From Planctomycetota bacterium (GTDB taxonomy: Bacteria > Planctomycetota > Planctomycetia > Pirellulales > Pirellulaceae): a stretch of DNA of 42,847 nucleotides. This document shows positions 1 through 42,847 of the stretch, piece by piece (positions within the stretch are counted from its first letter, which is position 1; each line of letters begins with the position of its first letter). Both the position numbers and the translations under genes were made by a program. Under the pieces are notes generated by a model. That model was not told the DNA's origin and did no database searches. It worked only from the letters and a program-made list of their open reading frames with translations. The stretch is from NCBI GenBank assembly GCA_026692845.1, contig JAPLNM010000031.1:1-42847 (forward strand). Direction: 5' to 3'.

Positions 1-166
1 AGGCGGAAGAAAAAGAAAAGGCGCTCGGGCGGGAGGCGCCTTGGTAGCTGCTTAGTTACGCCTCCGCCGGGACGAGCCCGACGGTAGGCTTCTTGGCCTC
101 CGTCGGCTTTATGCCGGCGGGGCCATGACTGACGGCTACCGAAGGCCTCGCGACACCCTTCTATTT

Positions 167-204
167 CATCTTTTTCTTCCGCCTGAAGGCGGAAGAAAAA
201 GATG
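167..204. repeat. Perfect 18-bp inverted repeat (hairpin)
   Basis: The arm 167-184 and the arm 187-204 are exact reverse complements, separated only by GA. The pyrimidine-rich left arm begins CATCTTTTTCTTCC. A near-identical hairpin lies at 1343-1380 on the other side of the RAYT-like gene. The T-rich and A-rich arms could terminate transcription in either direction, but the copy number suggests a mobile repeat component. Confidence 0.85.
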
Positions 205-245
205 AGGCTCTCTCGGGCGGGGACGCTTGGTAGCTGCTTAGTTAC

Positions 246-316
246 GCCTCCGCCGGGACAAGCCCGACGGTAGGCGAATTTGAAATGCCTCCGCCGGGAC
301 GAGCCCGACGGTAGGC
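246..316. repeat. Two-copy 41-bp tandem REP-like array
   Basis: Two copies of the 30-bp element start at 246 and 287, exactly 41 bp apart, joined by the 11-bp AT-rich linker GAATTTGAAAT. Only one base differs between the copies (A for G at 260). The element folds imperfectly: GCCT pairs with AGGC at the ends, CCG with CGG inside, and GGG with CCC around an ACGAG loop. Confidence 0.88.
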
Positions 317-334
317 GAATGAAGAGATTGCAGC

Positions 335-1135
335 TTACGTCGCCTCATCGAGCTTATTCCATATCGCGTTGCGATTATAAGGCCCGAAAGTTCCTACATA
401 GTAACTAAACTTAAATAACGCCTTTTGTTCCTGGGACTCGGCAAGGCAATTCAAAATCGACAGGGCAACCGATTCCGGAGAAGCCTCGACAGTCGGACCG
501 ACAAGCACATGAATATGATTTGCTAGAATCGCTATTCTCGATAGCCTCCACTGGTTCGAAACGCATGTTTTCTGAATTGCCTGACGATAGCTTGCCAGCG
601 ATCTTCGGCGAACATCATTCCAACTGTTCTGTGTCTCCACCACAACCTGCAGTGAGTAAATGTAACGGCCATAAGAATTCGATCGCAAGAGTTCTAAATC
701 GACCTCTGGATTGTGGTATTGCAGATCCTCAAACATCGTCTGGACTCGTTCCTGAGCCATACGATGTTTAAGCGCCTGCTGATCTACATACTGATCGAGA
801 ACCAGTGCGTTAGCAGACCCAACGCTTGTGATGCCGTAGTTTCGTTTAAATGCGACTGGTACCGATTTCCTTGCCGTATTTTGCCATCGTCCTTTCAGGA
901 ACCGGATGATTTCACAGGGAGCCAGACTTGGTTTAGTGCTCAAAAACAACTGAACAACATCAGGTGCCGTTAGCCTCCATTCCAGAAGTCGGATCCCGTC
1001 TATTTCCCAGGTGTTCCGCAAATCCTCAAGGATCGGTTTGGGTGAACCGAAATCCTTGCTAGCAAACAAAGTTACAGACCAATTCAATTGGTATGCAGCT
1101 TGGCATTCATCGGGGCGATAGATCGGTTCTTCCAT
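335..1135 (-). CDS. RAYT-like / IS200-type HUH transposase protein
   Basis: A 266-residue protein related to Y1 (HUH) single-strand transposases of the IS200/RAYT group. The C-terminal half (about residues 155-266) holds the metal-binding pair H207-I-H209 in NHIHVLVG, followed near the C-terminus by FSYYVGTFGPYN; Y245 or Y246 is a candidate attacking tyrosine. The N-terminal half (about 15-105) looks like a second, decayed copy of the fold: VVQLFLS takes the place of the HxH strand and is followed by RFLKGRW, like the SLKGR segment of IS200 proteins. RAYTs act on REP palindromes, and this gene is surrounded on both sides by REP-like palindromes, which supports the call. The start is the ATG at 1135. 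Whether it is active, or only the second domain is catalytic, cannot be told here. Confidence 0.75.
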   Translation of the reverse strand: MEEPIYRPDECQAAYQLNWSVTLFASKDFGSPKPILEDLRNTWEIDGIRLLEWRLTAPDVVQLFLSTKPSLAPCEIIRFLKGRWQNTARKSVPVAFKRNYGITSVGSANALVLDQYVDQQALKHRMAQERVQTMFEDLQYHNPEVDLELLRSNSYGRYIYSLQVVVETQNSWNDVRRRSLASYRQAIQKTCVSNQWRLSRIAILANHIHVLVGPTVEASPESVALSILNCLAESQEQKALFKFSYYVGTFGPYNRNAIWNKLDEAT

Positions 1136-1342
1136 GGAATTTTAAGCGGACGTGATACACATACCCAAATCCGTTATAAGCTCTGAAATTGTAGGATGCT
1201 CGATCCCTAGAGTCTATGTTTTTTCCACTAGATTTGGCCTCCGCCGGGACGAGCCCGACGGTAGGCTTCTTGGCGTCTGTCGGTTTTATGCCGTCGGGGC
1301 CTAGACTGACGGCTACGAAGGCCTCGCGCCACCCTTTTATTT

Positions 1343-1380
1343 CATCTTTTTCTTCCGCCTGACGGCGGAAGAAAAAGATG
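1343..1380. repeat. 17-bp inverted repeat (hairpin), second copy
   Basis: The arm 1343-1359 and the arm 1364-1380 are exact reverse complements around a TGAC loop. It is the counterpart of the 167-204 hairpin, differing essentially in the loop. Confidence 0.85.
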
Positions 1381-1418
1381 AAGCTCTCTCAGGGGGGGCT
1401 TGGTAGCTGCTTAGTTAC

Positions 1419-1571
1419 GCCTCCGCCGGGACGAGCCCGACGGTAGGCGAATTTAGAATGCCTCCGCCGGGACGAGCCCGACGGTAGGCGAATTTAGAAT
1501 GCCTCCGCCGGGACGAGCCCGACGGTAGGCGAATTTAGAATGCCTCCGCCGGGACAAGCTCGACGGTAGGG
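1419..1571. repeat. Four-copy 41-bp tandem REP-like array
   Basis: The 30-bp element starts at 1419, 1460, 1501 and 1542, an exact 41-bp period. The 11-bp linkers (GAATTTAGAAT) are identical. The last copy is diverged at its right end. Identical linkers mean whole-unit duplication and exclude a CRISPR array. Confidence 0.9.
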
Positions 1572-1587
1572 TTTGGTGCCAAGAGGA

Positions 1588-2139
1588 TCAGCGGAAGTCG
1601 TCGATGGTCAGAAGCGTAGCCAGTCGATAGCCAGCTTGCTCGATCGCTTGGCGACCTCCCTCAAGCCGATCGATCACTCCGTAGATTCCAAGGACGTTCA
1701 ATCCGAAGTCCTTCGCTGCTTCGGCGGCCTTCAGAGCGCTTCCTCCGCTGGTGATGACGTCTTCGACGATCACGCAGCTCATTCCCGGCTCGACAGGTCC
1801 TTCGACCAGTTTGCCAGTGCCATGGGTTTTGGCTTCTTTGCGGACCATGAATCCGAGCATTGGCAAGCCGCGTTGTCCTGCGAGCACGACGATTGAAGCG
1901 GTGATTGGATCAGCCCCGATCGCAAGTCCACCGACTGATGCGGGTAATTGGCCTGGAGAGTTCGATTCGATCAAGTCCAGCAGACCGGCGGCGATCCAGT
2001 TGGCACCTTGGGGGTGCAACGTTACTTTGCGGCAATCGAGATAGAAAGTCGCTTGTTTGCCGCTAGCGAGGGTGAAATTCCCGAACTGTAAGGCGTTCTT
2101 GCGCACCAGCGCCTTGAGTTGCTCTTGGTCGTATTGCAT
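1588..2139 (-). CDS. pyrE: Orotate phosphoribosyltransferase
   Basis: A 183-residue cytosolic enzyme that transfers phosphoribose from PRPP to orotate, giving OMP in de novo pyrimidine synthesis. The PRPP-binding signature is VIVEDVITSGGSA at about residues 123-135. The catalytic-loop segment VRKEAKTHGTGK lies at 99-110, and the early FTLASGKQATFYLD stretch is typical of the family. Length fits bacterial PyrE. No other pyrimidine gene adjoins it. The stop codon faces the tandem REP-like array, and the upstream neighbour on the same strand, an L,D-transpeptidase gene, is 32 bp away, so co-transcription is possible. Start at ATG 2139; no strong ribosome binding site is visible. Confidence 0.95.
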   Translation of the reverse strand: MQYDQEQLKALVRKNALQFGNFTLASGKQATFYLDCRKVTLHPQGANWIAAGLLDLIESNSPGQLPASVGGLAIGADPITASIVVLAGQRGLPMLGFMVRKEAKTHGTGKLVEGPVEPGMSCVIVEDVITSGGSALKAAEAAKDFGLNVLGIYGVIDRLEGGRQAIEQAGYRLATLLTIDDFR

Positions 2140-2171
2140 AGATCGTGCTGGGTGGATGGACTGTTTTTAGT

Positions 2172-3566
2172 TTACTTCCGGATGGATACTTGGCATCCGC
2201 GTCCGAGCATACCAAAAACGTCCCCCGCATCTAGCGGAGATAGGCTGATGCAACCGATATTAGCCGCCCCGGAATCGACGGCCGCTGAGCCGTGGATGCA
2301 CAGGTCTTCTCCAAGATCGATCCAGTATCCGCCTAGTGGGTTTCTCGGATCCTTGGCGGGAATCTGCATCCCGTTGGCCGAGTAGTAGTTTCGATCTCTT
2401 TGTTTGTCTTGGACCTCATAGACACCAGGGCGAGCTGCAGGTTCGTTCCCGAAGCTCACCGGGTAACGACCAGCATAGAGTTCTCCGAGAAAGAGGGTCA
2501 ATTCGTTGCGATCCAGAACGATCTCCGCACGGAAAGGCCCTTGAAGGACCTTGAGCCTTCGGTCGGTTCCCAGCGAGGACTGTTCGTCGAGTCCGTTGAT
2601 TTTGGCGAGGATCGACACAGGTACATTGCACGTTTTGGCTACTTGTTCGAGCGTTTCGCCTGGATTGACGACGTAGGGGACATCCAGCAGGTGCCGTTGG
2701 GAGAAGATCACCTCGCGGGCCAGGGCATCGAGCAGATCGATTAAGTCGGCTTGTTGTTCGTAGGTCAGATCCTGTGCGTTGTAGAAAACCGACAGTGTGG
2801 CCAGAGCCTCTTTGAGTTTCCCGGCGTTGGCTTGCTCGAGCGCCATGCGTTTGGCGTTGGAAAACGATTTACCCGAGGCCGAAGATGGCATTCGTGGAGC
2901 AAGCGTGTTGGCCGGATCAGCCGTTTGGTTTCGCAGGTTGGCCTCTGGGTTGCGAATTTGGGTCGCATCGGCCATCGTCTTGGCATTGCCGTGGAGTGAG
3001 GGGAGATCCAAAACAGGGATGTCGTTGGATTTGGTTCCGGCCGCTGGCTTGACGTTTGGATCGAGGCTAGGGGAGGAGGATTTGGGCATTAGGGTACCTA
3101 CGGGAGTTCCGAGCGAAGGTGGCTCGAGGGGCAATGGCGAGTTGGGCAACTCCAGCGAGGGAATTTCGGGCAATGGGGGTTCGAGCCCTAGGTTGGACGG
3201 GGAAGCAGTGGGCTGCGCTGGTCCTGGGGCAGGTAGGGACAAGGGAGGTGGGGGTGAGAATGCGGGATTCGGATTCTTGGCGAAAGCCTCGAACGCGTTG
3301 CTGGGAGCTGGTCCATTTCCGGCTGAGGAGACATTTCCGGGGGCAGCTCCGCTGGCCGAGGGGCTCGATGGCGGAGCGTAGTTTGGTTTTGGCAGATCGA
3401 CATCTGCATTGAACACATCGGGGTCGACCAAGCCCTGTAAGGCTGGGTTAAGTTCCGGTTCTCGGTGATTCAGCGCGATGTAACCGCCGTAAAGCACAAA
3501 GAGCAACAAAACTACAACGACTGCTGTTTTGATCGTTTGCACTGCGGTCCTCCTGACCGTTTCCAT
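2172..3566 (-). CDS. LysM / L,D-transpeptidase (YkuD), membrane-anchored
   Basis: A 464-residue envelope protein. An N-terminal membrane segment (about residues 14-32) is followed by a long Pro/Ser/Ala/Asn-rich linker (about 40-235), a short helical segment, one LysM-like peptidoglycan-binding module (about 295-343, VVNPGETLEQVAKTCNVP) and a C-terminal YkuD catalytic domain. The catalytic motif is visible as H425-G-S and C439 in IGCISLSP, the expected HGxx...GC(I/V)S arrangement. YkuD enzymes form 3-3 peptidoglycan cross-links or attach proteins to the wall. This is of note because planctomycetes were long thought to lack peptidoglycan. The linker is low complexity and likely spans the periplasm. 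Start at ATG 3566. Confidence 0.88.
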   Translation of the reverse strand: METVRRTAVQTIKTAVVVVLLLFVLYGGYIALNHREPELNPALQGLVDPDVFNADVDLPKPNYAPPSSPSASGAAPGNVSSAGNGPAPSNAFEAFAKNPNPAFSPPPPLSLPAPGPAQPTASPSNLGLEPPLPEIPSLELPNSPLPLEPPSLGTPVGTLMPKSSSPSLDPNVKPAAGTKSNDIPVLDLPSLHGNAKTMADATQIRNPEANLRNQTADPANTLAPRMPSSASGKSFSNAKRMALEQANAGKLKEALATLSVFYNAQDLTYEQQADLIDLLDALAREVIFSQRHLLDVPYVVNPGETLEQVAKTCNVPVSILAKINGLDEQSSLGTDRRLKVLQGPFRAEIVLDRNELTLFLGELYAGRYPVSFGNEPAARPGVYEVQDKQRDRNYYSANGMQIPAKDPRNPLGGYWIDLGEDLCIHGSAAVDSGAANIGCISLSPLDAGDVFGMLGRGCQVSIRK

Positions 3567-3628
3567 TGTCGAAATCCATGGGCGAAATGCCGGAAACTCT
3601 CCGGACGCGGGGTCGATGCTAGAGAGGA

Positions 3629-3937
3629 TTAAGCCTCGAAGTCAATCTCAATTTTTCCATCCTGTTCCCGAACAGGATAGGACCTGAGCATGGATTGGCA
3701 GGTCGCCGAGTTATTTCCGGTAATCAGATCGTACCTCCAGCCGTGCCAGGGGCATTCGATGGTACCGTCGGCGAGTTTGCCTTTGGCCAGGGGGCCTCCT
3801 TGATGCATGCAAATCCCGTCCAAAGCGTAAATTCCACCGCTGTATCGAAACAGGGCGATGATATTCCCATGCCAGACGATTTCGATCCCTTGGCCTTCGA
3901 CCAGGGCTTCCGATGTTGCAACCTCTTGAAATGCCAT
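3629..3937 (-). CDS. Rieske [2Fe-2S] ferredoxin-like protein
   Basis: A 102-residue single-domain Rieske protein. The two cluster-binding motifs are C43-M-H45 (GICMHQGGPL) and C62-P-W-H65 (ECPWHGWRYD), with the spacing usual for NirD/ferredoxin-type Rieske proteins. No signal peptide or membrane helix is present, so it is probably a cytosolic electron carrier. It has no oxygenase or nitrite reductase partner nearby, so its redox partner cannot be named. It lies 62 bp upstream of the L,D-transpeptidase gene on the same strand. Confidence 0.88.
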   Translation of the reverse strand: MAFQEVATSEALVEGQGIEIVWHGNIIALFRYSGGIYALDGICMHQGGPLAKGKLADGTIECPWHGWRYDLITGNNSATCQSMLRSYPVREQDGKIEIDFEA

Positions 3938-4116
3938 CTTTTGGTGGTTCTACTTTGGGGGGAAATTTTCGGATTGGACACCTAACCGGACTTGAAATCT
4001 AACGAATCCCTTTCTGAGCTCATAGATTGGACCGATTCAAACGGGAAATCTTAAGTACAATTCTCGAAGTCTGATTATCTCCAAGCAATTTCGAAAGACA
4101 CTCCCGGAGTCCCTCG

Positions 4117-6903
4117 ATGAAATTTTCTTCTTATTTCGTCCTAGCACGCCATTGGGCTATGTTAGCCCTAGGATGTTGGATCAGCCTTAACGCAAACGGA
4201 TTTGCAGACGACAAGATGCCTGAAAAAATTACCACCGTCGAAGGAATCACCGAGTACTCTTTGGAAAATGGATTGAAAGTCCTGCTGTTCCAGGATCGAA
4301 GCCAACCCAAGGTGACCGTCAATTGCACGGTCTTTGTAGGATCTCGGCACGAAGGCTACGGCGAAGCCGGGATGGCACACTTGCTCGAACACATGCTCTT
4401 TAAGGGGACCGAGCTGCATCCGGAGATTCCCAAACTGCTAAAAGACAAAGGGGCTGACTTCAACGGGACTACCTGGTTGGACCGGACGAACTACTACGAG
4501 ACGTTACCGGCAGGCGACGAGAACCTCGAGTTTGCCATCCGCCTGGAAGCCGACCGTTTGGTCAACAGCAAGATACTTGGCGAAGACCTCCAAAAGGAGT
4601 TTTCCGTCGTGCGGAGCGAATTCGAGCAAGGAGAGAACAACCCCGTTGGTGTTCTCCAGCAACGCATGTTCTCGACCGCTTATCAATGGCATAACTATGG
4701 CAAGTCCACTATCGGCAACCGCAGCGACATCGAGCGAGTCCCGGTCGATAGTTTGCGTGCGTTCTATCGCAAGTACTATCGGCCTGACAATGCCATGGTG
4801 ATCGTCGCGGGCAATTTCGATCAAGACAAAGCTTTGGAATGGATCCAAAAGTACTTTGGAGTTTTGGCCAGACCCAAGACCCCATTGCCACTGACCTATA
4901 CCGTCGAGCCTCCTCAGGACGGGGATCGCATCACGACGGTTAGGCGTGTCGCAGACACCCAGTACGTCGGCGCGGTGTACCACATCCCGGCCGGTTCGGA
5001 TCCTTTATTCCCCGCGATTGAAATCCTATCGGTCATCCTGACGGACGTTCCGAGCGGGCGGCTTTACAAAGCGCTCGTCGAGACGAAGAAAGCGACCTTT
5101 GTCGCTGCCGACGCGCCGTCGCTGCACGATCCTGGACTCTTGACGGTTTTGGCTCAGGTTCCCAAGGATCAGTCGCTTGACGAAGCCCGAAAAACGATGC
5201 TAGATACCTTAGAGAATCTAGCTCAAGAGCCGATCACCGACGCGGAGGTCGAGCGGGTCCGTAGGCAATTGTTGAACCAACGCGAGATGCTTGGTGCCAA
5301 GACGCAGTCGCTTGCAATCAACTTGAGCGATTGGGCGGCGCAAGGAGATTGGCGGCTGTACTTCCTATTCCGAGACAATTTGGAAAAAACCACCGCTGCA
5401 GACGTTCAAAACGCTGCCCAGCGATTCTTGGTCCGAAACAATCGAACCGTCGGGATCTTTGAACCCGTCAGTGCCGCTGATCGGATCGAGGTTCCCGATC
5501 GGCCGAACCTCGAACCGATGCTTGCCGGTTACACTGGACGCGAGGCGGCCAGCGAAGGCGAACAATTCGAACCGAGCCCGAAGAACATTGAATCGCGGCT
5601 GATGAAGGGTAAGCTCAAGTCGGGGATTCCTTTCGCGATGCTCCCCAAGAAGACCCGTGGAAGCACGGTCAACGTCACGTTGAACTTGCGATTTGGGGAC
5701 GAAGATTCCCTCAAGGGCAAGTCGACTGCGATCGAAATGCTCGGCCCGATTCTATCGCGAGGGACCACCAAAATGCCGCTCCAGGAGTTCAACGATCGGC
5801 TCGATGAACTCAAAGCCAATCTGAGCGTGCAATCGGCCCGCCAAGTCCTGAGCGTGAGCATTGAGACCAAACGCGAAACGCTCCTGGATGTCCTCGATGT
5901 GGTTCGCGAAATGCTCCGAGAACCAGGCTTTGATTCCAAAGAATTCGAACTGCTCCGATCCCAGACGATTGCCGAGCTCGAAAGCCAATTGCAAGAGCCC
6001 CAAGTCCTAGCGATGCGAGACGTCACCCGATCCCTGAACCCTTACGAACGAGGGGACATCCGCTACGATGCGACGGTCGAAGAAGAGCTTGAGGACATCA
6101 AGGCTCTGAAGCTCGAAGACGTCCGATCGCTCCATGCAAACTTCCTCTCGGGAAGCCAGGGAGAGGTTTCGATTGTCGGGGACTTTGACCCCGCCGAGGT
6201 CCAAGAGAAACTCTCGGGGCTGCTAAGCAATTGGAAATCGAATATCCCTTATCAACGCGCTGCGGTCGCTCCGACGCTCGATTTGCAAAAATCGATCAAG
6301 TCGATCGAAACCCCGGACAAAGCCAATTCGGTCTATTTTGCTACCCAGCAATACGCCATGCGGGATGATGATCCGAGCTATGCCGCCTTGCTCATGGGCA
6401 ATTTTGTGCTCGGAGGAGGCACCCTCTCGTCGAGGCTCGGGGACCGAGTCCGTCAACAAGAAGGCCTTTCCTATGGAGTCGGTAGCATGCTGCGAGCCAA
6501 CCCCATCGACGAATTCGCCTCGCTGAGCGTCTATGCGATCGCAAACCCGTCGAATCGAGATAAACTCATCGAAACGATCGATCAAGAGGTTCGCAAGCTC
6601 GTCAAGGAAGGGGTGACCAAGCAAGAGCTTGAAGCCGGCATCCAGGGTTTCCTACAAAGTCAGCAACTGAGCCGCTCTAGAGACGGTGCGCTTGCGGGAT
6701 TGCTTGCCACAAACCTCTTCGCAGGCCGCGATATGACTTACTACGAGAAGCTCGAAGAAAAGATCGCAGGCCTGGACGTTGAAACCGTCAATGATGCGAT
6801 CGCCGAGCATATCGATCCGGACACGTTCATCATTGCGACGGCTGGGGATTTCGCCAAACCGACTCCCGCGAAACCCTCTCCTGACAAACCCGCGAATCCT
6901 TAA
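4117..6903 (+). CDS. M16 family zinc metallopeptidase, two-domain, secreted
   Basis: A 928-residue pitrilysin/insulinase-family (M16) protease with a cleavable-looking signal peptide (about residues 1-30, ending near NGFADD). The first half carries the inverted zinc motif H88-L-L-E91-H92 and the distal ligand E168 in VVRSEFEQGENN, 76 residues after H92 as in the family. The second half (about 490-928) has the M16 fold pattern but no HxxEH, as expected for the non-catalytic partner domain of a fused pair. It probably degrades peptides in the periplasm. The tail is Lys/Pro-rich (KPTPAKPSPDKP). A CGGAG ribosome binding site lies 7-8 bases before ATG 4117. tilS follows on the same strand after 58 bp. 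Confidence 0.93.
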   Translation: MKFSSYFVLARHWAMLALGCWISLNANGFADDKMPEKITTVEGITEYSLENGLKVLLFQDRSQPKVTVNCTVFVGSRHEGYGEAGMAHLLEHMLFKGTELHPEIPKLLKDKGADFNGTTWLDRTNYYETLPAGDENLEFAIRLEADRLVNSKILGEDLQKEFSVVRSEFEQGENNPVGVLQQRMFSTAYQWHNYGKSTIGNRSDIERVPVDSLRAFYRKYYRPDNAMVIVAGNFDQDKALEWIQKYFGVLARPKTPLPLTYTVEPPQDGDRITTVRRVADTQYVGAVYHIPAGSDPLFPAIEILSVILTDVPSGRLYKALVETKKATFVAADAPSLHDPGLLTVLAQVPKDQSLDEARKTMLDTLENLAQEPITDAEVERVRRQLLNQREMLGAKTQSLAINLSDWAAQGDWRLYFLFRDNLEKTTAADVQNAAQRFLVRNNRTVGIFEPVSAADRIEVPDRPNLEPMLAGYTGREAASEGEQFEPSPKNIESRLMKGKLKSGIPFAMLPKKTRGSTVNVTLNLRFGDEDSLKGKSTAIEMLGPILSRGTTKMPLQEFNDRLDELKANLSVQSARQVLSVSIETKRETLLDVLDVVREMLREPGFDSKEFELLRSQTIAELESQLQEPQVLAMRDVTRSLNPYERGDIRYDATVEEELEDIKALKLEDVRSLHANFLSGSQGEVSIVGDFDPAEVQEKLSGLLSNWKSNIPYQRAAVAPTLDLQKSIKSIETPDKANSVYFATQQYAMRDDDPSYAALLMGNFVLGGGTLSSRLGDRVRQQEGLSYGVGSMLRANPIDEFASLSVYAIANPSNRDKLIETIDQEVRKLVKEGVTKQELEAGIQGFLQSQQLSRSRDGALAGLLATNLFAGRDMTYYEKLEEKIAGLDVETVNDAIAEHIDPDTFIIATAGDFAKPTPAKPSPDKPANP

Positions 6904-6961
6904 TCCTGCGAGTGCTCTTTAGAGCCACCAACGCTCCACGAACCGCTCGACGAACTGCTCC

Positions 6962-8017
6962 ATGAACCGCACCTTGCCTCGAGTTTGCCAAGCGATACTC
7001 GAGACCTGGCCTGCGGATCGCTGGAGCGGTAAATCCGTGGTCGTGGCACTTAGCGGAGGACCCGACAGCGTGGCGATGCTCCGGGCACTCGATGAGATCG
7101 TAAAATCGCAGGCCGTTTCGGGGCAGACTCGATTGGTCGTAGCGCATTTAAACCACCGACTCCGCGGTGCGCAGAGCGATCTGGACGAGGCGTTTGTCCG
7201 CGAACTGGCCCAGTTGCTGGGCCTCGAAGCGGTCATTGAGGTTGCCCCCGAACCGATGCACCACGGAGGTGAGTCTCGATGGCGCAAGGCTAGGGCTGAG
7301 TTTCTCCGACGCACAGCCCAGAGAGTCGATGCGCAATGGATCGCGACGGCCGCGACGGCCGACGACCAAGTCGAAACGATGCTTCACCATCTGCTCCGGG
7401 GCACCGGTCCGGCTGGATTGGCAGGAATCCGTTCGGAAAGAAGCTTGGGTGGCGATCTGAGGTTAGCTCATCCGTTGATAGGAGTTTGGAAGCCGGAATT
7501 GCTAGAGTATTTGAGTTCTTTGGGGCAGGCCTACCGAGTCGACCAAAGCAATTTGAGCAATGATTTTACACGCAACCGGATCCGCAATGAGTGCTTGCCC
7601 TACCTTGAGCAATTCGTTGGCTCGGACCGGCTCAAGCAACGATTATGGACGGCCGGGGAATTGATCCGTCAGGAGCACGAGGTGATCGAGGCAATGGCCA
7701 AGCAGTGGCTCGATTCAGCGGCGATCGATTGGCAGCAAGACAGACTTCAGATCATCGATTGGAAAGGGCTCGCTGCGTTGCCTTGGCCGGTCCTGCAAAG
7801 CGTCCTGGTCCGGATTTGGCATCGGATGCACTGGCCGCTTCAGGAGGTAGGAAACCGGCATTGGAATCGAGTCCGCCTATGGTTGGAAAAATCCCGTAAG
7901 ACAACACATCCGCAAAGGTTGCAGATGCCTGGCCGTATCGAGCTTTACCTCAGGCAAGGTAAGCTTCGAATCGGTCGGCTCGACGCGACGTTGAAGAACT
8001 CCGAGGAATCGGTTTAG
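6962..8017 (+). CDS. tilS: tRNA(Ile)-lysidine synthase
   Basis: A 351-residue enzyme that uses ATP and lysine to convert C34 of the tRNA-Ile CAU anticodon to lysidine, so that it reads AUA. The N-type ATP pyrophosphatase P-loop S31-G-G-P-D-S36 is present, followed by HLNHRLRG, a TAATADDQVETMLHHLLRG segment and a NxxxRNRIRNECLP-type stretch, all typical of TilS. The protein is shorter than E. coli TilS and seems to lack most of the far C-terminal domain, as in many bacteria. Start ATG 6962 has no clear ribosome binding site. The stop codon overlaps the stop of the small gene on the other strand. Confidence 0.92.
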   Translation: MNRTLPRVCQAILETWPADRWSGKSVVVALSGGPDSVAMLRALDEIVKSQAVSGQTRLVVAHLNHRLRGAQSDLDEAFVRELAQLLGLEAVIEVAPEPMHHGGESRWRKARAEFLRRTAQRVDAQWIATAATADDQVETMLHHLLRGTGPAGLAGIRSERSLGGDLRLAHPLIGVWKPELLEYLSSLGQAYRVDQSNLSNDFTRNRIRNECLPYLEQFVGSDRLKQRLWTAGELIRQEHEVIEAMAKQWLDSAAIDWQQDRLQIIDWKGLAALPWPVLQSVLVRIWHRMHWPLQEVGNRHWNRVRLWLEKSRKTTHPQRLQMPGRIELYLRQGKLRIGRLDATLKNSEESV

Positions 8018-8199
8018 GCTCCGATGAAGTTTCCGTCTTCATCGTATCGGACCATGGCGAAGTAGATAAAGATTACTGCGAGCATGGGGATGACAGCCAG
8101 AAAGATCGGGTTTACGAGCAGGATCAAACCGGCCACGATGGATAAATAAATAGTCCATAACAAGCGTGTTTCTTTCCAAAATGCTTTGAAACGTTTCAT
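8014..8199 (-). CDS. Small two-helix membrane protein (61 aa)
   Basis: A 61-residue protein, MKRFKAFWKE... to ...DGNFIGA. It has a basic, aromatic N-terminus and two hydrophobic stretches (about residues 14-29 and 31-48) separated by an Asn-Pro turn, so it is probably a hairpin in the inner membrane. The family was not recognised and no function is proposed. AGGAA lies upstream of ATG 8199. It starts 22 bp after the AXE1-like hydrolase gene on the same strand, suggesting co-transcription. Its stop overlaps the tilS stop by a few bases on the opposite strand. Confidence 0.72.
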   Translation of the reverse strand: MKRFKAFWKETRLLWTIYLSIVAGLILLVNPIFLAVIPMLAVIFIYFAMVRYDEDGNFIGA

Positions 8200-8221
8200 G
8201 GATGGACATTTCCTGGAATGT

Positions 8222-10249
8222 TTACTTCGACAGTTCCTTGGCCGTCGCATGCAGTCCGGCGGTATTGCCAAAACGCAGCGATCCGGGCAACAGGTTGGGA
8301 TCTTTGATCGACGAGGCTTTGCCGAAGTCGAATGTCGGAATCGCGTCAGAGACCTTGATGCTTTGGGGGCGTAAAACGGCAGCCGAATCCAGTAGGGTAC
8401 CAAGAGCGCCATCGGCTTGCCAAGTCACGTTCGAAAGTGTTTTGCCCGAAGGAGCATCGAGGATCGCAAGGAGCACGGCGAGTTTGCGCAGATACAAGCT
8501 TGGGTTGTACCCGTAGGTATAGCATGCTGCGGGTCTGGGATTTTTTACAAGCGACTGCTCCGTGGCTCCGAATTGGATTCCCCAAGCATCATCGACAGCC
8601 AGGATCGCTTCGTCCGACTTGGGGATTTGCGTGGATTGTAGGTCGCCGACGATTCGAATTTTTAGGCCGGGGTTCACGCTGTTGTTCAGAGGAGAGCCGG
8701 ATTTGAGAATTCCGACGTTGGTACCATCGGCGTTAACGACACGGACTGTGACGATGCCGTTTTCCGATCGAGCTTCGGTCACTGCAAGCGATTTCGCGAC
8801 GGTGTTGGCTGGCGATAGGATCGTTTTCCATCCGGTTTGCCGGATCTGTGGAGAAGCTGCGACCTGTGTCGCTACGTCGCTTGCCCAGCGTTCGAGCAAG
8901 TCGGCTTCGAATTCGATCCCGCCTTGGGGCTTCGGATGCTGATCGTCCCAGACGGTCATATCGGCAGCTTGGAGGACCTGGAAATCCTTTTCGAGGATCG
9001 GTTCGTCGAGGCCTAAGCCGAACAGACGGTTCATAAAACCGTACATTGGAACACGGGTTACGTGATTGTAGTTGTGGGGGAAATGGGTTGCATTGTGTAG
9101 GCTGACCGCATCGGGCACGCCGTAAAGACCGTAGAGTTTTTTGAGTTCTGGAAAACCGTCCTTGGCCATGTCCTTGGTCCAGTCGTTGGCTGCATTGACA
9201 CCCAAGGGGCGTGGGGCAGTCAGGGCTGCGATTTCAACGTTGCCCGTATTGACCCGTAGACCGACTGCATTTTCGCAGGTGCACCCACCTTGCATCGAGG
9301 TGCTGACCATGACGACCGGATAAGCACCCGCGAAGCGTGGGTCGATGGCCGAGGCGATAAACGTCTGGGTTCCTCCGCCACTGGCACCGGTAATCGAAAT
9401 CCGCTTGGCATCGACATCCGGACGTTGCAGGAGGAACTCCAGGGATTGGATGCTATTGATGGTTTGGATCCCCATGATGTTTTGAAGCATGCCTTCGGCT
9501 TTGGTGCTATAAAGCAACCATTTGCTCGCGGCGATGTCCGGGTTGGAGACTTTGTTTCCGAACCCGTGGACGCGTTCGGCGCTGATCTGTTGGCTGTCGG
9601 CATTCCCCATCATGTCGTAGTGGAACACGACGATCCCCATGCGAGCCATTTGCACGCAGCGCGCTTGGAGGGGGCTGTGGGCAGCGGATTCGAATCGTTC
9701 GGCACCGGTGATCAGCTCGCGTTTCATTTCCGCATCGGCGGTGTAATAGAACCGACCGTTGGCCCAATGCCCGTGCGGACACAAAACTGCGGGTCGTTTC
9801 TGGCCCTCGGTCAGTGGGGTTGTCGGAGTGTAGAGACTACCGGTAACGAAGAATCCTGGGAGGCTTTCGAAGTAGACTTTTTCGATCGCATAGCCGTCCA
9901 TTTCCTTGCGAGAATGCACGACGGGTTTGACCGGCGCGAGGGTCGGCATTGGGTACATCCCCAACGAGACGAGCAACTGCTGACGCAGATCCTTGGCGCG
10001 TGACTCCCAGGCCTCCTTGCTCTCGGGGACGGCGAACGGGAAATGCCCATCGAGATCCTTGATCGCGTATTTCGACTCGGGTGCTCGGATCGGATCGACT
10101 GGTTCGATGGCCGATGCGACGTTTCGATCGGCTGCCAAGTTTGAGAGGGCGGCTGTTGCAATTAGGGCACGGATCCAGATCGATCCGGAGCCGGATCGGG
10201 ATCGCGAGCCGGATCGGGAGCGGGAATTGCGGGAAGCTTGGAAATTCAT
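8222..10249 (-). CDS. Secreted alpha/beta hydrolase, acetylxylan-esterase-like
   Basis: A 675-residue secreted hydrolase of the AXE1/dienelactone-hydrolase type common in planctomycetes, likely a carbohydrate or polymer esterase. The nucleophile elbow G-A-S290-G-G-G follows a predicted beta strand (RISITGASGGGTQTF). The likely catalytic His is H389 or H392 in ATHFPHNYN. The N-terminus has an unusual Ser/Arg/Gly-repeat n-region (residues 6-26), then a hydrophobic core (IRALIATAALSNLAA) typical of a signal peptide. The start at ATG 10249 is chosen because AGGAG lies about 10 bases upstream; a longer open frame to 10441 has no such site. The C-terminal third (about 530-675) is a separate all-beta-looking region of unknown role. 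It is divergent from the HDAC-family gene, with 190 bp between. Confidence 0.85.
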   Translation of the reverse strand: MNFQASRNSRSRSGSRSRSGSGSIWIRALIATAALSNLAADRNVASAIEPVDPIRAPESKYAIKDLDGHFPFAVPESKEAWESRAKDLRQQLLVSLGMYPMPTLAPVKPVVHSRKEMDGYAIEKVYFESLPGFFVTGSLYTPTTPLTEGQKRPAVLCPHGHWANGRFYYTADAEMKRELITGAERFESAAHSPLQARCVQMARMGIVVFHYDMMGNADSQQISAERVHGFGNKVSNPDIAASKWLLYSTKAEGMLQNIMGIQTINSIQSLEFLLQRPDVDAKRISITGASGGGTQTFIASAIDPRFAGAYPVVMVSTSMQGGCTCENAVGLRVNTGNVEIAALTAPRPLGVNAANDWTKDMAKDGFPELKKLYGLYGVPDAVSLHNATHFPHNYNHVTRVPMYGFMNRLFGLGLDEPILEKDFQVLQAADMTVWDDQHPKPQGGIEFEADLLERWASDVATQVAASPQIRQTGWKTILSPANTVAKSLAVTEARSENGIVTVRVVNADGTNVGILKSGSPLNNSVNPGLKIRIVGDLQSTQIPKSDEAILAVDDAWGIQFGATEQSLVKNPRPAACYTYGYNPSLYLRKLAVLLAILDAPSGKTLSNVTWQADGALGTLLDSAAVLRPQSIKVSDAIPTFDFGKASSIKDPNLLPGSLRFGNTAGLHATAKELSK

Positions 10250-10439
10250 GACTGTGGGCTCCTGTGGAGGGAAATGCTCGAGGATGCAGAAGGGGTCCAA
10301 GGCAGCTATAATTGCACGGTGAAAAGACAAGGGTTCAACTAAAGTAAGATCAAGTATACCAACGAATCGGCAGCCTTGGTTACGGGATTTCGGTTCGTGA
10401 GACTCCGACAGCAAACGAGGACTAGCAAACGAGGCGTCC

Positions 10440-11366
10440 ATGTTATTGTACCACAGTGAAATCTTTGAAAAACACGATACTGGAAGTCATCCCGAGTGCA
10501 TCGCACGAATCGTCAATGTCCGCAGGATGCTCGAGAATCAAGGCTGGATCGAGCGTTGCGCGAAACCGAATTGGATGGCCGCGACGCTTGAGCAATGCAA
10601 GAAGAATCACACGGAGGCTTACCTCGAGCAACTCCATCGTTGGTGCGAACAGTCTGCCGGGCGTGTGGAGTCCGACACGGTCGTCTCGTCGGGCTCATGG
10701 GATGCAGCGACCTTGGCTGCCGGGGCCGCATGCGATGCTGTGCGTCGGGTATGCCGTGGCGAGGACACCCAAGCCTTTTGCGCGATTCGACCTCCCGGGC
10801 ATCATGCTTTGAAGGATGCTCCGATGGGGTTCTGCTTGCTCAACAGCATTTCGATCGCAGCGCAGCACGCTCGCTCTTTGGGGTGCGAAAAGGTCTTGAT
10901 CGTCGATTGGGACGTGCATCATGGCAACGGCACGCAAGCCTCTTTTTGGGAGGATCCGACGGTGGGATTTGTATCGATCCATCGGTTCCCATTTTATCCA
11001 GGTACTGGTCGTGTCGATGAAACCGGGGCTGGGCAAGGGCTAGGCACGACGGTCAATATTCCCGTACCAGCCGACACCGGCCCGAAGACCTTCCTCGAAC
11101 AGCTTGCAACCCAGACGGAGAAGTTCGCAAGGAAGTTCAAGCCCGATTTGATTTTGCTCAGCGCTGGGTTCGATGCCCATGAGAACGATCCGGTAGGCGG
11201 ATTGAGTTTGCAATCCGAGCATTACTTCGAAGCCGGAAAATGGATAGCCGCTTTAGCGAAGGAGCATTGCCAAGGGAGATTGGTGTCGCTTCTAGAAGGT
11301 GGCTACCACTTGAAGCACTTACCCGAGTCGGTCGACGCTCATCTCCAGGGCTTGGTCTCGGGGTGA
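10440..11366 (+). CDS. Histone deacetylase-family (acetylpolyamine/acetyl-lysine) amidohydrolase
   Basis: A 308-residue zinc-dependent deacetylase of the arginase/HDAC fold. The hallmarks are present: tandem His H121-H122 (RPPGHHA), metal ligands D158 and H160 in DWDVHHGNGT, the third ligand D245 in SAGFDAH, and the transition-state Tyr Y289 in LEGGYH. Bacterial members deacetylate polyamines, acetoin-pathway proteins or acetyl-lysine; the sequence alone does not tell which. Start ATG 10440 has a GAGG ribosome binding site 6-7 bases upstream. The stop codon lies inside a repeat element shared with 37185-37223 (see the 11359-11443 entry). Confidence 0.93.
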   Translation: MLLYHSEIFEKHDTGSHPECIARIVNVRRMLENQGWIERCAKPNWMAATLEQCKKNHTEAYLEQLHRWCEQSAGRVESDTVVSSGSWDAATLAAGAACDAVRRVCRGEDTQAFCAIRPPGHHALKDAPMGFCLLNSISIAAQHARSLGCEKVLIVDWDVHHGNGTQASFWEDPTVGFVSIHRFPFYPGTGRVDETGAGQGLGTTVNIPVPADTGPKTFLEQLATQTEKFARKFKPDLILLSAGFDAHENDPVGGLSLQSEHYFEAGKWIAALAKEHCQGRLVSLLEGGYHLKHLPESVDAHLQGLVSG

Positions 11367-11443
11367 ACGATTGGGACAATCGTTCTACCGTGTTTCCTCA
11401 ACTTCGCCTCGGGGCGAACGATTGAGACAATCGTTCTACCATA
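11359..11443. repeat. Palindromic repeat family B, two copies
   Basis: Two copies of a short palindrome (GAACGATTGRGACAATCGTTCTACC; R = G in copy one, A in copy two) occur at about 11363-11389 and 11417-11441. The arms ACGATTG and CAATCGT pair around two to three bases. The second copy, with its leader TTCGCCTCGGGG, recurs at 37185-37223, and an inverted relative lies at 37092-37119. The first copy contains the TGA stop of the preceding gene, so the repeat either inserted at the 3' end of the gene or now supplies its terminus. Confidence 0.82.
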
Positions 11444-11613
11444 GGTGCAGTCTCCGCGTTTGCGAAAATTTTTTTCGAACCAAATCCGGGCAAGATTTGC
11501 AATTCTTTTCTAGAATCAATAGCGGTGTTGATCGCTGGCCAGCGCACAAGGTGTTATTGCACCTGAGCAACACTTAGGACCCACTCACGTTGCTACCTAA
11601 GGAGGGATTGCTG
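11444..11613 (+). promoter_or_regulatory. 5' region of the giant gene, with ribosome binding site
   Basis: Gene-free region between the repeats and the giant gene. It contains an A/T-rich run (about 11462-11480) that could hold the promoter, but no convincing -35/-10 pair was found. A strong Shine-Dalgarno sequence TAAGGAGG lies at 11598-11605, 8 bases before ATG 11614. This decides the start over the in-frame TTG at 11590. Confidence 0.7.
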
Positions 11614-14600
11614 ATGCGTTCCATCGGTGCTGGCTGGACTCGTCGAATATTCGCTAAGACTAGTAATTCGCTACACAAGCGAAACCCAAAAAAAGACTCG
11701 AATCGCAAAAGAGCTTTGCTGCGGCGGATCCTCTTCGAAACCTTGGAAAACAGGCAACTGATGACCGCATCACCCTGGCTCCAACCTTTCCCTGAGCTAC
11801 CCGACGCTGGAGCCAATGCGCCAGTCAGCTTCCCCTGGATCGGTACCGGCGGGAACTTTTTTGGTCCCCGCGAAAAAGTTTGGATCGACAGCTTCGGTCC
11901 TACCGTTGAAGGAGGCGACCCAGGCTACATCCGAATCGCTAGGTCCAATACCCTACCCTCTTTGGAAGTCACCTTCAATATCCTTGCAGACTCGACAGCT
12001 CAAAAGAATGTCGACTACCTCGACCCGAATCCCATCGTCGTGTTCGAACCCGGACAAACCTATGTCGACGTGCCTATCGTCGCGATCGATGACGCGATTC
12101 CCGAAGCGACCGAGTCGGTCCGGTTTGTGCTTTGGGATACTTCCCGAGTTGGTACCTGGACCCCTTCGGATATCACCAGCTTAGTGATCTCCGACAATGA
12201 TCAAGGGTCGCGCATGACGACCCTTGAACTGCTCCCACCTGTCGATGGCCAAGAAGGCCTCCGCGATGGAAAAATCCGGGCACGTCGCTCCGGCTCAACC
12301 CAAGAGCCTCTCCAGGCCCCCTTCAAGGCGTTCTTCGGAAATGGGCTCATCGACGATCGGGATGTCCGGTTGAGTCCCAAACAATGGAATGCAAAATCTA
12401 GCACGGGTTTTTTTTACTTCCCGGCCGGGGAATCGTTAGCCTCAGTGGGCGTCTTGGTCCTCGACGATACCGAAGCTGAAAACACCGAGTGGATGGATAT
12501 TCAGTTGCTACCAAGTCCCAACGGCGAGTACCTTTTGGGAGGAAAACCTCAACAAACTCTCCGTATCTTTGACAACGATTCGGGTTCTGGAAAAAGACCG
12601 ACCGATGCGCCTGGAATCACCCAGATCACCCTTTCCAATGACACCGGGTCCTCCCCAAGCGATCGTGTCACCTGGGACGAACGCCTCGAAATATCGATCG
12701 ATGGCAAACTTCTCGGTGGACGCCTGCAAACCGAATTCGACTGGACCGGTGATTTCATTCCAGACACCAGCATTTCGGTCCATCAATCCCCTTCGACGTT
12801 CGGACTCGACCCTCGGAAATCGGATCCGAGACTTGCCGATCAACACGGCTTGCGCATCGTTCGATACCGTTCGAATTGGTACACCAAAGACGATGTCTTG
12901 ATCCAGCAATCCCCCTGGGAAGATTTCGCCTACCAGGTCGTCGAGAATCCGGACTCAGGTCCCTTGCGATTGAGCGATTTACGGCTCAAGGTCGATACGG
13001 GAAACTCCACCGACCGCATATCGAGCAATCCAACCGTGTGCGTCTCGATCCTAGGCCAGTACCCTCACACCGAGTCAGAACTCTCGTCGATACGGATCGA
13101 ATGGGATCAGACCAATGACGGCCGTGCGGACCATTCGGCCCTGCTGCCGACGGAGCAGCGCAGTGTTGACTTTGACCCTCGCACTGTGGATCCTGCATTT
13201 GCTCGGTTTCCAGGACCTCGGACTTTGCGTGTCCGGCTTCTGGACGATACGACGCAGGAACCGCTAGGCTCCTGGGAAACTCTCGAATTTACGATTCCCA
13301 ACACTCCGCCCACACCCTGGATCGTTTCGGAGATCACCCACAGGCCGCCGGGGCTACTGCAAGGCCGCGTGATCGATCCGAGCTTACAGGCCATGAACCC
13401 CAACTCCGGTGGTCTGGATCTGTCAGCTTCCCAATGGCTAGCTTCCCAATTACCAAACTCCAATTTATCAAACTCCTATTTATCGGTGCAGATCGCCAAG
13501 GAACTCGAAGATCAAGCGATTGCAACCGTTCCGGTCGAACAAGATTTCTCTTTCGAAGTAGCGATTGCGAATCTAACACCAGGAACCCACACCCTGCGGT
13601 TGCGTGCTCAGCAGTGGTCGAGCGAGTTGAGCATGTTTTTGACTGGGAACTGGACCGAGTACCGCCTTGAGGTCTCCCCTGCCGAACCTCCATCGATCCC
13701 TACTGCTCGGCTTCGCAACGACACCGGCACATCGAACCTCGATCGATCGACGAGTGATCCGACGATCCTCATCGACGTGGTATCCAACGCATCAGGATCT
13801 GGGTTGATGTTTCTGGACATCGATACAAACTCCGATTCGCAGGTCGACCATGTCATCCCCGTCCATCGCGAAGCGGAATCCAACTCCAGCCTGATTGTGT
13901 ACCGCGACGAGACCCTTTCGGCCGGCCCTCAGCACTACCGTTTTCGCTCAAGGAATGTCGATCCGCTCTCGGATTGGGAAGCGACTGGGGAATGGACCGA
14001 TTTCCATTGGACTTATGCTCCGGCCAAGTCTCCCTCGCTGTCCATCGCGCTGCTACGCGACGACGGCGCATCGAGCACCGACAGGATCACCTCGATCAGT
14101 ACCCTCGTCGGACAGTTCATCCCAAGTGACGATGTGGCCGATGCGGAGTCCTCGCTGGTCCAGATCGATTGGGACTCCGATGGCCGCGTCGATGACTCGG
14201 TCCGTCCTCAGCCCGATGGTAGTTTTACGATCCGACCTTCGCGGAACCCGATTGGTCCTCGGCGTGTTTCGGCCCGGATCGAGTGGACCGACCCTTTTCG
14301 AGAAACGATCCATTGGAGTCCCTGGACAACCTTCGACTACCAACTGACCAACCCATCGGATTCGGCACCGAGCATCGACGCACTGCGCCTTCTTTTCGAC
14401 ACCGGTATCAACCCGACGGATCGCGTCAGCAGCAGCTCGACGATCACTGGGACGGTCCTCAAAGAACTTAGCGCCGGCGATCTAATCGAGGTCGATCGCA
14501 ATGGCGATGGACTGACGGATGAGCAAGTTTCCCTCGACCCATCGGGGCGATTTTATTACTCCCCGATGGGGCTGTCTTTCGGTGCGCATGTGCTTGCCTT

Positions 14601-17600
14601 TCGTACCCGTGGACTCCAAGCAGTCCCGAACGGTTTTTCGAGGAGTCCATGGCAGTTGTTCGACTTGACCTATGTCGCCTCGACCCTAGAACCCGTAGTG
14701 ATCGATTCGATCGGGCTTGTCAATGATTCGGGAATTGCAAACGATCTTAGGAGCGAGCAAGGGGTCATCGCGGGCCGCGTGTCGAGCCCATCGGGCATCG
14801 CAGGTTCCGTCGTTTTGGTCGATCGTGACCAGGACCGCCAAGCCGACCAGACCATCGCTGTGGATTCAGAAGGTCGTTTTCTCTTTGACCCCAAGCTCCA
14901 GTCGACCGGCCAGTTTACGTTTTCGTTCAAGCCCATGCGTCTGTACGACACGGCGGTTGACGAATCACCTACGAGCCGATGGAGGGACTTCACATGGGTG
15001 ATCGAGGATCAGCCCGATGTATCTCCTGAACTTTACGGATTGGCATATGTCCCAAGCGACAGCTTGAAGGGGGCCCAGATCGTCGGAAAAGTACGTTCTC
15101 AGAGCTCCGTCGAGACGATTCGAGTCGATATCGACTCCGATGGAGACGGACATGTAGACCGCACTGTGGCGTCGACTGCCTACGGAGATTTTTCGATAGG
15201 ACTCGACGACGTATCGCCAGGAACCTATGCCTATCGCCTGCGCGCTGTTGCGACCGGAAGCCTGATTGAATCGCTTCAGGTCGGCTCATGGCAGACACTT
15301 GCCTTCGAATTGTCGGGCCCGCCGACGACCCAAGCGCGAATCGAGGAACTTAAACTCCGAGTCGACGATGGATTTGACGACTCGGACCGAATCACAAGCG
15401 ACCCGAGTCTTGTGGGTCGGGTCAGTCGCAGTTCGGCCTATGGGATGCTCGTCCTAGAGTTCGATACCGATGGAGACGCAATCGTTGATGATCGCTCGAT
15501 CGCCGCCGAGGATCTCCTCTTTCATTACACCCCAACTCAGATTGCACCTGGAGCTTTCCACATTCGCGCCCGGACGATGGAGTTAATGCCCACAGGAAAT
15601 GTATTGCGTAGCGAATGGTCGGAATTGCGAGGAACCTTGGTGTCCAAAACAAGCGGTGCACTGAGAATCGAATCGATAGAATTGCTCGGCGATTTCGGGC
15701 AAACTCCTGATGACCTTCGTTCGAGTCACCCGATGATCATAGGCTTTGTGGGCAATGCGTCCCAAGGAGCCAATCAGTGGGTTTTGGACATCGATCTGGA
15801 TCGCGACGGATCGAGCGATCAAAGCGAATTGTTTTGGGGAAACCATTTCAGTGTCACGCCTCGGATTGCTCAGCATGGGATGGTGGATCTGGGACTGCGG
15901 ATCCGGTCCAAGGACTCGAGCGAAGCGAGCCCTTGGTACTCCTTGGGCTTCCTTTATCATCCAGAGCCGCGCAGCCGAGAAGCCGACGCTTGGGTGTCGA
16001 CCTACCGAACGATCGCAACGGCGATGAACCAAGGGGCATCACAGCATATCCAGGGATTAGGACAGGCGATTACGAAACTGGCTCAGGACAGGCAGACGGC
16101 GAGCACCGAGCGAGAGGTTCGCAATCAAGTATCGATCAGCCATCGGCTCTTGGCGATTCGGGAATCGGCTAGTGGCTATTGGAGTCAGATCGCCGAGGCA
16201 CAGGTTCAATTAAGTAAGAGCCAACGCGAGGCGCTTGACGCTCTGCAAGAGCGATTGGAATCGACCGGCTCGCCCGAGGTGATGTTGCCCCTACCCGAGG
16301 AGCTAGCGATTCTATGGCCCTCGGATCCGCTTCCCGTGCTGCCCTACCTGGATAGCGAGTGGTTCGCGGCTGAGGAAACGCTCCCTCGGCCTCCGGTCCT
16401 TGCGCCCCTGGATCGCAACGAGCCGAGCATTGCGAGCTTTGCTCGGAGTACCACGCTTTCGGAGGCACTTAATCGTGATGACTTAAGCGACATCGGAGTC
16501 GACTTGAACGATCACCAAGCCTATCAGTCCGACTTGCAGACCCGTCGCTCGAAGCTGATTACCGACTACCGCTCGCTCCAATCGCAATCCAACGCAAGAA
16601 TCGTTCAGGCGCAGGAGATTTATGACTTGGTAATGAGCGATGCGGAATCCGCGTACCGACGGGCGATGCAAGAAAACGGCAAGGCCATGGATGGTTTTTT
16701 CGCCGAGGATTACTCTGCGATTTTTCAGCAGTTCGCGCAGGACACCCAAGCGTCCCAGGAGTTTTTTCAAGCGAGGCGCAAGGCCACGGAGGATCGCTAC
16801 CGGGCCGAAATGAAACTGGTCAGCGAATCGCACGCAGAGCAGATGCGGACGGCTGCGAGGAATCGTGATGCGAGTTTTGAAGCAGCGATCCGCGAACTCG
16901 CTTCTGTACTCAACAGGGTGCCACCCCCTGAATGGCCGATCGTCAAGGCCGCTATTGTCAGGCACGCTCAGTTGCGTTTCGATGCGGAGCATTTGTACGA
17001 CAAAACGGTCCTGAGCATCCGAATCGAAGAGCAAAGCGCTTCGTACAAAATCCAGCGGGAACAGTTCGCGGAAAACGCTCAAGCTCAGCGGGAGTATGCG
17101 ATTGAGGCATCAGAGATCCAGCGCGTTCGCGATGCAGCACTTGCCGAGCAAAAATTCCAGTTCGCTCTTCGTCGAGCCAATGCGGCAGAACGCCTAGACC
17201 GAGCCACGGAATTGGCTGGCTACAACCTCAAAGTCGCCCGCGATCGAGCTTGGGCTGAACTCGAACAAGCGAGGAACTTGGTCGAACGCGATCGGCGAAT
17301 AGGGTTCGATGGACTCATGCGACGATTCGATCTTGCGCACGCGTCGGCACTGGTCGCGACCCTAACGCAGATCGATCAACTCCTTGCGACACCGGACTCC
17401 AACGCGCACTTGAAAAAAGCGAAAGCTCGACAGGAGTTGCTCGACGCCTGGGATCCTAAGCTAGAGCAAAGTAGCATCGCCCAAGCCGACGTTTGGAAAC
17501 AGTTTGCTTCTGCGAAAACTACAGCGGAGTTGAATCGCCGAATTGAGAACTTAGCCGATGAGCATGCACGCACGAATGAGCGGCTCGATGCTACTTGGGC

Positions 17601-20600
17601 GTTCAGAAAAGAGCATGCCGCCCTTGTACAATCCCACGCCAAGAGCTTGGCCCAAATCAGGCATGACACGCGATCCGGACTGATCGAGGCCGAACACTTG
17701 CAATCGCTCGATACAGGGCTGATGGGGATCTCTTATCTGGAAGGGGAGTCATCCATCGCGAGCGATTTCAGGCAGCGCTCGCTCAATGCCATGGTTTACA
17801 CGCCACCTGAGCCCATGGATTGGCTTGGGGGTTGGGGATGGATCAACGATGATTTCTTGATTGCGGCAAGCGGGAGTGTCACCATTCCTGCTCCGACGGC
17901 ATTTCAATTGACGCACGACCAATCCGTGGCGACCGCCGAGTTGGTCTACCGAAGCGAATCGAGTCGCATCGGGATCGATCATCGGTACTTTCAGCAACGC
18001 GATACGATCGAGGCGAAGTCCTTGCAGGAGGTCGAGTCCCTCAGGGTCGGGAGTTTGGGAGCTGAAGTGGAACTGCAGCGTCGTTTTCATTTGGCGAGTG
18101 CTCGGGCCGATCGCAAGCAAGCCGTCGGCCAAGTCGATCGAAAAGCCGACTGGGACTCGGCGGTAGCAATCGCAGAAAAGGACTACCGCATCGCTGGTAA
18201 TGACTTGGTTCTGAGGATCGAACAGCAGCTGGCAATTGGCCGATCCGCGTATATGCGTTCCATGCATGGGATCCACTTGGAACGATCCATCGAGGAATGG
18301 GATACTTATTTGTCGGGTGTTCAGAAGTGGCGAGATTCCGATCCGACCGAGTGGACCGACTACATCCTTGCCGACGCGACCGCAGCTAGGCGGCTGGGAG
18401 TCCAACGGGCGCAGTTGACCAGGGGATTGGCCGATTCGCTTGCCGAGCAGAAAGATCGGGATGATTTTATAACCGCTCGCATCGATCGATTGGCAGACTC
18501 TGAAAACGCGACGAGCGATTTCGAATACCGTCGGTCCAAGCTCGTCGCAGAGCGAGAGCTAGGCCGATCGATCGCAGACGCAAAGTTCGTTTTTGCGGAG
18601 AAAACCGCTGGGGTGTTGCAATCGCAGGACTCAGGATGGAACTTCGCAGTCCCGACGCATTCAACCCCGACACAGCTAGAGTTGCGTCTAAGTGCGTCTA
18701 GGGTGACCGAGCAAGCCGCCCGGCTTGATGCTCAGTCACAGCTTCATGCGAGCACTCGGCGGGCCGAGGCCCAACGGACCCGTTCGCGTGGAATCTATCA
18801 AATCCAATTGGAACTAGTCTCCAGCGGTTTCGATTGGGCCAAGTATCAGCGGGGCCTTGAGTTGCTCGATCGACTTTTCCACGAGAGCCTACAACACATC
18901 CAGGCTGAGTTGGACCTGTCACAGAGTCAATCGAATCTGGAACTTCGCGAGAAAAGAGCGGAGATAGTGCGGCAGGCTCAAACAGAGCTCGCGAGTATTC
19001 AAGTCACCGAAGCCAGGTGGGCTTGGAAGGAGGATATTCCTCGGCTCGCTGCGCATCGGTCCTCGCAACGCGACATGGCCCAAGCCATCCAAGCGGCAGA
19101 GGAACATTTCGCCCAGCAGATGGCCTCGTTGCAAACCTCACGGTCCGAATCGACGTCGCGAACCGATTTCCGACGAGGGGTCGATGCCCGCGTTGTCCAA
19201 TACGGCGCGATCGAAAATGAAAACAACCTCAGAGCCCATCAGGAATCCTCGGCAGCCGATGCTCTCGAAGCGTATGGATCGCAGGTGCTTGATTCAAAGA
19301 ACGCTTACCAAAAGCGGAGCCTTGATCGGCAGTCACTCGAGTTGGAAAAGGTCTACCGTCGGCTCGATCCGCATACCAAGCAGCTCTTAAACCTCCAGGT
19401 TTCGGGTCTGTTGCTGCGCCAAGCGTCCATCCGCGAAGCGAATGCGTGGAAGTATCAAAACGCATCGGTTCTACGCCGAAGCGACGCATCCGATCGATCG
19501 GCAACCCAACGAGAGACCGAACGCAAAATCAGGAACGCTCAGGAGCAATTCGAGTACCAAAGCGCGGACCTTCAACGAGCTCAAGCCGTTGAGAAGGTCC
19601 GTCTGCAGGGTGTTTGGAAAGTGGCTAGTCAGCAGGCGACCAATGCGGTCCGGAGGACCGAAACGATCCTCGAGTCGGTCTACGATCAGCAGACCCAAGA
19701 GACGCTCGATGGGATGAATCAGAATCTCCTTGAACAGCAAAAAGTCCAAGCGGAGCAAATCGGAGAGGCATGGAAATCTTACTACTTGGCGATGCACCCT
19801 GAGTCGGGACCGATTCATGTTTCACTTCGAAGAGAGTACGACGGATGGTTCGGATTGCGAGTCAGGCCGAACTTGGCTATGGCAACTCTATGGCGATCGC
19901 AGACCATGGCTCTCAATGGGCTTGCGGATCTTCGCAATCATCACGCTGCGTTTGATTTGCGAGAAAAGCTCGAGACCTTGAGCTTTGTCCAGCAATCGAA
20001 TCGTACCGAGTTGCAGGTCGAGTTTGCACTTGGGATTTCCGACCCGAAAGTCCAACGGATCGAAGCGTTAGGCCGAGCCCAGCGCGAGCTTCTTCAAGCG
20101 TCCAGCAACGCCGATCGTCAGCAAGCTCAGCTACAGCATGAATCCGCGATGGATTTGCAAAACCAACTCGCCGAGTTGCAAGCTAGCTGGACTGTGCGAA
20201 GAGATCAGATGGAAATGGAATTGGTTCAATCGGTTCAGAGCCGTACAGGGCTGACGGCTGAGCGAGCTGAAGCGATCGAACGGAAGTTTCTCGAGGATTC
20301 CCAGAGAGCCTCGCTCAGGTACGAGCGGGATTGGGCTTTAGCGCAATCCGAATACCATAGGGTTCTTAGCCGCAAGCGAAGCGATTTACTCGAGCAATCT
20401 GCGCACGATGATTTGCGATCGAAGGCTTTGGCGGCCCATGCCGAAGGCTATGCGCAGTGGATGGAGGAAGTCTCTTCCGACTATGTCGCGTCTGTGGAGG
20501 CAGGATTCAACGCTCGGTCGATCGATCAGCTCGCAAATCGAGCGATCGAGCACAATCGAGCGACCGCAGAACGCGTCGCCAACGAGGGTTTGGCAAGGCA

Positions 20601-23600
20601 AAGCGACGCATTTCTTCGAGAATCGGAACGGGAAAAAGCCGAGCTGGAATACGTTGCTGCACGTGACCAAGCGGCAGCCGAGTACCAAGCGATTCAGGAT
20701 CGACGTCAGATCGATCTGGAGTATCAGCTTTTGGTGCTCTCGAACCAAGCGGTGTTTCTCCAGGCCACCGAGCGATCGGAAAGTGTCGCCCAGGTCATGA
20801 AACTGCGAGGATATCCGGTGGCAAACCAGATACGGGAAAAGAGTTTGCTGGTCGCCGAAGCGCGTTACACCCAAGTTCTCGCCGATGCCGATGCGTTGAT
20901 GGACTGGCAGCGGCAGGTGGCCGAAGAGTCCTTGCAGATCCGTCTTGAACAGTCCGAGCGCACCGATCGGCTCAGCACTGGCCTTGGTCGATTGGAACAC
21001 CAACGCCAACGGAGCCTGACGAAGTTCGAGCAAGAGCGATCCGATGCGATCGCCCAAGCGCGGTACGACCACCAACTCCAAACGATTCAGAGCGAAGGCG
21101 ATTTGGCCCGTGCGCAGGGCCAAGTGCAGGCTGCATGGCTCCTGGCCTCTTGCCAAGAGAAGATTATTGCTAGGGAGCATCTCCAGGATTCCGTGCCGGG
21201 TGCTTGGTCCGATTTCCTGGTTGGGCTTGCCGAGCACGAATACCGTATGCTGGGAGAGTGGAATGCTGCCGAGCAACGTTGGATCGATAGCCGCAGTGAC
21301 TCCGATAGCCAATACCAAAGGGAGATCGGCCAAGCACAGCTCACTCGGTCGCTGAGGCTGAGCCAGGCCCAGAACGCTGCGAAAGCATCCGAGACGCAAC
21401 AGGAACAAGCTCTTTTCGAATCCAAGAGCCAAGCGTTGGTTGCATTCCTAAAAGAGTTAGAGTCCCCGGCTCAGCGATACATCGAGCAAGCCACCGAGCT
21501 GGAAAATGCATCCACGAAATCCGTCGCGTTGGCTGAACGGGATTGGCGCGTGGATCTCGACGCGACGAGGTACCAACAGAGGCTCGAAGATGCCCGTCGC
21601 ATGCGTCAGTCCCAGCTCGATCGTTTGGCACGAACCTGGAATCGCGACTATGCAAACGCGATGGCCAACAAACGGACGAGTGAATCCGATGCGGAGCGTG
21701 CAAGTCTAGTTTCGCAGATCGAAAGCGAGTTTCGCTTCGCACAGCAAACGCGCGATGCAGCCAAGGAACTGATCGATCGAGAGGCTGATGCTTATCGGGA
21801 TTCCGAACGGAGTTGGGCCATGGCCGAGCGGGAATATGCTCAGAGCACTGCGGACTTGCAGAGAGGACTTGCCGAGCGAGTGGATCAGGAGCAAGCAAGT
21901 TTATGGAGCGAATTTTTCCTAGATATCACCAAGGCCAAGGCCGAGTCGATCGAGTGGACCGCGTTGGCCATCGAAGGCAAGGTACTCGCGGAATCCCAGG
22001 AGCAAGCCGAGCACGAGAAGCAGCAGGGGGTGCTGCAATGGGTTTGGGATCTCGGGCAGTGGACCGCTAGCGACCTTGCACGGCGCGCCGTTGTCGCGTT
22101 GGATTGGAGGCTTGAGGGTACGAAGATCCAAGCGATACGAGCGATGGCGCAAGCGACGCTTTCGAATCAGAACGATCTTGAGATCTCGAGTCCCGATGCC
22201 TTGATTGCGGATCTATCCAGATTGCAGCACTTTACCTCCGCGGATCGCCGTTACGAATTGCTATTTAGCGAGCAGATTGGTTTGAATGAGGCCATATGGA
22301 ATTGGCAAGACACAGGTTTTCTGCAATGGATACGCTCACCGCAGGAGCAGTTTGCCGAGTCGTACTGGTCGCTAAAAACGATCGTGCATGCACGGAGTAT
22401 GACGATAGAGTCCCCGCGGGTCGATCCGGTCCAGATGCCTGAAGGCTCCTTGGATCCGTTGGTCCAGATCGCAGGAATTCCCTCGAAAGCCAGTACACCG
22501 ACGATCCGGATGATGCCTCAAACCGATCAGACCCAGGAGGCTTTGGTGCGATTGGATCGCGAGTTTTCCGCAAGTCAGATCGAATGGTTGGATTCCCACG
22601 GACGGGTATTGAGGGCCATGGATCGGCCCGATTTTTCGGAATTGTTCGCCGATCGAACGATCGTCTGGGATCTGCAAACATCTCCGATACGTATTGCGGA
22701 GCAAGTGCCTGAATCGCAAGAGCGGTTCTTCGTGCAGGACCAAGACCAATGGCGTGAATTTATGAATCTAGCGAACTATTCGTACGAAGGTCCTTCGGCA
22801 GTAGTGACCAGTCCTGTCGTGCGAGGTTGGTTGAGCAAGTACCAGCGTCATGTCGGGGATCCGTTGGATACCGCAGCAGAGGGCTTGCGCGGCAAGTACG
22901 AAGGATCGAATACGATCAATCATCGCGATCGGGTTGTCGAGAGCAAAGGGGTTGCCTATTGGCAGCATACTGTTGGGGTCGAACCGAGCCGAAACGAGGG
23001 GCCTTTCCTTCTGAAATCGGTAAGAACCCGAATAGGAGTGATCGATCGCAATGGATGGGTTTATCTGCCCTCGGGCCAGCGTGTGCTTTACAGTGCGTTG
23101 GTCAAGTGGGCAGACGAGTTGACGATGGGCAGTTCGCGGGAGATCAACCGGCTGATCGATGGGTTGATATCCCCTTTTTCGATCGAAACCGAGTCCAGGC
23201 AATATGGGATATTCATCGGCGGGACCGGGATGCACATGTTCGGCATCGGCAATGTCGAGCGGCTTTACAACATGTACCAGGGAACCAAATTCTATTACGG
23301 AGGGGTTGGGAATCCGGCCGAATACGACTCGAAGAATCGGGTTTTTGCCGACAACGCTGCTGGGTATGGCTGGACGGAGATTCTCGACCGCATCGAGGCC
23401 GATGTTCTAGCTCACTATCGCGGGTGGCAAAAACTCCATGTCTTCGGATGGAGTCGAGGGGCGAGCATGGGGATCGAGTTTGCAAGGAGGATGGGCCGTT
23501 ATGGAATCGAGGTAGAGTTTTTAGGATTGTTCGATCCGGTCTATTCCTATGTTTTACCGGGACAAAGTTCCTCGCTGATTCAGTGGAGTTCCAACGGTCG

Positions 23601-24432
23601 TCGGGGCAATTACGTTACGGCGATTCCGACCACGAATGTCAAAGCCATCGGAGCTTTGTATGCGATCCATGAGGATCGGAGCTTCTTTCCAGCGACGAAG
23701 TTAACGCACGATGGAATGACTCGTATGAAGTTGATGAAATCGCCCGGCGCGCACGGAGAGGTTGGAGGGCATTTTTTGAGCAATCTACCCCTGCAAAGAA
23801 TGAATCTCCGGGCGATGATCGAGTTTGCGATTTTGGACGGACACGTTCGCTTTGAGTTTGAGGGTATCGAGCAGGATTTGGTGCAAATTTACTCCTCACC
23901 GCTGACGAAGAAACTGCAGATTCAAGCGATCAGCGAGCCGATGACCGTGATCGAATCGCGAGGCAAAGCGATCCGTGCATTGGAGATCTCCAGTTGGCAA
24001 GCGATGCGGGCCGAGGACTACTACAGAGAGCTGGTCGAATGTTCAGCACAGGGGTGGAAGCCCAGCGGATTTGGGTTTCAGAAAGGAAGGATTACCGGAG
24101 CAGTCGCCTATGGATTGGAATTCGTTCAGGAGATTTTACCGCCTTTGATTTTGCCGCCGATGATTTCTTCCAAGGGTGTTTTTTCCAATGGAAGGAGTAT
24201 TGGACCGATCCGGCAGACAGCCTACTCGCATTACCGCCGCGACCTTCAGTGGTGCGAGCTCGAGTTGTGGGACTTGGAGTTGATGCAAGACCCATCGGGC
24301 AAGAACTGGCTCAGTGAGCCTCAGAAGGAACGCGTGCGGTTTTTCTATCAGCTCAAGATCGATCCGAAGACTGGGGATTGGTTGTTCAATGGCAGGCCTA
24401 TTTCCAACATAGCCCTTCGTGGAGGACGTTGA
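11614..24432 (+). CDS. Giant LEPR-XLL surface protein with Tle1-like lipase domain
   Basis: A single 4272-residue reading frame. The N-terminus is basic and carries RRILFETLENRQLMT (about residues 39-53), a variant of the planctomycete LEPR-XLL motif of giant secreted proteins. Two Calx-beta-like domains follow (about 94-198 and 203-326). Ten diverged beta repeats of about 110 residues begin near 334, 451, 568, 695, 809, 921, 1029, 1139, 1241 and 1350, several with DxDxDG loops likely to bind calcium. Residues about 1453-3712 are highly charged, Gln/Ala/Arg/Glu-rich helix, probably coiled coil. The end (about 3859-4096) resembles DUF2235/Tle1 phospholipases: GGTG start, nucleophile S3947 in GWSRGA, D3974 in LFDPV, and H4047 in PGAHGEVGG. 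TAAGGAGG sets the start. Surface location and lipase activity are inferences. The stop overlaps the convergent M24 gene by 35 bp. Confidence 0.9.
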   Translation: MRSIGAGWTRRIFAKTSNSLHKRNPKKDSNRKRALLRRILFETLENRQLMTASPWLQPFPELPDAGANAPVSFPWIGTGGNFFGPREKVWIDSFGPTVEGGDPGYIRIARSNTLPSLEVTFNILADSTAQKNVDYLDPNPIVVFEPGQTYVDVPIVAIDDAIPEATESVRFVLWDTSRVGTWTPSDITSLVISDNDQGSRMTTLELLPPVDGQEGLRDGKIRARRSGSTQEPLQAPFKAFFGNGLIDDRDVRLSPKQWNAKSSTGFFYFPAGESLASVGVLVLDDTEAENTEWMDIQLLPSPNGEYLLGGKPQQTLRIFDNDSGSGKRPTDAPGITQITLSNDTGSSPSDRVTWDERLEISIDGKLLGGRLQTEFDWTGDFIPDTSISVHQSPSTFGLDPRKSDPRLADQHGLRIVRYRSNWYTKDDVLIQQSPWEDFAYQVVENPDSGPLRLSDLRLKVDTGNSTDRISSNPTVCVSILGQYPHTESELSSIRIEWDQTNDGRADHSALLPTEQRSVDFDPRTVDPAFARFPGPRTLRVRLLDDTTQEPLGSWETLEFTIPNTPPTPWIVSEITHRPPGLLQGRVIDPSLQAMNPNSGGLDLSASQWLASQLPNSNLSNSYLSVQIAKELEDQAIATVPVEQDFSFEVAIANLTPGTHTLRLRAQQWSSELSMFLTGNWTEYRLEVSPAEPPSIPTARLRNDTGTSNLDRSTSDPTILIDVVSNASGSGLMFLDIDTNSDSQVDHVIPVHREAESNSSLIVYRDETLSAGPQHYRFRSRNVDPLSDWEATGEWTDFHWTYAPAKSPSLSIALLRDDGASSTDRITSISTLVGQFIPSDDVADAESSLVQIDWDSDGRVDDSVRPQPDGSFTIRPSRNPIGPRRVSARIEWTDPFRETIHWSPWTTFDYQLTNPSDSAPSIDALRLLFDTGINPTDRVSSSSTITGTVLKELSAGDLIEVDRNGDGLTDEQVSLDPSGRFYYSPMGLSFGAHVLAFRTRGLQAVPNGFSRSPWQLFDLTYVASTLEPVVIDSIGLVNDSGIANDLRSEQGVIAGRVSSPSGIAGSVVLVDRDQDRQADQTIAVDSEGRFLFDPKLQSTGQFTFSFKPMRLYDTAVDESPTSRWRDFTWVIEDQPDVSPELYGLAYVPSDSLKGAQIVGKVRSQSSVETIRVDIDSDGDGHVDRTVASTAYGDFSIGLDDVSPGTYAYRLRAVATGSLIESLQVGSWQTLAFELSGPPTTQARIEELKLRVDDGFDDSDRITSDPSLVGRVSRSSAYGMLVLEFDTDGDAIVDDRSIAAEDLLFHYTPTQIAPGAFHIRARTMELMPTGNVLRSEWSELRGTLVSKTSGALRIESIELLGDFGQTPDDLRSSHPMIIGFVGNASQGANQWVLDIDLDRDGSSDQSELFWGNHFSVTPRIAQHGMVDLGLRIRSKDSSEASPWYSLGFLYHPEPRSREADAWVSTYRTIATAMNQGASQHIQGLGQAITKLAQDRQTASTEREVRNQVSISHRLLAIRESASGYWSQIAEAQVQLSKSQREALDALQERLESTGSPEVMLPLPEELAILWPSDPLPVLPYLDSEWFAAEETLPRPPVLAPLDRNEPSIASFARSTTLSEALNRDDLSDIGVDLNDHQAYQSDLQTRRSKLITDYRSLQSQSNARIVQAQEIYDLVMSDAESAYRRAMQENGKAMDGFFAEDYSAIFQQFAQDTQASQEFFQARRKATEDRYRAEMKLVSESHAEQMRTAARNRDASFEAAIRELASVLNRVPPPEWPIVKAAIVRHAQLRFDAEHLYDKTVLSIRIEEQSASYKIQREQFAENAQAQREYAIEASEIQRVRDAALAEQKFQFALRRANAAERLDRATELAGYNLKVARDRAWAELEQARNLVERDRRIGFDGLMRRFDLAHASALVATLTQIDQLLATPDSNAHLKKAKARQELLDAWDPKLEQSSIAQADVWKQFASAKTTAELNRRIENLADEHARTNERLDATWAFRKEHAALVQSHAKSLAQIRHDTRSGLIEAEHLQSLDTGLMGISYLEGESSIASDFRQRSLNAMVYTPPEPMDWLGGWGWINDDFLIAASGSVTIPAPTAFQLTHDQSVATAELVYRSESSRIGIDHRYFQQRDTIEAKSLQEVESLRVGSLGAEVELQRRFHLASARADRKQAVGQVDRKADWDSAVAIAEKDYRIAGNDLVLRIEQQLAIGRSAYMRSMHGIHLERSIEEWDTYLSGVQKWRDSDPTEWTDYILADATAARRLGVQRAQLTRGLADSLAEQKDRDDFITARIDRLADSENATSDFEYRRSKLVAERELGRSIADAKFVFAEKTAGVLQSQDSGWNFAVPTHSTPTQLELRLSASRVTEQAARLDAQSQLHASTRRAEAQRTRSRGIYQIQLELVSSGFDWAKYQRGLELLDRLFHESLQHIQAELDLSQSQSNLELREKRAEIVRQAQTELASIQVTEARWAWKEDIPRLAAHRSSQRDMAQAIQAAEEHFAQQMASLQTSRSESTSRTDFRRGVDARVVQYGAIENENNLRAHQESSAADALEAYGSQVLDSKNAYQKRSLDRQSLELEKVYRRLDPHTKQLLNLQVSGLLLRQASIREANAWKYQNASVLRRSDASDRSATQRETERKIRNAQEQFEYQSADLQRAQAVEKVRLQGVWKVASQQATNAVRRTETILESVYDQQTQETLDGMNQNLLEQQKVQAEQIGEAWKSYYLAMHPESGPIHVSLRREYDGWFGLRVRPNLAMATLWRSQTMALNGLADLRNHHAAFDLREKLETLSFVQQSNRTELQVEFALGISDPKVQRIEALGRAQRELLQASSNADRQQAQLQHESAMDLQNQLAELQASWTVRRDQMEMELVQSVQSRTGLTAERAEAIERKFLEDSQRASLRYERDWALAQSEYHRVLSRKRSDLLEQSAHDDLRSKALAAHAEGYAQWMEEVSSDYVASVEAGFNARSIDQLANRAIEHNRATAERVANEGLARQSDAFLRESEREKAELEYVAARDQAAAEYQAIQDRRQIDLEYQLLVLSNQAVFLQATERSESVAQVMKLRGYPVANQIREKSLLVAEARYTQVLADADALMDWQRQVAEESLQIRLEQSERTDRLSTGLGRLEHQRQRSLTKFEQERSDAIAQARYDHQLQTIQSEGDLARAQGQVQAAWLLASCQEKIIAREHLQDSVPGAWSDFLVGLAEHEYRMLGEWNAAEQRWIDSRSDSDSQYQREIGQAQLTRSLRLSQAQNAAKASETQQEQALFESKSQALVAFLKELESPAQRYIEQATELENASTKSVALAERDWRVDLDATRYQQRLEDARRMRQSQLDRLARTWNRDYANAMANKRTSESDAERASLVSQIESEFRFAQQTRDAAKELIDREADAYRDSERSWAMAEREYAQSTADLQRGLAERVDQEQASLWSEFFLDITKAKAESIEWTALAIEGKVLAESQEQAEHEKQQGVLQWVWDLGQWTASDLARRAVVALDWRLEGTKIQAIRAMAQATLSNQNDLEISSPDALIADLSRLQHFTSADRRYELLFSEQIGLNEAIWNWQDTGFLQWIRSPQEQFAESYWSLKTIVHARSMTIESPRVDPVQMPEGSLDPLVQIAGIPSKASTPTIRMMPQTDQTQEALVRLDREFSASQIEWLDSHGRVLRAMDRPDFSELFADRTIVWDLQTSPIRIAEQVPESQERFFVQDQDQWREFMNLANYSYEGPSAVVTSPVVRGWLSKYQRHVGDPLDTAAEGLRGKYEGSNTINHRDRVVESKGVAYWQHTVGVEPSRNEGPFLLKSVRTRIGVIDRNGWVYLPSGQRVLYSALVKWADELTMGSSREINRLIDGLISPFSIETESRQYGIFIGGTGMHMFGIGNVERLYNMYQGTKFYYGGVGNPAEYDSKNRVFADNAAGYGWTEILDRIEADVLAHYRGWQKLHVFGWSRGASMGIEFARRMGRYGIEVEFLGLFDPVYSYVLPGQSSSLIQWSSNGRRGNYVTAIPTTNVKAIGALYAIHEDRSFFPATKLTHDGMTRMKLMKSPGAHGEVGGHFLSNLPLQRMNLRAMIEFAILDGHVRFEFEGIEQDLVQIYSSPLTKKLQIQAISEPMTVIESRGKAIRALEISSWQAMRAEDYYRELVECSAQGWKPSGFGFQKGRITGAVAYGLEFVQEILPPLILPPMISSKGVFSNGRSIGPIRQTAYSHYRRDLQWCELELWDLELMQDPSGKNWLSEPQKERVRFFYQLKIDPKTGDWLFNGRPISNIALRGGR

Positions 24433-25582
24433 GATTGATGCACCCCGACTCGGTAACGACGACCATGTCCTCGACGCGAATTCCGCCGAGGGCTTTGCAA
24501 TAGAGCCCTGGTTCGATGGTCACCACATCGCCTGCGATCAATTCCGGACCGCCTGCGGCCAGCAAGGGTGGCTCGTGGACCTCGAGCCCAAGTCCATGTC
24601 CGGTTCCGTGGGTCATGCTGGTAAACGCGTCGGGTGCATCTTGGGCGGGCAGGCCCATATGGTAGCCAGCTTTGAGGATGGCTTGTACGGTAGCTTCATG
24701 GACCGCTTGTCCGGTAACACCGGCACGAACGGCCTGTGTCGCAGCGAGTTTCGATGCGACGACGGCGCGGTGCATCGATTCGAGTTCTGGTGACACAGCA
24801 CCGTGGACCACCGTACGGGTGCAATCGCCGTTGTAGAGGTTGGATTTGACTCTCGGAAAGATATCGACGATCACGGGCTGTTCGGTGAACAAGGGTCCAT
24901 GACCATGGTCATGGCAATCGGCGCCGATGGGACCGCAAGCGACGATCGCCCCGGGGTTCGAGCAGTCGCGTTCCAGGAGCCAAACATCGATCATCTTACG
25001 CATTCGCTCGCTCGTCAGCGGAGCTCCTTGATGGTGCAAGACGCCTTGCGCGTCGGCACTGGCACGAGCGATTGTCGAGCAGGCAAGCTCCATGACTTGT
25101 TCGGTGATCCGTTGGGCTTGATGAATCATCTCGATCTCGTGGGCGTCTTTGCATCGTCGTTCCATCACGCCCCATTGGGTGTCGCATTGGATTTCGATGC
25201 CTGCTCTTTGGAGCATTTCGGCATAGATCATCGGCAGCGATCGATCGACGACGACACGGTCAAATCCGGTGCGTCGGAGCATTTCGGCAGCCGACTGCGC
25301 GGTGGCTGTTTCGCGATCCCCTGAAAGGCCTTCGGCGGGTGTGAAGTCGGCTGGGCAGTGGACGAGGTCGACGGCTGCATTTTGGCGGGCTCGTCCCATT
25401 TCGATATCTCTGCAAATGAGCATTCGATGGCTGGTTCCGTCGGCCTGCGGCACTTGCAGATAAACCACCGGGTCACCGACCAAGAAACGGATGCTGCGAT
25501 AGAGGCTCGCATTGAGCGTTGGGATACCGGCCATCATCCTGGGGGTATTCAACTGAGTGGAATTCAGCGTTGCATTGCTCAT
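24398..25582 (-). CDS. M24 family metallopeptidase (Xaa-Pro aminopeptidase-like)
   Basis: A 394-residue pita-bread-fold aminopeptidase/prolidase. The five metal ligands are all visible: D240 (VIVDIFP), D253 (NGDCTR), H329 (THGTGHGLG), E357 (TIEPGLY) and E371 (RVEDMV). The N-terminal domain (about 1-140) is the usual creatinase-like substrate-binding region. It probably removes N-terminal residues next to proline in the cytosol. It ends inside the 3' end of the giant gene (35-bp convergent overlap), and it starts 3 bp after the stop of the YjbQ-family gene, so the two minus-strand genes are likely co-transcribed. Confidence 0.92.
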   Translation of the reverse strand: MSNATLNSTQLNTPRMMAGIPTLNASLYRSIRFLVGDPVVYLQVPQADGTSHRMLICRDIEMGRARQNAAVDLVHCPADFTPAEGLSGDRETATAQSAAEMLRRTGFDRVVVDRSLPMIYAEMLQRAGIEIQCDTQWGVMERRCKDAHEIEMIHQAQRITEQVMELACSTIARASADAQGVLHHQGAPLTSERMRKMIDVWLLERDCSNPGAIVACGPIGADCHDHGHGPLFTEQPVIVDIFPRVKSNLYNGDCTRTVVHGAVSPELESMHRAVVASKLAATQAVRAGVTGQAVHEATVQAILKAGYHMGLPAQDAPDAFTSMTHGTGHGLGLEVHEPPLLAAGGPELIAGDVVTIEPGLYCKALGGIRVEDMVVVTESGCINLNVLHEGLCWK

Positions 25583-25585
25583 TGT

Positions 25586-26014
25586 TTATCTTTCTTTTTC
25601 TCCCTGGAGAGTCAGGACCAAGGTTCTTGGGGTAGCATCGTTGCGGTGTTCGCACAGGTAGATTCCTTGCCAGGTTCCCAAGGCCAGCGATCCGGCCGAC
25701 ACGGGGATCAACAAGCTGGCTCCGAGCATGGAGCTTTTGACGTGCGCGGGCATATCGTCGGGGCCTTCGACGGTGTGGACAAAGGGTTGGTTTTCAGGGA
25801 CCAAGCGATTCAGGGCCGTTTCCATATCGACGCGAACATCCGGGTCGGCGTTTTCGTTGATTGTCAGGCTCGCCGAGGTGTGCTGCAAGAACACCTGGAG
25901 CATCCCGATTCGAACGTCTTGGAGTTCAGGGATTGCCGAAATGACCTCGCGGGTAATCAGGTGGAAACCGCGGCGGAACGTTCCGATTCGGATCGTTTTT
26001 TGGCACCAAAACAT
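25586..26014 (-). CDS. YjbQ / UPF0047 family protein
   Basis: A 142-residue protein of the YjbQ (UPF0047) family. Members show weak thiamin-phosphate synthase activity, but the main physiological role is not settled. Family landmarks are HTSASLTINENADPDVR near residue 45, GPDDMPAHVKSSMLG and LGTWQGIYLCEHR; the conserved His residues probably bind metal. Length matches the family. An in-frame TGA lies directly before ATG 26014, so no longer start is possible. It sits 3 bp upstream of the M24 peptidase gene, a likely operon. Confidence 0.92.
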   Translation of the reverse strand: MFWCQKTIRIGTFRRGFHLITREVISAIPELQDVRIGMLQVFLQHTSASLTINENADPDVRVDMETALNRLVPENQPFVHTVEGPDDMPAHVKSSMLGASLLIPVSAGSLALGTWQGIYLCEHRNDATPRTLVLTLQGEKER

Positions 26015-26176
26015 TCAGGACTTTTCTCACTTTGCAGCCGCCGCAAGGCGTCGGTCTTTGGTTGGCTGCTGAGGCAGCGTCTGATTTGGATAAATCTGAA
26101 AGTCTGCGAGCGTCGTTTGACCGACGCGAACGTGGCAATTGTCCAGTAAATCAAGGAACTCGCAAGTTACGGGTTC

Positions 26177-26229
26177 TTGACGGGTTACAAAGCTTGGAGA
26201 TACTTCGAGATTCGGATCCACTCCGAATC
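26177..26229 (+). promoter_or_regulatory. Candidate mdh promoter and 5' hairpin
   Basis: TTGACG (26177-26182) and GATACT (26199-26204) are spaced by 16 bases and match the sigma-70 consensus in 5/6 and 4/6 positions. Immediately downstream is a perfect inverted repeat, GATTCGGA (26209-26216) and TCCGAATC (26222-26229), which would lie at the start of the transcript, about 60 bases before mdh. It could be an operator, an mRNA 5' stabiliser or a weak terminator. This is pattern matching only. Confidence 0.35.
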
Positions 26230-26275
26230 CTTATTTTATACCAAATAGTATCGATCCTACGAACTGAAATCTTGA

Positions 26276-27238
<963 letters not shown>

Positions 27239-27521
27239 TCCGACGGCGATTCAAACGCTGAGAATCAAACGCTGAGAAGAGCCGATAGGAATAGATTGCC
27301 GGTTCGGATTGCTCGATCGGCTTACTCGATCGGCTTACAAGTCTTATCGCCCGCACCAATCCCCCAGCTTATCTTCTCTAAAATGCTAGCAATTCCGTTT
27401 CTTGCAAACTTCGATTGAAGTTTGCCACAAGGCCCAGTGACGGGATTGACTCACTGCCTGTGGCTATCCTAAAAAACGGGTTCCCGCGTTGGGGATCTCT
27501 TGTCTTTCAAGGAATTTCGAA
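27239..27521. other. Intergenic region with short tandem repeats and a hairpin
   Basis: No gene is seen. Near the start there is a two-copy direct repeat ATCAAACGCTGAG (first copy ATTCAAACGCTGAG, about 27246-27273), and then a two-copy CTCGATCGGCTTA repeat (about 27313-27340). A long bulged hairpin lies at 27424-27464 (GCCACA with TGTGGC, and CAGTGA with TCACTG inside). It could be a processing site or terminator, but no T-run follows. Confidence 0.55.
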
Positions 27522-28376
27522 ATGAGCCGATTGCACAGCTACATGACCACTAGCACGGCCAGGGCAACGGGAATTAGCAATCAGGATTCAACGTGTTCAA
27601 CAAGCCCGTTGACCGAACCGGTATCGATTGCTTTTCCGCACAGGATCTTTGTTCCTGAGCACTACGAGAGTGGCTATGCCTACCCGTTGTTGGTTTGGCT
27701 TCACAGCGATCACAGCAGCGAGTTTGAGATCGATCAAGTGATGCCTGCCTTGAGCGTACGGAACTATGCGGCCGTGGCGTTGCGTGGAAATCGATTGTCC
27801 GATCGTTCAACGCGGCTTTTCCGTTGGGGGAGCACCTCGACCGATTACGCGTTGAATGAAGAATGTATTTTTCATGCCATCGAGGAGCTCTGCGAGGCGA
27901 TGTCGATCGATGCATCGCGAGTTTTCTTGGGGGGCTTTGGCAAAGGTGCAACGCTAGCCCAGTGGGTCGGGTTGAGAAATCCCGGGAGGATCGCTGGAGT
28001 GATCGCTTGCAATGGACCTTTTCCAACGAACAAACGTGCCTTGACACAGTGGAAGGACGCTCGGAGTTTGCCAGTGCTGGCCATGCAATCGGCCGACTCG
28101 AATCGGTTCGGCGTTGACCAACTGATTGGCATGATGAAAACCGCACATCTTGCAGGCTTGAATTATCGCCTGATGCGATTTTCGTCCAAATCCCAGCAGA
28201 CTGCACCCGGAGCGTTGCTCGAAAGTCAACGCAACGACGACGGAGAGTACGAAGGCTCGCTTGAAGTCGAGATGCTCAAGGCAGCCAACCGTTTCATGAT
28301 GGGGATCGTCACTGGAACTGCGATATCGCTTGGCTGCGAGCCACAGCCTCTTGATCATGTACCCTGGCCCCAATGA
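27522..28376 (+). CDS. Alpha/beta-hydrolase-like protein with Gly at the nucleophile
   Basis: A 284-residue protein resembling phospholipase/carboxylesterase or PHB-depolymerase-type alpha/beta hydrolases: a PLLVWLHSDHSSE oxyanion-hole region, a mid-protein VFLGGFGKGATLAQW elbow, and an SLPVLAMQSADSN strand. At the elbow the usual G-x-S-x-G reads G138-F-G140-K-G142, so the catalytic serine is replaced by glycine. No obvious C-terminal catalytic His is seen either. It therefore looks like a pseudoenzyme, perhaps a binding or regulatory protein. Start at ATG 27522 is favoured by AAGGAA upstream; an in-frame TTG lies at 27489. The stop overlaps the next gene in an ATGA, indicating translational coupling. 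Confidence 0.8.
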   Translation: MSRLHSYMTTSTARATGISNQDSTCSTSPLTEPVSIAFPHRIFVPEHYESGYAYPLLVWLHSDHSSEFEIDQVMPALSVRNYAAVALRGNRLSDRSTRLFRWGSTSTDYALNEECIFHAIEELCEAMSIDASRVFLGGFGKGATLAQWVGLRNPGRIAGVIACNGPFPTNKRALTQWKDARSLPVLAMQSADSNRFGVDQLIGMMKTAHLAGLNYRLMRFSSKSQQTAPGALLESQRNDDGEYEGSLEVEMLKAANRFMMGIVTGTAISLGCEPQPLDHVPWPQ

Positions 28377-29029
28377 GCCGTGGTACTGTGACTCGAATCG
28401 AACTGACCGCTCCAGATGCAACGCTTCGATTCGACCGTAAGTCCGATCGCTATTCGCACTGCTTGATCGCGAACTCCAACGCACAAGCTTCGGTCCTTCT
28501 CGAAGCGGTCTTGGAAGACCCCATGGCGGCCTGGCCCAGCGATCCGCCTTTGCAGCAATTGGTCATCGAGCCTATCGGCGATCGGTCGTTCCCAGACGTA
28601 GCCTTAGGTGTCGGGATGTCAGGACACGGCCATTGGTCGCTTGCGGCTCAATGGATCGTTGTTTCTGGGCTCGGCGCGCCGGCACTGGAGTTCGATTATG
28701 CGTGCAAGTCGCAGCCACCCGTCGGGTTTGTTGGCAGTACCTATCGGGTTGTTGAGCAACGCGAATTGCTCCTCGCATCGCAAGCTGTTTCCCCCGGCTT
28801 AGAATTGAAGCGGATCGAGTTTGAGCTGAAAAACTGGACCGGATGGTTTAAAGAATTGGGATCCCCAAGTTCCAAGATTGTCAACAAACTGTCCGTCGAT
28901 GTGCTCGATGGCCAGCTTCATTGGGATTCGGATTCTCAACAAATAACGATACGTCCGGTGGGATCTTTGGATAAACCTGCCACGTTGCGTTGGTGTTATC
29001 GGATCGCTTGGATAGCATGCGATGAATGA
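28373..29029 (+). CDS. Hypothetical protein coupled to the hydrolase-like gene
   Basis: A 218-residue protein with no recognised family, signal peptide or membrane segment. It looks like a mixed-to-mostly-beta soluble protein, with alternating hydrophobic residues in stretches such as HWSLAAQWIVVSGL and WDSDSQQITIRPVG. Its ATG overlaps the stop of the preceding gene (ATGA), so the two are translated together and probably act together. No function is proposed. Confidence 0.75.
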   Translation: MSRGTVTRIELTAPDATLRFDRKSDRYSHCLIANSNAQASVLLEAVLEDPMAAWPSDPPLQQLVIEPIGDRSFPDVALGVGMSGHGHWSLAAQWIVVSGLGAPALEFDYACKSQPPVGFVGSTYRVVEQRELLLASQAVSPGLELKRIEFELKNWTGWFKELGSPSSKIVNKLSVDVLDGQLHWDSDSQQITIRPVGSLDKPATLRWCYRIAWIACDE

Positions 29030-29111
29030 GCAATCCGAAGCGACCGGTATTCCGAGCTCTGCAATGGACGAAGTCTTATCCGATCGGGGATAGGCAAGCC
29101 CACGCGATAAC

Positions 29112-29150
29112 GAAACTAGATAACAGAAACTAGATAGCAGAAACTAGTTA
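29112..29150. repeat. Three-copy 14-bp tandem repeat
   Basis: GAAACTAG starts at 29112, 29126 and 29140, an exact 14-bp period (unit close to GAAACTAGATARCA). It lies in the gap before the PSD1 protein gene and has no assigned role. Confidence 0.75.
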
Positions 29151-29284
29151 GCCGAAGCTTGCCGGAACCTATCGTCCCGACGATTTCCGATAGAGAACTT
29201 TCTGCAAACCTGCCTGCTTGCAAACCTGCTAAAATACACGACTAGTTGGCCCTTGACGGAAAGCGTCGTATTGTAGGAGTTTGT

Positions 29285-32200
29285 ATGAAATCGCTCGTTG
29301 CACTCGGTGTTGCACTCGGTGTTGCACTCCCTATTGTCTTGACGGTCGTCGTCTTGACCGTCGTTGTCTTGACCGTCGTTGTCTTGACCGTCGACCCGTG
29401 CTTTTCCCAAACCCAACAAGCTCCCGATACGCTGGCCTTCAACCGCGATATCCGGCCGATTCTCTCGGAGCATTGCTTCCAATGCCACGGCCCTGACGCC
29501 CAACAACGCCAAGGCAACCTGCGACTGGATCTCTACCAAGACGCCTTGCTAGCGGGCGACAGCGGCAAAACGGCAATCGTTCCTGGCGACGCTCCGAAAA
29601 GCGAAGTATGGGACCGTATTCATAGTCAAGATGCCGACTTGGTCATGCCCCCGCCGCATACTGGCAAACCTCTGACCCCAGAGCAGATCGAACGCATCGG
29701 GAAATGGATCAACCAAGGTGCAGCGTACCAGGGCCACTGGGCTTTTATTCCGCCGACGCGACCCTCGGTCCCGTTGGCCGAACTGGCCGACAAGTATCCC
29801 AACCCGATCGACCGATTCCTCCTGGAGAAACTCCAGACTCAAGGCTTGGATTTCTCCCCACAAGCCGCCAAAGAAACGCTACTGCGGCGCGTGACGCTCG
29901 ATCTGATCGGCCTTGCCCCAACCCTCGAGGAAACCGACGCATTCCTCGCCGATTCATCCCCGGATGCCTACGCGAAAGTGGTCGATCGACTCTTGGATTC
30001 TCCCCACTACGGCGAACGCATGGCGATCGCTTGGCTGGACCTTGCTCGCTATGCCGATAGCAACGGCTTCCAAGTCGATTCCTCGAGGCAGCAATGGCCG
30101 TGGCGTGACTGGGTGATCGATGCCTTCAACCGCAACATGCCCTACGATCAATTCACGATCGAGCAGATCGCTGGGGATATGCTCCCGGAGGCTTCCTTAT
30201 CCCAACGCGTCGCGAGCGGCTTTAATCGCAATCACCGGCTCAACGGCGAAGGGGGCATCATCGCCGAAGAGTGGCGCGTCGAGACGGTAATCGATCGGGT
30301 CGAAACCACCGGGACGACTTGGCTGGCCCTAACGTTCAATTGCTGCCGGTGCCACGACCACAAGTACGACCCGATCACTCAAAAGGAGTTTTACTCTCTC
30401 TTTTCCTATTTTAATAACGTCGCTGAAAGCGGGACGCTCCAAGGGGAATCTCGCAACACCGATCCGGTCCTCTCGGTCCCGACGGCCGAGCAACAGCGTC
30501 AACGGGCCGACTACGAAATCCAGATCCAACAAGCCCAAGAAGCTCTTGCATTGGCCGAAGGCAACATCGCAAGCCTGATGGTACCTTGGGAAATCGAGTT
30601 CAAAAAAACCATCGTATCGAACCAGCCGACTTGGAATACTTTGAATCCATCGAGCGCCAAAGCCCGAAGTGCAGCGGTACTTACCAAACAACCCGATGGA
30701 ACCTTCTTGGTCAGCGGTGAAAACCCAACCTTCGACGTGTACGAAATCCAATCGACGCTCCCGGCCGGCCCGCTGACTGGGATCCTGCTGGAGTGTTTTC
30801 CCGACCCGAGCCTGCCCCAAGAGAGCCTCGGCCGCTATCCCAACGGGAACTTTGTCCTGACCCGCATGGAAGCGATTATTTCAACCGCTGAAAACGCCCC
30901 AATCACCACTGCAAAGATCGTCGAGGCAAAAGCCGACTACTCGCAAAAAGACTGGGATATCTCCAATACTGTCCAAGCAAACAGCGGGCGAGGCTGGGCT
31001 GTCGATGGCCCAACGCGACGAGAGACTTGCCGCGCGATGTTCCTGTTCGACGCTTCGATCGAGGTTCCTGAAAAATCCAAGATCACCATCCGACTGGTCC
31101 AGGAATCGCTAGGCCAGCACAACATCGGACGCTTCCGACTGGCAACGACCGGACTTGCCCAATCCACCGTCGCGATTAGCGGCACCCAGATTCCCGAATC
31201 GATCAAAACCATCGTCGCGATCCCTCAAGCCGATCGCTCTGCAGAGCAACGCAAGGAGCTCGAAGCTTACTACCGCAAAGCTGCCGACGGTCCGATCCAA
31301 CAATCGATTCGCAAAGTCGAAGATGCGAAGAAAAAACTCGCTGAATTCAAAGCCACCTGGCCAACGGTTATGGTCATGCAGGAGATGCCCAAGCCCCGCG
31401 AAGCCTTTGTGTTGGTCCGAGGCGAATACGATAAGCGGGGCGATCGTGTCGATGCGAGCTTGCCCAAAGCACTACCTGCGATGCCCGCCGAGCAACCCAA
31501 CGATCGCCTCGGACTAGCTCGCTGGATCGCTAGCCGTGAAAACCCCCTGACGGCCCGCGTTTGGGTCAACCGCATGTGGGAAAAGTTCATGGGCAATGGA
31601 ATCGTAAAAACCACCGAGAACTTTGGCTCGCAAGCCGACTGGCCAAGCCATCCTGAGCTGCTCGATTGGCTTGCCGTCGAGTGGATCAACCCCACGGTGC
31701 TCCAAGAGGTCGCAGGAAAACCCATCGTAGCATGGGACATCAAGGGACTTCAAAAACTCATCGTCATGAGTCGGGCTTACCAACAATCGACGAGCCTCAT
31801 CGGCAAAGAGAAACTTTTCGAAGCCGACCCCGAAAACCGTTGGCTCGGCCGTGGTCCACGATTCCGACTCTCCGGCGAGATCTTGAGAGACCAAGCCCTT
31901 CAAGCCAGCGGACTGCTTACCGAAAAAATCGGTGGACCGAGCGTCAAGCCTTATATGCCCGATGGGGTATGGGATGAAACGAGCGTCTACGGCGATCTAC
32001 GCAACTACCGACACGATACCGACGAGCGGCTCTACCGCCGCAGCTTATACACCGTCTGGAAGCGGACTGCCGCTCCGCCGACGATGCTCTTGTTCGATGC
32101 CCCCAATCGCGAAATCTGCATCGTCAAACGCTCCCGGACCAATACGCCCCTGCAGGCCCTTTCGCTGCTGAACGAAGTGACCTACGTCGAGGCGGCTCGC

Positions 32201-32488
32201 AAGCTCGGAGAACGCATGATGTACCACTCCGAAGCCTCCGTGGCCGAGAAATTGAAATTCGGGTTCCGAATCGTCACCGGCAGGGGCCCGTCGGATCTGG
32301 AACTCAAACTTTTGGAAGATAGCTGGAACGAGGACCGCGCCTACTACGGGCAAAACGCGCAGCAAGCCCAGCGATTGATCCAAATCGGGGAGTCGAAATC
32401 CCAAGTCGAATCGACCGCCGACCTGGCCGCATACACCCTTGCCGGAAACGTGCTGCTGAACCTAGACGAAGTCATCACACGCGAGTGA
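29285..32488 (+). CDS. PSD1/planctomycete cytochrome c protein (PSCyt1-DUF1549-DUF1553)
   Basis: A 1067-residue secreted protein of a family highly expanded in planctomycetes. After the signal peptide comes a PSCyt1 (planctomycete cytochrome c) domain with the haem motif C64-F-Q-C67-H68. A DUF1549 (PSCyt2) domain follows from about residue 170 and contains a second CxxCH-like site, CCRCHDHKYDP, near 353. A variable middle and a C-terminal DUF1553 domain (LGLARWIASRENPLTARVWVNRMW) complete the usual order. These proteins are thought to take part in degradation of complex, often sulfated, polysaccharides, but the biochemistry is unproven. ATG 29285 follows TAGGAG by about six bases. The signal peptide contains two in-frame tandem repeats (see findings). 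The DUF1501 gene follows directly. Confidence 0.94.
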   Translation: MKSLVALGVALGVALPIVLTVVVLTVVVLTVVVLTVDPCFSQTQQAPDTLAFNRDIRPILSEHCFQCHGPDAQQRQGNLRLDLYQDALLAGDSGKTAIVPGDAPKSEVWDRIHSQDADLVMPPPHTGKPLTPEQIERIGKWINQGAAYQGHWAFIPPTRPSVPLAELADKYPNPIDRFLLEKLQTQGLDFSPQAAKETLLRRVTLDLIGLAPTLEETDAFLADSSPDAYAKVVDRLLDSPHYGERMAIAWLDLARYADSNGFQVDSSRQQWPWRDWVIDAFNRNMPYDQFTIEQIAGDMLPEASLSQRVASGFNRNHRLNGEGGIIAEEWRVETVIDRVETTGTTWLALTFNCCRCHDHKYDPITQKEFYSLFSYFNNVAESGTLQGESRNTDPVLSVPTAEQQRQRADYEIQIQQAQEALALAEGNIASLMVPWEIEFKKTIVSNQPTWNTLNPSSAKARSAAVLTKQPDGTFLVSGENPTFDVYEIQSTLPAGPLTGILLECFPDPSLPQESLGRYPNGNFVLTRMEAIISTAENAPITTAKIVEAKADYSQKDWDISNTVQANSGRGWAVDGPTRRETCRAMFLFDASIEVPEKSKITIRLVQESLGQHNIGRFRLATTGLAQSTVAISGTQIPESIKTIVAIPQADRSAEQRKELEAYYRKAADGPIQQSIRKVEDAKKKLAEFKATWPTVMVMQEMPKPREAFVLVRGEYDKRGDRVDASLPKALPAMPAEQPNDRLGLARWIASRENPLTARVWVNRMWEKFMGNGIVKTTENFGSQADWPSHPELLDWLAVEWINPTVLQEVAGKPIVAWDIKGLQKLIVMSRAYQQSTSLIGKEKLFEADPENRWLGRGPRFRLSGEILRDQALQASGLLTEKIGGPSVKPYMPDGVWDETSVYGDLRNYRHDTDERLYRRSLYTVWKRTAAPPTMLLFDAPNREICIVKRSRTNTPLQALSLLNEVTYVEAARKLGERMMYHSEASVAEKLKFGFRIVTGRGPSDLELKLLEDSWNEDRAYYGQNAQQAQRLIQIGESKSQVESTADLAAYTLAGNVLLNLDEVITRE
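29297..29394 (+). repeat. Tandem repeats inside a signal-peptide coding region
   Basis: A 12-bp unit GTTGCACTCGGT occurs at 29297-29308 and 29309-29320, with a partial third copy at 29321-29330. A 15-bp unit close to CTTGACCGTCGTTGT occurs at 29338, 29353 and 29368, with a partial fourth at 29383-29394. Both units are multiples of three and encode GVAL and LTVVV repeats in the hydrophobic core of the signal peptide. Confidence 0.9.
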
Positions 32489-32502
32489 ACGAAAGAAATC
32501 CC

Positions 32503-33918
32503 ATGCAAATTGACCGCCAGACCTTTTTGAAAAGCTCGGCAGGGAGTCTTTGGCTCTCGGCCATGATGTCCCTCGGACGCAGCGAGTCGGGCTCCCAAGA
32601 GACCCTCAGCAGCGGAATCCATCATCCGGCCAAGGCCAAGCGGATCATTTATCTGTTTCAGTCCGGGGCACCCTCGCAGATCGATCTTTTCGATCCGAAA
32701 TCCGAGTTGGAAAACCGACGCGGGGAGGATCTTCCCGAATCGATTCGCCAAGGACAACGGCTCACGACCATGACCTCCGGTCAGAGCAAATTTCCAGTCG
32801 CTCCGTCGATGTTCCAATTCGCACAACACGGCAAATCCGGCATGTGGTTCAGCGAACTCATGCCCCAGATGGCTAGCCTTGCAGACAACTGGTGCCAGAT
32901 CCGATCGATGCACACCGAAGCGATCAACCACGACCCTGCGATTACCTTCTGCCAAACAGGCTCCCAGCTTGCCGGTCGACCGAGCATCGGTTCGTGGATT
33001 AGCTATGGATTGGGGAGTCAAAACAAAGATTTGCCTGCCTACGTCGTACTGACGTCGTTTGGAACCGGACGGCCCGACGATCAACCTTTGTACGACCGGC
33101 TTTGGGGAGCTGGCTTTTTGCCATCGCAGCATCAAGGGGTCAAATTCCGAAACAAAGGAGATGCGGTGTTGTATCTGTCGAATCCCCAAGGGATGGACAG
33201 CCAGCGCCGTCGCCTTACCCTCGATCGTCTCGACCAACTCAATCGCCAGCACTTCGACCAACTCGGAGATCCGGAGATCCAAACGCGCATCAGCCAATAC
33301 GAGATGGCTTTTCGCATGCAAAGCAGCGTCCCGGATCTGCTCAGCGTAGCCGACGAACCGGCCCATGCGCTCGAGAAGTACGGGCCGGATGTCAAACGCC
33401 CCGGGTCCTATGCTGCCAATTGCTTGCTCGCACGAAGACTCGCGGAACGCGATGTTCGATTCATCCAGCTTTTTCACATGGGCTGGGACCATCATGGCGG
33501 ATTGCCCAACGCGATCAAACTCCAGTGCCGCGATACCGATCAGCCGACCAAAGCTTTGATCGAGGACCTCAAAGAACGGGGTTTGTTCGACGATACGCTC
33601 ATCGTTTGGGGAGGCGAGTTCGGTCGAACCGTTTATTCGCAGGGTGCGTTGTCGGCCGACAACTATGGTCGCGACCACCACCCGCGCTGCTTTACCACAC
33701 TGCTTACCGGTGCGGGGGTACGAGGTGGACATGTCCACGGCCAGACCGATGAATACGGCTACAACATCACCCAAGATCCTGTGCATGTGCACGATCTGAA
33801 CGCGACGATCCTTCATTTGCTCGGGATCGACCACACCCGATTGACCTATCGTTTCCAAGGTCGCGATTATCGGCTGACCGACATCCACGGAAATCTCGTC
33901 CAGTCCATCCTGTCCTGA
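32503..33918 (+). CDS. DUF1501 domain protein
   Basis: A DUF1501-family protein of 471 residues, related to the alkaline phosphatase/sulfatase superfamily and nearly always paired with DUF1549/DUF1553 proteins in planctomycetes. Typical segments are IIYLFQSGAPSQIDLFDPK, FHMGWDHHGGLP, LIVWGGEFGRT and NYGRDHHPRCFTTLL, with clustered His/Asp that may bind metal. The N-terminus (DRQTFLKSSAGSLWLSAM) resembles the Tat-type leaders of the family but lacks the Arg pair. ATG 32503 is used; a GTG at 32485 overlaps the upstream stop as GTGA and would add six residues. It lies directly downstream of the PSD1 gene, forming the standard two-gene unit. Confidence 0.92.
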   Translation: MQIDRQTFLKSSAGSLWLSAMMSLGRSESGSQETLSSGIHHPAKAKRIIYLFQSGAPSQIDLFDPKSELENRRGEDLPESIRQGQRLTTMTSGQSKFPVAPSMFQFAQHGKSGMWFSELMPQMASLADNWCQIRSMHTEAINHDPAITFCQTGSQLAGRPSIGSWISYGLGSQNKDLPAYVVLTSFGTGRPDDQPLYDRLWGAGFLPSQHQGVKFRNKGDAVLYLSNPQGMDSQRRRLTLDRLDQLNRQHFDQLGDPEIQTRISQYEMAFRMQSSVPDLLSVADEPAHALEKYGPDVKRPGSYAANCLLARRLAERDVRFIQLFHMGWDHHGGLPNAIKLQCRDTDQPTKALIEDLKERGLFDDTLIVWGGEFGRTVYSQGALSADNYGRDHHPRCFTTLLTGAGVRGGHVHGQTDEYGYNITQDPVHVHDLNATILHLLGIDHTRLTYRFQGRDYRLTDIHGNLVQSILS

Positions 33919-33966
33919 GTCCCCGAGCACTCAAAACCTCTCAAGCAATTTCACGGAGTCGTCGTC

Positions 33967-35176
33967 ATGAAAATGGGTCAAGGGAAATTGGTGGTGACCA
34001 ACGGAAATCTCATCGATGGAACCGGCAAGCCGGCCGTTGCCAATGGAGCCCTGTTGATCCAAGACGGCCGGATCGCTTATGTCGGACCCGCCGCCGATAT
34101 GCCGACCGTCGGGCCCGATACCTGCACGATCGACGCCAGGGGTGGCACGATCCTGCCCGGGCTCGTCGAAGCCCACTTCCATGCCACCTACTTCAACATC
34201 GCAGCCCTCGAGGACTTGGACATCAAGTACCCGGTCGAATACGTTTCGCTCTTATCGAGTGTCAATGCAAGGTTGGCTCTAGAGTGCGGATACACCTCGG
34301 CCCGTTCCGGTGGGTGCCTGTTCAACATCGATGTGTGGCTCAAAAACGCCATCGAAGAGGACTTGATCCCCGGCCCACGGCTAGCAGCAAGCGGTCGGGA
34401 GATCTGTTCGGCCGGTGGATTGATGGATTGGAATCCCGAATTCCGCCGAATGGGTCAAAACCTATCCCACCGGCGATGCGGCCTCCCCCGATGCCAACGA
34501 CCATCACACCCTCTGCATGACCTTCGAGGAGATGCATGCGGTCGTTGCCACGGCCCACAACCACAAGCTAAAAGTCACCGGGCATTGCCGAGCGACCGAG
34601 GGAATCAAAAACGCCTTGCGAGCCGGTTATGACTGCATCGAACACGGAACGTTCATGGACAACGAAGCCCTCGACTTGATGCTCCAGCGCGATGTTCCTT
34701 GCGTACCTGCTCTGTACTTTGAAAAGGCCAGCATCGAGCTAGGGCCGAAATTCGGGCTGCCACAGAGCGTCATCGACGGCCACCAGGAGACGCTCGATGG
34801 AGGGGTCGAAAGCGCGCTCAAGATCCTGCGTGCCGGGGGCCGGCTAGGGATGGGTGGCGACTACGGATTCGGTTGGAATCCGCATGGAGACTACGCTCGC
34901 GAATTGACGTTCTTTGTACGCGAAGTCGGCTTCACTCCGCTGGAAGTCATCCTCTGCGCGACGAAAACCGGCTCGGAAATCATGGGGCGAGACAAGGACA
35001 TTGGGACCTTGGAACCAGGCAAACTCGCCGACGTGCTAATCGTCGACGGCGATGTGCTCGATCGCATTGAACTGCTCGAAGACCGAAGCAAATTCATCGC
35101 CGTCATGCAAGCCGGCGTGATCAAGGCCGGGCAACTCGCCAAGCCGTTTCCGACGGTCATCAAGCAAGAGAAGTAA
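33967..35176 (+). pseudogene. Amidohydrolase (metal-dependent), broken by internal deletion
   Basis: An amidohydrolase-superfamily gene in two frames. The first part (33967 to about 34455) has the beta-sandwich start and the H-x-H metal site in VEAHFHATYF, and runs to GLMDWNPEFRRM. The second part continues in another frame from about 34453 (EWVKTYPTGDAASPD) and carries the Lys ligand, KVTGHCRATEG, CIEHGTFMD and the catalytic-Asp segment GGDYGFGWNPHGD, ending at 35176. Relatives have about 30 residues between these segments (family knowledge), so the break looks like a deletion rather than a single-base error. The gene would encode a truncated first half that reads out of frame to 34632. It lies 48 bp after the DUF1501 gene. 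Confidence 0.82.
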
Positions 35177-35212
35177 GCAAGCCAAATCAACTAGCGAATC
35201 AAGTGAGCCCAC

Positions 35213-36079
35213 ATGTTCGAAGAGCGATGGCTAGGGGTCGATTCGGGGCAAAGAAAGCTTCGCGTCGGTGTTCGTCGAGGGCCCAGCCAAGGACCAGTAC
35301 TGATTCTTTTGCATGGTGTGACACGCTCCTGGCGCGATTGGGAGCCGATGGTCCCATTCCTGAGCCACCAGTGGACGATCTTTGCGATCGATCACCGTGG
35401 TCATGGTCAATCGGATCGAGCCTCAAGCTATTTCGTCGACGACTATGCGCAGGATCTGATCGAGGTACTCGAGCAAAAAGTGGGCGATCCGGTCGTGCTC
35501 GTCGGCCACTCTTTAGGAGCGATGGTCGCTGCCATCGCTGCATCCAAAGTGCCCGAGCGCGTCCGAGGATTGGTGCTTGAAGACCCTCCGATGCAGACCA
35601 TGGGCCGATCGATCCAAGGGACCGTATGGCAAAAACTGTTTCAAGGGATGCAGCAGGTCTGCATCGCAGGTGGGAGCCTCGAACAGATCAGTCAAAGGCT
35701 CGGGAGTATCTCATTGCCGCAAGCCGACGGCTCGACGGCCCAACTCAGGACGCTTCGGACCGAGGAAGCACTGCGATGGGGAGCCAGTTGCTTATCGAAG
35801 CTCGATCCGAAAGTCTTCGAACCGTTGATCGCAGGAGAGTGGCTCAAGGGCCTGGATTGGGAGAGCATTGCAGGTCGGATCGCAAGTCCGGCGATCCTTC
35901 TGCAGGCCGACTTTGGGGCGGGTGGAGCGCTTAGCGACGCAGAGGCGCAGGCGTTCTGCCAAGGTTGCCAGGAGTGCGAATGGGTCCGTTTTCCTGGTAA
36001 AAACCACCAATTGCACGGCACGATCCCCGACCAAATCGCCGCTGTGGTCGATCGATTCCTGCCGAAACTCCAGGATTAG
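35213..36079 (+). CDS. Alpha/beta hydrolase
   Basis: A 288-residue cytosolic alpha/beta hydrolase of the MhpC/epoxide-hydrolase-like type. The oxyanion loop H34-G35 (LLHGVTRSWRDW), the DHRGHGQSD segment and the nucleophile elbow G-H-S100-L-G-A are clear. A likely catalytic His is H265 or H268 in PGKNHQLHGTIP. The substrate cannot be assigned from sequence. It starts 36 bp after the broken amidohydrolase gene, so both may have belonged to one catabolic unit. Confidence 0.9.
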   Translation: MFEERWLGVDSGQRKLRVGVRRGPSQGPVLILLHGVTRSWRDWEPMVPFLSHQWTIFAIDHRGHGQSDRASSYFVDDYAQDLIEVLEQKVGDPVVLVGHSLGAMVAAIAASKVPERVRGLVLEDPPMQTMGRSIQGTVWQKLFQGMQQVCIAGGSLEQISQRLGSISLPQADGSTAQLRTLRTEEALRWGASCLSKLDPKVFEPLIAGEWLKGLDWESIAGRIASPAILLQADFGAGGALSDAEAQAFCQGCQECEWVRFPGKNHQLHGTIPDQIAAVVDRFLPKLQD

Positions 36080-36273
36080 CCCTGCGACTACTCCGTGGTT
36101 GGATTGGGTAGTTTGGCGGGTTTTTTACGATTTGTCGCTTGGATTTCGCTTTTCTTTTATTACTATTGTTGTCATTGCAAAGCAGAAAATTGCAGAGCAT
36201 TAAAGGGCTGGATGCCTTTGGTGGCAACATCCTAGTTGTGATCAACGATCCTGTATCCGAAACGAATTTTTCG
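36080..36273. other. Intergenic region before the PEP-CTERM gene
   Basis: AT-richer region with pyrimidine runs (about 36118-36180), likely to hold the promoter of the PEP-CTERM gene. No clear repeat or hairpin was seen. An in-frame TTG at 36139 is rejected as a start because the signal peptide begins at ATG 36274. Confidence 0.5.
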
Positions 36274-37020
36274 ATGAGACATGCAATTGCGCGTAGTTGC
36301 TTGGTTGTACTTGCTGCCGCGATGTTGGCGGTTGGCAGTCTTGCCCAGGTCCGTGCCGACTTGGTCGCAGGCTGGGACTTTCAGACCACCACCAATGGTG
36401 GAACCGCGACGGCGGTATCGCCGAACACTCCCAAGCAGTACACGGCCAACCTTGGCTCTGGGGGACTGTTCCTTAACGGTCAAAATGGATCGAGCGATTG
36501 GTTCGTGCCGGCGACGGGATCAACCGCTAGGGAATTGGATGCGTTTGGTGGGACTGCGATCAACGCAGGGATGGGGTTCTCAAGAACCACGAGTGGTGCG
36601 GCTGCATTGGCGCTGATCAATCAGACGGCGAACGGAAAGTCGGCTGTTTTCCGTTTTTCGATGGCTGGCTTCCAAGAATTGATGGTCAGTTATGCGTCCC
36701 AGCGAACGAACTCTGGATTTACCTCGCAGGCGTGGTCTTACAGCACCGACGGGGTCAACTGGACGGATCACCAGGCCGTTAGCAATCTGCCACTCGCCTT
36801 TGCAATACAGCCGTTGGGAATCATTAGGGGCTTGGATGGTGCGACGGACGCTTACCTTCGATTGACTTTGACAGGTGCGTCTTCGGGTACGGGCAACAAT
36901 CGGCTCGACAACATTCAGTTCAACGCGACAGCCACAGCGGTACCAGAGCCGACTTCGATGTTGTTGGCGGGCACTGTAGCGTTGGGTGGTGTCGTTTTGC
37001 GACTCCGCCGCAAGTGGTAA
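36274..37020 (+). CDS. PEP-CTERM sorting-domain protein
   Basis: A 248-residue exported protein. A signal peptide (about residues 1-31, MRHAIARSCLVVLAAAML...VRAD) precedes a low-Cys, Gly/Ser/Thr/Asn-rich beta domain. The C-terminus is a textbook PEP-CTERM tail: VPEPTSMLLAG, a hydrophobic helix, then RLRRKW. Such tails are processed by an exosortase and direct proteins to the cell surface or extracellular matrix. No exosortase gene is in the window. A Rho-independent terminator follows at 37064-37090. The function of the mature domain was not recognised. Confidence 0.9.
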   Translation: MRHAIARSCLVVLAAAMLAVGSLAQVRADLVAGWDFQTTTNGGTATAVSPNTPKQYTANLGSGGLFLNGQNGSSDWFVPATGSTARELDAFGGTAINAGMGFSRTTSGAAALALINQTANGKSAVFRFSMAGFQELMVSYASQRTNSGFTSQAWSYSTDGVNWTDHQAVSNLPLAFAIQPLGIIRGLDGATDAYLRLTLTGASSGTGNNRLDNIQFNATATAVPEPTSMLLAGTVALGGVVLRLRRKW

Positions 37021-37063
37021 TTGGTAAGCGGTAAGCTTCTGGTAAGTAACTTAAAGACTCATC

Positions 37064-37090
37064 AAGCCGTCGTTAACGATGGCTTTTTTC
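37064..37090 (+). terminator. Rho-independent terminator after the PEP-CTERM gene
   Basis: AAGCCGTCGTT (37064-37074) pairs with AACGATGGCTT (37075-37085), with one G-U pair, and is followed by a run of T to 37089. It lies 43 bp after the stop codon. Confidence 0.85.
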
Positions 37091-37091
37091 T

Positions 37092-37250
37092 ATGGTAGAG
37101 CGATTGTCCCCAATCGCTTCTGGTCGTCGAAGACGACGGGTCTTTGGGCTTTTGTATTAAGCTGCCGGAGGCTGTTTCCTCGGCTTCGCCTCGGGGTGAA
37201 CGATTGAGACAATCGTTCTACCATGAGTCGTCGAAGATGACGGGTCTTTT
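37092..37250. repeat. Palindromic repeat family B, inverted and direct copies
   Basis: An inverted copy (TATGGTAGAGCGATTG..., 37091-37119) and a direct copy (CTTCGCCTCGGGGTGAACGATTG..., 37184-37223) flank about 65 bp. Each is followed by a GTCGTCGAAGAYGACGGGTC segment, at about 37124 and 37228. The direct copy, including the TGTTTCCTC leader, matches 11391-11443. No gene lies between 37021 and 37281. Confidence 0.8.
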
Positions 37251-37281
37251 GTTTTCACTGCTTCCGATCGAAGTTCGTTTG

Positions 37282-38355
37282 CTATCGGCGAGCGACCATT
37301 CGGAAGACAAAGGCGTCGTCGAAATCGACTTGCTGGAGCGAGTGGCGCATTTGTAGATGGCGGTTAAAAACCAAACCGATCTCGGTCGCTGCGATGTTGC
37401 CACCCGGCGTCAATTGCTCGTGTCCAAAGAGTAGTCGGTAATCGCGATAGGTCATCACATCGTCGATCTGCTTGGGCATTTCGATATCCCAAGTCCCACC
37501 GCCCAACGAGCCGCTCAGATACAGTCGTTTCGTGTCGCTCAGGGCGTATTGGATGCGAGGACGCGGATAGACGAGGTCAAAGCGCCAGGCCTCCCCGAGC
37601 GGATGATGCCAGGAGAATCCCATCACTGGCAAAATCTTGTAATCGTCCCGATTCACGTAGTCGACGCCAAAGATCCAGTCGAGGGTTTCATGGCGATGCA
37701 GTGATCCGACTGCATGACCCAGTGGACGGACCCCTTCCCTGGCACTGTCTTCGAAGTCGCTGTAGACGCCGATGCTCGAGGCCAGATCGTAACTGAATGT
37801 ATCTCCGAGGGTGTTTCGGGTTTGATAACCGAGTGCAAAGTCCCATAGTCGAGGTGGAAGTGGCACTGAAGTTGGGCCCGAGAGCAAATGAAGTCCCATG
37901 GCCGTGGTCAACCCCGAGGATTGTGAGGACGCAAGATAAGGCATACTCGTGAAATCCAACCATCCGAATTGCTCGCCATCGCCGGGCATAAATCCGGTGA
38001 TCGTCTCGCTCGAACGGTACACCCTATACCTAGCGTCCGTTCGGGTGGAATGCATCGGATCGGACTCGGCAGGGGCTCCGTCGATACGCCGAAGTTTGCT
38101 CGTTGGGATCGAATCTGGAATTTCGAATTCCAAGTCTTCGAGATTTCCGGTCAATGCGTTTTGGGGGGATTCGGTCGCCGTTTGTTCGATCGCCGTTTGG
38201 CTGTAGGGAGAAGCCAAGCTGTAGGTTTCGGTGGGCGATTGCACCGAAAGGTACGGAGGAAAATCCTGAGCGCTAGTCGAATAGGCAGCCACGACGACCC
38301 CTGCGATCCAAGCGATCGCAAAGAGTAACGGCTCAGAGGAAATCCAAAGACGCAT
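37282..38355 (-). CDS. Probable outer-membrane / envelope protein
   Basis: A 357-residue protein (from ATG 38355). A signal peptide is evident (about residues 1-29, MRLWISSEPLLFAIAWIAGVVVAAYSTSAQ), followed by a low-complexity Ser/Pro/Thr region. The C-terminal two-thirds has alternating aromatic/hydrophobic strands (WDFALGYQTRNTLGDTFSYDL, WIFGVDYVNRDDYKILPVMGF, RPRIQYALSDTKRLYLSGSL) that suggest an outer-membrane beta barrel, possibly like the DUF6268 group, which is not certain. Another in-frame ATG at 38403 would lengthen the n-region by 16 residues; neither has a strong ribosome binding site. Confidence 0.7.
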   Translation of the reverse strand: MRLWISSEPLLFAIAWIAGVVVAAYSTSAQDFPPYLSVQSPTETYSLASPYSQTAIEQTATESPQNALTGNLEDLEFEIPDSIPTSKLRRIDGAPAESDPMHSTRTDARYRVYRSSETITGFMPGDGEQFGWLDFTSMPYLASSQSSGLTTAMGLHLLSGPTSVPLPPRLWDFALGYQTRNTLGDTFSYDLASSIGVYSDFEDSAREGVRPLGHAVGSLHRHETLDWIFGVDYVNRDDYKILPVMGFSWHHPLGEAWRFDLVYPRPRIQYALSDTKRLYLSGSLGGGTWDIEMPKQIDDVMTYRDYRLLFGHEQLTPGGNIAATEIGLVFNRHLQMRHSLQQVDFDDAFVFRMVARR

Positions 38356-38901
38356 CAAGCATGTCGTTTCGTCGAGCGTTTTGGAACTTTTGATCGTGTG
38401 CATGAACCCCAAGCGCAGTGGACGAGGAAAGGTCCCATTCGAAAGCCCTCTGGGGTACATCGGCCAAGAGGCAGGCAACGTTCAATGGAATTTTCAGAGA
38501 GTGTAAAGCCCGGTGATTTGCAAAGTCTAGGCGGATTTCTTTGTTTTGCGGCGGAAGATTCCAAGGAGAGTAAGGCCACTGGCAAAGATAGCCACGCTTG
38601 CCGGTTTAGGAACTGCAGTGGAATTGAATCCAATGATGTCAAAGGCTCGAAGATCAAGATTGGATCCATGATTCCCCGTCCAAGATTGTTTTTCCAGTGA
38701 CTTGCTTGTCGACCGTCTCCGAAACGCGGTCTTAAAAGCCAACGCAGGTACGAAGACTGCCCCGATGGCATGAAAGTCTAAGAAAAAGCTAAAATGCAAG
38801 ATAAGTTTCTGCACTTCGCGGATTCTGATTCTGTGGGAACGATTCACGGGTAAAATAGCGACTCACGGTCCGGTGATCGGAAGCACAAGGCTTTGGTATC
38901 T
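38356..38901. other. Gene-poor region with a PEP-CTERM remnant
   Basis: The region between the envelope protein and the TAXI-like gene contains no convincing intact gene. Its one recognisable element is the PEP-CTERM tail encoded on the minus strand (see the separate entry). No palindromic repeat family of the kinds seen elsewhere in the window was found here. Confidence 0.55.
38527..38847 (-). pseudogene. PEP-CTERM protein remnant
   Basis: An open stretch of 106 codons whose C-terminus is a PEP-CTERM-like tail: AVPKPASVAIFASGLTLLGI followed by FRRKTKK, with Lys in place of the usual Glu of the PEP motif. It is preceded by LRAFDIIGFNS, which resembles the strand before the tail in these proteins. 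There is no signal peptide, and the N-terminal part looks like random sequence. It is probably the decayed 3' end of a former PEP-CTERM gene. Confidence 0.55.
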
Positions 38902-40350
38902 ATGCATCTGAAGATCGAAGGCATCATCGAGGGGGCAGAGCGCATAGGCGAGAAAATCGCGGTGGAACTCCCTACCCACACGGGACTTGCGGGTGCAGTT
39001 GAGGAGATACATCGCGCGGCCCTAGCGGCCCAGAGGATTTCACACAGCAGTCGACGATTGCTGTCGCTTGGCCGTCTACCGGCCGCGTTCCTCGGGCTAG
39101 CACTCCTTTTCTTTCTTGTTTGGGCTTATTGGAACTTCTTTTACACCCCAGGTGTGACCCTTGTCTTTCCTCGCGGGGACTACACCGAAGAAAACCGGCA
39201 GCACTTCCGCAAATCCGGAATCCGTTTTGAACCCGTCGAATCATCGACTGAGGCGATCGAGCGGGTGTCCGAGGGTAAGGCGGACGTGGCATTGATCCAA
39301 GCCGGTATTCCGATCAGCAAATCGTTGAGTATCCTGCAGACCCCGCTCACGGAGGTCGTGCTATGGTTGACGCGTAAGGGGCATGTGCCATCGAAGCCGA
39401 TTTCGGTGGTACTGACCAACTCCGAGAACGAGGGGAGTCACTCGGTGGCCAAGGATTTTTTTCGAAAGTGGCATTTGGACCATCCGATTGAGTTCCGCTA
39501 CGCTTGGGGCTCGCTAGGAGCGTTGGTCGATGGATCCAAAATCGCCGATTCGATTCCAGCCGAGGTCGACGCGATCTTCGTGGTGGTCAATGTGACCGAC
39601 GAAGCCAATGTTGCGAAGGTAAAGTTTGTTCTTTCGGAGGGGTTCGAGTTTGCCTCGCCGTATATCGGAGCGCACCGAACGCATCTGCGGTACCCAGAGG
39701 AGTTCCCGATGCCGGCCGGTTACATCGTCCAGGAACCTCGCATCCCGGACCGAGAGATTCTGACTTACTCGGTCCCGAATGTCCTTGTGGCACGGCCTGG
39801 CATCAACAGTTCGACCCTGGCTGGTCTCGCGAAGCTTTTCGAAAGCGACACGCTTAAACTGCAATCCAAGCAATTTGAGTTCAATGCGACCGAAGCGAGC
39901 GAAGCGTTCCAAGGTGTCGATGCATTTCTCGGGATCCTGATCAACATCTTCCTAGGATTCCTGGCCTTGCTTGGTTTGGAAATGTGGGTGTATCGCAAAC
40001 GGTTTCACGAGTTAAACTCGTCGGTGAGTCTCTTGAGCATGCTTCAGAGCAACAAGGACATTCTGGGGGTGACCGACCCGACGTTGCTTTCAGAAAACCT
40101 TCAGTATTTGTCCCACGTCAGTGACCTCTTGAGCATGATCAGCGCCATCAATGGCTATTACACCCAAGAAAACTCCTCGTTGCTCTTCAATAAGCAATCG
40201 GAGGTTATCCATGAGCGCTGCGACAATCTCAAGCTCAACATCCAGTTGAAGATCCTGCATGCGGGCATCCGGCTAGAGCCCCTCGGAAGCACCCGAGAAA
40301 CCCCGCCGAGCGATGTCGGCGAAAACAAAGATCTTGCGAACACAGGCTAA
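38902..40350 (+). CDS. Membrane-anchored TAXI/TRAP-like solute-binding protein
   Basis: A 482-residue protein with two membrane segments, about residues 61-82 and 342-364. Between them is an extracytoplasmic domain resembling TAXI-family (TRAP transporter) periplasmic binding proteins: YTEENRQHFRKSGIRFEPVESS, SEGKADVALIQAG and LTEVVLWLTRKG follow the pattern seen in that family. About 60 residues precede the first segment and about 118 follow the second, probably helical and cytoplasmic. No TRAP permease gene is nearby, so it may be a sensor or a stand-alone receptor rather than a transporter part. Start ATG 38902 has AAGG upstream; an in-frame TTG lies at 38893. Confidence 0.75.
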   Translation: MHLKIEGIIEGAERIGEKIAVELPTHTGLAGAVEEIHRAALAAQRISHSSRRLLSLGRLPAAFLGLALLFFLVWAYWNFFYTPGVTLVFPRGDYTEENRQHFRKSGIRFEPVESSTEAIERVSEGKADVALIQAGIPISKSLSILQTPLTEVVLWLTRKGHVPSKPISVVLTNSENEGSHSVAKDFFRKWHLDHPIEFRYAWGSLGALVDGSKIADSIPAEVDAIFVVVNVTDEANVAKVKFVLSEGFEFASPYIGAHRTHLRYPEEFPMPAGYIVQEPRIPDREILTYSVPNVLVARPGINSSTLAGLAKLFESDTLKLQSKQFEFNATEASEAFQGVDAFLGILINIFLGFLALLGLEMWVYRKRFHELNSSVSLLSMLQSNKDILGVTDPTLLSENLQYLSHVSDLLSMISAINGYYTQENSSLLFNKQSEVIHERCDNLKLNIQLKILHAGIRLEPLGSTRETPPSDVGENKDLANTG

Positions 40351-40389
40351 GCGGCCCGGTGCGGTTATCTCCGGATTCGGACGTTTTTT

Positions 40390-40472
40390 AACCACGGAAC
40401 ACACCGAACACACGGAAAAGAATCCTTGTACGGTTATGCCTTGTTTCCGTGTATTCGGTGTGTTCCGTGGTT
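40390..40472. repeat. 29-bp inverted repeat (ACCACGGAACACACC type)
   Basis: The arms 40390-40418 and 40444-40472 are reverse complements with a single mismatch, separated by 25 bp. The arms contain ACCACGGAACACACCGAA, a motif type familiar from dispersed repeats in planctomycete genomes. It lies between a plus-strand gene and a convergent minus-strand gene, so it could act as a bidirectional terminator. Confidence 0.88.
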
Positions 40473-40541
40473 CCGCGGTTTTCGACAACAAGACTGAGCA
40501 GGTGGTCGCCGCACCGGCGTCTCATGCTGTCTTTCGCTCCC

Positions 40542-41159
40542 TTAAGATAAGAAGCCATTGGGCTCGGAGGATGCCATCGATTGCCGTAAGCGTCGAAGCA
40601 CTCGACTGCGGCACTGCCGAACGTTGGCAGGCGTCATCTCCAACAACTTTGCAACCTCTTCGGTCGAATGCTGATCGACAACACACATCCAAAAGGCTTG
40701 CCATGTCTTGGGCTCCACCTCGCGCTGCACGATCGCCATCGCCCGCCCTACGACATCTTTCGACCTTGCCGAAGCATCGCTTCGCGGTTCTCCTTCGAAC
40801 GGTAGTTCGGCCAGTCGCATCGCAAAGCTTGAGCCACCCACCACCGCTGGCGCGTGCACTTCTCGCCGGCGATAGTCAGCAATCCTGCGTCGCACGATCT
40901 GGTGCAGCCAAGCCCTAAAGGCACCTTGCCCGGGCTCGGAACGAAAGCTCGCTAAGCCCCGGGCAACCGACATCCACGTATCCTGGATCACATCCGAGGT
41001 GGCGGGCTGATCAAGCCCTTGACCGCGGCACCAAAGCGATATCCTAGGTTCGTACAATGTCACTAGCTTTTGCCACGCCTCGGGTTCCGAACCGATCGCC
41101 GCCGCCAAAAGAGAACCGCGGGTTGGTAAGGAATCGGTCGAGCTGGACTGCGAATTCAT
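40542..41159 (-). CDS. ECF RNA polymerase sigma factor (planctomycete type)
   Basis: A 205-residue sigma-70 family ECF factor. Region 2 spans about residues 25-95 (EAWQKLVTLYEPRISLWC, DVIQDTWMSVARGLASFR, FRAWLHQIVRRRIADYRRR). A longer than usual linker follows, then region 4 (about 145-195, STEEVAKLLEMTPANVRQCRSRVLRRLR), a helix-turn-helix that would read the -35 element. Planctomycetes have many ECFs of this form, often linked to a kinase or anti-sigma gene; none adjoins it here. It is divergent from the Gly/Met-repeat protein with only about 25-105 bp between, so the two may share control. Confidence 0.9.
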   Translation of the reverse strand: MNSQSSSTDSLPTRGSLLAAAIGSEPEAWQKLVTLYEPRISLWCRGQGLDQPATSDVIQDTWMSVARGLASFRSEPGQGAFRAWLHQIVRRRIADYRRREVHAPAVVGGSSFAMRLAELPFEGEPRSDASARSKDVVGRAMAIVQREVEPKTWQAFWMCVVDQHSTEEVAKLLEMTPANVRQCRSRVLRRLRQSMASSEPNGFLS

Positions 41160-41183
41160 AAGGAAACAACCTTTCGGCTTGTC

Positions 41184-42287
41184 GTGTCACACTCCCAACG
41201 ACTCTCTGATGTCCCCGGTTATGTTATCGAAAAAGCCGGGCAGAAAAAAGCGTACTGTGCGAAAATGCACTCTTGGATTGCCTTTCTTACCCATCGCATT
41301 CAGATCGACACACAAAGGGATAAAGAGTTTTCCTCCACGATCGCAACCCTCTTAAACGACCCAAAGTTGGACTTGGATCGGTTCTTGCTTTTGGCAGCCT
41401 ACACGCCATTTTCCGGTTCGGCCGACGATGATCTCGACGCCTGGCGCGAACAAGTCCGAGAACGGCTCGCCAACGAACTGCATCGATGGGCCGGTTCGCG
41501 CAAAGTACTTGGGGGATTAGGTATGGGGCCGACGATGATCACAACGAATTTCGATGGAATCGGCTTTGGACGCGGCAATTCCACCAAAGGCATCGGTGGT
41601 GGCATGGGTGGTGGCATGGGTGGTGGCATGGGAGGTGGTGGCATGGGAGGTGCGTACGGGGGCATGAATCCGAACGAGCCGTCCGAACTCGGACTGCAAC
41701 TGCTGGCCTTGTGCTCTAGGATACCTCGCGACCTAAGACCGGTCGAAGCGCTCGAACAACTCGCAACCTCGATGCGGCCGATCGCCGCGAATGCATCGGA
41801 GTCCAAGTCGTTGGGAGGCATTTCTTGGGGTAATGTCTATACTTTTGACAATGAATTCATGGGTGAACGGACGGCCCAGGGAATGCGGAAGCTTACCGAG
41901 CCCGAAGTTGCAAGTGGGCTGCTTCGCTGGCTTGACCAATTGCGATTGGGAGACATGGTAGCCCACGGTGAGGTGGTTAACCAATTTTGGAATGCCTTGA
42001 AGCGCCCAGCGAGTTCGAATCCTTTGGATTGGATTGTCGAAAGCGGTCGAGATCAATCCAAAATCGATCGGTTATTGAAATTCCTACCGGAATCGTTCGC
42101 CGATCTCGAGTTAGGCGTCAGCCACGTCGTTCTGGAAAACGATCGGAGCGTCCATCATGGGTCTTTTGTCGCTGGTCCTGGCGCGGGGGGGGTTGGCACA
42201 GATCGGTTCGAAATCACACTCAAACTCGAACCTGCCGGATGGCGCGTCGCAACGTTCAAGTACGGCAAAAACATCATCGAGTTCTAG
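41184..42287 (+). CDS. Hypothetical protein with Gly-Gly-Met repeats
   Basis: An open frame of 367 codons from GTG 41184; ATG 41265 (340 codons) is the alternative, and neither has a good ribosome binding site. No signal peptide or membrane segment is clear. A Gly-rich run with repeated GGGM (residues about 138-158) separates a helical N-terminal part from a C-terminal part, which ends in a strand-rich segment (DRFEITLKLEPAGWRVATFKYG) like those of small secreted or lipid-binding domains. The family is unknown. It is divergent from the ECF sigma factor gene. Confidence 0.7.
   Translation: MSHSQRLSDVPGYVIEKAGQKKAYCAKMHSWIAFLTHRIQIDTQRDKEFSSTIATLLNDPKLDLDRFLLLAAYTPFSGSADDDLDAWREQVRERLANELHRWAGSRKVLGGLGMGPTMITTNFDGIGFGRGNSTKGIGGGMGGGMGGGMGGGGMGGAYGGMNPNEPSELGLQLLALCSRIPRDLRPVEALEQLATSMRPIAANASESKSLGGISWGNVYTFDNEFMGERTAQGMRKLTEPEVASGLLRWLDQLRLGDMVAHGEVVNQFWNALKRPASSNPLDWIVESGRDQSKIDRLLKFLPESFADLELGVSHVVLENDRSVHHGSFVAGPGAGGVGTDRFEITLKLEPAGWRVATFKYGKNIIEF
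41595..41650 (+). repeat. In-frame 12-bp GGTGGTGGCATG tandem repeat
   Basis: GGTGGTGGCATG starts at 41595, 41607 and 41619; after a GGA codon, GGTGGTGGCATG recurs at 41634. It encodes GGGM repeats inside the hypothetical protein. Confidence 0.85.
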
Positions 42288-42343
42288 GAATCGTTGAACG
42301 GCTCTCTCGAAGAAGGCTGATCAGATAGAAGGGCGTTGCTCGT

Positions 42344-42525
42344 GGCCTCCGTCGGCTTTACGCCGAATGGCGTTGAATTAAAAGCGGAACGGCGCAAGCC
42401 GTCCGGTGAAAAACACTGCGATATCGGGGACATTCCATCACTCACCGCAGTGCTTGCGCACTTCCGCTTACACTAATTCAACGCCATTGGGCTTTACGCC
42501 GGCGGGGCCAAGGCTCTTTGGCTAC
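42344..42525. repeat. REP-like element (type of 95-124) split by an insertion
   Basis: The left half (42344-42365, GGCCTCCGTCGGCTTTACGC onward) and the right half (from 42490, GGCTTTACGCCGGCGGGGCC) together rebuild a copy of the hairpin element seen at 95-124, followed by a relative of its GACGGCTAC tail. The 12-bp GGCTTTACGCCG is present on both sides of the break. Confidence 0.8.
42366..42489. mobile_element. 124-bp MITE-like insertion in a REP-like element
   Basis: The inserted segment has perfect 14-bp terminal inverted repeats, ATGGCGTTGAATTA (42367-42380) and TAATTCAACGCCAT (42474-42487), and AAGCGGA inside the left end is matched by TCCGCTT inside the right. It is flanked by a 12-bp direct duplication, GGCTTTACGCCG (42354-42365 and 42490-42501). 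Inside are a hairpin ACGGC-GCAA-GCCGT and a second pair CACTGCG/CGCAGTG. It has no coding capacity, so it would need a transposase supplied from elsewhere. Confidence 0.75.
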
Positions 42526-42531
42526 AACGTT

Positions 42532-42847
42532 TTACTTCCCTGCTCGTTCCACTTTGATCCATTCGATCTCCAGTTTGAAAGGCCCGGCCTTTTTGTCACC
42601 CAACATGAAGCCAATCGAGTTGATTTCTGCGGGCTTGACCGCCCCTGCGTTCGTGACGATGCGACCAAACGAAGTCGCCTCAAACGTATCGAGCGGGATT
42701 TTCACCTCAATCCACTGGTCTTTCTTGGTTTGCATTGCGGCCCGGTAAGAGTAAGCCACCCGTTGCCTGTTAGGGTAAAGATTCAGCATATACTCGCGAC
42801 CATCGCCGCGGACTTTGGCGACCAGTGTATCACCCTGCTCAATACCG
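42532..42847 (-). CDS. CIA30-domain protein, partial (5' end outside window)
   Basis: The C-terminal part of a protein with a CIA30/NDUFAF1-like (galactose-binding-fold) domain. In the same frame the sequence runs from the window edge through GDTLVAKVRGDGREYMLNLY, then KDQWIEVKIPLDTFEATSFGR, ending IEWIKVERAGK. Bacterial members are found alone or as secreted carbohydrate-binding modules. The ATG at 42789 is internal because the domain clearly continues upstream. No function beyond the domain can be given. Confidence 0.82.
   Translation of the reverse strand, partial: GIEQGDTLVAKVRGDGREYMLNLYPNRQRVAYSYRAAMQTKKDQWIEVKIPLDTFEATSFGRIVTNAGAVKPAEINSIGFMLGDKKAGPFKLEIEWIKVERAGK

Follow-up and report, generated by a model that had tools for sequence, protein, structure and literature searches.

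A giant Pirellulaceae protein with a Tle1-like lipase tip, a probable polymorphic-toxin-type effector on a long helical scaffold

Introduction

What is the function of a 4272-residue protein that begins with a planctomycete export-type motif, continues through a very long helical region and ends in a lipase-like domain? The question is raised by the window, the whole stretch of DNA that was analysed (42,847 nucleotides, contig JAPLNM010000031.1), which comes from a planctomycete of the family Pirellulaceae. Based on sequence comparison, we suggest that the giant is probably a polymorphic-toxin-type effector, predicted to be exported and to display a Tle1-like lipase tip on a stalk against competitors. 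Related giants bear other toxin-type ends on the same scaffold, which makes it most likely a member of an undescribed family of giant toxins whose tips are interchangeable.

Architecture of the giant protein

The frame starts at ATG 11614, with an in-frame TTG at 11590, and its stop ends at 24432. The following parts were delimited:

11614..24432, + strand: gene for the giant protein, 4272 aa, an open frame with homologues in other genomes
11722..11775, + strand: LEPR-XLL-type motif LFETLENRQLMTA, residues 37-54, presumed export signal (PF07595 18.7 bits, cut-off 25.5)
11965..12198, + strand: Calx-beta domain, residues 118-195 (PF03160 30.5 bits, cut-off 27)
12631..16113, + strand: Ig-like repeat region, about residues 340-1500 (composition, and repeated scaffold-profile matches inside the same giants)
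16471..22194, + strand: helical stalk, about residues 1620-3527 (composition, and AlphaFold of residues 2950-3800)
22195..23013, + strand: linker from stalk to tip module, the least constrained part (dN/dS 0.28 and 0.36), with low pLDDT
23014..24429, + strand: C-terminal tip module, about residues 3801-4272, including a conserved tail past the catalytic core (alignments, and local alignment with the RHS-borne tip of genome G274)
23176..23823, + strand: Tle1-like catalytic core, residues 3855-4070 (PF09994 over cut-off, hhalign 99.1, dN/dS 0.075 and 0.080)
23452..23454, + strand: codon of S3947, predicted nucleophile
23533..23535, + strand: codon of D3974, predicted triad acid
23752..23754, + strand: codon of H4047, predicted triad base

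A preliminary description of this DNA had proposed an LEPR-XLL-type N-terminus, several Calx-beta domains and over 2,000 residues of helix, and each of these was retained in part. The LEPR-XLL motif lies at the expected place, with the Planc_extracel family (PF07595) scoring under its cut-off; a LEPR-like pattern is present in 15 of the 30 listed giants, and 13 of the remaining 15 are truncated at the 5' side in the DNA retrieved. Calx-beta exceeds the Pfam cut-off as a single domain rather than several. The helical stalk is indeed long, the figure being slightly high: about 1,900 residues by composition, 570 of these modelled. Big_13 was over the Pfam cut-off in the G162 homologue only, and NCBIfam gave no match in the window giant or the G207 giant.

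Pro and Gly are scarce over most of the stalk, and A, E, Q, R, K and L are abundant. AlphaFold modelling of residues 2950-3800, together with three relatives, produced five helices of 114, 125, 118, 110 and 88 residues, interrupted briefly about every 120 residues, the last helix ending at 3517 (mean pLDDT 59.7; ten-residue blocks 21-470 at pLDDT 61-92; no resolved structure past 3517). Period analysis gave no strong heptad signal in the stalk, and nucleotide repeats within the gene are weak. A PF00268 match in the stalk (11.9 bits, cut-off 33.6) was taken as chance.

The tip is a Tle1/DUF2235-type domain

A Tle1/DUF2235 domain with a Ser-Asp-His triad had been proposed for the C-terminus, and our searches bear this out. 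PF09994, the Tle1-like catalytic domain, matched residues 3956-4069 at 30.8 bits (cut-off 27) and at 27 bits in the genome search. Comparison of a profile of eight giant tips with a profile of eight standalone planctomycete DUF2235 proteins gave an hhalign probability of 99.1 (E 1.5e-18), and the stalk profile, used as a control against DUF2235, gave 0.1. The triad residues are found as earlier placed: S3947 in FGWSRGA, D3974 in LGLFDPVYS and H4047 in SPGAHGEVGG.

Searching the PDB with the profile of eight giant tips returned nine chains at E up to 10. Tle1 enzymes stand at ranks 1, 2 and 5 (6sjl, E 0.0011; 9j3f, 0.017; 4o5p, 0.22), and the remaining chains are mainly thioesterases. S3947, D3974 and H4047 align with positions 197, 245 and 310 of 6sjl, which we take to be the Tle1 of EAEC with these residues as its triad, and with 276, 316 and 383 of the 9j3f chain. 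The latter positions are each exactly 36 above S240, D280 and H347, the catalytic triad of TleB (PMC12421835), and from this constant offset we infer that 9j3f is TleB. In the alignments with the PDB chains the E-values for single domains are weak (6sjl, 5 and 6.5; 9j3f, 0.077), so that the profile-profile match is the stronger evidence for a Tle1-like tip; with the tip sequence alone, phmmer against the PDB detected no lipase, and Tle1 was reached by profile only. The AlphaFold model of the tip, from a four-sequence alignment, is too poor for judging the fold (mean pLDDT 35.6), and the alpha/beta-hydrolase fold is thus predicted by homology. Foldseek with this low-confidence model gave no match at E <= 0.001.

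The genome of the window additionally encodes a standalone 379 aa DUF2235 protein (L001, G000:C89:102266-103024; 241 bits), in which the HxD motif of the family reads HAN.

The same scaffold carries other tips

Scaffold profile A6 (residues 1300-2060 of the window protein plus seven relatives) has matches in 28 of the 241 genomes of the family, spread over 17 of 68 genera; many of the matches cover the Ig-like part only. Collinear scaffold homology was detected in G149 (Ig 820 bits, two stalk parts 138 and 178 bits) and G091 (Ig 517 bits, stalk parts 76 and 143 bits), both Pirellulaceae of other genera than the window's; in G209 the Ig part (288 bits) and the first stalk part (44 bits) matched. 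Reversed controls for the Ig and stalk profiles gave no match at E up to 10.

The ends of these proteins differ from the Tle1-like tip. The G149 giant, from a single-contig genome, has 5805 residues and shares 27.5% identity with the window protein across 1854 columns. At its C-terminus stands a pretoxin-HINT domain (PT-HINT 74 bits, cut-off 27.7) followed by an AHH-like end, which is a motif reading by eye, AHH not being reported there by Pfam. G091 has another C-terminus, an unnamed tip, and the G209 protein, cut by its contig, has a Hint-type match below cut-off. Among looser relatives, with a match to the Ig profile only, G107 ends in Tox-GHH (52.4 bits, cut-off 25) and PT-HINT scores over cut-off in G090, G027 and G064. 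Altogether, Pfam was run on 14 other C-terminal ends; five (G107, G090, G027, G064 and G149) have a toxin-type domain and nine have no match. NCBIfam, run on 10 other ends, detected no toxin family, only intein-type or chance matches.

Directly beyond the G149 giant, an Ank-SUFU gene overlaps the stop codon and is followed by a homologue of the tip-partner proteins described below. This group (L116/L118, G149:C1 ~3254960-3274608), comprising the PT-HINT/AHH-like giant, the Ank-SUFU gene and the homologue of a Tle1-tip partner, looks like a small immunity array. In the accessible text of PMC3482391, ankyrin immunity proteins are placed beside Tox-AHH, in planctomycetes among others, and an ankyrin-SuFu fusion is given for Firmicutes.

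Several further giants were observed. L161 (G107:C2) is a 9116 aa open frame that matches the Ig scaffold and has the Tox-GHH nuclease domain at its end. The C-terminal ends of L153 (G044) and L157 (G021), two giants of different genera, resemble each other (GHAFV.../QCAVF...RETL); they have no Pfam match and are a candidate new tip family. At L155 (G025:C19) and L156 (G025:C273), small ORFs of 126 and 146 aa overlap the stops of the giants by 4 bases, and neither has a Pfam match.

The same tip occurs behind RHS cores

Occurrence of the tip on other large proteins, raised in the preliminary description, was confirmed: it is carried by homologous giants in other genomes, and in G274, from a different planctomycete class, this tip module stands after an RHS-core-like end, where Pfam reports PF09994 only and the RHS core was read by eye. 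Local alignment of the G274 tip with the window protein scores 444 (best of 200 shuffles, 68), and in a tree of 21 sequences the G274 tip and nine giants form one clade with support 1.00. DUF2235 tips were also found behind RHS-type sequence in G025 (RHS_repeat, 98 bits) and G385 (RHS read by eye). DUF2235 is described as a toxin domain, Tox-ABhydrolase1, and is listed with RHS repeats and for planctomycetes (PMC3482391).

The G025 protein (L040, G025:C45, 511-17772, + strand) is a frame of 5754 residues that opens with a LEPR-like motif, contains RHS repeats and closes with a DUF2235 tip; a 287 aa lipoprotein-like ORF overlaps it downstream. Its domain order suggests an RHS toxin on a planctomycete export signal.

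The traits of polymorphic toxins that were detected are a toxin-type domain at the extreme C-terminus of a large protein of exported type, varied tips on the scaffold, and the tip on other scaffolds. The combination of the scaffold with different toxin modules holds between genera, not inside the clade of the window.

Candidate immunity genes beside the tip

The immunity proteins known for Tle1 toxins are either lipoproteins or Sec-exported, and their genes lie beside that of the toxin (PMC13133936, PMC12421835, PMC9860674). Five of the eight tip loci judged (G203, G007, G274, G025 and G385) are followed directly by an ORF on the same strand that encodes 134-296 aa and starts with a hydrophobic segment. 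In G274 and G025 this ORF overlaps the stop of the tip gene, and in G385 it lies 198 bases away; the G203, G025 and G385 products have a lipobox, as read by eye. By the same rule the window-type locus, G162 and G199 have no partner gene. The window, G170, G207 and G183 represent one locus type and were counted once, and G052, G202 and G201, where the contigs end, were left out of the count.

As a control, 5 of 95 other long ORFs in the fetched loci have such a neighbour; the binomial probability of five or more such loci among eight at this rate is about 2e-5, for a rule that was shaped after the cases were seen. Once the G025 and G385 genes were known, the size limit had been raised from 260 to 320 aa and the permitted gap from 160 to 210 bases. 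With the narrower rule the count is 3 of 6 loci versus 2 of 67 control ORFs, one of those two being the G274 tip locus.

G203 and G007 belong to different genera, and their partner proteins are homologues: the local score is 72, against maxima of 48 in 1000 shuffles and of 50 when the mature parts alone were compared. They are 25% identical overall, and the likeness lies mainly in 31 C-terminal residues (42% identical); the G007 partner is encoded on another contig than the long G007 giant, beside a slightly different tip. The G274 partner resembles neither. A profile of the G203 and G007 partners matches 4 of 241 family genomes: G203, G007, G149 (3.4e-7) and, doubtfully, G047 (0.009). In the window's genus nothing except G203 appeared below E 0.03, and the window's genome contains no homologue at E up to 1. 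The G203, G007 and G149 partners have no Pfam match and thus, by Pfam, do not belong to the known DUF3304 or DUF2931 immunity families. Their position and export signal, and the one case of homology, suggest that the partner genes are putative immunity genes.

Conservation of the tip in the clade and a possible domestication

At the window locus the 3' end of the giant gene is occupied by a neighbour, an arrangement shared by three relatives:

24398..25582, - strand: convergent M24 peptidase gene, overlapping the 3' end of the giant gene by 35 bases, also in G170, G207 and G183

With this overlap, a partner gene has no space at the locus. No other part of the protein is as well conserved within the clade as the tip. 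Three named MAGs have relatives at 89, 89 and 74% tip identity; G162 is 71% identical in the tip versus 36% in the stalk, and G199 74% versus 39-40%. Two dN/dS comparisons gave 0.075 and 0.080 for the tip core, 0.225 and 0.221 for the stalk, and 0.28 and 0.36 for the linker, a third comparison being saturated.

The tip profile, built from some of the genomes that it matches, finds 9 of 27 genus genomes. The G195 match is an ordinary 328 aa protein, so that the tip of the giant, whole or in part, is present in 8 of 27; G183 has a 325 aa protein, plus the C-terminal piece of the giant on another contig. Stalk homologues also occur in 8 of 27 genus genomes. In five of these (G000, G170, G207, G162 and G199) the Tle1-like tip is in the same ORF, in G183 and G203 it is on another contig, and in G201 the contig ends where the tip begins. 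Tip swapping was not seen among these eight stalk-bearing genomes. In the phylum sample the tip was matched in 6 of 392 genomes, the window's own counted. No tip relatives were found in the viral contigs scanned, and none in the plasmids searched with the G274 tip.

The window locus without an adjacent partner gene, and the clade's most conserved and unswapped tip, stand against a classical toxin-immunity unit. They support a rival explanation, in which a toxin-derived tip now serves as a domesticated surface lipase for nutrition, envelope remodelling or attack on non-bacterial cells, the tip being fixed and lacking an immunity gene. The partnerless G162 and G199 loci and the lack of a partner homologue in the window's own genome point the same way. 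Arguing against domestication, G203, of the same genus and with the same scaffold, has a lipoprotein gene directly downstream, and homologous scaffolds bear toxin-type ends. We regard a domesticated lipase as rather unlikely, and still note that, with no partner gene and one tip in its clade, the protein of the window's lineage may now be a fixed lipase with a different target.

Catalytic residues and the possibility of an inactive tip

DG and GxHxD are motifs named for the DUF2235 family (PMC3482391). In the giants the family motif DGT is replaced by GGT or AGT (9/9) and HxD by HxE (8/9); the window protein has GGT and HGE. These changes, and a tip that gives no confident structure model, would fit a catalytically dead or non-lipase relative, retained for binding or stability only. 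Exact HxD is also absent from several accepted family members, for instance the G000 and G183 standalones with HAN. Against a dead domain, Ser, Asp and His are kept in all nine giants covering these positions, in frames picked partly by their Ser and His motifs and not by Asp, and the serine is carried by all nine serine-covering giant ORFs found via motif-free searches. The tip core has, moreover, the lowest dN/dS of the protein, and we consider loss of catalysis improbable.

Genomic context and type VI secretion

Tle1 enzymes being type VI effectors, the preliminary description had linked the giant to type VI secretion, and this link was not upheld: VipB, the sheath protein and the sole type VI gene sought, was not found in the window's genome (96% complete; the same search was positive in E. 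coli), and Pfam detected no type VI family among the nine proteins scanned near the giant gene. With the LEPR-XLL-type N-terminus and the 4272-residue architecture also against it, and the catalytic domain family in its favour, a Tle1-family effector of type VI secretion is very improbable.

Upstream of the giant gene are genes for an M16 peptidase, a PP-loop protein, an AXE1-like protein (below cut-off) and a member of the histone-deacetylase family; downstream, past the M24 gene, are a malate/lactate dehydrogenase gene and others. Two neighbours are of alpha/beta-hydrolase type, the AXE1-like gene at 8222-10441 (- strand; below cut-off) and an Abhydrolase_2 gene at 27489-28376 (+ strand; over cut-off). 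The window also contains a tandem repeat at 1419-1570 (41-base unit, 3.7 copies, 98% matches) and 12-15 base tandem repeats at 29106-29156 and 29297-29393, before and at the start of a cytochrome/PSD1-type gene (29246-32488).

Discussion

The proposal of a new surface effector or polymorphic toxin gains from the other tips on the homologous scaffold, the tip behind an RHS core and the exported-protein genes at five of eight loci; it loses in novelty, since the tip is already known as a toxin. The LEPR-XLL/Calx-beta/Ig/helical scaffold, rather than the tip, seems to be the new part, and no description of such a toxin scaffold was found in the open literature searched. A bolder reading, which we hold to be slightly more likely than not, is an undescribed contact weapon of Pirellulaceae that would combine a giant scaffold, interchangeable toxins (the Tle1-like lipase, HINT-associated nuclease-like ends and unnamed tips) and downstream immunity genes, and would function without type VI secretion.

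In our preferred reading, that of a polymorphic-toxin-type giant effector, the N-terminal LEPR-XLL-type signal would export the giant, and the Calx-beta and Ig-like domains with the helical region of about 1,900 residues would hold the C-terminal module away from the cell. This module, by homology a Ser-Asp-His lipase of the Tle1 type, may hydrolyse membrane phospholipids of a contacted competitor, as the characterised Tle1 enzymes suggest. By comparison, the scaffold family bears different C-terminal toxin-type modules in different lineages, and the gene for an exported protein or lipoprotein beside the tip at other loci would provide immunity. The window's lineage, with no partner gene at that place, may tolerate the enzyme by its location, or may target cells unlike itself.

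CdiA, the protein of contact-dependent inhibition, is exported, very long and tipped by an exchangeable toxin, for which an immunity gene lies downstream. The giants resemble it in outline, being long proteins of exported type with exchangeable toxin-type ends and, at some loci, a candidate immunity gene downstream. They differ in that the Pfam results for the giant contain no two-partner-secretion or filamentous-haemagglutinin family and in that the stalk is helical, not beta-helical.

With the Tle1 type VI effectors (TleB, and Tle1 of EAEC and P. aeruginosa) the giant shares the catalytic family and the aligned Ser-Asp-His (PMC12421835, PMC9860674, PMC13133936). An exported or lipoprotein partner gene beside the tip is a further likeness at several related loci. 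The window giant, unlike these effectors, has no VipB in its genome, no type VI neighbours among those scanned and no partner gene, and its N-terminal architecture differs. Tox-ABhydrolase1/DUF2235 (PMC3482391) is the same family of C-terminal toxin domain, found here behind RHS cores in G274, G385 and G025. The accessible text of that paper contains neither 'Calx' nor 'LEPR' and describes no giant of the LEPR-XLL/Calx-beta/Ig/stalk type; the DGT and HxD motifs altered in the giants are another difference. The huge planctomycete proteins of PMC11573180 are alike in size class, phylum and extracellular-type domains; that survey starts at 5000 aa, and its accessible text notes no toxin tip or immunity gene.

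The scaffold would be a weapon part unlike the RHS cores and type VI components that bear DUF2235 elsewhere, and the weapon reading predicts partner proteins for the tips. The size of the giant and its LEPR-XLL-type N-terminus raise the question of how it is exported and how the tip reaches its target. The roles of planctomycete giants are mostly obscure, and one class of them gains a testable role as weapons with exchangeable tips; if true, the contact-weapon reading would explain what a large group of these proteins does.
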